Below are positions 1-64,000 of a stretch of DNA of 64,000 nucleotides, one piece after another (position 1 is the stretch's first letter; each line of letters starts with the position of its first letter). The notes below the pieces were generated by a model. It was not told where the DNA came from, did not search any database, and saw only the letters and a program-made list of their open reading frames with translations. The stretch is from Cyanobacteria bacterium GSL.Bin1. GTDB taxonomy: Bacteria > Cyanobacteriota > Cyanobacteriia > Cyanobacteriales > Rubidibacteraceae. The DNA is taken from the NCBI GenBank assembly GCA_009909085.1, contig JAAANX010000128.1, forward strand, positions 1-64,000, given 5' to 3'. Made by a program: the position numbers and the translations under genes.

Positions 1-100
1 TCGTTTGGGAGTTGAAATTGAGAAACAAAATGCCCGCCAAGGTAAAGACAGTCGTGTCGGAATCTTAACCCAATGGCAACTCCCTGAAAGCGCTTTCTGA
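1..100 (+). CDS. 3' end of an unidentified protein gene (partial)
   Basis: An open frame enters from the left edge and stops at a TGA at 98-100. About 32 residues are visible, ending in QWQLPESAF. The tail is basic and polar and contains no motif I can name, so the family is unknown. It lies 125 bases upstream of the RNA-binding protein gene on the same strand. Whether the two are co-transcribed cannot be judged from here. The frame call depends only on the absence of stops over about 98 bases, so it is plausible but not secure. Confidence 0.45.
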   Translation, partial: RLGVEIEKQNARQGKDSRVGILTQWQLPESAF

Positions 101-225
101 GAAAGAGTTATGTTATGATGATTGGTATAACTTGGGATACAGAGGTTCTGAATCAAACTTGATACGAGGTCTTTGTAAACCATCACCACTAAAAGTTATT
201 CTCGCTCTCGGAGCCTGTTTGTTTC

Positions 226-525
226 ATGTCGATTTATGTTGGTAACTTGCCTTACGAAGTTACAGAACAAGAAGTTAATGAAGTCTTTTCTGAATACGGT
301 ACAGTCAAGCGTGTAACGATTCCTGTTGATCGGGAAACCGGAAAAGTGCGTGGATTCGGTTTTGTAGAAATGGAAACTGAGTCGGATGAATCCCCAGCAA
401 TTGAAGCCCTAGATGGTGCGGAATGGATGGGACGAGAGTTGCGAGTGAACAAAGCTCGCCCTCGTAAAGAAAATAACAATCGAAATCGAGGAGGAGGTAG
501 AGGCAATCGCGAGGATCGATTCTAA
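226..525 (+). CDS. rbp: RRM-type RNA-binding protein (cyanobacterial Rbp family)
   Basis: This 99-aa protein has a single RNA recognition motif. RNP2 (IYVGNL) is at residues 3-8 and RNP1 (RGFGFVEM) at 42-49. A short Arg/Gly/Asn-rich tail follows from about residue 80. This is the architecture of cyanobacterial glycine-rich RNA-binding proteins, which bind single-stranded RNA; several members are cold-induced. A weak GGAG lies 12 bases before the ATG, preceded by a leader of roughly 125 bases. The next gene is rpsU, and an rbp-rpsU pairing is known from other cyanobacteria, so co-expression is likely. Family assignment is secure; the specific RNA targets are unknown. Confidence 0.93.
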   Translation: MSIYVGNLPYEVTEQEVNEVFSEYGTVKRVTIPVDRETGKVRGFGFVEMETESDESPAIEALDGAEWMGRELRVNKARPRKENNNRNRGGGRGNREDRF

Positions 526-753
526 ATTCAAATTGAAATCCTTCTCAGTTCAAGAAATATCCCCAACAGAACTCCTATGCTAGGCTCGAAGTAGAAGCTG
601 GAGTTTTGCTTAGAGATCAGTGTAGAATTTTGTAGAATACTTTAGCTGTCTTCATCGACGAATAATTGTAAGCACAAACGACTCTATTGGGCTTAGTTGA
701 TGAAGAATTTTATTATGACTCATACTGTTATAAATCAAGGAGGTTAGTATCTT

Positions 754-933
754 ATGACCCAGGTGACTGTTGGTCAAAATGAAAATATTGAATCGGCATT
801 ACGTCGCTTTAAACGCCAAGTTTCCAAAGCCGGAATCTTTGCCGATATTAAACGCACTCGTTTCCACGAAACCCCAATCGAGAAAAAGAAACGCAAAGAG
901 GTTGCCCGACGCAAGAAACGTTTTCGCTCTTAA
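754..933 (+). CDS. rpsU: 30S ribosomal protein S21
   Basis: A 59-aa, very basic ORF that reads as S21, including [16 protein letters not shown] near the N-terminus and a Lys/Arg-rich tail ([17 protein letters not shown]). S21 is a late-assembling small-subunit protein near the platform, where mRNA initiates. The start is fixed by a near-perfect Shine-Dalgarno, AAGGAGG at 737-743, 10 bases before the ATG. It lies 228 bases downstream of rbp, the arrangement described for Anabaena rbpA1-rpsU. A GC hairpin follows 21 bases after the stop and probably ends the transcript. Confidence 0.95.
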
Positions 934-954
934 GTTAATCGTTTTGAGAAACTC

Positions 955-972
955 CCCCGCTTGGTGGCGGGG
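955..972 (+). terminator. Hairpin after rpsU
   Basis: CCCCGC (955-960) pairs perfectly with GCGGGG (967-972) around a 6-base loop. It is followed by a T-rich stretch (ATATTTGTTTAT) rather than a clean T run. It sits between the rpsU stop and the cbiG-cobJ start, so it is most likely a terminator or attenuator. It could instead be part of the cbiG-cobJ leader. Confidence 0.55.
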
Positions 973-987
973 ATATTTGTTTATGGG

Positions 988-2814
988 ATGAGTAAATTTT
1001 TGTTAGAGTCGTTTTCTCCTTTATGCGCGATCGCGCCAACCCCCAAGGCAATCCGAACCCTACAGCCTCTGTGCCAAAGAGAACGGATTACCTTATTTGT
1101 GCCGAGTGATTTAAAGACTGATGCTGCCGATGTTGTTCCCTACCACGAGAAACTCAGGGTTCACTTGACAAACATTTGGTCGCAGTATCGGGGGATTATT
1201 TTTGTCATGGCAACCGGGGCGGTTGTGCGCTTAATTGCCCCCCTTTTAAGGGATAAACAGCAGGATCCGGCAATTGTGGTGATGGATGAAGCCGGAGAAA
1301 ATATGATCAGCCTTTGTGGGGGTCATCAAGGAGGGGGCGAGGCGTTAACTCGTTTGTTAGCGCAAGCTTTAGGCGGAAATCCAGTTTTAACTGGGGCATC
1401 TGCCAGTTTAGAGTTTCCTGGGATCGATGTGCTGGGGAATCCCTTTGGTTGGCGTCGCGGAAAGGGAGATTGGACAGGTGTGAGTCGCGCGATCGCGCAT
1501 CAGCAGCCGGTACAAATTATACAAAAAGTCGGTTCTACCCTCTGGCAAAGGCATCTCCCTACCGATCATTGTTTCCAGTTTGAGGAAAAGGCAACAGAGA
1601 CGAAAGCAGCGGTTTTAATTACGGATCGCGAAGAAGCCTTCGATCCTCAAATTCCGCAAGTGTTGTGGCATCCGCGTGTGTTGTGGGTGGGCATAGGCTG
1701 CGAACGAGGAACAGCGAAAGCGGTAATTAAACAAGCGTTACAAGCAACGTTGCAGCAGTATGGTTTAGCCTCAGGCGCGATCGCGGGGTTAGCGACCATT
1801 GAGTTAAAAGCCGATGAAGCAGGAATTTTAGACCTAGCTGCTGAGCAAAACTACCCCCTGAAAATTTATTCAGCCGCAGAATTAAATCAAGTGAGTGTTC
1901 CCACTCCCTCTGCAGTAGTAGCGCAAGAAGTAGGAACAGCTAGTGTTGCAGAAGCCTCCGCCCTGAAAGCCGCTGACAACAGTGAACTGTTAGTGACCAA
2001 ACAAATTTTCAAATCTAAGCAAGGGGCAGCAACAATCGCGATCGCGCGCTCAAAAACTGAATTGATTGGATCGACCGGAGAACTCTACCTGATTGGCGCA
2101 GGTCCTGGTGACTTAAATCAAATTACTCCGTTTGCCCGCACCGCCCTTACCAAAGCAGATGTGGTCATTGGCTACTCCCTTTATTTAGATCTGATTCAGC
2201 CCTTACAACGTCCCGGACAAATCATTGAACGCTATGCGATTACCCAAGAGAAAGAACGGGCAGAACGAGCGATTCACCTGGCAAATTGGGGGTTAAAGGT
2301 TGCCGTCGTCTCTTCAGGGGATATTGGCATTTACGGGATGGGCGGATTAGTGTTTGAAGAACTTGCCCATCAAGGTTGGGATGGTCAAACTCCTCAAGTC
2401 ATCGTTTGTCCCGGGATTACCGCCATGCAAGCAGCAGCTGCGAAAGTCGGCGCCCCCCTGATGCACGATTTTTGTGCGATTAGTCTCAGTGATTTGTTAA
2501 CCCCTTGGCAAGTCATTGAAAAACGCTTAACCGCAGCGGCACAAGGAGACTTTATTACTGCTTTATATAATCCGCGATCGCGATCGCGCACCGAACAGAT
2601 TAAAATTGCTCAAAGTATTTTCAGCGAACATCGGACACCCGATACCCCAGTTGCACTCGTCCGTTCCGTTTCCCGAGTAGATGAACAAATCACTTTGACG
2701 ACCCTACAAGAAATGTTAGAGCATCCCATTGACATGCTCACTGTTGTCATTATTGGCAATCGTAGTACCCGAAACGCTCAAGGTTGGATGATTACCCCGC
2801 GCGGTTATTACTAA
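988..2814 (+). CDS. cbiG-cobJ: Cobalt-precorrin-5A hydrolase / precorrin-3B C17-methyltransferase fusion
   Basis: This 608-aa fusion joins two steps of corrin-ring synthesis for cobalamin. The N-terminal part (to about residue 330) is CbiG, which opens the delta-lactone of cobalt-precorrin-5A. It shows the CbiG pattern GIGCERGTAKAVIKQAL near residue 240. From about residue 365 a tetrapyrrole methylase domain begins with LYLIGAGPGDLNQITP (SAM-binding). It continues through SSGDIGIYGMGG and ALYNPRSRSR to a typical CobJ/CbiH end (VIIGNRSTR). A CbiG-CobJ fusion is known in cyanobacteria. I place the start at ATG 988; the frame stays open to a TTG at 961, but that would overlap the rpsU hairpin. 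HIP1 sites are frequent inside the gene. Confidence 0.92.
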   Translation: MSKFLLESFSPLCAIAPTPKAIRTLQPLCQRERITLFVPSDLKTDAADVVPYHEKLRVHLTNIWSQYRGIIFVMATGAVVRLIAPLLRDKQQDPAIVVMDEAGENMISLCGGHQGGGEALTRLLAQALGGNPVLTGASASLEFPGIDVLGNPFGWRRGKGDWTGVSRAIAHQQPVQIIQKVGSTLWQRHLPTDHCFQFEEKATETKAAVLITDREEAFDPQIPQVLWHPRVLWVGIGCERGTAKAVIKQALQATLQQYGLASGAIAGLATIELKADEAGILDLAAEQNYPLKIYSAAELNQVSVPTPSAVVAQEVGTASVAEASALKAADNSELLVTKQIFKSKQGAATIAIARSKTELIGSTGELYLIGAGPGDLNQITPFARTALTKADVVIGYSLYLDLIQPLQRPGQIIERYAITQEKERAERAIHLANWGLKVAVVSSGDIGIYGMGGLVFEELAHQGWDGQTPQVIVCPGITAMQAAAAKVGAPLMHDFCAISLSDLLTPWQVIEKRLTAAAQGDFITALYNPRSRSRTEQIKIAQSIFSEHRTPDTPVALVRSVSRVDEQITLTTLQEMLEHPIDMLTVVIIGNRSTRNAQGWMITPRGYY

Positions 2815-3024
2815 AAGATCTAGCTTCTTCTTTGTAAAACTTAAAGAATTATTACATGATATGCCTTGAATCGGGGCAAGATAGAAATGTAGGTTCCTTT
2901 AATGGATTCGGTACTCATTTGCCGTATAACTAGATACAGGGAGTATTGTCGAGAGGTTCCGAGTGAGCTAACTCTACCATTTAGCACTCAGGCTTCAACA
3001 TAATGACTTTCACGGCATTGTCGT
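2815..3024. other. Intergenic stretch upstream of a folded leader
   Basis: This is the first part of a roughly 370-base gap between cbiG-cobJ and the ATP-grasp gene. I see no convincing ORF, tRNA or terminator here. A promoter for the folded leader that follows must lie in this region or just downstream, but I cannot place -35/-10 boxes with confidence. Confidence 0.5.
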
Positions 3025-3131
3025 GGGAAGTCAGCGGTACACCGGACTCAAAGTCCGGTGCGGGGCTTTCAGGGTGCGGAATTCATTTCCGCACACAGCC
3101 CCTTGCCTGCGCTGACCGCCCAGCCGCGGTC
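3025..3131 (+). ncRNA. Structured leader RNA candidate (three-way junction)
   Basis: Several perfect helices nest here. P1 is GTCAGCG (3030-3036) with CGCTGAC (3110-3116), extended across a 2-base internal loop by GGG/CCC. Inside lie P2, CACCGGACT (3040-3048) with AGTCCGGTG (3052-3060); P3, GGGGCT (3062-3067) with AGCCCC (3097-3102); and P4, GTGCGGAA (3074-3081) with TTCCGCAC (3087-3094). A further helix, GACCGC (3114-3119) with GCGGTC (3126-3131), shares bases 3114-3116 with P1, so the two cannot form together. It ends about 55 bases before the GTG of the ATP-grasp gene. It could be a cis-regulator, a small RNA or a palindromic insertion element. It does not match a riboswitch class I recognise. 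Confidence 0.6.
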
Positions 3132-3185
3132 AATCTTTCCCTGCTCAAGTGCGATTTGGAAAAACACGGATTGAGGTTCAGTATT

Positions 3186-4463
3186 GTGTCTAAAAATATT
3201 TTTGTTGTTGGTCTCGACGAGTTTAATCTAGTAAAGCTCAAATCCCTACCCTGTGCAGCAGAATATAACTTTCATGCTTTGCTGCGCTATGAAGAGATTC
3301 GGGGTGTCAAGAGTTACTCGTTTCAAGAACTCTTAGACAAAGCAGAAGCTAAACTACAAGCGTTTAACGGAACGGTTGATGCAATTGTGGGCTATTTCGA
3401 TTTTCCGATTAGTGACATGGTACCGATGCTCTGTCGTGAACGGGGCTTAACCTCTGCTTCTCTTGAAAGTGTGGTCAAGTGTGAGCATAAATATTGGAGT
3501 CGGCTCGAACAAAAGCAAGCAATCCCAGAACATATTCCAGGTTTCGATCTCTTCGATCCGTTTGATGACAACGCACGGCAAAATATCTCACTGAATTACC
3601 CTTTTTGGATTAAACCGATTAAATCCTTTCGGTCTTTTCTGGGGTTTAAGATCAGTAATGAGCAACAATTTTATGAAAGTGTTGCGATTATCCGCGACCA
3701 AATTGAGAAGATTTCTGAGCCATTTAACGGCTTACTCGAATATCTCAATCTTCCCCAAGCCATTGCCAATATCCCCGGACGTTATTGTCTAGCCGAAGAA
3801 ATTATCACTGGTCGGCAATGCACCCTTGAGGGCTATGTTTTCCGGGGGGATGTTCATGTTTACGGTGTGGTCGATTCCATTCGCTATCCCAACAGTTCAA
3901 CCTTTTCTCGCTACCAATATCCCTCCAAGCTTCCCCAATATGCGCAAGAAGAAATGGCAGCAATTACAGAGCGCTTAGTCAAACAGATTGGCTATGATAA
4001 TGCCCCCTTTAATGTTGAGTTTTTTTATGACGAAAAACATAAAAAAGCATGGTTTTTAGAAATTAATCCTCGTATTTCTCAATCTCACGGTGACTTATTT
4101 GAAAAAGTAGATGGGACTCCTCACCACGAAATCATGATTGATTTAGCACTGGGCAATCAACCTGAATTTCCTCATCGAAAAGGAAAGTATAAGTATGCGG
4201 CTAAATTCCAAGAACGTCGGTTTCAAGATGGGCAAGTGCTTAAAGTACCGAGCCAATCAGAGATTGAAGCCTTACAACAAAAGATCCCCGATACCTTAGT
4301 CGATATTTTCGTCAGACCGGGAATGAGACTTTCAGAACTGGCGAATCAGGATAGTTACAGTTATGAAGTGGCAGATTTACTTCTGGGAGCAAACTCTCAA
4401 CACGAGTTATTAGAAAAACATCGTCAGTGCTTAGAAGCCCTGTCCTTTGAAATTTCCCCCTAA
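3186..4463 (+). CDS. ATP-grasp domain enzyme of unknown substrate
   Basis: A 425-aa protein of the carbamoyl-phosphate-synthase/biotin-carboxylase-like ATP-grasp superfamily, whose members ligate a carboxylate to an amine through an acyl-phosphate. Visible features are an N-terminal pre-ATP-grasp region (KNIFVVGLDEFNL), the lid and ATP-binding core (YPFWIKPIKSFRSFLGFK), and the metal-binding end FNVEFFYDE followed by WFLEINPRISQSHGD. The start is set at GTG 3186 because GAGG lies 9 bases upstream. The frame is open further up to 3003, but that stretch is the palindromic leader and encodes low-complexity sequence. A strong hairpin follows the gene. The substrate cannot be inferred; amino-acid or peptide ligase activity is one possibility. 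Confidence 0.8.
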   Translation: MSKNIFVVGLDEFNLVKLKSLPCAAEYNFHALLRYEEIRGVKSYSFQELLDKAEAKLQAFNGTVDAIVGYFDFPISDMVPMLCRERGLTSASLESVVKCEHKYWSRLEQKQAIPEHIPGFDLFDPFDDNARQNISLNYPFWIKPIKSFRSFLGFKISNEQQFYESVAIIRDQIEKISEPFNGLLEYLNLPQAIANIPGRYCLAEEIITGRQCTLEGYVFRGDVHVYGVVDSIRYPNSSTFSRYQYPSKLPQYAQEEMAAITERLVKQIGYDNAPFNVEFFYDEKHKKAWFLEINPRISQSHGDLFEKVDGTPHHEIMIDLALGNQPEFPHRKGKYKYAAKFQERRFQDGQVLKVPSQSEIEALQQKIPDTLVDIFVRPGMRLSELANQDSYSYEVADLLLGANSQHELLEKHRQCLEALSFEISP

Positions 4464-4477
4464 GACTCTTGCTTCAG

Positions 4478-4516
4478 CCTCCTCTCACCTTTGGTAAGAG
4501 GAGGCGCTGCTTTTTG
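4478..4516 (+). terminator. Rho-independent terminator after the ATP-grasp gene
   Basis: CCTCCTCT (4478-4485) pairs with AGAGGAGG (4497-4504) across an 11-base loop. A T5 run follows within about 10 bases. It lies 15 bases after the ATP-grasp stop codon. Confidence 0.75.
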
Positions 4517-4956
4517 GGAAGAATTGAGTATGCAGCATGTTTATCGTCAATTGTCAATGGTATTGCTAACGAGTGCTCAGATGCTTAACAAAAAATTCAT
4601 ATGAAGTCTGAATTATGTTGGCGAATCGTTTCCATGCTGAGTCACGAATTTTTAGGAGTTTGCTGGCTTAATTTAACTTTTTTCAATAAAAACCCCAATC
4701 CTCTTATATATAAATTAGCAAAAAAATGTTGATCTTTACATCCAGTTGCCTCAAATGCTGTCAATTCGTGGTTATTTACAAATCTAAATATAAACAAAAT
4801 AAATTAATATAATTTTTTTGTTTTGATTAACTTATAAAAACAACACAAAATATGCAGTAGAGAGAGCGAAGAAAAGAAGCCTAAAAAAATATTCAATTTT
4901 GAGGATTAACGATAAGCTATTATAAAAGTAACAAAATATTGCGAAACAGCATACTT
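4517..4956 (+). promoter_or_regulatory. Long AT-rich leader/promoter region of the RNA helicase gene
   Basis: About 440 bases without a gene, very AT-rich from about 4660 on (runs such as AATTTTTTTG near 4812). Cold- and redox-responsive helicase genes of the crhR type are known to have long untranslated leaders that take part in autoregulation, so this region probably contains both promoter and leader. I do not see a clear hairpin or a second ORF. Assignment as leader is an inference from position and family. Confidence 0.5.
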
Positions 4957-6360
4957 ATGACGATTTCTTTTCAAAGTCTAGGCATCTCTGAAGAAAGAGT
5001 ACAACAACTGGAGAAACTAGGCTTCGAGCAACCGACTAACGTCCAAGCACAAGCAATTCCCGAACTGTTAAAGGGAAAGGATGTCGTTGGTCAGTCCCAA
5101 ACGGGAACCGGAAAAACAGCAGCCTTTTCGCTGCCGATTCTAGAACAGATCGATGTTAAAGATACGGTCGTTCAGGCTTTGATTTTGACGCCGACGCGAG
5201 AGCTTGCCCAGCAAGTGGCGTCCGCGATGAAAAACTTTTCTCATGATCGCGCTCTGAAGATTTTAACCGTCTACGGCGGTCAATCGATTGACCGGCAAAT
5301 TCAAACCCTGAAGCGCGGCGTGCAAGTGGTTGTGGGCACTCCGGGACGGATTATTGATTTACTCAATCGTAAAGCCCTCCGTCTGGATACCCTGCGCTTT
5401 GTCGTTCTCGATGAAGCCGACGAAATGTTAAGCATGGGCTTTATTGACGATGTGCGGGAAATCTTAAGACAAGCTCCCGAACAACGACAAACTGCTTGTT
5501 TTTCTGCCACAATGCCCCGGCTGATTCAAGACTTGATTAATCAGTTCATGGATCATCCGGTGAGCTTGAAAGTCGAACAACCGAAAGGAACGCCCAACAA
5601 AATCGAGCAACGGGTTTATAAAATCCCTCGCGGCTGGACAAAAGTCAAAACCCTGCAGCCAATCTTAGCAGTGGAAAACCCAGAGTCAGCACTGATCTTT
5701 GTGCGCACGAAACGGACTGCCAGCGAAATCACCCAAGAACTACAAACCGCTGGTTACAGTGTCGATGAATATCATGGCGACCTCAGTCAAGGTCAACGCG
5801 AACGACTGGTGCAACGGTTTCGTAAAAATCAAGTGCGCTTTGTCGTTGCTACCGATATTGCCGCTCGCGGTTTAGATGTGGAAAATCTCTCCCACGTCAT
5901 TAACTTTGACCTTCCGGATAATATTGAAACCTATATCCACCGCATTGGACGCACGGGACGCGCCGGTAAAACGGGTATTGCCATCAGTTTAAGTCAATAT
6001 CGCGATCGGAATACTCTCCGTCAGATTGAACGCCGGTTACGTCAACGGTTGAATATCCTGTCAATTCCCAGCCGTGCTGAAATTGAAGCCCAACGCTTGG
6101 AGAAACTGCGGGAAGACTTACAAAATAGCCTTGGTGGCGAACGCATGGCTTCTTTCTTACCCTTAGTACGAGAACTGGGTGATGAATATGATGCCCACGC
6201 GATCGCGGCGGCAGCTTTACAAATGATTTACGATCAAAGTCGTCCCCAGTGGTTAGATGAAAACTGGCAAGATCCTCCTAGTGATCGGCCAAAGCCCAAA
6301 CCTCGGAACAAACGGAGTTCCAAGCCTTCAATTCGTTCTACCTCTGCTGAGCGTTCTTAA
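4957..6360 (+). CDS. crhR: DEAD-box ATP-dependent RNA helicase (CrhR/CsdA type)
   Basis: This 467-aa helicase unwinds or anneals RNA, and its relatives act in cold or redox stress and in ribosome and mRNA handling. All DEAD-box motifs are visible: Q motif (GFEQPTNVQAQAIP), motif I (SQTGTGKT, about 47-54), Ia (PTRELAQQ), II (DEAD, about 152), III (SAT), V (ARGLDV) and VI (HRIGRTGRAG). The C-terminal extension ends in a basic Lys/Arg/Ser-rich tail, as in CrhR. The start is taken as ATG 4957; a TTG 18 bases upstream is less likely. A DeaD/RhlE-like label is possible, but the length and leader fit the cyanobacterial CrhR group best. Confidence 0.9.
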   Translation: MTISFQSLGISEERVQQLEKLGFEQPTNVQAQAIPELLKGKDVVGQSQTGTGKTAAFSLPILEQIDVKDTVVQALILTPTRELAQQVASAMKNFSHDRALKILTVYGGQSIDRQIQTLKRGVQVVVGTPGRIIDLLNRKALRLDTLRFVVLDEADEMLSMGFIDDVREILRQAPEQRQTACFSATMPRLIQDLINQFMDHPVSLKVEQPKGTPNKIEQRVYKIPRGWTKVKTLQPILAVENPESALIFVRTKRTASEITQELQTAGYSVDEYHGDLSQGQRERLVQRFRKNQVRFVVATDIAARGLDVENLSHVINFDLPDNIETYIHRIGRTGRAGKTGIAISLSQYRDRNTLRQIERRLRQRLNILSIPSRAEIEAQRLEKLREDLQNSLGGERMASFLPLVRELGDEYDAHAIAAAALQMIYDQSRPQWLDENWQDPPSDRPKPKPRNKRSSKPSIRSTSAERS

Positions 6361-6644
6361 TTTCATGGTTCGTACCACATCAGCTCAGTTTTTGTGGTAA
6401 ATTGTTGGCGAGAGCCATTTTCTAGGGATTAACCTACATCAGAGCGGAGTATTCACCAACTCACATAACAATGTAGGGTGCATCTCTCAACAGGTTGGTT
6501 GATTGTCCCCCATCGGCGAATGCCAAAGTTAAGGTCAAATGTGACAAAACGACCAACCTTATTGCCAGTTCGATTCCCCTACTACTGCTGTTTAATTCCC
6601 TGGTTCTTCGCTAGTGATTTTTGAACATACTGAAAAAGGAACCC
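6361..6644. other. Helicase-thrC intergenic region with inverted repeats
   Basis: Two inverted repeats are visible. TACCACA (6373-6379) pairs with TGTGGTA (6393-6399) just after the helicase stop, but no T run follows. AGGTTGGT (6492-6499) pairs with ACCAACCT (6552-6559), closing a 52-base loop in the leader of the threonine synthase gene. Neither matches a known terminator or riboswitch clearly. Confidence 0.4.
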
Positions 6645-7763
6645 GTGACCACAACTAGAGTTTCGCCTGTTAGTCCGAATCCGAGCCAAAATCGCTTCAA
6701 AGATCAGACAAGTTGGTCTGGTCTCATCGAAACCTATCGTCCTTTTTTGCCCGTTAATTCGACGACGCCAGTTGTTACCCTCCTTGAAGGAAATACGCCT
6801 CTTATTCCAGCGCTTAGCATTTCAGAACGCATTGGCAGAGGGGTGAAAGTCTATGTTAAATATGATGGCTTAAATCCCACGGGTAGCTTTAAAGACCGAG
6901 GCATGACCATGGCAATTTCTAAGGCGAAAGAAGCCGGTGCCCAAGCTGTCATTTGTGCCAGTACAGGAAATACCTCTGCGGCTGCTTCAGCTTATGCGAT
7001 TCGTGCTGGATTAAAGCCCTTTGTTCTCATTCCTGATGGCTATGTTGCCCTGGGCAAACTAGCCCAAGCTCTTCTCTACGGGGCAGAAGTGATTGCCATT
7101 GATGGTAACTTTGATGATTGTTTTCAGCTAGTGAAAGGCATTGCCGAAGAATATCCCGTTACTTTAGTTAATTCCGTTAATCCCTATCGCCTCGAAGGAC
7201 AAAAAACTGCCGCTTTTGAAATTGTCGATCAATTAGGAGAAGCCCCTGACTGGTTGTGTATTCCCGTTGGCAATGCCGGAAATATCTCTGCTTATTGGAT
7301 GGGCTTTTGTCAGTATCATCAGCATAATAAATCAGAAAAACTCCCGCGCATGATGGGCTTCCAAGCCGCAGGCGCCGCCCCGATGGTGCAAGGTCATCCG
7401 GTGAAGTCTCCCAACACCATTGCTACTGCGATTCGGATTGGCAATCCCGCCAACTGGAAACGAGCCTTAGCAGTGCAAGAAGCGAGTCAAGGGGAGTTTA
7501 ATGCCGTTAGTGACGAAGAAATTCTAGAAGCATATCGGATTTTAGCCCGAGAAGAAGGGGTTTTCTGTGAACCGGCAAGTGCGGCTTCAGTGGCAGGTTT
7601 GTTGAAAGTTAAAGATCGGATTCCCAGCAATACAAACGTAGTCTGTGTCTTAACTGGCAATGGTTTAAAAGATCCGCAAAGTGCAATTGATCATGCCCAA
7701 GCACAAGTGAAAGCTGGTGTTCCTTCCAAGTTAGAAGCAGTTGCTGAAGCAATGGGATTTTAA
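6645..7763 (+). CDS. thrC: Threonine synthase
   Basis: A 372-aa PLP enzyme converting O-phosphohomoserine to threonine. The PLP lysine lies in [11 protein letters not shown], with [14 protein letters not shown] downstream and the phosphate-binding loop [12 protein letters not shown]. The start is taken at GTG 6645, with AAAAGGAA just upstream. The frame is open to a TTG at 6621, which would add eight unconserved-looking residues. Length and motif order are normal for bacterial ThrC. It appears to be monocistronic, as the next 848 bases contain no convincing gene. Confidence 0.95.
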
Positions 7764-8611
7764 TCAGGTTGAAGTAAAAAGTATCTACGAAGTGACAGGG
7801 AATCGAGATTGAGCTATGGGCGACAGCCCCGCGCTCTCCCAAAGGGGAGCGTCGGGAAGGATAGCCCGCCGACGGAATATCTTGTAGTCGGCAATCGAGA
7901 AGTGGTATAGTTTGGATCAAGTCCAAGCAATCTAATTGGATTGATCCGTTAAGGACGAATCTTGGATATCTACGCCTCTTGTCTCGGGCAACGCACAGAG
8001 TAGACACCCAAAGACGGAATACGATTTCTGGAAAGGCGAAAAACAAGAGTAACATACAAGTTAACAGAACTTTAAAGTGGGGGTGGGCGTCTTCCTCACT
8101 CAAGCTCCGCTTTCCAAAGTCTGCTTTCCGATGCGGAACTTGGTTCCGCTCGGGTCAGACTTCAATGCGCGATCCAATCGCGCTTGGGTCGGAGCTCTAA
8201 AACGCGAAGCCTTTACTGAAGGTGGAGAAGCCAGCAGCGTATACTTGTATCGCTGTCTGGAGTACGTCACTGAGAGAAAACCGATAGACTCGGATCCCAA
8301 ACAACTTCATATCAGCTATTCTATTCCTGCTTCGTATAGCGCTATATCATTAATGGATAGCTGACTGGGTTGTGACGCTCAGTGAATCTGATTAATCTTT
8401 CTGTTTATTGAACCTCTCCCGCTAAGTTGATGCTTTAACGGGAGATTCTTACTTTCAATCAATCCCTAAGTTGACCCCTGCCTATTCCCTAGCACATAGC
8501 GCTATATCAGCTTGATTACTAAATTTCCTGATGAAAAGGTGCATAACTAACTTCTCCTCAACATATTCAATAACAACACACCAAATGCACTAACTTCAAA
8601 GGAATTCAAAA
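7764..8611. other. Gene-free, hairpin-rich region between thrC and the secreted-repeat cluster
   Basis: 848 bases with no credible ORF but several strong inverted repeats. These include GCCGAC (7868-7873) with GTCGGC (7887-7892), and GGATCAA (7914-7920) with TTGATCC (7941-7947) extended by TCCAA/TTGGA. There is also the nested element at 8103-8196 and TCTCCCG (8415-8421) with CGGGAGA (8439-8445). The palindrome TATAGCGCTATA occurs at 8335-8346 and recurs with one flanking mismatch around 8496-8505. The density suggests remnants of IS200/IS605-like or other palindromic elements, or a non-coding RNA. The promoter of the downstream cluster probably lies between about 8450 and 8600. Confidence 0.5.
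8103..8196. ncRNA. Nested hairpin element, structural analogue of the 3025-3131 leader
   Basis: AGCTCCG (8103-8109) pairs with CGGAGCT (8190-8196). Inside are GTCTG/CAGAC (8119-8123 with 8156-8160) enclosing GCGGAAC (8133-8139) with GTTCCGC (8143-8149), then GCGCGAT (8167-8173) with ATCGCGC (8177-8183). Both inner stems have 3-base loops. The plan (outer helix, two inner arms, one of them GCGGAA/TTCCGC preceded by GCTTTC) matches the element at 3025-3131. No downstream ORF begins close by, which argues for a mobile palindromic unit or a stand-alone RNA rather than a riboswitch. Confidence 0.5.
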
Positions 8612-8953
8612 ATGATCAGTAAAAAACTTGCTTTCAGTTTCATCGCTGCCGTTGCTTTCGCGACTCCCGCTGCTGCTCAACAATCTCAAACCTCTGTCCA
8701 AAGCGCGAATACTAACAATGCGGCGGTCAACGGGTCGAGTGCCTTTTCTAACACTGAGCTTAATAATCAGCAAATTCAGTTGGAACGCGAGGGTTTCTAC
8801 CATCAAGATCCTCAAAGCCAAGTTTCCATCCAAGAGTCCAACACCAGCAATGCGGCGGTCAACGGGTCTAGCGCCTTCTCAAACACCGAGCTCAATAATC
8901 AGCAAGTACAAGTTGACTCCGAGGGCTACTACCCCTATCCCCTTGGCTACTAA
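8612..8953 (+). CDS. Small secreted protein with two curlin-like repeats (copy A)
   Basis: A 113-aa protein with a clean signal peptide (cleavage expected after ATPAAA, near residue 22). The mature part consists of two 31-residue units sharing NAAVNGSSAFSNTELNNQQ, at roughly residues 26-56 and 70-100, and ends in a Tyr/Pro tail (EGYYPYPLGY). The regular Ser, Asn, Ala and Gln spacing resembles curlin/CsgA repeats, so a beta-solenoid or amyloid-type extracellular fibre is plausible. No CsgB, E, F or G homologue is visible nearby. The Shine-Dalgarno AAGGAA is identical to that of copy B. It is the first gene of a probable five-gene secreted-protein operon. Function is unknown; the curli comparison is an inference. 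Confidence 0.8.
   Translation: MISKKLAFSFIAAVAFATPAAAQQSQTSVQSANTNNAAVNGSSAFSNTELNNQQIQLEREGFYHQDPQSQVSIQESNTSNAAVNGSSAFSNTELNNQQVQVDSEGYYPYPLGY
8828..8953 (+). repeat. 126-bp exact repeat, 3' end of copy A (partner at 9282-9407)
   Basis: By direct comparison, the last 126 bases of copy A, stop codon included, are identical to 9282-9407. The 5' halves of the two genes differ at many positions. The pattern points to recent gene conversion or unequal crossing over between the tandem copies. Confidence 0.9.
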
Positions 8954-9065
8954 GAGATTAACTTTTCTCGGGGAGCAAGTGCATAAGTGATTGTTCCCCA
9001 ACGTATCAAACAGTAACCTCATTATTCAACTATTTGTCAACAACTCACACCAAAGGAATTCAAAA

Positions 9066-9407
9066 ATGATTAGTAAAAAACTTGCTTTCGGTTTAATCGC
9101 TGCTATTGCTTTCGCCACTCCTGCTGCTGCTCAACAATCCCAAACCTCGGTTCAACGTGCCAACACTAACAACGCTGCGGTGAACGGGTCGAGTGCCTTT
9201 TCTAACACGGAATTGAATAATCAGCAAATCCAAAGCCAGCGCGATCGCTTTTTCAATCAAGATCCTCAAGGCCAACTTTCGATCCAAGAGTCCAACACCA
9301 GCAATGCGGCGGTCAACGGGTCTAGCGCCTTCTCAAACACCGAGCTCAATAATCAGCAAGTACAAGTTGACTCCGAGGGCTACTACCCCTATCCCCTTGG
9401 CTACTAA
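9066..9407 (+). CDS. Small secreted protein with two curlin-like repeats (copy B)
   Basis: A tandem paralogue of the preceding gene with the same 113-aa length, near-identical signal peptide and the same two NAAVNGSSAFSNTELNNQQ units. The spacer between units differs (QSQRDRFFNQDPQG). ATG 9066 is chosen because the sequence just upstream (AAAGGAATTCAAAA) repeats that of copy A. An in-frame TTG or ATG at 8991 would place 25 non-signal residues in front of the signal peptide. Its 3' end is identical in DNA to copy A. Expected to be exported and to act together with copy A. Confidence 0.8.
   Translation: MISKKLAFGLIAAIAFATPAAAQQSQTSVQRANTNNAAVNGSSAFSNTELNNQQIQSQRDRFFNQDPQGQLSIQESNTSNAAVNGSSAFSNTELNNQQVQVDSEGYYPYPLGY
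9282..9407 (+). repeat. 126-bp exact repeat, 3' end of copy B (partner at 8828-8953)
   Basis: The second copy of the repeat shared by the two tandem secreted-protein genes. Identity runs from the ATCCAAGAG motif through the stop codon and ends at the TAA. Confidence 0.9.
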
Positions 9408-9483
9408 ATTTTTTTGAGGTTTTACCGATTTCCTCAATTAAGACCCTTAAAAAATCGGGTTAACCCCATTTGGAACCACAAAA

Positions 9484-9924
9484 ATGCTAAAGAAAACTTG
9501 TTCTTTAAGTCTTGTTACCGCTGCTGCTATTATTTTTTCTCCATCTATTGTCTTCGCTCAGCCTTCACAGTTCAGTTCACAACAAATTAATACTAGCGCT
9601 ACAGCGACTGGAGAAGGCAGCACTGCAATTAATAACATCCACCAATCTAGTCATCAAAGACAGCGGGGAATGCGCTCAAATCATCAGTCACAGATTTCTG
9701 TACAACGGGTTGATGCGACGTCAGCAGCTTTGGGTAATAATGCCACTGCAATTAATAATATTCGCCAATTTAGTCGCCAAAGACAGCGGGGAATACACTC
9801 TAGACCACAGTCACAGAGTTCTGGGCAGCAGGTCAATGCGAATACGGCTGCTGCTGGTGATTGGAGCACCGCAATTACTAATCTAGAACAAAATAATAGT
9901 CAAAGTCAGTTTGATGTTCGATGA
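9484..9924 (+). CDS. Secreted protein with three Asn/Gln-rich curlin-like repeats
   Basis: A 146-aa protein with a signal peptide ending near SIVFAQ (about residue 26). Three units of roughly 41 residues follow. Each contains a core like INTSATATGEGSTAINN, VDATSAALGNNATAINN or VNANTAAAGDWSTAITN, and the first two have a basic RQRG-containing linker. The Asn-x-Ala and Gln pattern again resembles curlin repeats, though the sequence differs from copies A and B. It lies 76 bases downstream of copy B on the same strand. Probably an extracellular or outer-surface structural protein; no catalytic residues are apparent. Confidence 0.75.
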   Translation: MLKKTCSLSLVTAAAIIFSPSIVFAQPSQFSSQQINTSATATGEGSTAINNIHQSSHQRQRGMRSNHQSQISVQRVDATSAALGNNATAINNIRQFSRQRQRGIHSRPQSQSSGQQVNANTAAAGDWSTAITNLEQNNSQSQFDVR

Positions 9925-10021
9925 ATAAGAACCAACCATTCCTTCAAGATTATTTATTCCTCTCGGCATCATCTTAAAGTCAAACTATTAGCCTCTTTTC
10001 TCGAAGAGAAGGAGTAAACTC

Positions 10022-10363
10022 ATGCTTACTAAACAGTCAATTTTATTACTAGTCATTCCGACTTTGCTTACTTTACCGGTTGGAATTGCTAAAGCAGACA
10101 ACATTCATGTGCAAACTGACGATCAAACAGTGACAATCGATGACGATAACGGTATCACAATTGAATCAGGTCCTCAAGAAATGATCATTCCTCCAGAGTC
10201 ATCGCCTTCGCTCTCTCGTCGTTGGATTCTCAATCTTCCTAAGCCAAGGAAGTCTCCCTGGTGTCGAGAAAGAAGTTACACTCATCAAGATACTCAAACT
10301 AGCAATTCCTCTGCAGGAGTATCGCACACTCAAAGTTCTGTATCCATCCAAACCTGTCAATAA
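10022..10363 (+). CDS. Small secreted acidic/Ser-rich protein, unknown function
   Basis: A 113-aa protein with a signal peptide (cleavage near GIAKA, residue 25). A short acidic segment follows (TDDQTVTIDDDNGITIE), then a Pro/Arg-rich middle and a Ser/Thr/Gln-rich tail (SHTQSSVSIQTCQ) with one of two cysteines. The tail resembles half of a curlin-like unit. A good AAGGAG lies before the ATG. It sits 97 bases after the three-repeat protein and 38 bases before the next gene. I know of no family to assign. Confidence 0.65.
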   Translation: MLTKQSILLLVIPTLLTLPVGIAKADNIHVQTDDQTVTIDDDNGITIESGPQEMIIPPESSPSLSRRWILNLPKPRKSPWCRERSYTHQDTQTSNSSAGVSHTQSSVSIQTCQ

Positions 10364-10401
10364 ACTAACGCCAAGTAGAAACTTAAAAATAGGAGCTCAA
10401 A

Positions 10402-10797
10402 ATGAAATTGAAGATACTTTCGCTAGGCTTATTCTCCCTTTCCACTCTGTTACCTCTAACCCCTGCTATCACTTCTCAGGCGAATGCAGCTTGTGTTATG
10501 GTTGATACAAATACTCAAGTAGCGATTCACGGCTCCCAAAAACCGGCATCCCAAAGCAACAATGTTGAAATGCAAAGTGCAGAAGATTGCTTCGGAAATG
10601 TGACAGTCTCTAATGGCACTCAATCTTCTATTACTCCCGGAGAAGTGCAACAAAGCCGTAACAGCAGTCATTATGTTGGTGGTGGCATCGAAAATAGCCA
10701 TGGGCTCAGTGGACCCACCATCAGAGTTCCTGTCAGCACACAGGTCGATGCTTATAGCCCGGCTCACGATCCCAATGTTATCAATTTTGGAGAATGA
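10402..10797 (+). CDS. Small secreted Asn/Ser-rich protein, unknown function
   Basis: A 131-aa protein with a signal peptide ending near SQANAA (about residue 30). The mature part starts with ACVMVDTNTQVAIHG and has two cysteines (about 31 and 63) that could form a disulfide. It continues with Asn, Ser and Gln stretches (ASQSNNVEMQ, GEVQQSRNSS). AGGAG precedes the ATG. It is the last gene of the small-protein series before the 811-aa gene, from which 168 bases separate it. It is probably exported with the preceding proteins. No known domain is recognised. Confidence 0.65.
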   Translation: MKLKILSLGLFSLSTLLPLTPAITSQANAACVMVDTNTQVAIHGSQKPASQSNNVEMQSAEDCFGNVTVSNGTQSSITPGEVQQSRNSSHYVGGGIENSHGLSGPTIRVPVSTQVDAYSPAHDPNVINFGE

Positions 10798-10965
10798 AGA
10801 TTAGTGAGAAGAGCGCTTTGGTGAGATGCTATAGTCTTGTGTCAACTTATCCTCTTTTGTCATTTTGAGTAGAAAATAAATGCTGAGTCGCTTCAATCTA
10901 ATCCTTGGAAATCAAATCAAGCTTCATGTTACGAAATTTGCAGTCTCAGTTGTTCTCCGCCTGTA

Positions 10966-13401
10966 GTGACAGAAGAGGATTATTTAACTATTACCAGATT
11001 ACCCATGGATACTAATTTTCTTACGCCCCAACTATCGTTACAAGAATCATTTGTCTTTGAAGGAACTGGGAATGTTATTTTTCAAGACTTAAATCAATTG
11101 CTTACCTTTGTTCCAATTACTATTCCTGATTCTTTTGAGCAAGACGAAGCATTACAAGCTTCTCTTCAGGCAATTACCGAAACTAAAAATGATAATAATC
11201 TTCTAACCATTGAACAAACCTCACCGCAGTCTGAGCAATCTGGCGAGAAGAAAGACAATAACAATGATGATCGCGCAACTGTTACCAACACCGGCACTGA
11301 CGAGCAAAGCACCTCACCAATTCAGCTCAGTTTTCAAACCGTTGATTTGCTAGGGGACGATAATACGATTCAACAAGAAAGTCAACAGCTAGTCGCCGAT
11401 CTATTTTTCTTTGAAGAAGAAAGGAGCGACTTAGGAGATTTTTTTGAGAGTGTCGCTCAGGATTTATTGCTCAGTTCATTACAATTTGCCTTTCAGGATA
11501 TCATCATTGAAGGCGACGATAATTTTATCGAGCAGAGTATCAATCAGACAATTACAGCGTTTGTCTTTTTAGATGAAGAAGAGATTATCAATAACACTAA
11601 CTTTACACAGGTATCGATTCCGGAAATATTTCTTGGTGATGGCACGACTGTTGTTGATGATAATTTAATCAGTCAAGATACAACGCAATCAATTGCGCTC
11701 AATCTTAACTTTAGCGATGAGCCCATAATCTCCAATAATGGGGAGGGACAAATTGACGTCTTATCTGACTTCCCTATCGATACATTAATCAATGAGATTA
11801 TTAGTGAAGAAATATTGGAAATTGCAACGCAAACTAGTTTCCAAGATGCTTTTATTACCGGAGATAATAATTTTATTATTCAGGAAGAGATTCAAGAACT
11901 TCTCCCGAATGTCTTCTCCGAAGAAATCGCCAGCAAGCTTACTGATGCAACTAAAGATGCCAAAATTCAAACTTTGGTAAAAAACTCAGTTGAGAACGTT
12001 ATTAATAGTGAAGATGACAATGTTTTTGGTCAAACAGAGGTTTTCCTAGAGGGACGTCGTGAACAAGTTCGGACTGAAGAAACGAATCTCGGTAACTTAA
12101 CCGCTGATGCCAACCTTGCAGCTGCCCAATCTGTAGATGAAAGCGTTAGGGTCTCTCTTATCAACAGTGGTGGAATTCGTACTGCCATTGGTGAAGTTGA
12201 CGATCATGGGCAACTCTTACCGCCTCCGAGGAATCTAGAGACTGGCAAAGAAGAGGGACAAATTTCTCAATTTAATATTGTCAACAGTCTTCGTTTTAAT
12301 AATGATCTCACTCTGCTCACCGTAACTGCCCAAGAGCTGGAACTCCTCTTAGAACATAGTGTAGCAGCGACCAAAGAGGGCGCGACTCCCAGCCAGTTTC
12401 CCCAAGTGAGTGGTTTGAGCTTTAGCTTTGATCCCAGCCAGCCAGCGATCGCGTTTGATGAGCAAGCGAATATCCTAACTGAAGGAGAACGTATTCAGAG
12501 TCTTTCGATTCTCAATGCAGATGGCAGTGTCCATGATGTCATTGTTGAAGAGGGTAACTTAATCGGCGATCCAAGCCGTGAGATTCGCCTAGTCACCTTA
12601 GACTTTCTTAGCGGGACCTTCTCCGACAGCGACTTTATTGGCGGAGAGGGCTATCCATTCCCGGCTTTTGCTGAAGATGTTGTCAATTTAAGTGAGGTTC
12701 TAACTGATCAGGGGCAAGCGACATTCGCAGATCCCGGTAGTGAACACGATGCTCTCGCTGAGTTCTTAGTTGAAAACTTCCCAATCGGTGGCAATGTTGC
12801 CTTTAATCAAGCTGAAACACCTCCTACTAAAGATGAGCGTATCATCAATTTGTCTGTGCAAAATAATGAATTCCACCGCCCTGATTCGCCAGTCCTAAAA
12901 GAACCGGGAATATTTGACCTCACAAACGAGGAGGTATTTGGACCAGCCGGAGAGGTCGTTACTGCCCATTTAGCCTCTGAGGTAATTTCTCGTGGAGTAT
13001 TTAATAACTTGGTGGGCTTCTATACCGTGGCTGATAAAGCTGGTGGCATTGATACAGATGATGATGGGATCGCCGACCTGACACCGGGGGAGGACGGATA
13101 TACAGAAGCCGCCTTGGCCAATGCCGAGGATGCTATTCTCAAACGAGGACAAACTGGATCCATTGAGTTGACCTCAGGAGAGATTGTGGTGCCCTTCTTA
13201 CTCGCACGAGGGGGAGACCTTGATGAAATTCCAACAGAACTCCCGGAAGGCATTCAAGCGTACTTCCCTTATCTCGCTGCTAACACCGATGGTGCAGACC
13301 ACTTCCGTCTTTTAAGTGACAACACCCTTGGCATTGAAGACTTGGAGGGGGGCGGCGACCAAGACTTTAACGACCTCATCTTCCAATTAGATTTTGCTTA
13401 A
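10966..13401 (+). CDS. Secreted multidomain protein: curlin-like repeats, 5'-nucleotidase C-terminal-like region, DUF4114
   Basis: An 811-aa acidic protein without an N-terminal signal peptide, as in many type I-secreted cyanobacterial proteins. Residues 1-360 hold about six degenerate units built on a GDDN-x-I-x-Q core (LLGDDNTIQQ, IIEGDDNFIEQ, ITGDNNFIIQ). Residues about 365-620 resemble the C-terminal domain of 5'-nucleotidases (NLGNLTADA, SLINSGGIRT), but the catalytic metallophosphatase domain is absent. The last 120 residues match DUF4114, ending in HFRLLSDNTLGIEDLEGGGD. The start is uncertain: GTG 10966, or ATG 11005 thirteen codons later. It shares the repeat logic of the small secreted proteins upstream, suggesting a common extracellular structure. 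Confidence 0.7.
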   Translation: MTEEDYLTITRLPMDTNFLTPQLSLQESFVFEGTGNVIFQDLNQLLTFVPITIPDSFEQDEALQASLQAITETKNDNNLLTIEQTSPQSEQSGEKKDNNNDDRATVTNTGTDEQSTSPIQLSFQTVDLLGDDNTIQQESQQLVADLFFFEEERSDLGDFFESVAQDLLLSSLQFAFQDIIIEGDDNFIEQSINQTITAFVFLDEEEIINNTNFTQVSIPEIFLGDGTTVVDDNLISQDTTQSIALNLNFSDEPIISNNGEGQIDVLSDFPIDTLINEIISEEILEIATQTSFQDAFITGDNNFIIQEEIQELLPNVFSEEIASKLTDATKDAKIQTLVKNSVENVINSEDDNVFGQTEVFLEGRREQVRTEETNLGNLTADANLAAAQSVDESVRVSLINSGGIRTAIGEVDDHGQLLPPPRNLETGKEEGQISQFNIVNSLRFNNDLTLLTVTAQELELLLEHSVAATKEGATPSQFPQVSGLSFSFDPSQPAIAFDEQANILTEGERIQSLSILNADGSVHDVIVEEGNLIGDPSREIRLVTLDFLSGTFSDSDFIGGEGYPFPAFAEDVVNLSEVLTDQGQATFADPGSEHDALAEFLVENFPIGGNVAFNQAETPPTKDERIINLSVQNNEFHRPDSPVLKEPGIFDLTNEEVFGPAGEVVTAHLASEVISRGVFNNLVGFYTVADKAGGIDTDDDGIADLTPGEDGYTEAALANAEDAILKRGQTGSIELTSGEIVVPFLLARGGDLDEIPTELPEGIQAYFPYLAANTDGADHFRLLSDNTLGIEDLEGGGDQDFNDLIFQLDFA

Positions 13402-13448
13402 CCGTTTCGCTTGACACTCCTTAGGTTTTCGAGTAGAAAAACCAAACT

Positions 13449-14411
13449 TTAATTGACCGCTTTGGGGATGACAGTTTCATCCGATTGGCTTGTGCAATAG
13501 TTTTCCAGCCATGCTAAACCTGTTAAAGAGCGAACAGGCGTAACAAAAATGTCACTTTCTGGCAAGTTGAGAGTAATTTCCTCTGCTGGTACAGTCGTTG
13601 GCCACAGCCACTGCAGCAAGGGGGATGCTTGAATTGCATTGACATTCAAACCACATAAGTTTTTTAACCAAGCCGTTTGGTTGCTTAAAGGAGCCAGTGC
13701 TTCTTCTCGAACGGCATTAAGAGTAACTTGTACCTCGGGTGCTTCTTGAGCGACTAAATTTTCTTGCCCCATTCCCAGCCCTGCTGCTAGTTCAATGCTG
13801 TCATAGAACATGGGCAGAATAAAGTATTCCACTACTCCAACAACACCATTGATAATCGAAACAAATTGACCGGCTCTCAGTTCAACAACCACATTACCTT
13901 CCTGATCCATCACTTTCACGGGACCTGTAGGACTATTCGTGAGCACCCCAACTAGGGAAGCATTGCGAGTCGTATCATGTTGAATAAAAAGTGCTGTCCC
14001 CTCAGAAACAATCGTCGCTTGGGGAGTGGTCATTGTACTCGTTCCCATTCCAGGGCGAATCATCACTAAAGCGGCTCCCCTCACTAACTCAAAACGGCGT
14101 TTTCCCGGTGGGAACCGAAACGTTGTTCTTTCTCCTGTGCGGACTAAGGTGCCTTCATTAAACAGGAGTTGGGCTTGTGAGCGAGCAGCCGTTCGCACCG
14201 CATCTCTAGGAGCCAAAATATCTCCAACTGTTGCTGAAGTCCAAACGCCTTGATTTTGCCGTTCTAATTCAACTTGATTTTGTTTTTTATAAATTTCAGC
14301 GCGCGTTAACACCGATTGTGCTACCGCAGGAGAAAGCCAGAAACTTGTTAATAAGAGTCCATTGACTAGGGCGTGAGGAAAAAGATATTTGAAAGCTGCC
14401 ATCTTCTTCAT
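13449..14411 (-). CDS. FecR-domain periplasmic protein
   Basis: A 320-aa protein with an N-terminal signal or anchor segment (LLLTSFWLSPAVAQ, about 19-32). The FecR-type domain spans about residues 50-200 (VGDILAPRDAVRTA, SQAQLLFNEGTLVRTGE, VVELRAGQFVSI). Classical FecR senses a receptor and controls an ECF sigma factor. Here the gene is the third of an apparent operon with a sigma factor and a DUF1822 gene, so a role in envelope signalling fits. It converges on the 811-aa gene with a 47-base gap. Domain identity is good; its mechanistic link to the sigma factor is an inference. Confidence 0.8.
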   Translation of the reverse strand: MKKMAAFKYLFPHALVNGLLLTSFWLSPAVAQSVLTRAEIYKKQNQVELERQNQGVWTSATVGDILAPRDAVRTAARSQAQLLFNEGTLVRTGERTTFRFPPGKRRFELVRGAALVMIRPGMGTSTMTTPQATIVSEGTALFIQHDTTRNASLVGVLTNSPTGPVKVMDQEGNVVVELRAGQFVSIINGVVGVVEYFILPMFYDSIELAAGLGMGQENLVAQEAPEVQVTLNAVREEALAPLSNQTAWLKNLCGLNVNAIQASPLLQWLWPTTVPAEEITLNLPESDIFVTPVRSLTGLAWLENYCTSQSDETVIPKAVN

Positions 14412-14511
14412 AGAGGATCATTTTGCTCTATCTTGGCAGAATTTATCATTTTTTAGTAACTTAAATCATTTTAATCGAATGAATTTGAATTCAATCACTG
14501 GCCTCAATCAA

Positions 14512-15681
14512 TTAGAAACGTAGAATTTCTCGGTCGTAATAATCAGGAGTGGGTTCTATTTCCCAAACCAATCCCTCGCCAGGTTCTAGCGCCACTTCTA
14601 GGGTTAGTTGATCAACGGCTGTCTCAGCCGTTACTTCATTGCCTGGAAAAGGCTCAAGTTCTTCTGTGAGCAATCTGAGTTTAAATCCAGATGGAATGCG
14701 TCCACCAGGAGCTAAACTGCGGAGTTCGATACACCATGCTGAAGAGACACGGTTATTAAGGGGAAAAAGCTGTAGTTGGTAAGGCTGGTTGGCAACGGTT
14801 AGCTCCCGGACAAAGGCAGAGGTAACTGTCTCTGACGTTTCTCCTCGAGCAGACGCTAAGCTGGGTTGAAAATTGACTCGTTGCCATCCCAGCTGCTGCG
14901 CTAGTCTAGAAACCCCCGTTTCTAACCACTGGAGGATAGAGTATTGTTCAGGGATTCCTCGACGTTTCTCAGCGAGTCGCTGTCTCCACCCTCCATGTTC
15001 AAGTAATGCGCCCCAGAGGGTAAACGGAACGGCTAAACGAGGTGGCACAATTGAAGGAGTCCCTAGCCGCTGTAATAGTTGTTCCGCTTGGGTGGAAGAA
15101 ATGGCGGGTAAGGGTGTAATTGCAGCTTTTGTTTGTTCTTCAGGACAAAGTTTGCGAGCGATCCAAAGCACATTGAGATCTGAAATCAATTCTTCTTCAC
15201 TGAGGAGATAGGATCGACTGCCAGCATCATACGCTGCGACTGTTTTAAGCCGTTGATGAGTGGTATATCCCCAAACTCTAATTAACTGTTCGTCCGGGTT
15301 AATCTGAACTGCAAGATAATAATCAGCAACCCAGCCTGGAATATCTACCCACTCTTGAGGAACTTCTAATTCGCTCAAGTCAACTGCTTCACTCGGAATT
15401 AGGACAATCCGGGAATGCTTAAAGCTAATCGCTACACCATTGACAACTTCCCAGAAACTAGAGAGAGCTGAAGAATGGGGCCAAGGTTCTGCTTTAGGAT
15501 CTTGCTCTTGTTTTAGCCAGGGCAAAAAGGTTTGAAGACAAAGCTGGTTAAGATAAGAATTCCAGCGACTAGTAGCAGTTGCTGCGGACTGGCTTTCCTG
15601 CCAAGCAGAGGTTTGAATATCTGGAGATATGGCTAAAGTGAGCTCAGTGGGATTAGATAAGATTGAGTCAAAAGTCATCAT
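14512..15681 (-). CDS. DUF1822 family protein
   Basis: A 389-aa soluble protein of a cyanobacteria-specific family (DUF1822). It recalls the family in the order of Trp-rich segments (QEWVDIPGWVADYYLAVQ, VRELTVANQPYQLQLFPL) and the ending EVALEPGEGLVWEIEP. No catalytic motif or membrane segment is seen. It lies 97 bases downstream of the sigma-factor gene and 100 bases upstream of the FecR gene, all on the minus strand. DUF1822 genes are often found next to such sigma factors in cyanobacteria, so a regulatory partner role is likely but untested. Confidence 0.75.
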   Translation of the reverse strand: MMTFDSILSNPTELTLAISPDIQTSAWQESQSAATATSRWNSYLNQLCLQTFLPWLKQEQDPKAEPWPHSSALSSFWEVVNGVAISFKHSRIVLIPSEAVDLSELEVPQEWVDIPGWVADYYLAVQINPDEQLIRVWGYTTHQRLKTVAAYDAGSRSYLLSEEELISDLNVLWIARKLCPEEQTKAAITPLPAISSTQAEQLLQRLGTPSIVPPRLAVPFTLWGALLEHGGWRQRLAEKRRGIPEQYSILQWLETGVSRLAQQLGWQRVNFQPSLASARGETSETVTSAFVRELTVANQPYQLQLFPLNNRVSSAWCIELRSLAPGGRIPSGFKLRLLTEELEPFPGNEVTAETAVDQLTLEVALEPGEGLVWEIEPTPDYYDREILRF

Positions 15682-15778
15682 AGATTTTCCTTTATGAGTC
15701 TAGAGAAAATAAGTTAAATTATTGGTTTAATGTCAATCCAATATTTTGGATATTTGAATGTAAGAACTGTCCAAGTGA

Positions 15779-16990
15779 TTAGGACTCGCTTGTTTCAGTT
15801 AGCGGCTCACGATAATAACTGACCAGCCATTCTTCTAAGAGAGCACTTGTTGATTTAAGTACGTCTGATGTCAAAGAAATATGTAAAGTTTCTTGGCTCC
15901 ACTGAGCCAGCGTTTGCAGCAGAAATTCCCTGACCTTAGTTAAACGTCGCGAAACGGTGTATTGCTTAATGCCCAATTGCTGAGCAATATTTTTTTGAGA
16001 AAGTTGTTCGGCATAATACAGGACTAACAGTTGTTGACTTTCTGAAGTTAGCTCAGTTATGGCTGCTGTTAAGACTTGCTGAACTTGAGTCTGTTGACTG
16101 ATGCGTTTCTCGGTTTCTTCCTCAACAATGAGTTCAGTCAGTAACGAATCTTCCCCTTCTCCGGCTAAAGTGTCAACAAGCTCTCTCTCTTGGCCTGGTT
16201 TCGGAGTATTAATTGAAGTTACAGTGGGATAAAAATAGGCGCGAGCTGCTTTAGCACAGGCGAGGAGCCACTGTTCCATTTGTTCAGAACTCGCATCTGC
16301 TCCCGGAGACGGAAGAGATTGGTAACGCTGGCTATTGTAGAGCTCAGCAATCGTCTCCCAGGTTTCTGGGGTAGGTTTGGCTAGCTTACGAGTTGAACTC
16401 GCTTGAGTGGGAACATAGACCGTCTTAAAACAATTCCAAGCGAGAAGATAGCGGTGCATCTCAAAGGTTAGTCCCGCATTTTGGAGCGCTTCGGTAAGGC
16501 GCTTCTGACTAATTTTACGCAGTAATCCCCAGTCGGAGCAGATATCGATTTCTTGACGCTGTCGGAGAAACACGCGAATTTGATTATGAAAGGCTGAGCT
16601 AGCATAACTTTTCAACTTAAAGCCTTGATTGGGATCAAACCCTTTCAAAATTTTATCCATGCTCGCGATCGCGGCTTGAAAACGATCCGAAAGAGAATAC
16701 TGAGTACTGCTAAAGTCAGTGACGGTTCTGTGAGCTGCCCAATAGCAAACTTCTTGCAGATAGGCAGATAGATGTCCTCTTGCCAAACTAGCGCGATCGC
16801 GTTGCCAAAATTTATACCAATAAAGCGCCCAAAAATGATCAGAATTTGCACTGTTTCCCATGGAACTTTGAGAAAGACAGCACCTCATACTCTGACGTAG
16901 GCGCGAATCAGTCACCCAACCGCTAAAACGATCAAGATCGAACTGAATAAAAGTTGAAAATTTTTCAATGATGTCTTGGCGAGGAAGCAT
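15779..16990 (-). CDS. Sigma-70 family, group-3/ECF-like sigma factor (cyanobacterial type)
   Basis: A 403-aa protein. A region-2-like segment with a HIP-rich coding sequence (FDPNQGFKLKSYASSAFHNQIR, about 118-140) resembles the core-binding helix. Region 4 (ELTSESQQLLVLYYAEQ then NIAQQLGIKQYTVSRRL, about 310-355) is a clear helix-turn-helix. The middle is longer than in small ECF factors. It heads the sigma/DUF1822/FecR operon, a layout in which the FecR-type protein could relay envelope state. It faces a 545-base upstream region shared with the divergent heme sensor. Sigma-like function is likely; target promoters are unknown. Confidence 0.8.
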   Translation of the reverse strand: MLPRQDIIEKFSTFIQFDLDRFSGWVTDSRLRQSMRCCLSQSSMGNSANSDHFWALYWYKFWQRDRASLARGHLSAYLQEVCYWAAHRTVTDFSSTQYSLSDRFQAAIASMDKILKGFDPNQGFKLKSYASSAFHNQIRVFLRQRQEIDICSDWGLLRKISQKRLTEALQNAGLTFEMHRYLLAWNCFKTVYVPTQASSTRKLAKPTPETWETIAELYNSQRYQSLPSPGADASSEQMEQWLLACAKAARAYFYPTVTSINTPKPGQERELVDTLAGEGEDSLLTELIVEEETEKRISQQTQVQQVLTAAITELTSESQQLLVLYYAEQLSQKNIAQQLGIKQYTVSRRLTKVREFLLQTLAQWSQETLHISLTSDVLKSTSALLEEWLVSYYREPLTETSES

Positions 16991-17535
16991 AAATTGGCAA
17001 ATTCCAAGCTATTAAACTTTGTAAAGTATTCTTGATTCCCCTTTTTGCATTACGGCCGACAGAATACAACCTCAAGTTCTGATCAATATTGGATTGTGCT
17101 ATCTCAATCATAGCGATTTAGAATTAGAAAAAAGGGGCGCGATGACAGGCTAATCTAGAAATTTAGAACTGATTACTGATTGTCAGTTCAAGAAAGTAAA
17201 AAAGAAAATTGTTTTTCTTTTTCACGCTTTGGGAAATGTCTAAGATCATCTTCTCCTGTCACACAACCTTTAATTGTACATCAAGTGATCATCAGCTAAA
17301 AACCTTAATATTTCATAGTTATTTGAGTGACAAAAATCTTTTTCATATGTGATCAATAGTCATATCATCAGGAAACAGTAGTGTTTGTTTCTAAATAATA
17401 GGGGTCAAGCAAAACTTTATAATTAATCTTCACTTAAAACAATAGTAGACTGTGCGATAATTTCCCAAAGGACAAAGATACTTAGGTGTGTGAAATTAAA
17501 AAGCAAGGCTAAATCAATCTTAAACAATTTTGGCT
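16991..17535. promoter_or_regulatory. Divergent promoter region between sigma factor and heme sensor
   Basis: 545 bases without a credible gene, between two divergently transcribed regulatory genes. The sequence is AT-rich, especially 17200-17530. I cannot place specific promoters or binding sites. Both genes must be driven from within this region. Confidence 0.45.
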
Positions 17536-18453
17536 ATGTTTAAAAATCTTAGACTGAGACAAAAACTGACGCTTTTACTATTTCTGATTTTTATTGGTGG
17601 CTTATCTGTTGTTGGTATCGCTCTCAATATTGTTCTGGAGCGAAATGCAGAGCAAGAAATTGCTGCCAAGGGTCTGATTTTAATGGAAACCATGAACTCA
17701 GTTCGGAACTATACAAGCAATCAAATTCAGCCAGAATTAGTCCACAGACTAGAAGAGAAATTTTTGCCCGAAACAATTCCTGCTTATTCCGCACGAGAAG
17801 TTTTTGAAGGATTACGACAAAATTCAGACTATCGGGATTTCTTTTACAAAGAGGCAACGCTTAATCCCACAAATCTTAGAGATAAAGCGGATAGTTTTGA
17901 GACTGAGCTTGTCGAAACGTTTAGGAATAATGAAGAAACAAAAGAGCTACGAGGATTTCGTTCGACTCCTAGTGGCGATCTTTTTTACATCGCTCGTCCA
18001 CTCACCGTTTCTCGGCCAAGCTGTCTGGAGTGTCATGGTACGGTTAGCGATGCACCAAAAAGCATGGTTGAACGTTATGGCAGTGTCAACGGCTATGGAT
18101 GGAAACTCAATGAAATCATTGCCGCTCAGATGATGTCCGTTCCGGCAGATACAGTAATTACTCAAGCTCGCCAATCCTTATTTTTAATTTTAGGAATCGT
18201 CTCCGCTATCTTTGTTGCCATTATCTTTCTACTGAATATTTTCCTCCATCAAACAATTACACAACCTTTGAAGCACATTGCGCAGATGGCTGATCAAGTG
18301 AGTAAAGGGAATATGGCAATTGAGTTTGAACGATCAACTAATAATGATGAGATCGGTAATTTAAGTAAAGCATTTCAGCGGATGAAAATAAGTTTAGAGA
18401 TGGCAATGAAGCGACTCAACCGTTCCCATCCGAGTAGAGGCAAGCAGGAATAA
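17536..18453 (+). CDS. Membrane heme-c sensor with Tll0287-like (DUF3365) and HAMP domains, no output domain
   Basis: A 305-aa protein with an N-terminal membrane helix (LTLLLFLIFIGGLSVVGIAL). A periplasmic DUF3365/Tll0287-like domain (about 35-205) carries a c-type heme site, CLECH. A second helix (LFLILGIVSAIFVAIIFLLN) and a HAMP domain (QPLKHIAQMADQVSKGNM) follow. It then stops after about 20 residues, with no kinase, cyclase or methyl-accepting domain. Tll0287 is a known cyanobacterial c-heme protein, so redox or gas sensing is likely. The convergent neighbour is a Ser/Thr kinase, a possible output partner. The start is ATG 17536; a TTG six bases upstream is less likely. Confidence 0.85.
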   Translation: MFKNLRLRQKLTLLLFLIFIGGLSVVGIALNIVLERNAEQEIAAKGLILMETMNSVRNYTSNQIQPELVHRLEEKFLPETIPAYSAREVFEGLRQNSDYRDFFYKEATLNPTNLRDKADSFETELVETFRNNEETKELRGFRSTPSGDLFYIARPLTVSRPSCLECHGTVSDAPKSMVERYGSVNGYGWKLNEIIAAQMMSVPADTVITQARQSLFLILGIVSAIFVAIIFLLNIFLHQTITQPLKHIAQMADQVSKGNMAIEFERSTNNDEIGNLSKAFQRMKISLEMAMKRLNRSHPSRGKQE

Positions 18454-18490
18454 ACGTCAAAATTTGACTCAGGTTCGACACCATTTCGAT

Positions 18491-19741
18491 TCAAGAAAAA
18501 ATGCGCTCTTTAAATTCACGAGCCTCCCGAAAATCGGGGATTTCTGCAGCTAAGATTTCAACTAATTCTTGCGGAGACCTTGGCAAAGATTGTTCCATTG
18601 CCTCTTCTATAACCAATTCTGCCATTGGTCCAATAAAATAGGCTAACTCTCTCTGACAAAGTTCTACAAATTCAGGATCAAGTGGATTCGGCGGCAGTGG
18701 TTCAGCTTCAAACTCCACTCCTTGTGCTTCGATAGCTGGCGAAGAACTGATGATGGTTGTTTCTGATGGAGGAGGCGGAGGGACTTCTACCGAAGACTGG
18801 GGAGAGTCAAGGTTGGGTTGGCTAATGGCAGTACTGATTCCTCCTGCTTCGGTTTGTTCTAATTGCTGTAAATCGGCTAGAACATCTTGAGCGACCCGAT
18901 AGCGATATTGAGGCTGGTCCGCTAACAACTGATCCAGAATTTGAGCAAAAGCATCGCTAATTTCGCAGTAGGAACGCCATTGCCATTCTAAGGAATATTG
19001 ATCGAGGAGTAAAGTGGGATTTTTTCCAGTCAAAAGAACAACTGCAGTAACACCCAAAGCATAAAGATCGCTACTGGGTGAACAGTGACCCATACTAATT
19101 TGCTCACGGGGGGCGTAACCAATTTTGCCAACAAAAGATATTTTCCCGACAAATGAACCAGAATCTCTGTGATCATCCTCTTTTAAATCAATTTGCTCCG
19201 GATTAATCACTTGTTTTCCCACACCAAAATCAATTAATAGTGGTAATTCATGATCGTTAGGAAGCATGACATTATCTGGAGAAATGTCGCGGTGAATAAT
19301 GCCACATTCGTGAATATATTTCAAAACTGATAGTAGACTTTTTAGCCACTGAACGATCTCAGCTTCCGAAAAGGATTGACCCTGTTTCTGACGTTCTTGT
19401 AGGAGCTCGGAATAGGTTTTCCCGTTAACATACTCCTGTACAATAAATAACTGATCTCGTCCTTCAAAGCAAGCTAAAAATTTGGGAATTTGAGGATGCT
19501 TAATTTGATGCAGAATTTTTGCTTCTCTTCTAAACAAGTCACGAGATTTTTGCAGCTCATATTCTCCTGTGCCACTCGGGGCAAATTCTTTGAGAACGCA
19601 AGGTTCATTAAAACGATGAGTATCAAGTGTTAAGTAAGTTCGACCGAGACCACCCTGCCCTAGAACCTTTTGGATCAAGTAGCGATCATTGATTAGAGTC
19701 CCAAAGGGAATTTCGTCACTTCTTACTTTTGATGATGACAT
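18491..19741 (-). CDS. Hanks-type Ser/Thr protein kinase
   Basis: A 416-aa kinase: Gly-rich loop LGQGGLGRTYL, catalytic Lys51 (VLKEF), catalytic loop HRDISPDNVM (Asp152) and metal site DFG (171-173). APRE replaces APE. The HRDIS variant, where Lys of HRDxK is Ser, is seen in a group of cyanobacterial kinases. No membrane segment is present. A Pro-rich linker (VPPPPPSE) leads to a C-terminal helical domain (YFIGPMAELVIEEAMEQSL). Its 3' end lies 37 bases from the heme sensor, which converges on it. Upstream on the same strand are genes for a PhnD-like lipoprotein and an FHA-domain exporter; FHA domains bind phosphothreonine, so the kinase may regulate that exporter. Confidence 0.9.
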   Translation of the reverse strand: MSSSKVRSDEIPFGTLINDRYLIQKVLGQGGLGRTYLTLDTHRFNEPCVLKEFAPSGTGEYELQKSRDLFRREAKILHQIKHPQIPKFLACFEGRDQLFIVQEYVNGKTYSELLQERQKQGQSFSEAEIVQWLKSLLSVLKYIHECGIIHRDISPDNVMLPNDHELPLLIDFGVGKQVINPEQIDLKEDDHRDSGSFVGKISFVGKIGYAPREQISMGHCSPSSDLYALGVTAVVLLTGKNPTLLLDQYSLEWQWRSYCEISDAFAQILDQLLADQPQYRYRVAQDVLADLQQLEQTEAGGISTAISQPNLDSPQSSVEVPPPPPSETTIISSSPAIEAQGVEFEAEPLPPNPLDPEFVELCQRELAYFIGPMAELVIEEAMEQSLPRSPQELVEILAAEIPDFREAREFKERIFS

Positions 19742-19759
19742 CTCATCAAGGCTCCCCGC

Positions 19760-19996
19760 TTAATAATGAGCAAATTCTCCTAATAATTTTCTTGAATAAT
19801 AATCATCTAAGGAGTTAGTAATTTTTTGAATTTGAGCACCAAACCTTTGTTTAGGTTGATGATCACAACAAGCAAAGGCAGGGGTCAAATCAGCAATTGC
19901 TTCTAGAATAATTTTAGCTAAATTTTCTTTTAAACTAAGGGAATGAAAAGGAAGAATCACAATTGCGACTCCAAATAAACAATAAAGACTCAACAA
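19760..19996 (-). CDS. Possible small hypothetical protein or decayed gene
   Basis: A 78-codon frame ending in KLLGEFAHY, directly upstream of the kinase (18 bases). The N-terminal part is hydrophobic (LYCLFGVAIVILPFHSL). The only start in the listed span is TTG. The frame stays open upstream for about 80 more bases (reading SKEIRHLTLTSNQL) to a stop near 20080, without an ATG or GTG. The composition looks protein-like rather than random, so this may be the remains of a longer gene that has lost its start. Low confidence in either direction. Confidence 0.3.
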   Translation of the reverse strand: MLSLYCLFGVAIVILPFHSLSLKENLAKIILEAIADLTPAFACCDHQPKQRFGAQIQKITNSLDDYYSRKLLGEFAHY

Positions 19997-20406
19997 AAGT
20001 TCAGTTTCAATTTCACTTTTTGAGAGTTGATTGCTGGTCAGAGTTAGATGCCGGATCTCTTTGCTGTCAGACAGTTTGAGTCTTTAACCGATTCTTGGCT
20101 CTGAACATTCCTTGCTGTAAAGGATTGCAACTAAAGCTCTCACTTGACTTTAATTCGTATTTTGGGTTGACTGCTTTGCTATAGAAAAATGGTTCTTGAC
20201 TAATTGATTAAGTTGTAGCTAAGTTAAACGATGACATAGCACCTTCAAACAATGAGTGTATATTTTGGATCCAGCCCTAGCAAGGCTTCGTGAATACACC
20301 CAAAATTTTAGCGACTTTACTAAATACTTTGGTTGAGTATACCTAAAATTGTGTCAAAACTTTTCAAACTTTGTCAAGCTATGTCAAGCCCCTATGTGAC
20401 AATCTG
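19997..20406. other. Intergenic region with TGTCAA repeats
   Basis: About 410 bases without a clear gene. A cluster of TGTCAA/TGTGTCAAAAC motifs occurs at about 20350-20400, and TTTTGG-containing inverted motifs near 20255-20310. These may be operator-like sites for the flanking operon, but no known regulator binding site is recognised. The left end (to about 20080) belongs to the frame described for the small hypothetical gene. Confidence 0.35.
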
Positions 20407-21279
20407 TTACTCAGAGTCTTTAGTGATTAATATGGCTGGTGTTTCTTGAACCTGCGTTTCCAGAGGTCGCACTTTCTCCACTAACTCAATAAAGTGTTCG
20501 TAGTCGGGAACTTCAGTCGTGGGAACATAGCCAGCGTCTCCAATCAGACTTGAAGGCGCATTCTTCATCACTTCAATGATATGTTCTTGCCGATTGCGCT
20601 CTAGTGTGGGTCCAAGGAGGACGACGCCAGAGGGAATCCAACGGCTTTGATGCAAAATGCGAAAATCTGTTGACTGAAATTCCTGACTATATTGCTCAAA
20701 GTCTCCTTCAGATAAAGCTCCAGCGTCTACTTGCTCTTGGCTAAGCCATTCCAAAATTGTTTTTGGGGTCGGAGCCAAGCGGACCTCTGCTAGGGTTAAA
20801 CCATATAGATCATAGAGGGGGAGATAATAGCCCGCAGCTGAACCGGGGTTTCCTAAGGCAACAATTTTGTTAGAAAGATCAACAAGACTTTGAGCAGAAC
20901 TCGCTTGGGGGACAACAATAACAGAGCGTTCGAGGCTACTAATTCTTTCTAAGGAAAAAATAGGAATATAAAGTTCCTGACCCATTGCAATGGCCGCTAA
21001 ACCGGGAGGGGCAAATACAATTGACCAATTATTCCGCTGAATTTGTTCCAAAGCTTGCAATTCATTGTAAGCGGGTTCTAATTCAACGACGCTATTGGTT
21101 TGTTCGGCTAAATACTCTTGTAAGGGTCTGTACCGCTCAACAGATACTGTTCCTCTCTCATAACTCACGACGCCGATTGTCAGCTTATTCGGATTAACGG
21201 TTTCCTTGGAGCGGCATCCGACCAGTACAAAGCTGATTAATAAGAAAAAATGGATGAGGAGTAAGGGGCGTGACACCAT
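20407..21279 (-). CDS. PhnD-like periplasmic phosphonate/phosphite-binding lipoprotein
   Basis: A 290-aa substrate-binding protein with a lipoprotein signal (lipobox LVGC, Cys about 22). The phosphonate-binding PhnD-like fold shows LTIGVVSYERG, PLQEYLAEQTN, FAPPGLAAIAM and NPGSAAGYYLPLYDLYG. It lies 12 bases after the FHA-ABC exporter gene, so it is co-transcribed, although classical PhnC/PhnE partners are absent. Such orphan PhnD-like domains also occur as sensory modules. Here it may supply ligand or sense a signal for the neighbouring kinase/exporter block. Substrate is unproven. Confidence 0.8.
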   Translation of the reverse strand: MVSRPLLLIHFFLLISFVLVGCRSKETVNPNKLTIGVVSYERGTVSVERYRPLQEYLAEQTNSVVELEPAYNELQALEQIQRNNWSIVFAPPGLAAIAMGQELYIPIFSLERISSLERSVIVVPQASSAQSLVDLSNKIVALGNPGSAAGYYLPLYDLYGLTLAEVRLAPTPKTILEWLSQEQVDAGALSEGDFEQYSQEFQSTDFRILHQSRWIPSGVVLLGPTLERNRQEHIIEVMKNAPSSLIGDAGYVPTTEVPDYEHFIELVEKVRPLETQVQETPAILITKDSE

Positions 21280-21291
21280 AGGGTTAATCCG

Positions 21292-23718
21292 CTAAAAAAT
21301 ATCCTTACGTTTTTGCAAACACAGGGTAACTAATAAGTAGATTACTGTAAATAGGCAAAGAATCCCCCAATTTAACATCAGATTCTCCCACGTTGCGTCG
21401 TAGGTAGAAGAGGGTTCAAAAAGCATCGGCAAGGAATTACCGGCACTTGAGGGAACCATTTGATTGAGATCGGCTAGCACGCCGTAGGCTGCTACTGACC
21501 AGCGACTTAGCATCAGCCATGACAGAGGACGGGCAACTCCCTCTAAATCAAATAGTACTCCAGAAAAGATGATTTGGGGAATCATGACCAGAGGAAGAAT
21601 TCCATTCCCCTGGTTTTCGCTCTTAACTAAAGCTGAGAGCATCAGGCTTAAGCTGGTGCTAGCGACTAAAGTAAGAAAAGTGGTAATTCCGACCCCCATC
21701 CACCAAGGAATCAGCTCAGATTGGGGCGCACCAAAACCAATGAGAATGGCTAAGACAATCAGAAAGCTTTGCAGCAAGGCAATGCCAGTCCGAATTAGAA
21801 ACTTAGATCCTAAATAAGGCAATAACCCCAAATTCAGCAGTCGTTCTCGGCAGTAGATGGCTGATTCTTTGACGATTTCTCCAATGGAGTTAGACAATCC
21901 GAGCCAAATCGCGATACAGCTAAAAACAAATAGTAACCGGAGTGCTAGGGGTGCCTGTGTAGCTGTTGGCGAATCGACGTACTTGAGAGGGGCCTCTCCC
22001 TCAAGACATAACGCAGTTAAAGCAATGGTAATCGGACCCGAGAGTAACGTAAAACTGACACTAGCGAGATCGCGCCTCACCAACTGATAATAGCGTTGGC
22101 TTAGTAGCAGCAGTTGCTTGAGGGGAGATGAAGTATGAGATGACGAATCACTGATCAACTGTTGCTCTTTGCCAGGACTCAGGGAAGCTTTGATATAACT
22201 TTTATATTTGTCAGAAACGTAATATTGCTTTGCCCACTCATCAACAATCGCTTGGTTTTCTACTTCGGTGCTCCCTTGTTCCAGCTTGAGATAAATATCT
22301 GCAAAGTACTTGAAGTCTAATGAAGGCATTTCAAAAAATTCGAGGGCTTCTTGAGGCGGTCCAAAGTAGCAAAGTTTCCCCCCTCGTCCGAGAAAAGCAA
22401 TGCGATCACACACTGCAATGTTGGCTGTGGCATGGGTAATTAAGATGATTGTCCGCTCTTGATCCGCTAAGTCTCTAAGCAATTTCATCATCTCTTTGTC
22501 CAGTCCTGGATCAAGACCAGAGGTGGGTTCATCGAGAAAGAAAAGCTTGGGATCAACCAGTAATTCCACAGCAATACTAACCCGTTTGCGTTGCCCGCCA
22601 CTGAGGTAACGCACAAAATTGGTTCTTACGTGATTCAGCTTGACTTGTTCAAGTGTATCATTGACAACTTGCTCAATATTGGTATCTGGGGGCAATCGTA
22701 GCTGACAAGCATAGGTCAAGACTTCCTCAACTGTAAGGTCAAGATGAACGATATCATCTTGAGGAACATAGCCAATTTGCGAGCGATAGATCCCCCAATG
22801 TTGTCGCAAATTATCCCCATTGAGCAGGACATTGCCAGAGTTGGTGGGTTCGATGCCCAGTAAAGCTTTCATGAGAGTTGATTTCCCCGCTCCGCTCCCT
22901 CCCACTAACGCAACGAGCTGCCCGGGTTCAATGGCCAGAGAAATATCATTGAGGATTGTCTTTTTTCCGGCTTTTTGATCCGGAACTTCTCGGCAGAGAT
23001 GGTGGGCATCGAGACGAATATGATGTCCAGTATTGAGAAGCTCAAGGGTTTCCCGTCGATAGAGAAGCGTAAACGGACCAATTTGGATGATATTTCCACT
23101 GCTAAGGGAGATTGGTTTGTCTAAACGTTTACCATCAACAAATGTCCCGTTGGTACTGAGATCTTTTAAGATGTGTCCGCCTTGATGGTTGGGATAAATT
23201 GTGGCGTGGAGTCGGGAAACGGTCGGTGAATCCAACTGCATCGAGGCATAACGATCGGGACTGGGAAAGCGACCGATTTCTACTGGCCAATCCTTTAGCC
23301 CTCGTAAAATTAAATGGCGCTTTTGGGGAATGACGAGGTGACTGTCAATGGGATTGAAGTAGGTTAAGAGGACTTGGTTACGGGGGTCTTGGCCAATTTC
23401 TAACTGAGCCCCATGCGTGAGCAAATACCCTTGGGAGAGATTAATACGGGTGTGCTCAATAAAGAGGCCATTGCGACTGGGATGAGCGCGATCGCCATCA
23501 TAAATGCGATAATTTTCTCCTTCTTTTTTTAAGACTGCCTGCCGTCGAGAAAGGACATTCCAGCCAGTCTCGGGAATCTCTAAATCTGACCAATGATGAT
23601 CCCGCCCTAACCGATAAACATCTTTGTCAAGATCAAATCGCAGTGTTTTCCCCCGATTGCTAAGTTCTAAGAAGGGCTGAGAGCTAATCAGAGTAGCTTG
23701 AGCAAAACTATCAGTCAT
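21292..23718 (-). CDS. ABC-2 type exporter fused to two FHA domains
   Basis: An 808-aa protein. Two FHA domains occupy about residues 20-110 (YRLGRD, NVLSRRQA, SRNGLFIE) and 145-225 (VEIGRFPSPD, VSRLHATI, LSTNGTFVDG). An ATPase domain follows, with Walker A GGSGAGKST (about 271-279), signature YLSGGQRKRV and Walker B FFLDEPTSGLD. From about residue 540 there is an ABC-2 permease with six predicted membrane helices. FHA domains bind phosphothreonine, so transport is probably gated by Ser/Thr phosphorylation; a kinase gene lies on the same strand 1.5 kb downstream. The exported substrate is unknown. It resembles ABCG-type half transporters and may dimerise. Confidence 0.9.
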   Translation of the reverse strand: MTDSFAQATLISSQPFLELSNRGKTLRFDLDKDVYRLGRDHHWSDLEIPETGWNVLSRRQAVLKKEGENYRIYDGDRAHPSRNGLFIEHTRINLSQGYLLTHGAQLEIGQDPRNQVLLTYFNPIDSHLVIPQKRHLILRGLKDWPVEIGRFPSPDRYASMQLDSPTVSRLHATIYPNHQGGHILKDLSTNGTFVDGKRLDKPISLSSGNIIQIGPFTLLYRRETLELLNTGHHIRLDAHHLCREVPDQKAGKKTILNDISLAIEPGQLVALVGGSGAGKSTLMKALLGIEPTNSGNVLLNGDNLRQHWGIYRSQIGYVPQDDIVHLDLTVEEVLTYACQLRLPPDTNIEQVVNDTLEQVKLNHVRTNFVRYLSGGQRKRVSIAVELLVDPKLFFLDEPTSGLDPGLDKEMMKLLRDLADQERTIILITHATANIAVCDRIAFLGRGGKLCYFGPPQEALEFFEMPSLDFKYFADIYLKLEQGSTEVENQAIVDEWAKQYYVSDKYKSYIKASLSPGKEQQLISDSSSHTSSPLKQLLLLSQRYYQLVRRDLASVSFTLLSGPITIALTALCLEGEAPLKYVDSPTATQAPLALRLLFVFSCIAIWLGLSNSIGEIVKESAIYCRERLLNLGLLPYLGSKFLIRTGIALLQSFLIVLAILIGFGAPQSELIPWWMGVGITTFLTLVASTSLSLMLSALVKSENQGNGILPLVMIPQIIFSGVLFDLEGVARPLSWLMLSRWSVAAYGVLADLNQMVPSSAGNSLPMLFEPSSTYDATWENLMLNWGILCLFTVIYLLVTLCLQKRKDIF

Positions 23719-24076
23719 GAGAAACGTCTAAACATAAGCTCTTACTTTTATCCCTCTCTCAAGAAACAAGATACATGAGTCAATGCAGTTTTTCCCGTCC
23801 GAAAATAGCAGACAAGTTTGTATATACATAGGGCTTTTTCTGGTAATAAAATTGCCAAATTTTATTATTTTTTCTGGAAGTTTGCGATTATTGTGTCATG
23901 AATAGAGAGTCAAATCAACTCTGTCCTGTTATTTTGCCAGCTAAATGCCTCCCCAGTCTACTTCTTGCTGTTTTTTACATTTAACCCACTGACATGAACG
24001 TGCATAAACTGACAACAATCAACGTACTAAGTTAATGAAACCAGCTAACCCTAAGCAAAAGTGCAAGGTATGAACT
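23719..24076. other. Divergent promoter region
   Basis: 358 bases between the FHA-ABC exporter (minus) and the secreted repeat protein (plus). It is AT-rich with no ORF or strong hairpin. It must contain promoters for both directions, but I cannot place them. Confidence 0.4.
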
Positions 24077-24568
24077 ATGTTGTGGACTAAAACGACTTCC
24101 CGAATTATTATTGGCACCTTACTTGGCGCATTTACCATTGGTATTTCCACGAATCAAGCGGCTGCACTAACCCCACTCGACTTGATTAAACTTCCTCTTA
24201 ATGCTGTCAATGGGGAGAGTCCAAAACCACTACCGAATCGCAATATTGATGTTTTTAAAGAAAATGTCAATGGCAACAATTTAAATGTATGTGTTTCTCC
24301 CGCTCCTTGTAGTGTACCGACCCCTACCCCTGGTGTTGTACCATCTCAACCCATTCCTTCTCCTCAAGGCTCGGTTCGTCAAGCCCCAACACGTCAATCG
24401 ATTTCACCATCGCCTCAGGGTTCGGTTCGTCAAGCCCCAACACGTCAATCGATTTCACCATCGCCTCAGGGTTCGGTTCGTCAATCCTCAAACACTCAAC
24501 CTCAAACGAAGCCTTCTCAAGGGTCCCCTGGTCCTATTTTAACTATTCCGCCTATAAAATTGTTCTAG
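24077..24568 (+). CDS. Secreted Pro/Gln-rich protein with 17-residue tandem repeats
   Basis: A 163-aa protein with a signal peptide (IIIGTLLGAFTIGI, ending near NQAAA, about residue 30). A short conserved-looking segment with two cysteines (VCVSPAPCSV) follows, then three 17-residue units (SPQGSVRQAPTRQSISP, the third degenerate), rich in Pro, Gln and Ser. The repeats are 51 bp in DNA. The tail ends in LTIPPIKLF. Such low-complexity proteins are often flexible envelope linkers. No enzymatic signature is visible. It lies 36 bases upstream of the pentapeptide-repeat gene, so they may be co-transcribed. Confidence 0.7.
   Translation: MLWTKTTSRIIIGTLLGAFTIGISTNQAAALTPLDLIKLPLNAVNGESPKPLPNRNIDVFKENVNGNNLNVCVSPAPCSVPTPTPGVVPSQPIPSPQGSVRQAPTRQSISPSPQGSVRQAPTRQSISPSPQGSVRQSSNTQPQTKPSQGSPGPILTIPPIKLF
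24359..24511 (+). repeat. Three 51-bp tandem repeats in a secreted-protein gene
   Basis: Units at 24359-24409, 24410-24460 and 24461-24511. The first two differ only at a few positions near the start of the unit. The third matches over its first half and then diverges. The unit is a multiple of three and keeps the frame, so copy number could vary without disrupting the protein. Confidence 0.85.
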
Positions 24569-24604
24569 CATCTGAGTTAGAGCATAAGTAACCCTCCCTC
24601 GAAC

Positions 24605-25411
24605 ATGAGAAAAACAGTCCAGCGCACCATTATCCGTCTTTTTATTGCCATCCTCGGAACAATTGTGTTGATTGGACTTATTCTCTTGATTGAAGCAGCT
24701 TTTGGTGGTGAAAAGAGCTGCCCGCCACCAGAGTCTTGGTTACTTTGTCGGATTAGACACTCTGTTCTGTTGAATGTTGTCGAAGGCTTTAGTATTCTCG
24801 TGGCTTTAATTCTCTTTTTTTTGGAAGCGCCTGAGCGAGCCAAGCAAGCCCATTATGAAGCCTGGAAAGTCATTGATGCTGCTCATGGCGTCGAAACCAG
24901 TTATGCCCGTTTGCAAGCTCTGCAAGATCTCAATGAAGATCAAGTGAGTCTAACGAGGTTAGATGCGTCTGGCGCAGATTTAAAGGGAATTAATCTCAAA
25001 GCAGCAGAACTAAGTCATGCTCAGTTATCAGGAACTGACCTCAGTCATGCGAACCTCAGTCACACAAATCTTAGTCATGCTGATCTCGTTGGTGCCAACC
25101 TTAACAATGCTGAGTTAGACGATGCTCGTTTGATTGATGTGAACTTGAGTCATGCCCAACTGATTGATGCTGACTTAATTGGTACGGAAATGATTGGAGC
25201 CAATCTCACCCATGCACATCTAGTTGGTGCCAATTTGAGTAAAGCGTATCTCGGTGATGTTGATTTTAGCAAGGCTTGTTTACGTGATGCCAACTTAAAC
25301 CAAACTAAATTTTTTGGAGCGAGAAATTTGACTCCAGAACAAGTAAAAGTAGCAAAAAATTGGCACGAGGCTATCTATGATGAAGGATTGCGACGACAAC
25401 TAGGGCTTTAA
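24605..25411 (+). CDS. Membrane-anchored pentapeptide-repeat protein
   Basis: A 268-aa protein. Two membrane helices (about 13-35, IAILGTIVLIGLILLIEAAF; and about 58-75, VVEGFSILVALILFFLE) flank a short loop with two cysteines. A helical linker follows, then about 20 pentapeptide repeats (ADLKGINLKAAELSHAQL and on, residues about 118-240) of the A(D/N)LxxA type, which form a right-handed quadrilateral beta-helix. The last 25 residues are a helical cap. Pentapeptide repeats usually mediate protein interaction. It may be co-transcribed with the upstream secreted protein. Partner unknown. Confidence 0.88.
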   Translation: MRKTVQRTIIRLFIAILGTIVLIGLILLIEAAFGGEKSCPPPESWLLCRIRHSVLLNVVEGFSILVALILFFLEAPERAKQAHYEAWKVIDAAHGVETSYARLQALQDLNEDQVSLTRLDASGADLKGINLKAAELSHAQLSGTDLSHANLSHTNLSHADLVGANLNNAELDDARLIDVNLSHAQLIDADLIGTEMIGANLTHAHLVGANLSKAYLGDVDFSKACLRDANLNQTKFFGARNLTPEQVKVAKNWHEAIYDEGLRRQLGL

Positions 25412-25524
25412 AGGCTTTTAGCCTTTGAAAAATGCATAACTGAAAGTCAATGTAACTTACATAAAAGAGATTGGCTTTTTTAATTGATTTCTGACTTAAA
25501 GTTAAGTGCGAGGTATTTTTTCTA

Positions 25525-26142
25525 ATGCAATTTTCCAAAAAAATTAAGCAATTGATCGGATTAACTGTATTGAGTACAGTCGTAGTTATCGCAACTTCTG
25601 CCGTTGCTTCCCCGTTTTCTCCATCAATTTTAGGTAATTTTTTCCCTTCACTCCACTCTTCAAATTCAACTCAAATTGGTTATGCTTCGATTCAAGGGAC
25701 ATCCAATCATCCTGAACTGTCAGGAAAAATATTACTACACGAAACGAGTGCCGGACTACGGTTGATTGGTATGTTAAAGAATGTTCCTCCTGGAGCTCAC
25801 GGCTTCCATATTCATGAGTTTGGGAGCTGTGCAGACGATGGTCAAGCCGCTGGGGGTCACTATAATCCTGATGGGGTTAAACATGGCAATTTGCTTACTG
25901 ACGGCTTTGAAGGAGCTCATGCTGGAGATTTAGGTAATGTTGTTGCCTCGAATGGCACAGCTAGCTGGAAGGAAACTTTTCCTGGGCTCAGCTTGAGTAG
26001 CGGTAACTATCCTGTTGTTGGACGTGCAGTTATTCTACATGCAGATCCAGACGATTTTGGCCAGCCAACCGGGAATGCAGGCGCACGTATCGGATGCGGT
26101 ACGATTACACTTAGACCAGCCTCGCTAGAGCAGACAAAATAA
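25525..26142 (+). CDS. sodC: Periplasmic Cu/Zn superoxide dismutase
   Basis: A 205-aa exported enzyme dismutating superoxide. It has an N-terminal signal segment (LIGLTVLSTVVVIATSAVA) followed by the Cu/Zn-SOD core. GFHIHEFGSC supplies Cu ligands and a disulfide Cys. GGHYNPDG and HAGDLGN supply the bridging His and Zn ligands, and GNAGARIGCG carries the second Cys near the active-site Arg. Length and order match bacterial SodC with a signal peptide. Most cyanobacteria rely on Fe, Mn or Ni enzymes, so a SodC is less common and suggests defence against extracellular superoxide. It lies upstream of the giant caspase gene by 69 bases; co-regulation is possible. Confidence 0.95.
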   Translation: MQFSKKIKQLIGLTVLSTVVVIATSAVASPFSPSILGNFFPSLHSSNSTQIGYASIQGTSNHPELSGKILLHETSAGLRLIGMLKNVPPGAHGFHIHEFGSCADDGQAAGGHYNPDGVKHGNLLTDGFEGAHAGDLGNVVASNGTASWKETFPGLSLSSGNYPVVGRAVILHADPDDFGQPTGNAGARIGCGTITLRPASLEQTK

Positions 26143-26211
26143 AAATTTGGCTACAGCCATTCCGGGAAGTAGATTCTCCAAATCTTGATTTTTAATTAAT
26201 TATTTAAAACA

Positions 26212-29200
26212 ATGTGTCCAGTTGCTTTAAACCCTTTGCGCAATACCCCTCTAGGGGCAGGTCAGGCTAAATTATGGCTGTTCTTAGTTGGAGTTAATTA
26301 TTATCAAGATTCTAGCCTGCCTTCATTGCAGTATCCAGCTTTAGATTGCCAGGGCTTAGCTGAAGCACTGATTGAGGCAGCTCAGCTTTTTCCCCAGAAG
26401 GAAGTTCTGATTCATCATGATTTTGCGGCTCAGCTCCCGAATTTAAAGTCAATTCGCAGTAGCTTAGAGCAGGTTACAGCAGCCGCTCACCCTCAGGATA
26501 CTGTACTATTCTACTTTTCTGGACATGGTGTATTAGAGCCTGATCGCCAACAAGCTGTTTTATGCTTAACCGATACTGATAAAGAAGCTCTATTAGATAC
26601 AGGACTGCCCCTACAAAAACTACTAGAGTATTTAGGAAATTGCCCGGCTCGTCAACAACTCGTTTGGCTAGACGCTTGCCATAGCGGAGGTATGACCCTT
26701 AGAGGAGCGAGAGGACAATGGGATACAGAATCCCTAATCAATCCAACTTCACAACTGGTTGAAGTCTTGCGACAAAGAGCGGCGCAAAGTCACGGCTTTT
26801 ATGCTCTGCTGTCCTGCGATCAAACCCAGCAGTCTTGGGAATTTCCGGAGTTAGGACATGGCGTGTTTACCTACTATTTAATGCGAGGATTACGAGGGGA
26901 AGCTGCAGATGCTGAAGGGGTAATTGAAGCAGATGGACTGTATCAGTATGTTTATTATCAAACACTGCGTTATATTGATAAAACCAATCAGCAAATTCGT
27001 TTAATTAATCAGCAAAGAAGTAGTCGTGGAGAAAACCAACTCCAATCTGAGTATCCTTTACAAACGCCAAAACGAATTGTAGAAGGTATTGGTAAGGTAA
27101 TTTTAGGTCTTGGGTCACAAACTGATACTCCTCAGTCTCCGCGACGGGCACTTGTGGTCGAAGGATTGCCGAATCATCAAACGAGTTTAACTTTAAGTAA
27201 AGTATTACAAGGGTCAGGAAGCTTTGCCTTAGAGTATTGGCCTTCTCCTGGGCGAAAGCTATCAGATGTCCGAGTAGCAATTGAAAGTTGTTTAGGAGTG
27301 AATCAACACTCTTCTCCTAAACAATCCTTATCGGGTAGCCCGACTGAGAAAACAACAGTTTTACTCTATCTACGGGGGCGGATTGAAGAAACGGAAGCCG
27401 GAGAAGCCTGGTTAATTCTTGGAGATGGAGTCCGCCTCAGTCGCTCTTGGCTTAGACAAGCTCTGCGACGCTCAAGTATGTCGCAGCAGATTGTTGTCCT
27501 CGATTGCCCAGAAGCCCCTGCTCTTGATGATTGGGTAGATGACCTCCAGCTTAACTCAGAAAGAGGCCAGTGTCTAATCGCTGCGGCTGCAACCGCAAAT
27601 GACCCAGAACAGTTTGCTCGGGCACTATTAAAGTCTTTACAGGAGGCAGATCCGCAAGTGGGTCTTCCTGTTGCTTCCTGGATTGCCCAACTGCAAGTAG
27701 AACTAGCAGAAACTCAAATCTCACCCCAAATCTGGCTTTCAGGAATCCAAGGGGTGATCGATGTTGTGCCTGCCAGCACCAACAAGGGCAACACAAGTTC
27801 AGAGACAGTGGATCTGGGAATTTGTCCTTATATGGGACTGAAAGCGTTTGCTGAAGAGGATGCTCAATATTTTCATGGGCGTGAAGCCCTAACACAAAGG
27901 CTAATTGAGGAATTTCGCCATTCTGCTTTAGCGGTTGTTGGTGCCTCTGGTAGTGGTAAATCTTCAGTGGTGCAAGCAGGCTTGATTCCTCAGTTACGGC
28001 AAGGTAAGCAACTACCTGGTAGCGAACAGTGGTGGATTGGTTGTTTTCGTCCCGGTAGTAAACCGATCGCGTCGTTAAGTCACCGCTTAGTTGATCCGGG
28101 GACAGAAAAAGAAAAAGCTTATCAGCAACTCCAAATTGAAGGCTTGCTCTATCAAGGCGTAGAAGGCTTTGTCCGCTGGTTACGCGCCCGCCCAGAGCCG
28201 ATGGTGGTTTTGGTTGTTGACCAATTTGAAGAGTTATTTACCTTAAGTGATTTCCCAGACCGCCAGCAATTCTTAGAATTGCTACTTGGTGCAGTGGCAC
28301 ATGCAGGGGATCGGTTTAAACTCGTCTTGTGTTTAAGAGCCGATTTTGTTGCTCCCTGTTTAGAGGTCTCTGAACTCGCTACAATTCTGCAGCAGGCAAG
28401 TGTTTTAGTTTCCCCCTATTTAACTAAAGAAGATTACGAGCAGGCGATTACCAAACCAGCCGAGCAAGTCGGTTTACAAGTAGAAACTGGCTTAGTGGAA
28501 GTTTTGCTACAAGAGTTGAATCATTCTGCTGGGGATTTACCCTTGCTGCAATTTATCCTTGAGCAATTGTGGGAACGTCGCCAATCCGGAAGGCTAACCT
28601 TGCAGGCTTATCAGCAGCTGGGCGGTCTCAAAGGCGCTTTAGAGCGACAGGCACAAGCAGTTTACGAAAGTTTAGACTCAGAGGCTCAAAGTTGTGCCCG
28701 CTGGATCTTTCTTGCTTTGACACATTTAGGAGAAGGGACAGAAGATACACGTCGCCGGGTTCCTAAGTCAGAACTAGCCGTTACTAAGTATCCAGCGCCC
28801 TTAGTGGAGAGAACATTGCAAAGCCTGACTGCTGCTAAACTCATCATCATGAATTGGGAAGAGGAAGTTTCGGTTGGGCAAAGCCGCAGCGCTGTTCCTG
28901 AATCAGACGATCAATGGCCAGATTCGCTTGCGCCAGAAGTGACCGTCGAAGTAGTCCATGAAATCCTCATTCGTCACTGGTCAACCCTACGCTGGTGGTT
29001 AGACGAAAATCGGGCTCGCTTACGATTACAACGACAGCTAGAGCAATCAGCGCGACTTTGGCAGCAAAGCGGACAGCAAGCTGATTTCCTCCTGCGCGGT
29101 GTTCGCTTAGCCGAGGCAGAGGAGTTATATATTAAGTACACCGATGAACTGTCGGAATCTGTACAGCAATTTGTAGAAGCAGGTCTCGAAGCTCGACACA

Positions 29201-31458
29201 ATGAACAACAGCAAGCCCAGAACCGTTTGCGCCGTGCTCAAGCTGCCGCAATGCTCATCAGCTTTTTGGGGTTAACTGCCCTCAGCTTAGGGGGGTTAGC
29301 CTATCGTCAACAATTGATTGCCCAAATTGAGAAAATTGACGCCTTTAGTGCCTCCTCGGAAGCGCTGTTGTTTTCTAACCAGCAACTGGAATCCTTGATT
29401 GCCGGAGTCAAAGCTGGACAACAGCTCAAACAAATGAATCCACTGGCACAAACACTGCTGGGTCGCGATCGCTGGATGCAAACTCAGATGAGAACAACCA
29501 GTACCCTCCAGCAAGCCGTTTATGGGACGCAAGAAATTAATCGCTTAGAACACCATAACCAAACCGTTAATGCGGTTCGCTTTAGTCCCGATGGTCAGTT
29601 ACTTGCTTCAGCTAGTGATGACAATACGATCGGGCTTTGGCGGCGGGATGGTACCTTACTCGAGACTCTCAAGCCTGATCAGCCTCGCCCTAGTTCGGTT
29701 GATAGTCGCGTGACTAGTGTTGCCTTTAGTCAAAACGGTCAATTTTTAGCATCTGCTAACTCCAATCAAACCATTCAGTTGTGGCAGCTTGATGGTCCTA
29801 ATCAGACCCAGGTCTTGGCTGGAAAAACCTGGAGTGGACATGACGATTGGGTAACCGATATTAGCTTCAGTCCGAAGGGTCAATTATTTGCCTCTGCGAG
29901 TCGCGATCAAACGGTGAAACTTTGGAATTTAGACGGAACTTTAGTTGCAACTTTATCAGGACATGACGGTTGGGTGAATGCGGTTCGTTTCAGCCCTGAC
30001 GGAGAAACTTTAGCCTCAGCCGGAGAAGATAACCAAATTAGAATTTGGCAGTTGAATCGCACAACCGGGAAAGTCAGTTTATCTAAAACCTTAAGCGGAC
30101 ATCGCGATCGCGTGACCCAGATTGCCTTTAGTCCAGATGGTGAAAGTCTGGTCTCAGCTAGTGGCGATGGTACAGTGAGAGTTTGGAATTTAGGAACCGG
30201 AACCGCTCAAGTTTTTGCGGATAATAACCCGAGTCGTCAAATTAACAGTGTTGAGTTTAGTTCTGATGGTCAGACAGTGGTTTCAGCGAATGCCAATGGT
30301 CGCATCAATGTCTGGAACCGCGAGGGTCTTTTACTTAAAACCTGGACTGGACATCATACTGAAATTTTAGATCTTGATTTGAGTCCCGAGGGCACCCTTC
30401 TTGCCTCTGCTAGTGCTGACAAAACGATTAAACTCTGGGATACCGAAAACGCAATCCCACACTGGGATGATGGAGTATACAGTGTTCGTTTCAGACCCGT
30501 TGATCGCTCTGCGAGCGTATTGGCAGCAGCCGGTTGGGATGAGACAATCAAGCTTTGGCAGCCCAATCAAGAGGCTGGCACGTTATTCAAAACGCTTCCG
30601 GGTCACCAGTCTACCATTTCGGATCTTGCCTTTACTTCCAATGGGGAAATGCTGGCTTCAGCGAGTTGGGATCAAAGTATCAAGCTTTGGCAAGTGGACA
30701 ATGGGATTTTACTAACCACCCTCAATGGGCATAAGGATGGCGTTACCAGCGTCGCCTTCACTTCAACAGACAACCCTCAAGGTCAGATTCTTGCCTCTGG
30801 CAGTGAAGATAAAACGATCAAACTCTGGCAAGTTAGTAACGACCAGGCTCAACTATTGCGAACGCTCAGTGGACATGAGGATGGAATTACCAGTCTTGCT
30901 TTTCGTCCCGATGGTCGCTTATTAGCCTCCGGGAGTTACGACAAGAGCATCAAACTGTGGCAACCCAACGGCACACTACTGAAAACCCTCAACCAACACG
31001 GACTGGCCATTACTACGGTTAAATTTAGTCCCGATGGAAAAAAACTGGCTTCTGCAAGTTGGGATAATACAATCCAGCTTTGGCAAGTTAAAGAACAAGG
31101 TAATACCGTTCAAGTTAAGCAATTACAAACCCTCTCTGGTCATCAAGGCGGAGTTACGAGTATAGAGTTTAGTCCCGATGGAAGATTTTTAGCATCTAGT
31201 AGTGCAGACGCCACGGTTAAACTTTGGAGTGTCAGCCAGGGTGTTTTACTGAAGACTTTGCTGGGACATAACGTCCCGGTTGAGAGTGTTAGTTTTAGTC
31301 CTGACAGTCAAGCTTTAGTGAGTGGGGATGAAACAAATGGGCTCATGCTCTGGAATTTGGATTTAGATGATCTGTTAGAGCGAAGTTGTCATCGCTTGTC
31401 TAACTACCTCCAAACCAATCCCAATTTAGACGAGCAAGCGCGTCAGTTGTGTCAGTAG
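26212..31458 (+). CDS. Caspase-like / STAND NTPase / WD40 protein
   Basis: A 1748-aa protein. Residues about 20-270 form a peptidase C14 (metacaspase-like) domain with the His-Cys dyad intact: His105 in FYFSGHG and Cys156 in WLDACHSGG. A second caspase-related region without clear catalytic residues spans about 305-520. An nSTAND-type NTPase begins at about 540 (CPYMGLKAFAEED, FHGRE), with Walker A GASGSGKSS at about 578 and Walker B VLVVDQFEELF. A membrane-like segment (MLISFLGLTALSLGGLAY) lies near residue 1020. From about 1105 there are 14 WD40 repeats, enough for two seven-blade propellers. This is the sensor/switch/effector plan of inflammasome-like cell-death proteins; a role in phage defence or stress death is inferred. 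Confidence 0.92.
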   Translation: MCPVALNPLRNTPLGAGQAKLWLFLVGVNYYQDSSLPSLQYPALDCQGLAEALIEAAQLFPQKEVLIHHDFAAQLPNLKSIRSSLEQVTAAAHPQDTVLFYFSGHGVLEPDRQQAVLCLTDTDKEALLDTGLPLQKLLEYLGNCPARQQLVWLDACHSGGMTLRGARGQWDTESLINPTSQLVEVLRQRAAQSHGFYALLSCDQTQQSWEFPELGHGVFTYYLMRGLRGEAADAEGVIEADGLYQYVYYQTLRYIDKTNQQIRLINQQRSSRGENQLQSEYPLQTPKRIVEGIGKVILGLGSQTDTPQSPRRALVVEGLPNHQTSLTLSKVLQGSGSFALEYWPSPGRKLSDVRVAIESCLGVNQHSSPKQSLSGSPTEKTTVLLYLRGRIEETEAGEAWLILGDGVRLSRSWLRQALRRSSMSQQIVVLDCPEAPALDDWVDDLQLNSERGQCLIAAAATANDPEQFARALLKSLQEADPQVGLPVASWIAQLQVELAETQISPQIWLSGIQGVIDVVPASTNKGNTSSETVDLGICPYMGLKAFAEEDAQYFHGREALTQRLIEEFRHSALAVVGASGSGKSSVVQAGLIPQLRQGKQLPGSEQWWIGCFRPGSKPIASLSHRLVDPGTEKEKAYQQLQIEGLLYQGVEGFVRWLRARPEPMVVLVVDQFEELFTLSDFPDRQQFLELLLGAVAHAGDRFKLVLCLRADFVAPCLEVSELATILQQASVLVSPYLTKEDYEQAITKPAEQVGLQVETGLVEVLLQELNHSAGDLPLLQFILEQLWERRQSGRLTLQAYQQLGGLKGALERQAQAVYESLDSEAQSCARWIFLALTHLGEGTEDTRRRVPKSELAVTKYPAPLVERTLQSLTAAKLIIMNWEEEVSVGQSRSAVPESDDQWPDSLAPEVTVEVVHEILIRHWSTLRWWLDENRARLRLQRQLEQSARLWQQSGQQADFLLRGVRLAEAEELYIKYTDELSESVQQFVEAGLEARHNEQQQAQNRLRRAQAAAMLISFLGLTALSLGGLAYRQQLIAQIEKIDAFSASSEALLFSNQQLESLIAGVKAGQQLKQMNPLAQTLLGRDRWMQTQMRTTSTLQQAVYGTQEINRLEHHNQTVNAVRFSPDGQLLASASDDNTIGLWRRDGTLLETLKPDQPRPSSVDSRVTSVAFSQNGQFLASANSNQTIQLWQLDGPNQTQVLAGKTWSGHDDWVTDISFSPKGQLFASASRDQTVKLWNLDGTLVATLSGHDGWVNAVRFSPDGETLASAGEDNQIRIWQLNRTTGKVSLSKTLSGHRDRVTQIAFSPDGESLVSASGDGTVRVWNLGTGTAQVFADNNPSRQINSVEFSSDGQTVVSANANGRINVWNREGLLLKTWTGHHTEILDLDLSPEGTLLASASADKTIKLWDTENAIPHWDDGVYSVRFRPVDRSASVLAAAGWDETIKLWQPNQEAGTLFKTLPGHQSTISDLAFTSNGEMLASASWDQSIKLWQVDNGILLTTLNGHKDGVTSVAFTSTDNPQGQILASGSEDKTIKLWQVSNDQAQLLRTLSGHEDGITSLAFRPDGRLLASGSYDKSIKLWQPNGTLLKTLNQHGLAITTVKFSPDGKKLASASWDNTIQLWQVKEQGNTVQVKQLQTLSGHQGGVTSIEFSPDGRFLASSSADATVKLWSVSQGVLLKTLLGHNVPVESVSFSPDSQALVSGDETNGLMLWNLDLDDLLERSCHRLSNYLQTNPNLDEQARQLCQ

Positions 31459-31492
31459 AAGCCAGAAAGTTGGCTTTCAATCTGAACCTGAT

Positions 31493-33187
31493 TTACCGTT
31501 TTTCTTCTGGGGTTAGATTCCGAGATTGGGCAATTTTGAAACTCAAGAAAATCACCGGAATAATGCCAACCAGAATAATGGTTAATGCGGGTGCGGCGGC
31601 TTCAATTAACCGTTCATCAGAGGCATATTGATACACTTGAACAGCGAGGGTATCAAAATTGAAAGGACGAATCAGTAAGGTGGCTGGGAGTTCCTTCATC
31701 ACATCGACAAAGACTAACATGACGGCCGTTAAAATTCCTCCCCACATTAACGGCGTATGAACGTGCAACAAGGTACTGCTTACATTATGTCCTAAACTTC
31801 TCGACGCCTCATCCAAACTAGGTTTAATTTTCTGTAAACTGGATTCTACCGCATTAAAAGAAACCGCAAGAAAGCGCACAAGATAGGCAAAAATCAAGGC
31901 GACAATCGTTCCACTGAGGATTAATCCTGGCGAGACATCAAATGTCGCTCGCATCCAGTTATCAATGGCTTTATCGAGGCGCGTCACCGGGATTAACACC
32001 CCGACAGCAATGACAGTTCCGGGAATGGCGTAACCCATAGCGGAGATACGAACACCAACATTGAGTAACCAGGATTTACCTTGACGTTGTCCGTAAGCTA
32101 AAAAGAGCGCGATCGCGCTGGCTAATAGGGCACTAATCACCGCTAAAATCAGGCTATTTTGAGCAATATCCCAAAAACTTTGATTCAGAGTATGTTCCGC
32201 ATTAGCAAACGTTAAATAGACCAGATAAATCCCAGGAACCATAAATCCGAAAGCAATGGGAAACAGGCAAGCTAAAATTGCCAAAAAAGCGCGGCTTCCA
32301 GACAGTTGGTGTTTCGGTGGGGCTTGAAAACTCCCGCCGGCTTGATAATAGCGGGCTTGGCTACGAGATAAACGTTCCAGGAGAATTAAAACGGCAATAA
32401 ATAGCATTAATACCGCTGCCAGTTGCGCTGCTGCTAGGCGTTCGCCCATGCCAAACCACGTGCGATAAATTCCGGTCGTAAAGGTAGTCACCCCAAAATA
32501 TTGCACGGTGCCAAAATCCCCCAAGGTTTCCATTAAAACTAAGGCGACTCCCGACGCGATCGCGGGACGGGCTAAGGGTAGGGCAACGGTAAAGAAACTG
32601 CGCCAGGGATTACACCCCAGACACCGACTGGCTTCTAACATTCCGGTGGCTTGTTCGAGAAACGCTACCCGCACCAGCAGATAAACATAGGGGTATAAAA
32701 CCAAAATCAGCATCGCGATCGCGCCCCAAATGTTGCGAATCTCGGGGAACCAGTAATCATTCACACTCACCCAGCCAAAAACAGATCGCAGTGCAGTTTG
32801 AACGGGACCAAAAAAGTCCAGGAGATGCGTATAGGTATAAGCCAAGAGATACGCTGGCGCAGCGAGGGGGAGTAATAACGCCCATTCTAGAATCCGACTT
32901 CCCGGAAAGCGACACATGGTCACTAACCAAGCGGTTCCCACCCCAATGAGAGAAACCCCTAAACCGACACCAACCATCAGTGTAAAAGAGTTTTGGAGAT
33001 ATTCTGGCAGCACTGTCGTTGCTAAATGTTGCCAAATCTCTCCGGTTTCTGCGAAGACACTGGCAACAATGAAGAGAATCGGGGTAGCAATTAAGAGTGC
33101 AACCAGTAACACACCCACTGTCCAAGGATTGAACAGCGCTTGACGAACTTGTTGGCGAGTTTGGGAAATCACAGAGAACACAGGCAA
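31493..33187 (-). CDS. futB: Iron(III) ABC transporter permease (FutB-like)
   Basis: A 564-aa inner-membrane permease with two fused permease halves, each with about six helices. The two EAA loops that dock the ATPase are visible: EASRCLGCNPWRSFFTVALP and DEASRSLGHNVSSTLLHVHT. The length and double-permease plan are those of FutB/SfuB/HitB ferric transporters. It converges on the caspase gene with 34 bases between stops. No binding protein or ATPase gene is adjacent. A diverged fragment of the same kind of gene occurs at 37025-37229 on the same strand. Confidence 0.88.
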   Translation of the reverse strand: MPVFSVISQTRQQVRQALFNPWTVGVLLVALLIATPILFIVASVFAETGEIWQHLATTVLPEYLQNSFTLMVGVGLGVSLIGVGTAWLVTMCRFPGSRILEWALLLPLAAPAYLLAYTYTHLLDFFGPVQTALRSVFGWVSVNDYWFPEIRNIWGAIAMLILVLYPYVYLLVRVAFLEQATGMLEASRCLGCNPWRSFFTVALPLARPAIASGVALVLMETLGDFGTVQYFGVTTFTTGIYRTWFGMGERLAAAQLAAVLMLFIAVLILLERLSRSQARYYQAGGSFQAPPKHQLSGSRAFLAILACLFPIAFGFMVPGIYLVYLTFANAEHTLNQSFWDIAQNSLILAVISALLASAIALFLAYGQRQGKSWLLNVGVRISAMGYAIPGTVIAVGVLIPVTRLDKAIDNWMRATFDVSPGLILSGTIVALIFAYLVRFLAVSFNAVESSLQKIKPSLDEASRSLGHNVSSTLLHVHTPLMWGGILTAVMLVFVDVMKELPATLLIRPFNFDTLAVQVYQYASDERLIEAAAPALTIILVGIIPVIFLSFKIAQSRNLTPEEKR

Positions 33188-33515
33188 AGTTTCCGAGATT
33201 AAAATGACGGTTCATTGCCAGTTTAGCAAGGGAGACTGAAAGACTAGGCTTAAAAGTTATGAAGCAATTTATGAAAATGGAAAATTAAAATAGCTTCAAT
33301 GAAGAACCACCGATCAAGTCAGCACGAATGAATGATTGATTGTATAGCGCTCAAGATTTTTATTGATCGCATTATCATAGCAACAGCTTTAGAGTGTCAT
33401 TCTGAGTTAGCAAGTATTGATATAGCAATTTTTTAATTAAACGAGAAGTCTTTGGTTTCTCTCCCCTGGCTTATCTCAAAGTGTTGCGAGTGCGCGCCTC
33501 ATAATAATTATAATG
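33188..33515. other. Intergenic stretch upstream of the permease
   Basis: About 330 bases between the permease start and the end of the broken hepT gene. It contains no clear ORF or hairpin. The permease promoter must lie near 33190-33300. Confidence 0.4.
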
Positions 33516-33906
33516 TCAGGCTAGGTCATGGCGAATCTTTTTAATCGCTTGCTTCAAAATAACAATGTCACTCGCGCAAATTTTATAGACCTCATCCGGG
33601 TCAATATCAAATATAGTCATGGGCCAGGATGTTTCTAATCCCTTTAACATCTGACCAGGGAATTTCTGGATACTGATTATCCAAATTATTGTTCCTTAGC
33701 CGATCAATTCGTCTAATATTTTCACTGATAGCAATCAGCATCATGGCAATGCCATCGAGTCGATCTAACCCTTCATCATCAACAATAAAATCATCTGCTT
33801 TTTGAATACCGCTAAAGCGTCGTTCGATTCGACGGATCGCCTCTTCTACTTCCAGGACTAGTTCTAGAAGGAGAGACCGATCAGACATAGATGACATTTC
33901 GATCAA
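33516..33906 (-). pseudogene. hepT: HepT-like HEPN toxin with a one-base frameshift
   Basis: Read from 33906, the frame gives a HepT (DUF86/HEPN) RNase toxin of 99 residues ending exactly at the active motif RNILAHDY (RX4HXY). It is then followed by Ile and a stop at 33607. Removing one base after the Tyr codon restores a normal C-terminus (FDIDPDEVYKICASDIVILK and on) to a stop at 33516-33518. The total of 391 bases is one more than a multiple of three, which supports a single frameshift. The Tyr that MntA modifies in HepT is retained. It could be truly inactivated or a sequencing error. It overlaps mntA by 26 bases. Confidence 0.8.
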
Positions 33907-34180
33907 TTTGAGCTTTGAGGTAGGGGTTCATAGAAGTTCGATAACGAATAACGTCTACCTCTATACCCAATATTTGCTCGAGTTCAGCTTTAAGCCTAGC
34001 TCGTTTCAGCAGGTCCGGCTGCATATGGACAACGATATCAATATCACTATTGGGACGGACTTCGTTTCGGGCAACTGAGCCAAAAATACCAATCTGGCTA
34101 ACCGCAAACCGCTCAGCCAAATCAGGTTTAAGAGCCTGTAACTGTTCCATCAGTTCATTTTTGGTGAGCTTAATGGTCAT
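33881..34180 (-). CDS. mntA: MntA-like minimal nucleotidyltransferase antitoxin
   Basis: A 99-aa nucleotidyltransferase with the signature GSVARNEVRPNSDID (GSX10DXD), which binds metal and nucleotide. In characterised HepT-MntA pairs, MntA AMPylates the Tyr of the HepT RX4HXY motif and so neutralises it. Here it is upstream of and overlaps the frameshifted hepT, the normal gene order. Length and motif are typical, so the antitoxin appears intact even though its toxin is damaged. Confidence 0.88.
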   Translation of the reverse strand: MTIKLTKNELMEQLQALKPDLAERFAVSQIGIFGSVARNEVRPNSDIDIVVHMQPDLLKRARLKAELEQILGIEVDVIRYRTSMNPYLKAQIDRNVIYV

Positions 34181-34220
34181 AGATAATTGCTCCAGGCTAT
34201 GGTTTCTCTTTTCAAATGTG

Positions 34221-34514
34221 CTACTGATCTATATCTACAATATCGCGCTCATGAAGAATCGCATCCATAATTGCTGCGAAATCAGGATCATTACTGAATG
34301 TACCAGCAAATGGCATCCAGCTTGGTTCCAAAGTGGGTAACGGCACATCCCAAGCCACAGTTTCGATATACTTTAATCGTTTTAAAAAAGTGGCTTGCAG
34401 CTGAGAAATGGCAGCTTCTCGGGTTTCGGCTTCCACCCGCCAATGGGGAAATTCTAAAATAGAGGCAGCAACCTGCCCTGAGGTAAGCGTTTCTAGCAAG
34501 AGAGTGAGTGTCAT
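34221..34514 (-). CDS. Lone antitoxin-like small protein
   Basis: A 97-aa protein (ASILEFPHWRVEAETREAAISQLQ then PSWMPFAGTFSNDPDF and a final acidic DIVDIDQ). It resembles a group of small cyanobacterial proteins usually found just upstream of PIN-domain (VapC-type) toxins. No PIN gene follows; instead mntA and hepT do, 40 bases on. It may be a leftover antitoxin or part of a mixed cassette. Function is inferred from recollection of the family only. Confidence 0.55.
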   Translation of the reverse strand: MTLTLLLETLTSGQVAASILEFPHWRVEAETREAAISQLQATFLKRLKYIETVAWDVPLPTLEPSWMPFAGTFSNDPDFAAIMDAILHERDIVDIDQ

Positions 34515-34648
34515 TTGATAGAAAATCTACGACTTAGGATAAGACCAGAAATGCCAAAAATTTAGCCTGTTAAGTACTCTTCTATCCTCGCGTTGGTAAT
34601 GACTCCATGAACGTTTTAATCCAGTAAAATGCCCTAAACACTAATCTT

Positions 34649-35083
34649 ATGTCTTTAACGCAATCTGATTATCAAGCCAAAGTAGAAAGCGCGATCGCGC
34701 AACTTTCTCAAGACCTTCCCACCCTATTTCAAAAAGATATTTCTTATCAAATTTATAGCTCAGATATCTTTTTCAAAGACCCTGTGAATATGTTTCAGAG
34801 TAAATTTAACTATCGCATTATTTTCTGGACATTACGCTTTCACGCCCGCTTGTTTTTCAGCGAAATTTATTTTGATGTCCATGATATTCAACAAACCGCT
34901 AGTGATGTAATTAAGGTGTGGTGGACCGTGCGGGGGAAATTGCGCGTACCTTGGCAAGCCAATATCTTTTTTAACGGCGATTCTACCTACAAATTAAATG
35001 CAGACGGATTAATCTATGATCATCGAGATAACTGGGATCGCGCACCAAAGGAAATTCTGAAACAATTTTTACCCAAAAAATAG
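34649..35083 (+). CDS. DUF2358 family protein
   Basis: A 144-aa protein of a family shared by cyanobacteria and plastids (NTF2-like DUF2358). It shows DISYQIYSSDIFFKDPVN and KVWWTVRGKLRVPW, with the ending LIYDHRDNWDRAPKEIL. No signal peptide or membrane segment is present. HIP1 occurs in its 5' part. It lies between the TA genes (divergent) and the ParA gene (166 bases downstream). The molecular role is unknown; plastid homologues exist. Confidence 0.8.
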   Translation: MSLTQSDYQAKVESAIAQLSQDLPTLFQKDISYQIYSSDIFFKDPVNMFQSKFNYRIIFWTLRFHARLFFSEIYFDVHDIQQTASDVIKVWWTVRGKLRVPWQANIFFNGDSTYKLNADGLIYDHRDNWDRAPKEILKQFLPKK

Positions 35084-35251
35084 CATCATTAATTAGCCAA
35101 ATTTTTCTCAAACTGCTCAATTTCTTCCCAAGAGCCGTTCAGCTCAAGCGGTGAGCATTACTCAAGTTATTATGAGGAATTCACTCTTTACACTAGTATA
35201 TGATCTTGGATGGTTTAGCATGTATAGTAAAGACAAGCTGAGGATGAAGTG

Positions 35252-36295
35252 ATGGTTCAAAAAATCGCTCTATTTAATCACAAAGGAGGAGTCAGCAAAA
35301 CAACAACCACTTTTAATTTAGGTTGGATGCTTGCTGAAAAAGGAAAAAAAGTTATCTTGGTTGATGCTGATCCCCAATGTAATTTGACGGGAATAACTTT
35401 AGGAGAATATACAGAGGATGACGAAGAAAGAATTGCAGAAATTTATAATACCCACTCAAATATTAAAACAGGAGTAGCACCTGCATTTGAGTCTAGACCA
35501 AAGGCAATTGAAGCAGTAGATTGTGTTCCTATTAGTAACCAAGAAGGCTTATACTTACTGCCAGGTCATGTCGGTTTAGCTGAATATGAAGTAACGCTTG
35601 GAATTGCTCAAGAACTCAGCGGTTCTATTCAGACGTTACAAAATTTACCTGGAGCATTTTCAGATTTATTTGAAAAAACAGCTACAAAATTTAATGCAGA
35701 TTATATTTTAATTGATATGAGTCCTAGTCTTGGAGCAATTAATCAGAATTTGTTGATGACTAGTGAGTTTTTTCTCGTTCCAACAACTGCTGATTTTTTT
35801 TCAGTGATGGCAATTGATTCTCTAGCTAAGGTCTTGCCAAGATGGCATCAATGGGCAAAAACAGCGAGTTCGATGCAAATTTTAAAAGAAGCTGCTTATC
35901 CTTTCCCAGATATCAATTTACATTTCTTGGGAACAATTGTTCAAAATTATCGAATTATTCGAGGAAAAGAAACTACAGCTTTTCAAACATGGATTCAAAA
36001 AATTGAAGATGCTGTTGCTCAAGAGCTAGTCCCAGCTTTGGAAAAAAATAATATGTTACTCCCTCAATCAAGTTATACTGATTTAGGAATTAGTAAAAGT
36101 TTTACTTTAACTAAAATTTCTAACTTTAATAGTTTAATCGCTATATATGCATTAACCCCTGAACAGCTTAATCAAAGAGGTAACGTTCTCGATCAAAACC
36201 AAGCGAAGCAAGAAGAATTCAGACAAGTTTTTTCTGAGTTAGCTGATAAGGTTATTGGATTAACTGAAAATTCACTCTATGCAGTCAGCACTTGA
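35252..36295 (+). CDS. ParA/MinD-family ATPase paired with a HEPN gene
   Basis: A 347-aa P-loop ATPase with the deviant Walker A KGGVSKTT (residues 11-18), LVDADPQCNLTG and the DYILIDMSPSLG switch. The middle (ASSMQILKEAAYPFPD) and C-terminus are longer than in plasmid ParA and lack any obvious ParB partner nearby. ATG 35252 is preferred over GTG 35249. Its 3' end overlaps the HEPN gene by 17 bases, so the two are translationally coupled. The coding sequence is clearly more AT-rich than most neighbours, suggesting acquisition. Chromosome or plasmid partitioning cannot be excluded, but the HEPN partner points to a toxin or defence role. Confidence 0.8.
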   Translation: MVQKIALFNHKGGVSKTTTTFNLGWMLAEKGKKVILVDADPQCNLTGITLGEYTEDDEERIAEIYNTHSNIKTGVAPAFESRPKAIEAVDCVPISNQEGLYLLPGHVGLAEYEVTLGIAQELSGSIQTLQNLPGAFSDLFEKTATKFNADYILIDMSPSLGAINQNLLMTSEFFLVPTTADFFSVMAIDSLAKVLPRWHQWAKTASSMQILKEAAYPFPDINLHFLGTIVQNYRIIRGKETTAFQTWIQKIEDAVAQELVPALEKNNMLLPQSSYTDLGISKSFTLTKISNFNSLIAIYALTPEQLNQRGNVLDQNQAKQEEFRQVFSELADKVIGLTENSLYAVST

Positions 36296-37028
36296 CCAAT
36301 TCAGAATTAGCATAAGTCGTGTTCGTGACCTAATCTCTCTTGACGATGCTATCAAAACAAAAGTGACTAATGCTGTAGATTTATCAGACTTACTCAGAGC
36401 AGCCTTAGTTCTAGCAGTAAGTGCATTAGACTTTTATATTCACGAAGTTGTTAGATTAGGAATGTTAGAAATCCATCGAGGGATAAGACCAGAGCCTAGC
36501 ATTGGAGCTAATGCAATTCAATCAGCCTTTTCACGCTTTAGAGTTTCTTTAGGAAATGCTCGTCAGGATAGGGTTATAGCTACTGATATTAATTCTTGGT
36601 TAGAGTTAGAGATTCAGCAAGCCTACGGAAATGAATTTCTAAATCAATCTCATCGTATTTCTAGTTTACTTCCTGTATTATCGAACAGTATTTTTAATAA
36701 ACTGAATAGTACATCTTGGTTAGAAGATGAAATCAGAAGCCAACATTCTTATAAAAGTTTCCAACAACCTGAAAAAATAGCAGAGGCAATGAGACTAATC
36801 TCTGATAAAAAACTCTGGGATGAAGTTGCAATTTAAATGGGAAAATCTGCTAAAGATGTTAAACAAGAGTTAAGTCTGATGGTGGATCGTAGGAACAAAA
36901 TTGCTCACGAAGCAGATATAGATCCAACACTAGGATTAGGAAACCGCTGGGAAATTGACCAAGTTGAAGTTAGCGAAGCTGTCGATTTTATCGAACAAGT
37001 TGTAGAAAGCATTCACAATATTCTTTAA
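36279..37028 (+). pseudogene. RiboL-PSP-HEPN-type gene interrupted by an in-frame stop
   Basis: Two frames in the same phase abut exactly: 36279-36836 (185 aa, ending LWDEVAI, TAA) and 36837-37028 (63 aa, from ATG). Read together they give a RiboL-PSP-HEPN-like protein of about 249 residues. The presumed RNase motif RRNKIAHEAD (R-x4-H) lies in the second part. A single TAA therefore separates the motif from the main body. It might be a nonsense mutation, translational readthrough, or a re-start at the abutting ATG (TAAATG). It overlaps the upstream ParA-type gene, indicating a two-gene unit. Domain assignment is by motif and general layout. Confidence 0.7.
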
Positions 37029-37229
37029 TCCTGGGCAAGCATCAAAAGTTTGCCCGCATCTAGTTATCAATGGCTTGATCAAGGCGTGTTACAGGGATTA
37101 AAAACCCAACTGCAATGACGGTTCTGGGAATAGCGTAACCCATCGCGCAAATGCCGACGCCAAGGTTGAATAACCAAGATTTCCCTCAATTAATGTTGTC
37201 CATAGGCTAAAAAGAGCGCGATCGCGCCA
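37025..37229 (-). pseudogene. Decayed fragment of a futB-like permease gene
   Basis: About 205 bases align with 31921-32123 inside futB, in the same orientation. Both begin TTAATCCTGG and both end AAAAAGAGCGCGATCGCGC. By eye about three quarters of positions agree, and there are short indels (for example 4 extra bases near 37190) that break the frame. It corresponds to roughly residues 355-422 of the permease. The divergence suggests a lost paralogue rather than a recent duplication. It begins directly at the stop codon of the HEPN gene, so the toxin island may have been inserted into, or recombined with, this second permease gene. Confidence 0.85.
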
Positions 37230-37330
37230 CTGAATTGCATTATTGGTTTATGGGTTCCAGCATTTGGCGTCACAACAATCATTTCGTTTACAATATTTAA
37301 CTAGATAGTCAAAAAACAAATAAAACCAAA
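37230..37330. promoter_or_regulatory. Probable promoter region of the persulfide dioxygenase operon
   Basis: A 101-base gap before the first gene of the sulfur/anion operon. AT-rich just before the ATG; no clear SD and no assignable promoter boxes. Confidence 0.35.
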
Positions 37331-38017
37331 ATGTTATTTCGTCAACTCTTTGATCACGAAAGTAGCACTTATACATATCTGATCGCTGATATCAGTACGA
37401 AAGAGGCGGTGTTAGTCGATCCCGTTTTGGAACAAGTGGAGAGAGATATCCAACTAATTCAAGAATTGGGGTTAACTTTAAGCTACTGTTTAGAAACCCA
37501 TATCCATGCCGATCACATTACCGGAACCGGAAAGCTACGGGAAGTAACGGGATGTCAGGGATTAGTTCCCAAGAATGCCCAAGCGAACTGTGCGGATCGA
37601 TTTCTCGAAGATAAGGAAGTCCTCACACTCGGATCAATCAGAATCCAAACCATTGCCACGCCAGGTCACACCGATAGCCATTATGCTTATCTCGTCAATC
37701 AAGATCGGGTGTTAACGGGAGATGCCCTCTTTATTCGCGGTTGTGGTCGCACCGATTTTCAAAGTGGTGATGCGGGGACACTTTATGATGCTGTCACTGA
37801 ACGGTTATTTACCTTACCCGATAATACTTTGGTTTATCCCGGTCATGATTACAAAGGCTTTACTGTTTCTACCATTGGCGAAGAAAAACAATATAATCCG
37901 CGTTTTGTCGGACGGACGCGCGATCAGTTTATTGAGTTTATGAACAACCTCAACCTGCCTGATCCCAAAAAGATGATGGAAGCGGTACCGGCAAACCAGA
38001 AGTGTGGACAGGGCTGA
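37331..38017 (+). CDS. Persulfide dioxygenase-like metallo-beta-lactamase (ETHE1/Blh family)
   Basis: A 228-aa enzyme of the metallo-beta-lactamase fold related to ETHE1, which oxidises glutathione persulfide to sulfite. The iron/zinc motif is ETHIHADHITG (His57, His59, Asp61, His62), with TPGHTDSHY, LTGDALFIRGCGRTDF and a late LVYPGHDYKG. Length and motif order match small bacterial persulfide dioxygenases. The next gene encodes a TauE/SafE exporter that could remove the sulfite formed, and overlaps by one base (TGATG). Confidence 0.9.
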   Translation: MLFRQLFDHESSTYTYLIADISTKEAVLVDPVLEQVERDIQLIQELGLTLSYCLETHIHADHITGTGKLREVTGCQGLVPKNAQANCADRFLEDKEVLTLGSIRIQTIATPGHTDSHYAYLVNQDRVLTGDALFIRGCGRTDFQSGDAGTLYDAVTERLFTLPDNTLVYPGHDYKGFTVSTIGEEKQYNPRFVGRTRDQFIEFMNNLNLPDPKKMMEAVPANQKCGQG

Positions 38018-38763
38018 TGTTCATTTTTGGCTTTGCTTTAGCAGTCCTAATTGGGATGAGTTTAGGATTAATTGGCAGTGGCGGATCAATCTTGGCGGTT
38101 CCCACCTTAATTTACGTGATGGGAATTGAACCCAAAAGCGCGATCGCGATGAGTTTAATTATTGTCGGTTGCGTCAGTCTAATTGGCATGATTCCCTATT
38201 GGCGACAGCAAAAAATAAGTTTCCCAACGGTCGCGTTATTTACCCCAACAGCGATGATTGGGGCATTTTTGGGCGCACAACTGGTTCGGCTTCCTTTTAT
38301 CACCGCTACGGTTCAACTGGTAACTTTTGCCGTGATGATGCTAAGCGCCAGTTTTTTCATGATTCGCAAACGGCGATCCCCAACTCCAGTTGCTTCTTCG
38401 GCAAGCAATCGCCTCTGGTTAATTCCCCTCGAAGGCTTTGGCGTAGGAGTGTTAACCGGCTTTATCGGCATTGGTGGCGGCTTTCTAATTATTCCCGCTT
38501 TAGTTTTAGTTAGTCATCTTGCAATGAAAGAAGCGGTGGGCAGTTCGTTATTAATGATTTCGCTAAATTCGGTTGCAGGATTTGCGGGCTATATAGGACA
38601 AGTGAAACTGGATTGGTCTCTCTTAGTGGGTTTTACTGCTTTTGCCATTATTGGAGTAATGCTAGGAAGTTACAGCAGCCATTATATTGAAGGAGAAAAA
38701 CTACAAAAAGGCTTTGGCTATTTCTTAATTGCTGTTGCCGTATTTATCTTAATTAAACGGTAG
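38017..38763 (+). CDS. TauE/SafE family sulfite/anion exporter
   Basis: A 248-aa integral membrane protein with about eight helices. The duplicated TauE/SafE signature shows as GLIGSGGSILAVPTLIYV and later TGFIGIGGGFLIIPALVL. ATG 38017 overlaps the stop of the persulfide dioxygenase (TGATG), giving translational coupling; a GTG at 38002 is a less likely start. Pairing with a persulfide oxidase supports export of sulfite or a related sulfur anion. The third gene of the unit is chrA. Confidence 0.88.
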   Translation: MFIFGFALAVLIGMSLGLIGSGGSILAVPTLIYVMGIEPKSAIAMSLIIVGCVSLIGMIPYWRQQKISFPTVALFTPTAMIGAFLGAQLVRLPFITATVQLVTFAVMMLSASFFMIRKRRSPTPVASSASNRLWLIPLEGFGVGVLTGFIGIGGGFLIIPALVLVSHLAMKEAVGSSLLMISLNSVAGFAGYIGQVKLDWSLLVGFTAFAIIGVMLGSYSSHYIEGEKLQKGFGYFLIAVAVFILIKR

Positions 38764-38813
38764 AATCAGACTGAATTTATTGCTCCTTTTAGGTTAAGTT
38801 TAGGTTAAGTCTG

Positions 38814-39974
38814 ATGAGTGGAGTTTTTTCACAACGATTATTAGAAATTGCCCAAGTTTTCTTTAAATTGGGTGTCATTGGTTTTGGGGGACCGGCTGCC
38901 CACATTGCCATGATGGAAGAAGAAGTAGTGGCGCGCCGAGAATGGATTTCGCGATCGCGCTTTCTCGATTTAATCGGTGCCACGAATCTCATTCCGGGTC
39001 CCAATTCCACGGAAATAGCAATTCATTTGGGCTATATTTATGGTGGCGTTTTCGGCTTAATTCTAGCTGGGGTTTGCTTTCTTATTCCCGCCGTTGTCAT
39101 TACCGGAATCTTTGCTTGGGTTTATGTCGCGTTTGGGGATTTACCACAAATTGCTCCGCTTTTTTATGGGATTAAACCCGCTGTTTTAGCGGTAATTTTA
39201 GGAGCGTTATGGAAGTTAGGTAATAAAGCGATTAAAAGTTATCAATTATTACTGATTGGCTTAGGAGTTGCGGTTTTATTATTATTCGGAATTAATGAAG
39301 TGATTGCTTTATTAATTGGTGGTTTTATCGGGATGCTGTTACTTCGGAAAGTGTTGCCGAAAGAAACCGCAGAAGGACTAATTGCTATCTTAAGTTTTGG
39401 CACAATTTTGAAAGCCGTTGCTGCCACCACAGCAAAAACGGTTCCTCCTCTATGGAAACTGGGCTTATTTTTCTTAAAAGTGGGTTCGATTTTATTTGGC
39501 AGCGGTTATGTTTTAATTGCCTTTATCGAAGGGGAATTAGTCAATCAAAATGCTTGGTTAACCCAACAACAATTACTCGACGCGATCGCGATCGGACAAT
39601 TTACACCCGGTCCGGTTTTATCCACGTCTACGTTTATTGGTTATGTCATTGCCGGTATTCCAGGGGCAATTGTTGCTACTTTGGGTATCTTTTTTCCCTC
39701 GTTTATCTTTGTTTTGATCCTCAATCCCATCATTCCAAAACTACGCAGTTCAAAATGGACGAGTGCCTTTTTAGATGCAGTGAATGTGAGTGCGGTGGGA
39801 TTAATGGCAGTGGTAACATTACAAATCGCTTATAGCCTATTTCTACAGCCCTCAGACTATATCGCAATCTTAATTTTTCTGGTGGGCGCGATCGCGCTAT
39901 TTCGCTTTCAATTGAGTCCGTTGTGGCTTGTTTTAGGGGGTGCCATTTTAGGACTTGTTTTCCAAAGTTTCTAA
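38814..39974 (+). CDS. chrA: Chromate-transporter family protein (ChrA)
   Basis: A 386-aa membrane protein of the long (two-domain) CHR family. Each half contains the typical motif: LGVIGFGGPAAHIAMME with NLIPGPNSTE in the first, and FGSGYVLIAFIEGEL with IGQFTPGPVLSTSTFIGYV in the second. ChrA members expel chromate, which mimics sulfate. Here, next to a persulfide oxidase and a TauE exporter, a role in sulfate or other oxyanion handling is equally likely. It lies 50 bases after TauE/SafE. Its end overlaps the convergent glucosidase gene by four bases. Confidence 0.9.
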   Translation: MSGVFSQRLLEIAQVFFKLGVIGFGGPAAHIAMMEEEVVARREWISRSRFLDLIGATNLIPGPNSTEIAIHLGYIYGGVFGLILAGVCFLIPAVVITGIFAWVYVAFGDLPQIAPLFYGIKPAVLAVILGALWKLGNKAIKSYQLLLIGLGVAVLLLFGINEVIALLIGGFIGMLLLRKVLPKETAEGLIAILSFGTILKAVAATTAKTVPPLWKLGLFFLKVGSILFGSGYVLIAFIEGELVNQNAWLTQQQLLDAIAIGQFTPGPVLSTSTFIGYVIAGIPGAIVATLGIFFPSFIFVLILNPIIPKLRSSKWTSAFLDAVNVSAVGLMAVVTLQIAYSLFLQPSDYIAILIFLVGAIALFRFQLSPLWLVLGGAILGLVFQSF

Positions 39975-41650
39975 GCAGATTCCGAAACCAAACGAAAAAT
40001 AGAAATTTCAAACGGCTGTAATAATTTAGGTAACGCCGTAACCTCACCCGCCGTTAATGTTGTGGAAAGTAAAACTTCCCAATTTTTTTTCGGAATACTA
40101 TGATCAATATCAAAATTCTTTTCGTAGGAAAAGTTAATCGCCACTAATACAGTTTCCCCTTCTGTTTCTCGTAAATAAGCGAGATGTTCATAAGGATAAT
40201 CAATCAGAGTTCGCCAACTTCCTTTTTTTAAAGCCGGACTATTTTTACGCACTTTAAGGAGTGCTCGGTAAAAATTTAAAATTGAATCTTTTTCCGATAA
40301 TTCTGTTTCTACATTCACCCATTTATAGTTCTCATGAACCGGCAACCAAGGGGTAATATCCTTGCCAAAACTAAATCCAGCTTGCGCTGAACGATCCCAT
40401 TGCATTGGGGTGCGTGTGCCATCTCGCGAGGGTAAACACTCTTCATCTAAACAAGTAATGGCAGCTTGATCGCGAATTTGTTCAATGGGAATATTTTCAT
40501 GATTAACCATGCCTAATTCTTCTCCATAATAAAGAATTGGCGTTCCCCGAAGGGTTAATAAAATTGTTGCTGAGGCTTTCGCGATCGCGATCGTATCAAA
40601 ACATAAACTACACTCCGACCAGCGAGACAGATGTCTGGGCAAATCATGATTATTGAGGAAATAAACGGGCCAATTCTCTTTTGGTGTTAAGCGTTCTTTC
40701 TTTTCAATTTCGCGTTGCAAATAACCAGCATACCAGGGACTTAATGGAAATTCAAAAGTTAAGGGGAGATGGAGTTCATCATTATTGACACCGTAGAAAA
40801 TGACAGAATCATAGAGACGGTTATCAATAAAAGTTTCGCCAATCAGTAGTCGATTATCATATTCATCAATGACGCTTCTAATCTCACGAATAATCTCATG
40901 ATTTTCCGGTAAATTCTTATCGTAAATATGATATTGCTCATCATACTTTTTCCCACTGGTTTGAAACTTAACCGGATTATCCCGAAAATATTTATCTTGA
41001 CTATATGCACTCGAAGCATCGAGACGAAAACCATCCACTCCTAACTCTAACCAGTAGCGAATAACATTGTAAATCGCTGCTCTTACTTCCGGATTATGCC
41101 AATTCAAATCCGGTTGATTGGCATTAAACGCATGATAATAATATTGCTGTCTTTTTTCATCAAAGGTCCAACCCGTTCCACCAAAATAAGAAAGCCAATT
41201 ATTCGGAACGTTTCCTTCTGGTGTGGGATCATGCCACAAATACCAATCACTTTTTGGATTGTAACGGCTTGATCGCGATTCTAAAAACCAGGGATGCTCG
41301 TTCGAGGTATGATTAATCACTAAATCTAAAATGATTTTAATCCCGCGTTGATGGGCTTCTTTTAAGAGAAGTTGAAAGTCTTCTAGCGTGCCAAATGTAT
41401 GACAAATATCATAATAATCGCTCACGTCATAACCATTATCAAACAAGGGAGATTCATTAATCGGAGATAACCAAATGGCATCAATTCCTAACCCATTTTC
41501 TTGATCAGCCTTGCCATTATTGAGATAGTCTAGTCGCTGAATAATCCCTTGTAAATCTCCAATGCCATCCCCATTGCAATCAGAAAAGGTTAAGGGGTAA
41601 ATTTGATAAATTACACTGTCTCGCCACCACTCGGCTTCTCTTTTAAACAT
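39971..41650 (-). CDS. GH13 alpha-glucosidase / oligo-1,6-glucosidase-like enzyme
   Basis: A 559-aa glycoside hydrolase family 13 enzyme without signal peptide. The catalytic triad is visible: nucleophile Asp211 in GVDGFRLDA, acid/base Glu272 in LLIGETF and stabiliser Asp336 in NNHDLPRH. The N-terminus WWRDSVIYQIYPLTF and DLVINHTSNEHPWF are those of oligo-1,6-glucosidases and alpha-glucosidases. It acts on maltose- or isomaltose-like sugars, possibly sucrose or glucosylglycerol-derived substrates, but specificity cannot be read. It converges on chrA with a four-base overlap. Confidence 0.9.
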   Translation of the reverse strand: MFKREAEWWRDSVIYQIYPLTFSDCNGDGIGDLQGIIQRLDYLNNGKADQENGLGIDAIWLSPINESPLFDNGYDVSDYYDICHTFGTLEDFQLLLKEAHQRGIKIILDLVINHTSNEHPWFLESRSSRYNPKSDWYLWHDPTPEGNVPNNWLSYFGGTGWTFDEKRQQYYYHAFNANQPDLNWHNPEVRAAIYNVIRYWLELGVDGFRLDASSAYSQDKYFRDNPVKFQTSGKKYDEQYHIYDKNLPENHEIIREIRSVIDEYDNRLLIGETFIDNRLYDSVIFYGVNNDELHLPLTFEFPLSPWYAGYLQREIEKKERLTPKENWPVYFLNNHDLPRHLSRWSECSLCFDTIAIAKASATILLTLRGTPILYYGEELGMVNHENIPIEQIRDQAAITCLDEECLPSRDGTRTPMQWDRSAQAGFSFGKDITPWLPVHENYKWVNVETELSEKDSILNFYRALLKVRKNSPALKKGSWRTLIDYPYEHLAYLRETEGETVLVAINFSYEKNFDIDHSIPKKNWEVLLSTTLTAGEVTALPKLLQPFEISIFRLVSESA

Positions 41651-41900
41651 CCAGCTTTACTTATTCTCCAATCAATACAATTTTAGAAGAACGAACAACG
41701 GAATTAGCTTATTATTGAGATGCGATTCGCGCTGTCTTCCCAACAAGTTGCCATCATGTTGTTACTTATCCCCTTTACTAGGGTATCGCAGGCTAGTAGT
41801 TGGTTAGTTTTGAAATGATAGGATAGTCGAAGTTGGATAAAGGAGAGGGGGTGAGGGGTGACACGAATCCCTCAATTGAAATTTGATCGCCGAGTACCTG

Positions 41901-42134
41901 CTAACTCTCGAAATGAGAATATTCGCTTCGCAACCCATTTTTGACAAGCTTTGCTGCCAATAACGGGAAGTAGAGACAAGCGATCCCCATCATCGGGATG
42001 AGGAGTAGTAATTTATATTGAACCTTGATGATGAATAGAAGTCCTGAAACAAGATGATAGCGCCAATTAATAGTTGACCGGTTGGTAACGCTCAATGAAT
42101 CGGATTGGTCCTTGTGTTTAACAGCAAATTGCAT
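41901..42134 (-). CDS. Small single-helix membrane protein, hypothetical
   Basis: A 77-aa frame with a membrane helix (LLLLIPMMGIACLYFPLLAA). A good AAGGAAG lies 8-9 bases before the ATG, which makes it more credible than most short frames here. A basic, polar N-terminus precedes the helix. No family is recognised. It lies about 250 bases upstream of the glucosidase on the same strand. Confidence 0.45.
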   Translation of the reverse strand: MQFAVKHKDQSDSLSVTNRSTINWRYHLVSGLLFIIKVQYKLLLLIPMMGIACLYFPLLAAKLVKNGLRSEYSHFES

Positions 42135-42665
42135 AGCTTACTTCCTTTGCTAAAGCGACATAGTAGTTTGAGAGCTGGGTTTTTACCAAGACTTAGATAG
42201 ACAAGAGATTATGGTAAATAGAATATAAATTCATTGAGAAGCTTCTCCTCAAGATCAAAATTCTTGATAACGAAATAGATTTAAAAGATTCATTAATTAA
42301 GAAAACAATAAGGCTTAGTTTATTAAAGCGATCTTGTTAGCATAGCTTTTGCTTACCTTTCGTTAGATGACAACAGTTAGGGAACTACTAACGACATTTA
42401 TAGCACATATTTTGTGATTTGCAACACTTAAGTATTCGACTTCAATTACTAAACTTACCCCTTTCCTAGATCATTCAATTCATTTTTTCCAAGCTAACCC
42501 CTGCAATTTCTCCTCTAGAGCTAAGCTAGGTCAGAAATGATTGATCCAGGACTTGATCATTTCTCTGCTGGGAGCTTTTCAATTTGGTACTTATTTTTAC
42601 AGTTTCTATGATCGTCTACCGTCCACAATTTTTGAACAAACAACCTCAGTGATCCATCATTCGTC
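42135..42665. other. Intergenic region upstream of the isocitrate/isopropylmalate dehydrogenase-like gene
   Basis: 531 bases with no convincing gene. A short plus-strand frame at 42541-42735 overlaps the start of the dehydrogenase and looks spurious. No strong hairpin is visible; the dehydrogenase promoter should lie in the right-hand half. Confidence 0.4.
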
Positions 42666-43766
42666 ATGCCAACTCAGCCATCTCTACCAACAATCGTCGT
42701 CATGCATGGCGATCAAACTGGTGAAGAACTTTTAGCGCAAGCTTTACGAGTTTTGCAACCTGCTGTCATTCGTGAACCCTTGCAATTTGTTGATTACGAT
42801 CTGAGCCTAGAAAATCGTCGGGTGAGTAAAAACCAGGTCGTTTGGGACGCTGCAGAAGCCACTTGTAAAACAGGATTGGCTTTAAAGGCAGCAACTATTA
42901 CGCCAGAACTTGCTGGAGATGTGGGCAGTCCCAACGCCATTCTGCGGGAAGCCCTGGGAGCTTCTGTTATTTTACGAACGGGGCGACGTATTCCCCAGAT
43001 TCGTCCCCTAGGGGGAGTCCATGCTCCCATTACGATTGTTCGCATGGCTGTGGATGATGCCTACGGGGCTAAGGAATGGCGAGAAACAACTGAAACTGGT
43101 GATGAAATTGCTTGGCGCACCTCAAAGATTAGCCGATCAATTTGTCGAACGGTTGCCGAGTTCACATTTTCCCATGCCAAACATACAGGGGCAAAAGTTT
43201 TTGGTGGGCCGAAATTCACCGTAAGCGCTACCTATGAAGGCATGTTCAAAGAAGAACTTGATGCCGCTGCTCAGCGCTATCCTGAGGTAGCTTACCAACC
43301 CCTTTTAATTGATGCGACCTTTGCCCTGCTACTACAAAGTAGCGGAGAAGCCCTCGTCATTCCAGCATTGAATCGTGATGGGGACCTATTATCTGATATG
43401 GTGCTACAGATGTATGGGAGTATTGCCGGCTCAGAAAGTTTAGTGATGGGCTTTGACCCAGAGAGCTTCCAGGTGAAAACGGTCATGGCTGAAGCCCCCC
43501 ATGGCACTGCTCCTGCACTCTACGGTAAAAATGTTGCTAACCCTACGGCGATGATTTTAGCCAGTGCCGCCCTATTAACCTACATGGGAACCCCCACCGC
43601 TGATCGCGCTTCCCGATCAATTTACGAGTCGGTGTTTGAAGCGATCCATGAAGGGAAGGCGACCCCTGATCTAGGAGGAGAAATGAGTACTTCTGAGTTT
43701 ACTGATGAAGTGATTCGCAAGATCAAGACAAAGCTAGAGGTCTGGTCTACTCTGGAATCCAGCTAA
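42666..43766 (+). CDS. Isocitrate/isopropylmalate dehydrogenase family protein
   Basis: A 366-aa beta-decarboxylating dehydrogenase of the Icd/LeuB family. GDQTGEELLAQAL starts the nucleotide fold and LGASVILRTGRRIPQ holds substrate-binding arginines. LSDMVLQMYGSIAGS gives the metal-binding aspartate, and EAPHGTAPALYGKNVANPTAMILASA is split around the adenine-binding loop. It is shorter than cyanobacterial NADP-Icd (about 475 aa) and diverges from ordinary LeuB, so it may be a homoisocitrate-like or other paralogue. Cofactor and substrate are uncertain. Confidence 0.8.
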   Translation: MPTQPSLPTIVVMHGDQTGEELLAQALRVLQPAVIREPLQFVDYDLSLENRRVSKNQVVWDAAEATCKTGLALKAATITPELAGDVGSPNAILREALGASVILRTGRRIPQIRPLGGVHAPITIVRMAVDDAYGAKEWRETTETGDEIAWRTSKISRSICRTVAEFTFSHAKHTGAKVFGGPKFTVSATYEGMFKEELDAAAQRYPEVAYQPLLIDATFALLLQSSGEALVIPALNRDGDLLSDMVLQMYGSIAGSESLVMGFDPESFQVKTVMAEAPHGTAPALYGKNVANPTAMILASAALLTYMGTPTADRASRSIYESVFEAIHEGKATPDLGGEMSTSEFTDEVIRKIKTKLEVWSTLESS

Positions 43767-44026
43767 GGCGGTGCCTCGCTCATGAGCAGGAGGGAAACTG
43801 TAAGATAGGATAGCCCATAAGCCCATCTCGAATACTCGTAAGGATTGGTATTTCAAACTCCCTCGCCGTCTTTGCGATGGAGCAGGAATCATCTTTGTTG
43901 ATATAGATTAATTTCATCTCCCGCTAGACCAATGGTAGCGGGAGAAATGTCAATTCCAAAACTGATTCCTTGAAGCTTGTCACTCTGTTACTGGAATCAA
44001 TATGTAGCCCAATTGAACCATTAGTA
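43767..44026. other. Intergenic region with a strong hairpin
   Basis: About 260 bases between convergent genes. TCTCCCGCTA (43917-43926) pairs perfectly with TAGCGGGAGA (43936-43945). The left arm is echoed by the hairpin at 8415-8445. No T run follows on either strand, so it is not a clear terminator; it may be a remnant of a mobile-element end. Confidence 0.4.
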
Positions 44027-44536
44027 TTAGATATCTTTTTCGCTTAATTCGCGATTCATGTGATCAAAGGGTTGATCAATAAAAGATGTATCAACCATGC
44101 CAGCATCTTCTGCCATCTGCTTCACCATTTCTTTCATAATTTCAATGCCACGGACAGTGGGTGCAATGGGAACACCAAGCGAATTATAAGTTTCTCGTAA
44201 CCCTTGTAAAACGCGCTCATCTAATACATAAGTATCCCCCGCGACTAGCGCATATGTCGCGTAGCGCAGATAATAATCCATATCCCGTAAGCAAGCAGAA
44301 TAACGACGGGTTGTATAAGCATTTCCTCCCGGACGAATTAACTCCGGTTGCTCATCAAAGAGTTGTCTTCCTGCTTCCTTCACAATCGCAGCCGCATTCC
44401 CATTAATAAGGGTCGCTGCCTGCACTCGTGCCATACCGGATGCAAAATAGGATTGAAGCTCATCCATTGCATCGCGGTCTAAATAGCGACCTGTAACATC
44501 ATAATTTTTAATTAAAGTTGTGACTGCATCTTGCAT
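44027..44536 (-). CDS. apcF: Allophycocyanin beta-18 subunit
   Basis: A 169-aa phycobiliprotein that replaces an ordinary beta subunit in the core cylinder, next to the core-membrane linker ApcE. The chromophore Cys is Cys82 in RRYSACLRDMDYYLRYA. The start MQDAVTTLIKNYDVTGRYLD and the ending PFDHMNRELSEKDI resemble ApcF more than ApcB. GGGAGG precedes the ATG. It is monocistronic, as usual for apcF, and confirms the cyanobacterial origin. Confidence 0.95.
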   Translation of the reverse strand: MQDAVTTLIKNYDVTGRYLDRDAMDELQSYFASGMARVQAATLINGNAAAIVKEAGRQLFDEQPELIRPGGNAYTTRRYSACLRDMDYYLRYATYALVAGDTYVLDERVLQGLRETYNSLGVPIAPTVRGIEIMKEMVKQMAEDAGMVDTSFIDQPFDHMNRELSEKDI

Positions 44537-44751
44537 CTTCTATTTTCCTCCCAAAACAACTGATTTTATGATTATCTAAAAATAAATTTAGTTGTTGCTC
44601 CCCTGTCATGATCAGCGAAGCAAGTATGTAATCTTGATTATTGTATCGTTTCCTGAGTCTCATCTTCCCCTCTGTTCCCACATTTCCTGAGCTAAAGCGT
44701 TACAAAACTTAATTGTTGTGACTAACCGTTAAAGATAATTACAATTAGCTA

Positions 44752-45690
44752 ATGATTCAAAAAAAAGCGCAACCTTTTTTAAAGTGGGCGGGAGGCAAAA
44801 AACAACTCTTAGAACAAATGGAATTGTTTTTCCCCGAAGAATTATTACAGGGTTCAATTCAAAGATATATTGAACCCTTTGTAGGAGGGGGAGCTGTATT
44901 TTTTAGAGTTGCTAATACTTATCCTGTCCAGCAATTTTTTATTTCTGATATTAATCCTGAATTAATTCTTGCTTATAAAACAATTCAGCAAGGATCAGAA
45001 ACTTTAATTAACCATTTATGGAATTACCAAGAAAAATATCTCATCTTAACAGCAGAAGAGCGAAAAAACTTCTTCTATCAAGTGCGGACTAATTACAATC
45101 AACAGCGTCATCAGATTAACTTCGATCATTACAATTTAGATTGGGTTGAAAGAACATCCCAACTTATTTTCCTCAATCGAACTTGTTTTAACGGATTGTA
45201 TCGGGTTAATTCAAAAGGGGAATTTAATGTTCCTGCTGGTCGATATCAAAAGCCGAGAATTTGCGATGCAGATAATCTCAGACGTATTGCACAAGTTTTA
45301 GAAAAAACAGATATCCAGCAAGGAGATTTTACTCAATGTCAAGAATTGGTCGATCAAAACTCTTTCGTCTATTTTGATCCACCTTATCGACCGATCAGTC
45401 AAACATCTAATTTCAATGCTTATTCGCAACAGAGTTTTAATGATATAGAACAATTAAGACTCAGAGATTTCTTTTGTTTTCTCGATAAAATAGGTGCAAA
45501 ATTATTATTAAGTAATTCTGACCCGAAAAATGAAAATCCAGCCGATAGTTTTTTTGAATCTGCTTATACCAACTACCGAATTGAGCAAGTGCAAGCAGCA
45601 CGGAACATTAATAGTAAAGGGAATAAACGGGGGAAAATCAATGAATTATTAATTATGAATTATAGTGATTTTCAATTGTACTCTAAATAA
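44752..45690 (+). CDS. dam: Orphan Dam-type adenine-N6 DNA methyltransferase (D12 class)
   Basis: A 312-aa methyltransferase of the Dam/D12 class: PFLKWAGGKKQLL at the start, SAM motif IEPFVGGGAVFF, SDINPEL and catalytic DPPY (Asp209). No restriction gene is adjacent, so it is probably a solitary maintenance methylase. Dam enzymes modify GATC, which is embedded in the HIP1 palindrome abundant throughout this DNA. The target is thus probably GATC, but this is inferred from the class. Length is close to other cyanobacterial Dam proteins. Confidence 0.9.
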   Translation: MIQKKAQPFLKWAGGKKQLLEQMELFFPEELLQGSIQRYIEPFVGGGAVFFRVANTYPVQQFFISDINPELILAYKTIQQGSETLINHLWNYQEKYLILTAEERKNFFYQVRTNYNQQRHQINFDHYNLDWVERTSQLIFLNRTCFNGLYRVNSKGEFNVPAGRYQKPRICDADNLRRIAQVLEKTDIQQGDFTQCQELVDQNSFVYFDPPYRPISQTSNFNAYSQQSFNDIEQLRLRDFFCFLDKIGAKLLLSNSDPKNENPADSFFESAYTNYRIEQVQAARNINSKGNKRGKINELLIMNYSDFQLYSK

Positions 45691-45792
45691 AATGCAACTG
45701 AAAAATCAATACTCTCATTGCCTTAGCGAACTGGAAAGAAATTCTTCTGATCCCCCTCCTAACTTTATCCTCAATACAAAATTGATCGCCCA

Positions 45793-46071
45793 CTACAACT
45801 TTTTTGGCAGTTCGCGATCCACTTCGGGAAAATAGCGGCGGATGACCGAACAATCAAATTGGGAGAGAATAGCCGAAGCTGGTTCTCGCTCAAGCAACAA
45901 GTCAAATGCTGCTCTAATCACTTGTTCTGGCTGCACTTGAGTGTTTGACCATCGGTCATAGTCAGATCGGCTCAAAGTGACACTATACTGCTGCTGCGAG
46001 CCGCCTTCATTGAGTTTTATAGTGATTCCAAGTAAGAACCATACAATCAATGAGGGGCAAATACAGAACAT
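45793..46071 (-). CDS. Conserved small hypothetical protein
   Basis: A 92-codon frame whose last 75 residues look protein-like (QQYSVTLSRSDYDRWSNTQV, REPASAILSQFDCSVIRRYF, PEVDRELPKKL). This resembles a short conserved cyanobacterial protein. The first 17 residues are hydrophobic and may be untranslated; no internal ATG or GTG is available before KLNEGG. Its 5' end lies 65 bases from the left hairpin of the tnpB element, so the true start may have been removed by that insertion. Confidence 0.5.
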   Translation of the reverse strand: MFCICPSLIVWFLLGITIKLNEGGSQQQYSVTLSRSDYDRWSNTQVQPEQVIRAAFDLLLEREPASAILSQFDCSVIRRYFPEVDRELPKKL

Positions 46072-46248
46072 GCCTTTAACTCTGCTGTACGGAAATCAAT
46101 TGGAATGACTATACTTTATAGAAGTCGCCGTAAAACCAACGTGCTTCAGCCGTTGGATATAAGGTGAGTTTGACGAAACCTTCACTCTTGTTGAGTCAAA
46201 CAAACTTTTCTTGTGCTAATCTAAGTTTAGTCACCCACTAAAGCATAA

Positions 46249-47517
46249 ATGTTGGTTTTAGAGTACAAAATTAGAGCCAAGCAGAAACAGTTGTCTGCCA
46301 TAGATGAGGCGATCCGCACCATGCAATTTGTGCGGAACAAGTGCCTTCGCTATTGGGAAGACAACCCTGGCACTAGCAAGTACGATCTAAACAAACTGTG
46401 TCGTTTGCTTTCTCACCAGTTCAGTTGGGCGAATAAGCTCAACTCACAGGCAAGACAAGCAGCAGCCGAAACCGGAGCGAAGGTGAGGACGTGGGCAGCA
46501 ATTAATCGATTCTACAAAAATTGTCGCCATCCTATTCAAGGGAAAAAGGGCTATCCCAAATATCAAAAGAACAACCGCTCAGTGGAATACAAAAATACAG
46601 GTTGGAAGTTAGACCCCAACACCAAAAAACACATCACTTTCACTGATAAGAATGGAATCGGTCGTGTGAAATTAGTCGGCAGTCGAGACATTTGCTTCTA
46701 CTCACCTGATCAGATTAAGCGCGTCCGGATTGTTCGTAGAGCAGATGGATACTACTGCCAGTTCTGTATCGACATTGAAGTGAAAGAGGATTTGCAACCA
46801 ACAAAGCGTGTAGTAGGACTTGATCTGGGGTTAGCCCACTTTTTTACGGATAGTAACGGGGAGAAAGTAGAAAACCCCCGATTCCTCAAAAAAGGAGAAC
46901 AAGAGCTTAAGCGGTTCCAGCGACAAGTTTCCCGTAAGGAGAAAGGTTCATCTAATCGCAAAAAAGCCAGAAAGCGTTTGGCTAGAAAACACCTGAGCAT
47001 AAGTAGGCAGCGTGTTGAACACGCCAAGAGAGTGGCGCGTTGCGTATGTCAGTCTAACGACTTGATTGCCTACGAAGACCGTCGACCCAGCCCGAATTCG
47101 ATTCGGGCTGGAAAGCGACGGCGCATTCCGCGCTTGCAGGTGAGAAATCTAGTGAAAAACCACAATTTGGCAAAGTCGATTAGTGATGTTGCTTGGTATC
47201 AATTTCGCGTTTGGCTGGAGTATTTCGCTTTCAAGTTTGGCAAAGTAACCGTTGCCGTTCCCCCGCACTACACCTCCCAAGAATGTTCTAATTGTGGGCG
47301 GATCGTCAAAAAAGGTTTGTCCACACGAACGCATACTTGTCAGTGCGGAGCCAACCTTTGCCGAGATGAAAACGCAGCTATCAACATTCTCAAGAAAGGA
47401 TTAAGTACGGCGGGGCACGTCGGAACTCACGCTTGGGGAGAGTTAGCCTCTACGCTGGTAGAATCCGTTCTGTCAGAGCAAGCCGACTCGGTGAACCAAG
47501 AATCCCACGCGCTTTAG
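46249..47517 (+). CDS. tnpB: TnpB-type RNA-guided nuclease (IS200/IS605 accessory protein)
   Basis: A 422-aa TnpB. RuvC motif I is VVGLDLGLAHFF, motif II is LIAYED (Glu276), and motif III is CRDENAAINI. The zinc finger has CSNCG and CQCG. TnpB is the ancestor of Cas12 and cuts target DNA with an RNA from the element's right end. Directly after LIAYED there are 18 residues (RRPSPNSIRAGKRRRIPR) that separate it from LQVRNLVKNHNLAKS. In usual TnpB sequences these two blocks are continuous. The insert corresponds to a palindromic DNA unit at 47080-47133. Whether the enzyme is still active is unclear, as the insert is next to the catalytic Glu. Confidence 0.88.
   Translation: MLVLEYKIRAKQKQLSAIDEAIRTMQFVRNKCLRYWEDNPGTSKYDLNKLCRLLSHQFSWANKLNSQARQAAAETGAKVRTWAAINRFYKNCRHPIQGKKGYPKYQKNNRSVEYKNTGWKLDPNTKKHITFTDKNGIGRVKLVGSRDICFYSPDQIKRVRIVRRADGYYCQFCIDIEVKEDLQPTKRVVGLDLGLAHFFTDSNGEKVENPRFLKKGEQELKRFQRQVSRKEKGSSNRKKARKRLARKHLSISRQRVEHAKRVARCVCQSNDLIAYEDRRPSPNSIRAGKRRRIPRLQVRNLVKNHNLAKSISDVAWYQFRVWLEYFAFKFGKVTVAVPPHYTSQECSNCGRIVKKGLSTRTHTCQCGANLCRDENAAINILKKGLSTAGHVGTHAWGELASTLVESVLSEQADSVNQESHAL
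47080..47133 (+). repeat. 54-bp palindromic insert, in frame, within tnpB
   Basis: CCAGCCCGAAT (47087-47097) pairs perfectly with ATTCGGGCTGG (47101-47111) around a 3-base loop. CGTCG/CGACG (47080-47084 with 47116-47120) close it outside, and GCGC/GCGC flanks ATTCC at the right. It is 18 codons long and keeps the frame. Its nested perfect stems with 3-base loops resemble the elements at 3025-3131 and 8103-8196. Rickettsia and Wolbachia palindromic elements insert in coding frames in a comparable way. Confidence 0.6.
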
Positions 47518-47524
47518 CCGTGGG

Positions 47525-47800
47525 AGTGTCAAAAGACCAACCGTTGTCCGTTTCAGTTGCCGATTGGATGTCGATATTGGTCATTTTAAACTTGCTCTAT
47601 TGTTAGATCTTACGTTGCTAGCTTAACGCGAGACCCAAAGAAGTTCATCCAGCTAATCGAGAATTACGTAAGCAATCGCATCTTTGATCTGACGTTTGTT
47701 TGCAAAATTCCAGAACTCATACTATCGAGGGAAGGGAAACGCCCTCCAAGTTGTTACATTTCTTAATAGAAAGTAACGAGAAGGATTTCAGAGGTCAATT
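47525..47800. other. Region between tnpB element and hli gene
   Basis: 276 bases without an ORF. The first part may be the flank or guide region of the tnpB element, and the second part holds the hli promoter and leader, with a GAGG Shine-Dalgarno at 47791-47794. No specific promoter motif is assigned. Confidence 0.35.
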
Positions 47801-47980
47801 ATGACTGAACAAAACCAACTCAAACAACCTTATGATGAGTTTGCTACTAAGTTCCAGTTTGGGTCCAACCCGAGTGCTGAACTTTGGAATGGTCGCCTTG
47901 CTATGATTGGTTTTCTATCTGCAATCTTTGTAGAACTGTTCACTGGACAAGGCGTACTTAACTTTCTGGGAATTCTCTAG
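47801..47980 (+). CDS. hli: High-light-inducible protein (single-helix chlorophyll a/b-binding family)
   Basis: A 59-aa thylakoid protein with the conserved chlorophyll-binding motif [13 protein letters not shown] in its single helix and a polar N-terminus. Hlips bind chlorophyll and carotenoids and quench energy during photosystem II assembly and high light. The start is set by GAGG six bases upstream. A good terminator lies 38 bases after the stop, so the gene is transcribed alone. Expected to be induced by high light or other stress. Confidence 0.95.
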
Positions 47981-48017
47981 GCAAAATTTGTTAATCAGGT
48001 TGCCACATAACCTTTAG

Positions 48018-48047
48018 CCCCCATCACTAGATGGGGGTTTTGTTTTT
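48018..48047 (+). terminator. Rho-independent terminator of hli
   Basis: CCCCCATC (48018-48025) pairs with GATGGGGG (48030-48037) around ACTA, followed by TTTTGTTTTT. A textbook terminator. Confidence 0.95.
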
Positions 48048-48076
48048 CGCTCATTATATTTATTGTCCATTTGAGA

Positions 48077-48556
48077 TTACAAACCGGTTGTAAATTTACG
48101 GCAGCCATCAATATGATAGGTTTTACCCACCTGCTCTCTTGCTAGTGAAGAGAGTCCTAATTGATCATTTTCGACCTGTATATCTTTGATTTCTAATAGA
48201 CATGAGTTATCGTCCAATATTCCTTGTGCAATAGCGACAACTGTGTAGTTATATGCTGTAAAACCATCTCCAATTTGTCGTCCTAATATTTCAGGTGAAT
48301 CAACATAATGGCGATTGCGGAGTAAGACTTTTGCCTTAGCTAGAAAGCGATTAGAGTCAGTTCTTTCCAGCAGGAAACGTTTAAGTTTACCTTCTCTTCT
48401 GTTCCCTTGACAGATAGACAAACAAGCTTTGTTGATTTCTTCGTCTAGTTGGGTTTCATTAATGACTAGATTTGTTATATCTTCACTAATTGCTCTACCT
48501 GCCAGCCCCAGACTTAAGATAGTACTGATGGCTAAGGACGATATTATTTTATTCAT
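48077..48556 (-). CDS. Secreted hypothetical protein with cysteines
   Basis: A 159-aa protein with a signal peptide (IISSLAISTILSLGLAGRAISE). The mature part contains four cysteines (CLSIC, SCLLEI, DGCRK), suggesting disulfides in the periplasm, and the segment RFLAKAKVLLRNRHYVDSP. No recognised domain. Its end faces the hli terminator with 29 bases between, so they are convergent. Function is unknown. Confidence 0.6.
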   Translation of the reverse strand: MNKIISSLAISTILSLGLAGRAISEDITNLVINETQLDEEINKACLSICQGNRREGKLKRFLLERTDSNRFLAKAKVLLRNRHYVDSPEILGRQIGDGFTAYNYTVVAIAQGILDDNSCLLEIKDIQVENDQLGLSSLAREQVGKTYHIDGCRKFTTGL

Positions 48557-49014
48557 GGATACAAAACCTCTAAATTCTCTTTAATATTTAGGTAAATAAA
48601 ACTTGAACTACAACACTTTGCTGGCATCATGGTCTAACGACAAGAAGGCTCATTTTTACGTTTAGAGACAAGCCAGTTCATCTATTAATACGTGCGCCAA
48701 ATCGTTAACATGCTATTTTGCCTAAATTCCTTGCGAAATAAAGAACACGCCGTTTGAATAGGCGTTAACTATTTATTGGACTCATTAATAACTCTCAATT
48801 CTATTGATAAAGTTTTGGCAGGCTTCTCCGTTAATCTATGATTCAGGTATAGAAAATCGTGCACATATAGCAATCCCAAATCAGTTGTAAATTCCTGCAT
48901 TTGATCCCCCCTTTAATTCCCCCCTTATTAAGGGGGGTTAGGGGGGATCGTAATGTTGAGCTAGTTTTTACAAATGAGATCATATTGCTATATTTATAAC
49001 AATAGCAACACGTT
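48557..49014. other. Intergenic region with a palindromic repeat
   Basis: 458 bases without a gene, between the secreted-protein gene and the HxlR regulator, both on the minus strand. It contains the GATCCCCCC palindrome listed separately at 48903-48949. The secreted-protein promoter should lie near 48560-48650. Confidence 0.4.
48903..48949. repeat. GATCCCCCC palindromic repeat
   Basis: An imperfect 47-bp palindrome beginning GATCCCCCC and ending GGGGGGATC, with an inner CCCCCC-TTATTAAG-GGGGG stem. Repeats of this kind are widespread between genes of many cyanobacteria and are thought to be small non-autonomous elements. Confidence 0.8.
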
Positions 49015-49749
49015 TCATTTTTGACCCCCTGTCATTTTACCGGGTACGGTGGGAGCTAGCCCTGCCTGATAACGGCGTTCGCCACGAAGATAGAGCCAAG
49101 TGGGCAGTTGCTGGATATAGTTAGGATTGCCCTCAAAGGCAATGTTTTCTTCTTTGACTGCTTGCTCAAGGCTGTCGTATCCCATCACTACATGAGTCAA
49201 AGCACTGAGATCTGCCATGATCAAAACATCAACCTCAAATCCAGGATCTTTTAGGCAGACATCAACCTGCTGATGATTCATCACCATCCAATAACTACGT
49301 TGTTTCTGACGACCCTTGACTAAACCACGGATGTCAAATTGCAATACAATTTGTGTTTCCGGTACTGCTTCAAGATTAATTGTGCGCCGCATTCCCCACA
49401 TCAATAATTTGTCATCTAAGTATTCGGCAGAGAGGCGATCGCTGCCCCAGTGCGCTGCCCAGAGTCCCATTTGCTCAATCAGTGGACGTAGCGCTTCCCC
49501 CGCAGGAGTCAGTAAATAGACGGACCCTTGTCCTCTTTCCTTTTCTTGACGACTAAGAACACCCGCCGTTTCCAACTCTTTCAGGCGTTTAATCAGTAAC
49601 GCCCGCGACATCAGAGGAACCCCACGACTAATTTCATTAAAGTGGCAACTGCCAGACATCAGTTCTCGCAGAATGAGGGGCGTCCACCGCTCACAGATCA
49701 CTTCTGCTGCTCTGGCGATGGGGCAATATTGACCATATCCTTTGCCCAT
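49015..49749 (-). CDS. HxlR-family winged-helix transcriptional regulator
   Basis: A 244-aa regulator with an N-terminal HxlR-type winged helix (YCPIARAAEVICERWTPLIL, REL then MSRALLIKRLKELETAGVLS). Cys9 sits at the position often used by redox- or aldehyde-responsive members. The C-terminal 120 residues are an SCP2-like extension of the type used to bind hydrophobic ligands. It is divergent from the acyl-CoA-dehydrogenase-like gene with 110 bases between, so it most likely controls that operon. The ligand is unknown. Confidence 0.88.
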   Translation of the reverse strand: MGKGYGQYCPIARAAEVICERWTPLILRELMSGSCHFNEISRGVPLMSRALLIKRLKELETAGVLSRQEKERGQGSVYLLTPAGEALRPLIEQMGLWAAHWGSDRLSAEYLDDKLLMWGMRRTINLEAVPETQIVLQFDIRGLVKGRQKQRSYWMVMNHQQVDVCLKDPGFEVDVLIMADLSALTHVVMGYDSLEQAVKEENIAFEGNPNYIQQLPTWLYLRGERRYQAGLAPTVPGKMTGGQK

Positions 49750-49859
49750 GGCAAATTTCGATCCTCATTGGTTGGGTTTAGATTTTGATCTTGTATCACG
49801 CTTTCTTGCACAAGAGAATTGAAGTATGACAAGCGCTCACCTTTAAGGAGCTTATTCTC

Positions 49860-51011
49860 ATGTTAGAACCGATTGCCACAACCACAAAACGAACTCATGA
49901 AAATGACTGGCTTACCCTAGCTCAATCCCTAGGAAAACAATTTATTGACAGTGAGCAAACAGCGGATGCAAGTGATCAATTTGTTGCTGATAATTTTGTC
50001 GCCTTAAAAGAGTCTGGACTATCTGCAGCAGGTATCCCCACTGAATTGGGCGGGGGTGGTGCTAGTTATGCTGAGGTTTGCCAAATTTTGCAAATTTTAG
50101 GATACTACTGTAGTTCCACTGCACTTGCCTTTTCGATGCATACGCATCAAGTGATGGTCGCAGCTTGGAAGTGGCATCATCAAAATGCCCCTGTAGAAGG
50201 ATTACTGAAGCGGATTGCCCAAGAGCAAATTATTTTACTGAGTAGTGGCGGTTCCGATTGGCTCGATGGATCGGGAACTGCAACTCCCACTGAAGGTGGT
50301 TTCATCATCAACGGGCGTAAAGTTTTTTCGAGTGGTGCTCCTGCGGGTGATTTACTGCTCACCAGCGCTGTAGATGATGATCCAAGTGATGGCGCAACCG
50401 TCCTTCATTTTGCCGTACCCATGAATACCACTGGTGTCTCTATTCAACCCACGTGGCAGGCGATGGGAATGCGAGGAACCGGGTCTCATGATATTCTCCT
50501 TTCTGATGTTTTTATTCCCGAATCAGCAATTACTTTACGCCGTCCAGCTGGCAAGTGGCATCCTGCTTTTCATCTCATTGCGATGGTTGCCCTTCCCATT
50601 ATTTATTCGGTTTATGTTGGAATTGCAGAAGCAGCAAGGGATCTGGCCGTGGAACACGCCCAAAAAAATCGTCATCAAGAACAGGTTTGCTACCAGGTCG
50701 GTGGTTTGGAAAATGAGTTAATGGCAGCTCGACTCGCGATCGAGCACATAATTTCCACTGCTGCTTCTAGTGAGCCCAACTTCGACACAACCAATCAAAT
50801 TATCAGCGGCTGCACCCTGGTTACCAGGGCAATTCTTAATGTGATTGACCTGTCAATGGAAATTGCTGGCGGACGCGCCTTTCACCGACCGTTTGGTTTA
50901 GAAAAACTCTTCCGCGATGCCCAAGGCGTCCGATATCACCCGATGCGAGAACCAGCGCAGCGTAAACTAACGGGTCAACTTGCGCTCAGCGTACCGCACG
51001 ATCAACTTTAG
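49860..51011 (+). CDS. Acyl-CoA dehydrogenase-like flavoprotein
   Basis: A 383-aa flavoprotein of the acyl-CoA dehydrogenase superfamily: FVADNFVALKESGLSAAGIP and YAEVCQILQILG in the helical N-domain. It also has a FAD-binding GFIINGRKVFSSGAPAGDLL and TWQAMGMRGTGSHDI, and the helical C-domain LFRDAQGVRYHPM. No obvious catalytic Glu context is identified, so it could equally be a flavin monooxygenase of this fold (SfnB/DszC-like). It is followed by a small ORF and a Rieske oxygenase, which supports oxidative catabolism of an aromatic or organosulfur compound. Confidence 0.85.
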   Translation: MLEPIATTTKRTHENDWLTLAQSLGKQFIDSEQTADASDQFVADNFVALKESGLSAAGIPTELGGGGASYAEVCQILQILGYYCSSTALAFSMHTHQVMVAAWKWHHQNAPVEGLLKRIAQEQIILLSSGGSDWLDGSGTATPTEGGFIINGRKVFSSGAPAGDLLLTSAVDDDPSDGATVLHFAVPMNTTGVSIQPTWQAMGMRGTGSHDILLSDVFIPESAITLRRPAGKWHPAFHLIAMVALPIIYSVYVGIAEAARDLAVEHAQKNRHQEQVCYQVGGLENELMAARLAIEHIISTAASSEPNFDTTNQIISGCTLVTRAILNVIDLSMEIAGGRAFHRPFGLEKLFRDAQGVRYHPMREPAQRKLTGQLALSVPHDQL

Positions 51012-51039
51012 ATTGAGCAAGAATCCTGGGGCTAAGTCC

Positions 51040-51183
51040 ATGACCCAACTGTTATTGTTAGCCAACCAATTTCAACATTGCTACAATTCTAGGATGCCTG
51101 AAGCCGTCGAAGAAAGACTCAGGCAAATCTATACTTCCATTATGGAAAGGGGATTGCCATACCACCAATCACTACCCCCATGA
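51040..51183 (+). CDS. Small ORF coupled to the Rieske gene
   Basis: A 47-aa frame (starting MTQLLLLANQFQHCYN) between the acyl-CoA-dehydrogenase-like and Rieske genes. Its TGA overlaps the Rieske ATG (ATGA at 51180-51183), which favours a real, translated leader or subunit. No domain is recognised. It could also be only a leader that couples translation. Confidence 0.4.
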   Translation: MTQLLLLANQFQHCYNSRMPEAVEERLRQIYTSIMERGLPYHQSLPP

Positions 51184-52223
51184 GAAGGAGAATGAAACCC
51201 TCAGTGCGTGAAGTTGGAATTAACCCGAATCATTGGTATGTTGTCGCCCGTAGTAGCGAAGTTACAACAGACCCATATCCGGTTACCCTGTGGAAACAAC
51301 CAATTGTTCTCTACCGTCAAAGCGATGGACAAGTTTGCGCTTTAGAAGACCGCTGTCCCCATCGTTTTGTCAAACTCAGCAACGGGAAAGTGCAAGGCGA
51401 TCGCGTAGAATGTGCTTATCACGGTTGGCAATTTAATGCTGAGGGGAAATGTGTTTCTATTCCTTATCTAAGCGAGAAGCAAAAGTTACCCCCTTGTCAG
51501 CTTCGTCTGTATCCCGTTCAAGAAGGCGATGGTTTTATTTGGATTTTCCTCGGGGATGAAACCCCAACCGTTCCGCGTTTCCAAGTTCCGGAATGGGATC
51601 ATCTCAACTATATTGCAACCGTTTCGGTGATTGAAACGCAAGCCCATTATTCTTATCTCATTGAAAACTTGATGGATATGTATCATGGGCATTTACACGA
51701 AGATTGGCAAGCCTGGACAGATGCGAAGTTAGAAAATATTGAGGAAGATGAAACTCAAGTTCATGGCTACTATAACGCCCAGAGTTATTACAGAATTGAT
51801 AAAATTTGGTCGATTTCACAACTGTTTTTCCCCAGTTTACGGCAATTGCATCCAGAACCGTTAACGGTAAGCTATATCTATCCCCATTGGGTTTCGACGT
51901 TGGGGGAGGATTTCAAAATTTACTGTCTCTTTTCTCCCATTCATGAAACGGCAACTCGTGCCTATCTCATTCACTTTACTTCCCTCAATGCCTTTTGGCG
52001 ATTGCATAAACTGCCAATTTGGTTTCGCCGTGGCTTGAAAAATGCCCTCTTTGGTTCGGCGCAAAAGCTGTTAGATGGCTTAGTGCGTCAAGATGTAACG
52101 ATGATTGAACAAGAACAAGCTGCATTTTTAGAAAATCCAGACCAAAAAGGGTATGAGTTTAACCCCGTTTTGGGGAGTGTGCAACGATTGATTCGTAAGC
52201 AAGCCTCGGAAAATGAAGATTAA
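51180..52223 (+). CDS. Rieske [2Fe-2S] aromatic-ring-hydroxylating/demethylating oxygenase
   Basis: A 347-aa oxygenase subunit. The Rieske cluster ligands are Cys59-His61 (RCPHRF) and Cys78-His81 (CAYHGW). The mononuclear iron site is suggested by ENLMDMYHGHLHEDW at about residues 163-177. The plan resembles VanA-type demethylases and Pao-like oxygenases. A ferredoxin reductase is not adjacent, so electrons come from elsewhere. Met1 or Met5 could be the start. Its end overlaps the convergent 769-aa gene by 4 bases. Confidence 0.88.
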   Translation: MRRRMKPSVREVGINPNHWYVVARSSEVTTDPYPVTLWKQPIVLYRQSDGQVCALEDRCPHRFVKLSNGKVQGDRVECAYHGWQFNAEGKCVSIPYLSEKQKLPPCQLRLYPVQEGDGFIWIFLGDETPTVPRFQVPEWDHLNYIATVSVIETQAHYSYLIENLMDMYHGHLHEDWQAWTDAKLENIEEDETQVHGYYNAQSYYRIDKIWSISQLFFPSLRQLHPEPLTVSYIYPHWVSTLGEDFKIYCLFSPIHETATRAYLIHFTSLNAFWRLHKLPIWFRRGLKNALFGSAQKLLDGLVRQDVTMIEQEQAAFLENPDQKGYEFNPVLGSVQRLIRKQASENED

Positions 52224-54529
52224 TCCACTTTGGTGCGAAAGCGAATAAAGCCATAAGACTCGGGTGGGTCGCCTGAGGAAGTAGCAGGAGGTAAAGTTGT
52301 TGGATTCGTTACCACATCAACAACCACTAAACCATTGGTATTATCATCAGCCTCTAAAGATTCAAATGAGCCAGGTTTTTTACACTCACTTGGAGGTGTC
52401 CTGCCAGGATCGAAAAAAGACCCTTCGTCATCGCCATCGAGATTAGTTAGGTACTGATTAGGAGTAAGCGGATTGGGTAAGGGATTGGTTTCTCGAATTA
52501 ATGCTGCAATTCCTAAATTTGTTCCCCCCCCTGGGCTATCAAAGGAATCTCTGATATAAGTTTGATGCTCAGAAATTAAATCGCAGATGGTCACATTTCT
52601 CGCCGCTTGTCCTCCAGAAGAAAGATAGTAGATTGTATATTCAATTTCGTCACCGGGTTCTACTTCCCCACCATCTATTCCTCCAGTTAAATAGGTATTT
52701 TTATCGGGCCACAAAGAACTGTCATCAGCACTGTCACTATCCCCATCTTCATTAAATTGACTTAAATCATCCCCCCCCTTTGTAGCGGTTTGCCCGTTGA
52801 TTGCCGTAATGCGCTTAACCAGTTGTAACTGAGGAGGTAAACAATCTGCTCCCCGGGTAATCCCAGAAGCCGCGTCGGCATCAATATTGATGGCTAAGCC
52901 AGTACCTTGTTGACCGTCAAAGTTGGGAGGATTGGCATTGCCGTTGGGACCGGTCGAACCGGCTAATCCGCCGTCTAACCCTCCAGAGGCAATGGTCACA
53001 GCAGAATTTGTGCTGACAACAACCCCGCCGCCGCCCCCGCCGCCAGGGCCATGAGCCGGATTAAAATTAGACCAACCGCCATCGCCTCCTCTCACATCAA
53101 CTGTGATGTTAGATAAATTTGCCGGATCTTGAAGATCAACATAAACAGTACCGCCAGCTCCCCCTCCTCCAGCGCCATCTTGCCCGGCACTTAAGCCTGG
53201 CGCCCCTTGCGCGTGAATGGTTCCGTTCCCAGCAACAGTAGCAGCACGAATAATGATAATGCCACCCCCGGCAGCGCCACTACTGTAAATGCCATTGCCA
53301 ACATTTTGGTTTTGGTCGGTAATAGCCGTTCCATCTGAGTTTGTTCTTCGATCGGTCGCTTGGCTGCCGTTGTTGGTTGTGCCGGCGCCGCCACCTCCTC
53401 CCATAAACAATCGTTGACCGCCATTGATAATAGAAGGGTTAAACCCTTTCCCGCCAAAACCGCCGGTTGGATCTTGAGAATTCCAAGCGCGACCGCCGCG
53501 GCCCCCGCCGCCGCCATTACCGCCGCCCCCGCCGCCAGAGTTTTCAGCGTTGTTACTGGGAGTGCCATCAGTACTGCCTCCTCCAGCGTTACCAGGGGCA
53601 CCTCGGGCATAACTTCCGTTGGGATAGCCTTCGACACTATTATCGGTAAAGGTTGGCGGGGTTGCAGGGTTGAAAGCGCTGTCTAAATTAAAGGGATCAA
53701 AGTAATTGAGAACATAGCGGGGCGTGCCGGCAATTCCTTCGCCTTTAGATCCGTTGGTTGTTGCTGTTGCGGGAGTGCGATAGTCCGTATCGCTGAAACC
53801 GCTTGCTCCTGACAATTGCCGTCCGGCTCCGCCGCGAAAGCCGGTGCCGCTAGCTTCGAGAACCACACCGCCATTAAGAGTTAACTCTCCAGAAACATCA
53901 ATCACAAATACGCCGCCGGTGGTTCCATTCCAGGGTTCGGGCCCGCCCCCAGATAACGTGGCATTGGTATATTGAGGAACACGGATGATTTGATAGCTGC
54001 GACGACCGTGGGCAGCGGTTGCCGATTCGTTGCGATAGGTGTAGATCAGCCCCCCATTGGGGCCATTAATCTCAATGGTATTGCCTGAAACATTGGTTAC
54101 GGTGACAAATTCATAACGACCGGCATTATTTAAGTTCGTCCAACCGCTAGCCCCTTGTGAAGGTTGGGAGTCGGGAAAAGTAGGAACATCCCCTGGTGTA
54201 TTGTCTCCATAAGCGTCAGTATTGGAACTGTTAAAATCGGCATCTTGCATCTGGATAATTAATAGCAAATCGCCCACACTAATATCGGGGGCAGTGGACG
54301 GAAACTTTGAGCCCACAGTGATCGTAGTTGCGCCAGCATTAATGGTTCCAGACACTGAACTGTAGTAAGTGTTCACATTGGCATTGACTGTCCCCTCGCC
54401 ATCTTTTCCCGGAGTAGCACACTGCGTTGGCGTTGCTTGCGCCGATATCTGAGAAAAGTTGCCAGGATAAATCATAAAGGCAATCACAGCTAAGAAGAGG
54501 ATGAGTAGCTTTGATAAAAATTTCATCAC
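52220..54529 (-). CDS. Secreted glycine-rich surface protein
   Basis: A 769-aa protein with a signal peptide (LLILFLAVIAFMIYPG, cleavage near ISAQA). The first 270 residues are beta-rich (INAGATTITVG, VSVGDLLLIIQ-like). Residues about 280-545 are strongly glycine-rich (GGGGGNGGGGGRGG, GAAGGGIIII), as in passenger or surface-layer proteins. The C-terminal 200 residues resemble a DUF11-type module (EVEPGDEIEYTIYYLSSGGQ). It is the last gene of the six-gene surface operon. Predicted location is the outer surface; no enzymatic motif is seen. Confidence 0.75.
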   Translation of the reverse strand: MMKFLSKLLILFLAVIAFMIYPGNFSQISAQATPTQCATPGKDGEGTVNANVNTYYSSVSGTINAGATTITVGSKFPSTAPDISVGDLLLIIQMQDADFNSSNTDAYGDNTPGDVPTFPDSQPSQGASGWTNLNNAGRYEFVTVTNVSGNTIEINGPNGGLIYTYRNESATAAHGRRSYQIIRVPQYTNATLSGGGPEPWNGTTGGVFVIDVSGELTLNGGVVLEASGTGFRGGAGRQLSGASGFSDTDYRTPATATTNGSKGEGIAGTPRYVLNYFDPFNLDSAFNPATPPTFTDNSVEGYPNGSYARGAPGNAGGGSTDGTPSNNAENSGGGGGGNGGGGGRGGRAWNSQDPTGGFGGKGFNPSIINGGQRLFMGGGGGAGTTNNGSQATDRRTNSDGTAITDQNQNVGNGIYSSGAAGGGIIIIRAATVAGNGTIHAQGAPGLSAGQDGAGGGGAGGTVYVDLQDPANLSNITVDVRGGDGGWSNFNPAHGPGGGGGGGVVVSTNSAVTIASGGLDGGLAGSTGPNGNANPPNFDGQQGTGLAINIDADAASGITRGADCLPPQLQLVKRITAINGQTATKGGDDLSQFNEDGDSDSADDSSLWPDKNTYLTGGIDGGEVEPGDEIEYTIYYLSSGGQAARNVTICDLISEHQTYIRDSFDSPGGGTNLGIAALIRETNPLPNPLTPNQYLTNLDGDDEGSFFDPGRTPPSECKKPGSFESLEADDNTNGLVVVDVVTNPTTLPPATSSGDPPESYGFIRFRTKVD

Positions 54530-54531
54530 TT

Positions 54532-56061
54532 TTAGTCAAGTTCGTTCGATTTAATTGAATGCCGATCTCCCGAACCCCGCGAAAGGGGAATGGGATAAGA
54601 TTGGGCAATTTCTTGGATTAAAATTTCATCGGCCGGTTCAGATGTGCCATAGTCGGGATGGGTCGCGATCGCGCTCAATCTTGCTCCTTGTTCGATATCG
54701 TTTAACTCAAAGCTAAATTTGCCATCCACATCAGCTTTTGTGGTTGCAATGGGTGCAAGCAGAGGGGGTGGTGCATTATTCTTGCTTTCACCGACGCGGT
54801 AAAGGGTAACTTCTGAATTAGGATCGGCAGTGCCATCGAGATAAACCGTGTTATTAATCAGATAAAATTCTGGGGCTAAAAATTCTGGCGTCGCGATCGC
54901 GCGATTGGCAGTATCACGATTGCGATTAAGAGAGTTGCGCGGGGGATTTTTTCCATCGCCGTTGTCGTAGGCGCGGACAGTGCTTTCCCGGCGCGTGATT
55001 AAATCAATACTTAACCCGTCTAAGTTTTCAAATCGATTCCCTAAAATAATATTGCGCAGACTTTTCGGGACTGCTGCCACAACCACGCCAGCCCCCTTAG
55101 GATGGTCAATCGTGTTATTGAGGACTTGGTGATCGCTGCCCATTAAATAAATCGCAGCTTGCGCCCGACGTTGGCTATTATTCACAATTTGATTGTTTTT
55201 AATTACCGTTGCGCCTTCGGGTTGAAACAGATAAATCCCGCTGCCTCCATTGTGGGCAATTCGGTTATTGTCAATTCTTGTGCCGTTGATCTTACCTTCT
55301 AAGCGGATGCCATCAGCCATTCCTCGCTGTCCATTTTGCGCAATTGTGTTATCAGCAAGGGTGAAATCAGTGCTCTTGACCATCGTTAAAATGCCACTGC
55401 CTTGATGCTGACGAATTTGGTTATAGCGGACGGTGACCTTCTCTCCGGCAAAGATAACCACCCCAAAGGAAGATCGCTTTTGGGGAGAAGGGGTATCCGG
55501 GGAAACCCCCAGCCAGTTCCGCTCAATTCTCACGCCCTTTGGCGGGGAATTCTCATTAGGATCTGGAGGAGCAACTAAAATATCGGCCGCTGGAAATCCT
55601 TGCTGATCGGCTTTGCCCTGAAAGCCATAGAGACTGAAGCCCCGAACGGTAATATTATCGCCGGCAATGGTCAAGCCTTGAGCAATTATTGCGCCTGGGG
55701 CGGGGGTAAGTGTGATGGCAGGAGTAGCCCCAGTGGGCGCACCTTGAAGAGACAACCCAATTCGAGTCAGAGGCGGCAGTTTGCGGGTGAGTTCAATTTG
55801 TTGCCCCTGAGGAGAGCGTTGAAACTGGATGCGCCAGTTTTGTTCCGCTGGCAGCGGGCTGATTTGCTGACGTTCTGCTGTCGTGAGTTCAGCAACAGTT
55901 AAGGAACCGTTACTGAGCGCGATCGCTTCTCTCAGGGTGAGGTTGGTATCCGGCGCGATCGCGTCTTGATTGCTGTTGACGGTGATGGCAAGCGGCGGTT
56001 GCGCGAGACTTTCTGTCGCGAACAAAAGTACCGTTAAATAGCCGAATAACCCATATTTCAT
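54532..56061 (-). CDS. Secreted parallel beta-helix protein
   Basis: A 509-aa protein with a signal peptide (LTVLLFATESLAQP). Early is the segment ITVNSNQDAIAPDTNLTLRE, similar to CSLREA/choice-of-anchor starts. A right-handed beta-helix of NosD/PbH1-type repeats follows (VRGFSLYGFQGKADQ, IRIDNNRIAHNGGSGIYLF-like, VVAAVPKSLRNIILGN). The last 100 residues form an Ig-like domain (TADPNSEVTLYRVGESK). It lies 12 bases after the barrel gene and 2 bases before the next, so they are co-transcribed. Probably an adhesin or carbohydrate-binding surface protein. Confidence 0.78.
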   Translation of the reverse strand: MKYGLFGYLTVLLFATESLAQPPLAITVNSNQDAIAPDTNLTLREAIALSNGSLTVAELTTAERQQISPLPAEQNWRIQFQRSPQGQQIELTRKLPPLTRIGLSLQGAPTGATPAITLTPAPGAIIAQGLTIAGDNITVRGFSLYGFQGKADQQGFPAADILVAPPDPNENSPPKGVRIERNWLGVSPDTPSPQKRSSFGVVIFAGEKVTVRYNQIRQHQGSGILTMVKSTDFTLADNTIAQNGQRGMADGIRLEGKINGTRIDNNRIAHNGGSGIYLFQPEGATVIKNNQIVNNSQRRAQAAIYLMGSDHQVLNNTIDHPKGAGVVVAAVPKSLRNIILGNRFENLDGLSIDLITRRESTVRAYDNGDGKNPPRNSLNRNRDTANRAIATPEFLAPEFYLINNTVYLDGTADPNSEVTLYRVGESKNNAPPPLLAPIATTKADVDGKFSFELNDIEQGARLSAIATHPDYGTSEPADEILIQEIAQSYPIPLSRGSGDRHSIKSNELD

Positions 56062-56073
56062 GAATTGTCTCCC

Positions 56074-59000
56074 CTAAAATAAGTCCATCAGTCCTTGTAA
56101 TTTCACGGTTACGCCCAGGTAAGCCCCATCCGCCGAGCGAACGCCGCTAAAATCGCGATCGTCAACTTCGCCGAAAACGTAGCCGCCAGCTAAACGTAAA
56201 TTAGGACTCAACATATAACCCACTTCTGCAACAAATCCTATTTCGCTAAAGGCAGCAGACGGTTGGTTAATCCAGCGAATTTCTCCGACCAGGTCAAATT
56301 CTTCGCCAAAGCGATAGGTGGTTCGCAATTGCGTTAGGGTGACATGGCTGGTCCCGGTAAAATCTTCTGCGAGATAAGTGGCACTATTGCGGAGGGCAAA
56401 CTTACCATAGAATTCCCATTGCCAATTGGGAGCATAAATGCCTTCAATGCCAAACAAATGTTCTTCTGAACCGGTTCCGCGATCAATCAGCAGCGTTTCT
56501 GGAATTTGGGAGGGATTTTTCCGATATTCATAGCGCAAGAGAGCGTTAAAGGTGTCGCTTGTGGGATCGCGATAGGCGAGTCCCAGTTTTAGGGTGGTTC
56601 TGGGGCCAAGGTCAAGGCGTTGATTAGCAGAACTAGTGCGGTTATAGTCCACTACTGCGGTTAAGGCAGGGCTAATCTGACCGGATGCAGAGGCAGAAAT
56701 AACGGTATTATCGCGATCGCGCCCGCTAAAGTTTTCCCAGCGCAGACTAGCATTAAAATCTGGGCTATCGGTATAACTAATGCCAACACTGTAACTGGTG
56801 CCGCCCCTGCTGCCTAAACTAGAGCTGCCGCTCCCCACGGCATAGGGTTGAGAAAACTGGACCCCCCGACTGCTCTGGAAGCGATCTTCATCGGTAAACA
56901 CGTGCTCAAAGCCGAGATCGACTTTTAAGCCGGGGGCAAGAACAATCCCTTGTTCGATGCCAAAGTTCCCCACCCCGGTCATTTCCTCGGTACTACCGTT
57001 TAAGGCATAACCTCCGCGAATTTTTGTATTTGAAGCAAATTCATGTTCTCCTTGAATCCCAACATTGGTAATGCTTTCGCCAGCAAGAGAGCCTCGCGTG
57101 TACCACGTTTGACTGACATTGAGAAACAGACTAGGATGAAATTCCCAACTGAAGCCCAAACCGGTTTGATCGCTAAAAACCGCATCGGTTTCTGCAGAAA
57201 GGGTAGTGGTGTTAATGGCTTGTAGTGAGAGCTTTTCGCCAAGGGGAACATCCAAGAAAGAACGTAACTGTTGAGAGTTGCTACTGAGCGCATTGGGAGC
57301 AATCTTGTCTTCGCGATCGCGATAAATCCAATCCAGGGTTAAATTAGCATCGCCAATTCGTTGTTGTAACCCTGCTGTCAGGGTCGTTAAGCGATTATCG
57401 ACGCGACTCCCTGGTACCGGTTCAGTTCTCGGGGTAATTAAATCGCCAAACGCTAAGAGGGGACGGGGAGCAACTCCTTCATTTTCTTGACGTTCATAGC
57501 GAAAGCGTAAGTTCGTCGTTGCTGTTACTTGCCCATTGACCTCTAAGCCATAGCGGGTCTGACCAGGAACAAAGCTACTGGTAGCATTATTATTAAAACC
57601 GGTATCGGTTGATTCAAGATAAGCCCGCGAGTTGACCCCATCCCAGAATTCGGTGTTGGCTTCGATGCGATAAGCTGACCCGCTCATGTCGCCAAATTCA
57701 GTATTCTCATGCCGGGAATGGGCATATTCAGCGATAATTGCATTATTTTCCCCCCAAGAAATCAGGGCGTCAACCCCAAACAGGGCAAAATCTTGTTCCC
57801 CTCGGTTTTGTTCAATGTAGGTTGTTCCCAGCCAACTTTCTTGATTTGGGGTTCGAGACCAGTAATATTTGAGTCGTCCCCCGAGTAGGTTGGCTGCTTC
57901 TCCGTCTCCGTCAAATTCATAAGTGGCGACAATTTTCCGCACTAAGACACGACCCTCATCATTGACAAAGGTCCGCTGTTGCGGACGATCAAAGAAAATG
58001 ACACCGCGATCGTAATCGATCTGATAATCGCGCCCTCGGGAGAGTCTTTCTCGCTGAAGAGGGGTGCCGGGACGCTCTAATGCTTCAATTTCGAGATAAA
58101 TTTCTTCACTGCCCTCGACTAAATCACGGCGGGATAAAAAATAATCCCCCCGAGTACCGTCAGGAGCGATGATATCTCGTTGGAACCCCTCGACATTGGT
58201 AGCATAGAAACCGCTCAATTGGACATTTCCCCAGTTATAACTCCCGTTGAACCCATGTAACGTCCGGGAAAAAGCACTAAAATCTTGTGATTCTTCGCTA
58301 AATGCTTGTAGGCTATAGTCTCCCCACATCGCATAGTCAATTTCTGCATTTTCCACGGGGGAAGCCCGTTCAATTCGGAAAAAGACGGAATCAGTGGAGG
58401 GAGTAATGACATCAACAGTGGCATTATCCCCATAGACCGGATAAACCTCATTCGTCTCATCAAAGGTGCGCATTAATGGGGCTTCCCCGCAGCAGTCGCG
58501 GTTTAAGGGATCGTCACTATTGAACGCGCCAGTATATTGCCATTCTCCCAGTGCCCCAGTGATAAAAGCGGCACCTGTGACATCCAGCTCAGTGTGAGTC
58601 TCTTCATCAAGAGGCACAAACTCTCGTAAAGAATCATAAAAATTAGCCCCGCTGTTGCCCAGACGAAAGTCTAAATAACCGGTTGCCAGAGGCTGATCGC
58701 GCAGGACTGGCTCAAAGCGCAGGGAAGTAAAGCCTTCTAAGTCAATGGTTCGGGCTTGAATGCGCACGGTTTGTGCGGTTACGCCTGCCTGTAGTTCGGC
58801 GGTAAACTGCCCTTGTTTCGCTTCGACTTGAAATCCGGGGGCATCCGGTTTGGCATCTGCGCCCACAAATTCACCGGCACTGCTGTCAAGAGTAATCACA
58901 GCATTGTAATTAGACCGTTGATTGTTCTCATCGAGTAAGCTCCCTTTAACGGTCGCTGTGGTGCGACCATCCGCTGGAATTGCTGCGACAGTCTCGAGAG

Positions 59001-59592
59001 TGAGGGTGGTGGGCTTGGCTCTGACGCTCACCTCAACCGCAACTGGCGGCAGGGGCTTACCTTTGAGGGTGCCTCGGGCAGTAATTCGGTTTTGACCGGT
59101 GTTTAAAGTGACCCCGTACCACGTTTGCAGCACGAGGTTCGTGCGGTCGTCCTTCGCCACCCGACCAATCAGAGAATCATCAACCGTTTGCTCGTTCACC
59201 ATTAAGGTTACTTCTGCCCCGATGGGATATTGCAGAATAACCGTTGTCGAGGGAATATCCAGCACTTGCCCCTCGGTGGGCGCAATTAATTTGAGGGGGG
59301 ACTCTGCTACGGTTTCAACCGATGGCGAGGAGGGGAGCAGCTCAGCGCTAAAACTGCCCAATTGCAAGGTGTTATCCCATTGCCAGTTCCCTTGATTCGG
59401 CAGGGGCACTGGCGTCGTTGCTAAATCAGCAGAAAATTGCCAAGGGGTTGGTGTAAGGGTGAATTGGCTAGAGTCATTCATGACTAGCGGCTTCCCTTGC
59501 ACTGGCAAGACAGTGCCGAAGCAAGCGATACTTGTGATGCTCATCCCCAAACTGATTTGTTTGACCAGAAGATAGAGGCGCTGACAGCTCAT
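56074..59592 (-). CDS. Predicted outer-membrane beta-barrel protein with Ig-like N-terminal domains
   Basis: A 1172-aa exported protein with a signal sequence (ISLGMSITSIACFGTVLPVQG). A domain with IGAEVTLMVNEQTVDDS is followed by a Big-1-like Ig domain (AAIPADGRTTATVKGSLLDE, about 215-300). From about 330 on there are many alternating amphipathic strands rich in aromatic residues (GEWQYTGAFNSDDPLN, LRFRYERQENEGV, ARGGTSYSVGISYTD-like). It ends with a short strand finishing in LMDLF. This fits a large outer-membrane barrel. It overlaps the 810-aa DUF11 gene by 4 bases (ATGA), so the products are made together; the barrel may export or anchor the DUF11 proteins. That role is an inference. Confidence 0.72.
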   Translation of the reverse strand: MSCQRLYLLVKQISLGMSITSIACFGTVLPVQGKPLVMNDSSQFTLTPTPWQFSADLATTPVPLPNQGNWQWDNTLQLGSFSAELLPSSPSVETVAESPLKLIAPTEGQVLDIPSTTVILQYPIGAEVTLMVNEQTVDDSLIGRVAKDDRTNLVLQTWYGVTLNTGQNRITARGTLKGKPLPPVAVEVSVRAKPTTLTLETVAAIPADGRTTATVKGSLLDENNQRSNYNAVITLDSSAGEFVGADAKPDAPGFQVEAKQGQFTAELQAGVTAQTVRIQARTIDLEGFTSLRFEPVLRDQPLATGYLDFRLGNSGANFYDSLREFVPLDEETHTELDVTGAAFITGALGEWQYTGAFNSDDPLNRDCCGEAPLMRTFDETNEVYPVYGDNATVDVITPSTDSVFFRIERASPVENAEIDYAMWGDYSLQAFSEESQDFSAFSRTLHGFNGSYNWGNVQLSGFYATNVEGFQRDIIAPDGTRGDYFLSRRDLVEGSEEIYLEIEALERPGTPLQRERLSRGRDYQIDYDRGVIFFDRPQQRTFVNDEGRVLVRKIVATYEFDGDGEAANLLGGRLKYYWSRTPNQESWLGTTYIEQNRGEQDFALFGVDALISWGENNAIIAEYAHSRHENTEFGDMSGSAYRIEANTEFWDGVNSRAYLESTDTGFNNNATSSFVPGQTRYGLEVNGQVTATTNLRFRYERQENEGVAPRPLLAFGDLITPRTEPVPGSRVDNRLTTLTAGLQQRIGDANLTLDWIYRDREDKIAPNALSSNSQQLRSFLDVPLGEKLSLQAINTTTLSAETDAVFSDQTGLGFSWEFHPSLFLNVSQTWYTRGSLAGESITNVGIQGEHEFASNTKIRGGYALNGSTEEMTGVGNFGIEQGIVLAPGLKVDLGFEHVFTDEDRFQSSRGVQFSQPYAVGSGSSSLGSRGGTSYSVGISYTDSPDFNASLRWENFSGRDRDNTVISASASGQISPALTAVVDYNRTSSANQRLDLGPRTTLKLGLAYRDPTSDTFNALLRYEYRKNPSQIPETLLIDRGTGSEEHLFGIEGIYAPNWQWEFYGKFALRNSATYLAEDFTGTSHVTLTQLRTTYRFGEEFDLVGEIRWINQPSAAFSEIGFVAEVGYMLSPNLRLAGGYVFGEVDDRDFSGVRSADGAYLGVTVKLQGLMDLF

Positions 59593-62021
59593 GGGTTGGC
59601 TCCTTCCCCGGCGGTCGGAGTCACCCCAAAGTTGAGCCGCACCATTCCGCCAGGGGACATCTTGAAGAGGCGAGAAGGGCTTTGCTGGTCTCGACGCTGA
59701 GGATTGGGCGCTAGTTCATAGTCGGGAATGCTGGTCAAATCGAGAATTCCGGTGTGGAATCCCGGACAGACATTTTTCAAAGAATATAGACCATCGGCAT
59801 CGGTGCTGATCCGGTAGCCATCTTCAAGGTAAATTACCGCGTTGGGCACCCCGGGTTCCCCTGGTTGTTGTTCGCCATCGGCGTTTTTATCCACAAAAAC
59901 GCGTCCGATCAGGGTCCCGCAGTCATTGAGGATGCCAGGGCGAATGTCGAGTTCATGGGTCACGGGACCGTCTCGGGCTTCGCGATCGCGAATTTGAGCG
60001 ACAACAGCGGCGGTATTGATGCCGGACCCGCGCATGGCATCGGGAGTGACTTCTGCGCCATAAAGAATCGTTAAGGTTTCGTTGCTGGGAAGTTGCGGGG
60101 GTGAGACAAAGTCGAAGCTAAGGCGTCTTTGCTGTTGGGTAACGGTTAAATTTAGGGGGACTTCCTCAATCGCACTGCGCACTGAGGCTTCAATAAAGTT
60201 GAGTCCGGCGGGGAGTTGATCGGTTACGGTTAGCGCGCGAACCGGATCTTGGGATAAGTTGCGAATCGTGAGGCGATAGATCACAATATCCCCAATTTCA
60301 GCAGCAGCGCGATCGGCAAATTTATCCAGATCTACTTCTTGGGCTTGGCAAGTGCTGGCTTGGAAATCAATAACAGCTAAGTTAAGTCCTAAGCGTTCGG
60401 CATCTTCAACGACGACAAAGCTTCCTTCAATAATCGTGCGTTTTAGGGGATCGGTGACGCTAATTGGGCGACCGTCAAGGGAGGTAGCGGTAAACCGAAT
60501 GCGATTTTCACTGCGTTGACCGATGACAATGCGGATGCGACGTTCATCATAGAGACTGTCCTCGGGCGGATTCACCAGTAAAATGTAAGTGGCTCCGTTG
60601 TCTAGCTGTCCGCGATCAACATCTAAAAGAAAGTTATATTTCCCTTCATCGCCATTGGCGAGAAAGAAAGGGTTGCTATTTTCAATATTCGGTTCTAATC
60701 CTGCCGAAATTGAATTATTGGGATTATCTGGCAGTTCGGTTCGGGTCAGAGGCACAGCCGTTCCGATCGCGCCTCCACCAGCCGGTTCATAGAGTCCGAC
60801 GGTAAAACCGCGATAGTCGGCCAGAATCTCGCCATTACAGCCAGTCAGCTGACCGAAGGGATCGCGCAATTCGGAAAGTGGCGGTAGAATCGTTACGGTT
60901 TGTTGGGCTAGGGTTTCCCCGCACTGAGCGCCGAAGCCGAAGCGGATGGTTTGGGTGCGTTTGAAATCGGCTTCAGCGACCGTGATTGTCGCTGTGATCA
61001 CCACAGCTTGCTGGGGGGCAAGGGTCAAGGCACTTGCTGTTTCGGTAATCCCACCCTTCGGGCTGGCTTGGTCTTCGGCAACGGGGCGATAGGTAAGCTG
61101 TTCGAGCGTTGCGGGTCCGCTGAGGGCTTGCTGCCAGACGGCTAAAGGCGGCAGGATCAGTTTGCCGGTGGTGTTGCTGTTGTTTTTGAGGATAAAGGAA
61201 TAGTTGAGGGTCTCTCCTGGTACGAAACGGGAAGGCTCACTGGTGCGGGCATCGTTCCAAAGGGTTTGCCCTTGGGCAAACAGCGTCTGTTCAGGCTCCC
61301 TTAGGAGATTGCTCACCGTTGCACTCAGCTCTTGTTGCGCTTCTTGTAGGGAAGAGCGGTTGAGCAGAGGGGGCAGTAGATCTTGCGCCGTTTGGCTCAC
61401 GGTCTCGGCTGTGGCAGCCCTTAAGCCCATCGCTTCTAAGGTACTGCGGCCAAAGCCTAGCAACACGAGGGCAATGGGGATCTCATCTAGTTCAATAATG
61501 GTTGCAACTGCTGCGTCGTCTGCCAATGCGGTTGCCATCGCCCGTTTCACTTGGCCAATCGCCCCCGTCAGAGAGTTCCTCTCGGTTAAAACTGCCATTG
61601 CTTCCACCGTGGCGGTATTCAAGATTTTGATCTGTTCCGGTGAAAAATTTTGCTCTTCTAAAAGGGGGGTCAGGCTATCCACGGCGGTTCCTAATCCCAC
61701 TTGGCGGTTCCCTTCTGCATCCCGAACGCCATTGCTTGTGGTCGTCACTGTGAAGGGAGCAGTGGTGATTGCAGTTGTAACCAGGTTGGATTGCCCTTGC
61801 CAGGAAAGGGTTTCGTCTTTATATTCATAACGGGCAATATTGCTCAGCCCAGCGCCTGGAGCGGCACTCACTTGACACTCAAGAATCGGTTGCCCTTGAG
61901 CAGTAGACCCAACGCCAAAACTCCCGATCCCAGTCATGATGATGAACGAGCAAACGCCCGCTTGCAGACGAAACTGCCCTCTCTCCAATTGAGAGAGCAA
62001 CTGATTCAGTTTAATGAACAT
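59589..62021 (-). CDS. Large secreted DUF11/SdrD-type surface protein
   Basis: An 810-aa protein with a signal peptide (VCSFIIMTGIGSFGVGSTAQG). The central region carries a DUF11-type repeat (DIVIYRLTIRNLSQDPVRAL, then PAGLNFIEASVRS). The C-terminal domain resembles SdrD_B (LIGRVFVDKNADGEQQPGEP, VPNAVIYLEDGYRISTDADG), a beta-sandwich typical of surface adhesins. About 120 N-terminal residues form an Ala/Thr-rich helical segment (ALGLRAATAETVSQ-like). It overlaps the downstream barrel gene (4 bases) and follows the 191-aa gene by 70 bases. Confidence 0.8.
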   Translation of the reverse strand: MFIKLNQLLSQLERGQFRLQAGVCSFIIMTGIGSFGVGSTAQGQPILECQVSAAPGAGLSNIARYEYKDETLSWQGQSNLVTTAITTAPFTVTTTSNGVRDAEGNRQVGLGTAVDSLTPLLEEQNFSPEQIKILNTATVEAMAVLTERNSLTGAIGQVKRAMATALADDAAVATIIELDEIPIALVLLGFGRSTLEAMGLRAATAETVSQTAQDLLPPLLNRSSLQEAQQELSATVSNLLREPEQTLFAQGQTLWNDARTSEPSRFVPGETLNYSFILKNNSNTTGKLILPPLAVWQQALSGPATLEQLTYRPVAEDQASPKGGITETASALTLAPQQAVVITATITVAEADFKRTQTIRFGFGAQCGETLAQQTVTILPPLSELRDPFGQLTGCNGEILADYRGFTVGLYEPAGGGAIGTAVPLTRTELPDNPNNSISAGLEPNIENSNPFFLANGDEGKYNFLLDVDRGQLDNGATYILLVNPPEDSLYDERRIRIVIGQRSENRIRFTATSLDGRPISVTDPLKRTIIEGSFVVVEDAERLGLNLAVIDFQASTCQAQEVDLDKFADRAAAEIGDIVIYRLTIRNLSQDPVRALTVTDQLPAGLNFIEASVRSAIEEVPLNLTVTQQQRRLSFDFVSPPQLPSNETLTILYGAEVTPDAMRGSGINTAAVVAQIRDREARDGPVTHELDIRPGILNDCGTLIGRVFVDKNADGEQQPGEPGVPNAVIYLEDGYRISTDADGLYSLKNVCPGFHTGILDLTSIPDYELAPNPQRRDQQSPSRLFKMSPGGMVRLNFGVTPTAGEGANP

Positions 62022-62091
62022 CCCCTTCTCTACCTGGCTCTACCTGTGATCTGACCGGTTGCCCCTTGCGAGAAGGGGCATTGTCAATGGT

Positions 62092-62667
62092 TTATTCCAC
62101 TTCCACCACATACATGGCTTCTAAGTTGTCCTCCGGCGCGATCGCGCTTGGAAAGTCCCAACGGATATGGGTATAAGCTGAAGCAGGAGCCGGTTTCTCT
62201 ACCACCGTCCCATCAGGCTGTTCCACTTTAATCGTGGGATTGGCAACAAAGGTTTCGCCGTTGTTAATGCTGTAGGTAATAACCGCGTTGTTGCTACTAT
62301 TGGCCGATCCCAGCACATACACCATTTGCTGAGGAATCGGTTGGGTAACAGTTAAGTTGTTTGCGGCTTCGCCCCCTTCATTCGTGCCCATCACGACATA
62401 GCGCAAGGTATCGCCAGGGACGACGGTCACTTGATCGCCGACATTTTCCCAACGCACTTGTTCAACCCCGTTTTCATCAACTGTGACTTCTTGTTTGTCT
62501 ACAACCAAATTGAGATTGACTTGCGGGCGCTCTTGTCGGAATTGAGCAAGTTGAAGCTCTTCTTTTTCAAGGAAGCTGGCGAATGTGGCGGGAGTCATGA
62601 AAAAGGGCAAAGTTGTCGCAATCAGTCCCGCAAAACCAAAACGTAAGAGTTGAGTTTGGAGTTTCAT
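62092..62667 (-). CDS. Short secreted DUF11-domain protein
   Basis: A 191-aa protein with a signal peptide (FAGLIATTLPFFMTPATFAS). It is followed by a single DUF11-type domain (VVDKQEVTVDENGVEQVRWE, VVPGDTLRYVVMGTNEGGEA, IPQQMVYVLGSANSS). It resembles the paired-module layout of larger members, and may act as a minor subunit or cap. It lies 154 bases downstream of the large DUF11 gene and 70 bases before the 810-aa one. Confidence 0.78.
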   Translation of the reverse strand: MKLQTQLLRFGFAGLIATTLPFFMTPATFASFLEKEELQLAQFRQERPQVNLNLVVDKQEVTVDENGVEQVRWENVGDQVTVVPGDTLRYVVMGTNEGGEAANNLTVTQPIPQQMVYVLGSANSSNNAVITYSINNGETFVANPTIKVEQPDGTVVEKPAPASAYTHIRWDFPSAIAPEDNLEAMYVVEVE

Positions 62668-62821
62668 AAGTCTATATCCTGTTAAGTTATTGCAAATTAA
62701 GGTCTGAAGGAATGACCAGTCACCAGAGCTGAGAGATGACCCTCAAGCCTCAGGTGATCAAAACTGAATGAGGTTTCGGAAGGAAACACCCGAAAATGGC
62801 AACTGGTCACTTAATTAGGAA
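62668..62821. other. Gap between DUF11 genes
   Basis: 154 bases without an ORF. It includes palindrome-like AGTGACC/GGTCACT segments near 62715-62810 (GACCAGTCACC and ACTGGTCACTT), which could pair as a small hairpin. Possibly an intra-operon attenuator. Confidence 0.35.
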
Positions 62822-64000
62822 TTATTGAACTTCACGACGGAAGATGAAGGTTCCAGTATCACCCGGTTCAACTGTTCCCACTTCGTTTTCGTATTGAGTA
62901 ACATCTGTTCCATCTGCAGGGTCAGTTGTTCCAATCGTTCCCGACAGGTTAGAGAAGGTGACTGTACCAGTGCTAGCGGAAGTATTTTGACTGTGGAGTG
63001 TATCAACCTCACCGTCGGGTGCTGCAACGATACCATCACCACCAATATCCGATTCTTCTCCATCTAAAGCCCAGTTATTACCATCCTGATCCGCTTGTCG
63101 ATTAGCATCAGTATCAGCAACGGTTCCATCTTCAGTAATGGTGAAGTTATTGGCATTGAGAGTGACGTTACCTGTACCAATGGGGGCTTCAGAAATATTT
63201 TCGTATCGGATTCGGTACTCGATGAAATCACCAGGTTGCACATCTACGTTAGGAGTCTGCGTAAAGGCTTCTCGAACATTGCCATCAGCATCCAGAATCC
63301 GGGCTTCTTTCACGAGAGTTATGAATCCAGTGTAAACGCGATCAATAGTGATGTTGTTAACAGTTTCACCCGTATATCCAGCGTTACTCGTTGGGTCATC
63401 ATCAGGGAAAGCAATGATCGGGATGTTATATCCTTGAACTTGACCTGTTCCCGCAGGGAAATCAACTTCAACTTCGTAGGTTAATTCATCCCCTGGATTG
63501 ACTGTACCCACATTAATTGGAGTATCACCAGTTGTAAAAGCATTTCCATCGTAGCTGTAGGTTGCTGTTTCAGCATTACCATCTCCGTCAACATCGAAGC
63601 GAATGATAACTGTTGTGTTAGTAGGAATCTCATTATTAGCCCCAAAGAAACCAGAACCACCTGTATCACTGGCTGACTCTGCACTGGTTGCTCCAGTTGG
63701 AACAATTGGCTCAATCGTTACGTTGTCTGCTTCACTTGCACCGGTTGCAGGGACGCTAACAGTGTTCTGAATTGTTACTGCACTTGGATCACCATCAGCA
63801 TCACCATTCGGATCAGTGGAGACATTGGTAAAGTCATCATTGTCGTTATTCGGTCCCACGGCCTCAGGTGTATCCAAGGGTCCATTCAAGATGTCATCAT
63901 CCGCTTCAACGGTACCGGTAACAACGACTTCGTTATCTTCCCCATCAGGACCGGTTCCAGTATTGTTGCCGTTTTCATCAATTCCATCTTGATCCGGATC
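62822..64000 (-). CDS. Large DUF11-repeat surface protein, 5' end beyond the window (partial)
   Basis: The C-terminal 390 or so residues of a long, highly acidic protein. The frame is open through 64000 with no start required, so the gene begins further right. It shows repeated DUF11-type modules (VNPGDELTYEVEVDFPAGTG, VDVQPGDFIEYRIRYENISE) and acidic linkers with possible calcium sites (DPNGDADGDPS, DADGNV, DIGGDGIVAAPDGEVD). It ends with a module finishing TGTFIFRREVQ. It is the first visible gene of the surface operon. Confidence 0.8.
   Translation of the reverse strand, partial: DPDQDGIDENGNNTGTGPDGEDNEVVVTGTVEADDDILNGPLDTPEAVGPNNDNDDFTNVSTDPNGDADGDPSAVTIQNTVSVPATGASEADNVTIEPIVPTGATSAESASDTGGSGFFGANNEIPTNTTVIIRFDVDGDGNAETATYSYDGNAFTTGDTPINVGTVNPGDELTYEVEVDFPAGTGQVQGYNIPIIAFPDDDPTSNAGYTGETVNNITIDRVYTGFITLVKEARILDADGNVREAFTQTPNVDVQPGDFIEYRIRYENISEAPIGTGNVTLNANNFTITEDGTVADTDANRQADQDGNNWALDGEESDIGGDGIVAAPDGEVDTLHSQNTSASTGTVTFSNLSGTIGTTDPADGTDVTQYENEVGTVEPGDTGTFIFRREVQ

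Follow-up and report, generated by a model that had tools for sequence, protein, structure and literature searches.

A conserved cyanobacterial cluster of small exported glutamine-repeat proteins: a candidate extracellular fibre or matrix system distinct from curli

The genes at positions 8612–10797 of a 64,000-nucleotide stretch of DNA from Cyanobacteria bacterium GSL.Bin1 (contig JAAANX010000128.1, forward strand; the whole stretch is referred to as the window) represent one copy of a multi-gene cluster that is conserved in cyanobacteria and has no name so far. The cluster has a slightly better than even chance of encoding an extracellular fibre or matrix system that is curli-like and at the same time distinct from curli. 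The genes and their downstream neighbour are as follows, with repeat units assigned by the unit HMM.

8612–8953, forward strand: gene A, 113 residues, family R, two units at 8678–8779 (residues 23–56) and 8810–8911 (residues 67–100)
9066–9407, forward strand: gene B, 113 residues, family R, two units at 9132–9233 (residues 23–56) and 9264–9365 (residues 67–100)
9484–9924, forward strand: gene C, 146 residues, family R, units at 9562–9663 (residues 27–60), 9685–9786 (residues 68–101) and 9805–9909 (residues 108–142)
10022–10363, forward strand: gene D, 113 residues, charged N-terminal half and a Ser/Thr/Gln-rich C-terminal part of the type Cys...Cys, exported-type protein
10402–10797, forward strand: gene E, 131 residues, mature from about residue 31, two conserved cysteines, five predicted beta strands
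10966–13401, forward strand: gene F, 811 residues, 5'-nucleotidase C-terminal domain and DUF4114, no signal peptide by inspection

The five open reading frames A to E are arranged head to tail on one strand and encode small proteins of the secreted type, so that the five tandem genes claimed in an earlier note on this DNA are all present. The intergenic gaps calculated from the coordinates are 112 bp (A–B), 76 bp (B–C), 97 bp (C–D) and 38 bp (D–E). By inspection, each of the five products begins with basic residues followed by a hydrophobic stretch, an A-x-A-type cleavage site and a polar mature part, as is typical of Sec-type signal peptides; a signal peptide had likewise been assigned to every gene in the earlier note. 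In protein E a cysteine adjoins the cleavage site, yet a lipobox is missing. Promoter-like and terminator-like sites are no more frequent at the cluster than in shuffled sequence, and the status of the genes as an operon is therefore judged from their spacing and synteny. Gene F is probably located outside the conserved part of the cluster. Its N-terminal half contains several GDDNxIxQxxxQ stretches with weak matches to the R-unit model (E-value of 3e-6 in all), and it was dropped as a candidate component since no counterpart of it recurs next to the other E loci.

Conservation of the gene order across genomes, which had been proposed as a check, was found on examination of the neighbourhoods of 65 E loci. 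Same-strand R genes are present at 53 of these loci, with one to six R genes per locus, and the usual order is R(1–6)-D-E, often followed by two further genes, G and H, with spacings that are mostly below 300 bp. The arrangement at 8612–10797 is R-R-R-D-E. Gene D occurs at 38 of the 65 loci, most often directly upstream of E, and E itself is nearly always single per locus. Gene G (30/65 loci) encodes an exported protein in which a Ser/Gln-rich linker precedes a domain of about 100 residues that looks beta-rich. The protein encoded by H (13/65 loci) resembles R in an N-terminal stretch and further contains a conserved 'NTENDFGFNLS..NTLDASNVTVYLGIIFQPGRT' block and a probable coiled coil. Ten E loci are solitary; the majority belong to a single family of the order, whose genomes contain the R genes dispersed at other sites. 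Neither a transporter nor an outer-membrane channel recurs in the neighbourhoods of the E loci. Another small exported family of about 137 residues, ending in 'LGNxLAW', is found directly downstream of E in five loci (L108, L112, L113, L114 and L115), Picosynechococcus and Crocosphaera included. Upstream of the cluster in locus L139 an RTX protein (3531–5129 of that locus) matches the R model, and R-like units may also be found within large secreted proteins.

With protein A alone as query, no relative was detected in assembled genome contigs, and among 60 relatives only the GSL.Bin1 genome itself was matched. The first impression gained from this single-protein search, namely that family R is confined to the GSL.Bin1 genome, was overturned by a profile of A, B, C and their paralogues, which finds relatives in 17 of the 391 genomes of the order. 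Gene E as query is present in 94 of the same 391 genomes, and its profile reaches other orders of the class as well (25 of 291 evenly drawn genomes). Named carriers are Picosynechococcus sp. PCC 7117, Crocosphaera watsonii WH 8501, several Nostoc and Pleurocapsales, and every named match is a cyanobacterium. In Picosynechococcus sp. PCC 7117, a tractable host, the arrangement is R-E. Gene E is held by 16 of the 17 R-positive genomes as compared to 94 of 391 overall (Fisher p of 6e-10, uncorrected for phylogeny). The relatives are multi-copy and exported, so that the single-copy intracellular homologues named as counter-evidence in the earlier note did not appear. Neither A to E nor members of the families R, D, E, G and H chosen from other genomes yielded a Pfam or NCBIfam match over cut-off; curated matches over cut-off were obtained solely for the neighbouring gene F and for the RTX protein in locus L139. 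Weak Pfam matches to FXR_C3 and SlpA_D2 lie below the cut-offs and were taken as composition artefacts. In the open-licence literature neither a description of the cluster nor experimental data on any of its members were found.

Within the GSL.Bin1 genome, protein A as query retrieves further copies of its gene from contigs 82, 71 and 210, while contigs 100 and 180 contain broken ones; a second E gene is located, together with G, at the end of contig 32. The A paralogues are under strong purifying selection, with a dN/dS of about 0.07–0.16 for the dispersed copies. Among the intact paralogues dS amounts to 0.38–1.33 and dN to about 0.045–0.18, and this combination of low dN and high dS identifies the A-type open reading frames as real genes. 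Proteins A and B are 89% identical; the two genes differ at 37 positions within the first 216 bases and at none of the last 123, which suggests recent gene conversion. The lone A copies on contigs 82, 210 and 100 adjoin a GNAT acetyltransferase-like gene, and the two genes were apparently duplicated together. The copy on contig 100 is split by inserted DNA bearing transposase-like genes.

The internal repeat of protein A has a lag of 44 residues (match score of 164, best of 300 shuffles 54) and that of protein C a lag of 41 residues (match score of 170, best of 300 shuffles 52). The three 41-residue units earlier described for C are thus borne out, while the two 31-residue units given for A and B apply to the conserved core but not to the spacing, which is 44. 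Each R unit consists of two long arms of about 14–17 residues that flank a G-x-x-N turn. In 113 R proteins, glutamine peaks around this motif at positions -14 (58%), -10 (76%) and -6 (42%) and beyond it at +7 (56%), +11 (59%) and +15 (58%). With glutamine at every fourth residue, one face of a predicted strand would carry it at alternate positions. The full composite pattern of glutamines is found in 52 of the 113 proteins, compared to a mean of 0.2 in shuffled sequences. Between R and E no homology is detectable by hhalign.

The AlphaFold model of mature A, calculated from an alignment of 71 sequences, contains strands at residues 4–17, 21–37, 48–61 and 65–81, at a pLDDT of 57 and a pTM of 0.36. 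Each unit has two of these strands, and its turn coincides with the motif. A beta-arch would fit this model, whose confidence is too low to establish a solenoid; of the fold check proposed in the earlier note, the strand-turn-strand arrangement of each unit came out, though at low confidence. CsgA homologues reach a mean pLDDT of 83 (Sleutel et al., PMC10192328), and in the same work low confidence is described for some curlin monomers too, these being disordered until they assemble (PMC10192328). Mature E is modelled with five strands at a pLDDT of 88 and a pTM of 0.72. Genes D and E had been regarded as short companions of the repeat proteins, and both indeed encode small exported proteins, but E is the most widespread part of the cluster and has a confident model of its own. 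A fold search with the A model gave no significant PDB match. The same holds for the E model in Foldseek, and VIA yielded Z values below 2. The top Foldseek match of E is FapC, the Pseudomonas functional amyloid, with an E-value of 0.13, far from significant, and another FapC entry at rank 4. HET-s and bactofilin are also among the insignificant top matches, which were not counted as evidence. Searching the PDB sequences with profiles of R and of E, and with individual members, returned nothing useful.

Secreted repeat proteins and conserved synteny make a role in an extracellular fibre or matrix plausible, as had been proposed, whereas the curlin label did not hold as a statement of membership. 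More tentatively, with somewhat less than an even chance, the cluster may constitute a widespread but undescribed cyanobacterial functional-amyloid system with its own repeat class, a nucleator or cap E of possibly new fold, the partners D, G and H, and no curli component. Judging from the signal peptides, the R, D and E proteins would be exported by Sec. The R proteins (A, B and C) would be the subunits, whose strand-turn-strand arches could stack and be held by ladders of glutamine side chains, as the glutamine pattern and the model suggest; they would cross the outer membrane and polymerise by end-to-end addition of arches, as curlin does. From synteny, E is the best candidate for a nucleator, cap or anchor because it is small, hardly ever present more than once per locus and modelled with confidence. 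The conserved neighbourhood likewise points to accessory steps for D, G and H, which might comprise nucleation, capping, surface attachment or subunit solubility.

Alternatively, the R proteins could be secreted without polymerising, for instance as soluble adhesins or as polysaccharide-binding or sheath-associated proteins, their Q/N-rich repeats binding glycans or ions instead of building fibres. This would fit the presence of just two units in most members, the low AlphaFold confidence and the variable linker and C-terminus, which are Tyr/Gly-rich in some lineages and Cys/Arg-rich in others. The very regular glutamine register at same-face positions, the strand-turn-strand pattern and the tandem R copies beside a single D–E set argue against such proteins, and we regard this explanation as unlikely. 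That the proteins stay inside the outer membrane, with a structural or stress role in the periplasm or cell wall, is distinctly improbable: it would account for signal peptides solely of the Sec type and for the lack of a recurring outer-membrane exporter in the cluster, whereas the low-complexity polar composition and the type of repeat appear typical of extracellular matrix proteins.

The extracellular fibre or matrix system preferred here shares with curli small Sec-exported subunits with internal repeats, tandem subunit genes, two predicted strands around a G-x-x-N turn and Gln/Asn ladders. Furthermore, the variable copy number of R beside a single D and E recalls curli genomes with many csgA copies (PMC10192328). 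In contrast, the unit spacing is about 38–50 residues in most R members and 23 ± 5 in curli (PMC10192328, PMC3521004), and most R members contain two repeats as compared to 4–62 in curlin (PMC10192328). The 14–17-residue arms with glutamine at every fourth residue likewise differ from the N-x-psi-x-psi-x-Q of curli, and the partners D, E, G and H are unrelated to those of curli, of which CsgE and CsgF are missing.

The Curlin_rpt model (PF07012) is matched neither by A to C nor by any of the 71 family members, and it is over cut-off in none of the 60 relatives. The curlin kernel has been published as N-x-psi-x-psi-x-Q-x-G-x-x-N-... (PMC10192328) and as X6QXGX2NX10 (PMC3521004). Of the three kernels tested in the 113 R proteins, NX5QXG is the sole enriched one, about twofold (29 proteins, shuffled mean 15.4), while QXGX2N is not enriched (18 proteins, shuffled mean 15.6) and X6QX10Q is depleted (37 proteins, shuffled mean 80.4). 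The Ser/Asn-x-Ala/Gln spacing that the earlier note had considered similar to CsgA is therefore a loose resemblance. CsgE and CsgF were each found in none of 20 genomes, GSL.Bin1 included, while both models detected the E. coli control. The window was correctly described as free of csgG, csgE and csgF; the one CsgG-family gene of the genome is located on contig 35 (8101–8916 of locus L020), surrounded by unrelated genes and unlinked to the cluster, and its product has a signal-peptide-like start without a lipobox cysteine. Of 60 relatives, 18 contain a CsgG-family gene, as do 5 of 13 E-positive genomes, with no association between CsgG and E (p of 0.50). Because PF07012 is not matched, the kernels are hardly enriched, CsgE and CsgF are absent and CsgG is unlinked, the cluster falls outside the curli system in its defined form. 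Diverged curli in the strict sense, with R as CsgA/CsgB exported via the CsgG homologue, could draw on the shared turn, ladder, Sec-exported subunits and tandem genes and on the existence of a CsgG-family gene, yet is highly improbable in view of the unmatched Curlin_rpt, the depleted and unenriched kernels, the missing CsgE and CsgF and a CsgG neither linked to the cluster nor associated with E.

The nearest known cyanobacterial parallel, also a cluster of small secreted proteins, is formed by the EbfG proteins, which bear double-glycine leaders, whereas A to E start with Sec-type signal peptides as judged by inspection; the distinction drawn here between the two systems refers to leader and transporter. 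In Synechococcus elongatus, EbfG1–4 are small secreted proteins encoded in an operon, of which EbfG1–3 form amyloid and EbfG4 is found on the surface and in the matrix, and their secretion involves PteB, a transporter of the C39 peptidase family (PMC9981879). No such C39 peptidase transporter, nor any other transporter, recurs among the neighbours of the E loci.

Mats, sheaths and biofilms of cyanobacteria are of ecological importance, and few of their matrix proteins are known. Gene E, found in about one quarter of the genomes sampled from the order and lacking a curated family assignment, provides a concrete genetic target. The cluster also poses the question of how Gram-negative cells without CsgG-type curli export could pass aggregation-prone subunits through the outer membrane, and the R repeat offers a new glutamine-ladder repeat for the design of protein fibres.

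Elsewhere in the window, a stretch of about 200 bases occurs at 31921–32118 and 37025–37227 with 80% identity, once inside a permease-like gene and once in an intergenic position. On the reverse strand, 52220–63889 holds a run of large exported proteins with surface-protein-like repeats; one is beta-helix-like and another, of 1172 residues, is likely to be an outer-membrane protein, and this region looks like another cell-surface gene cluster.
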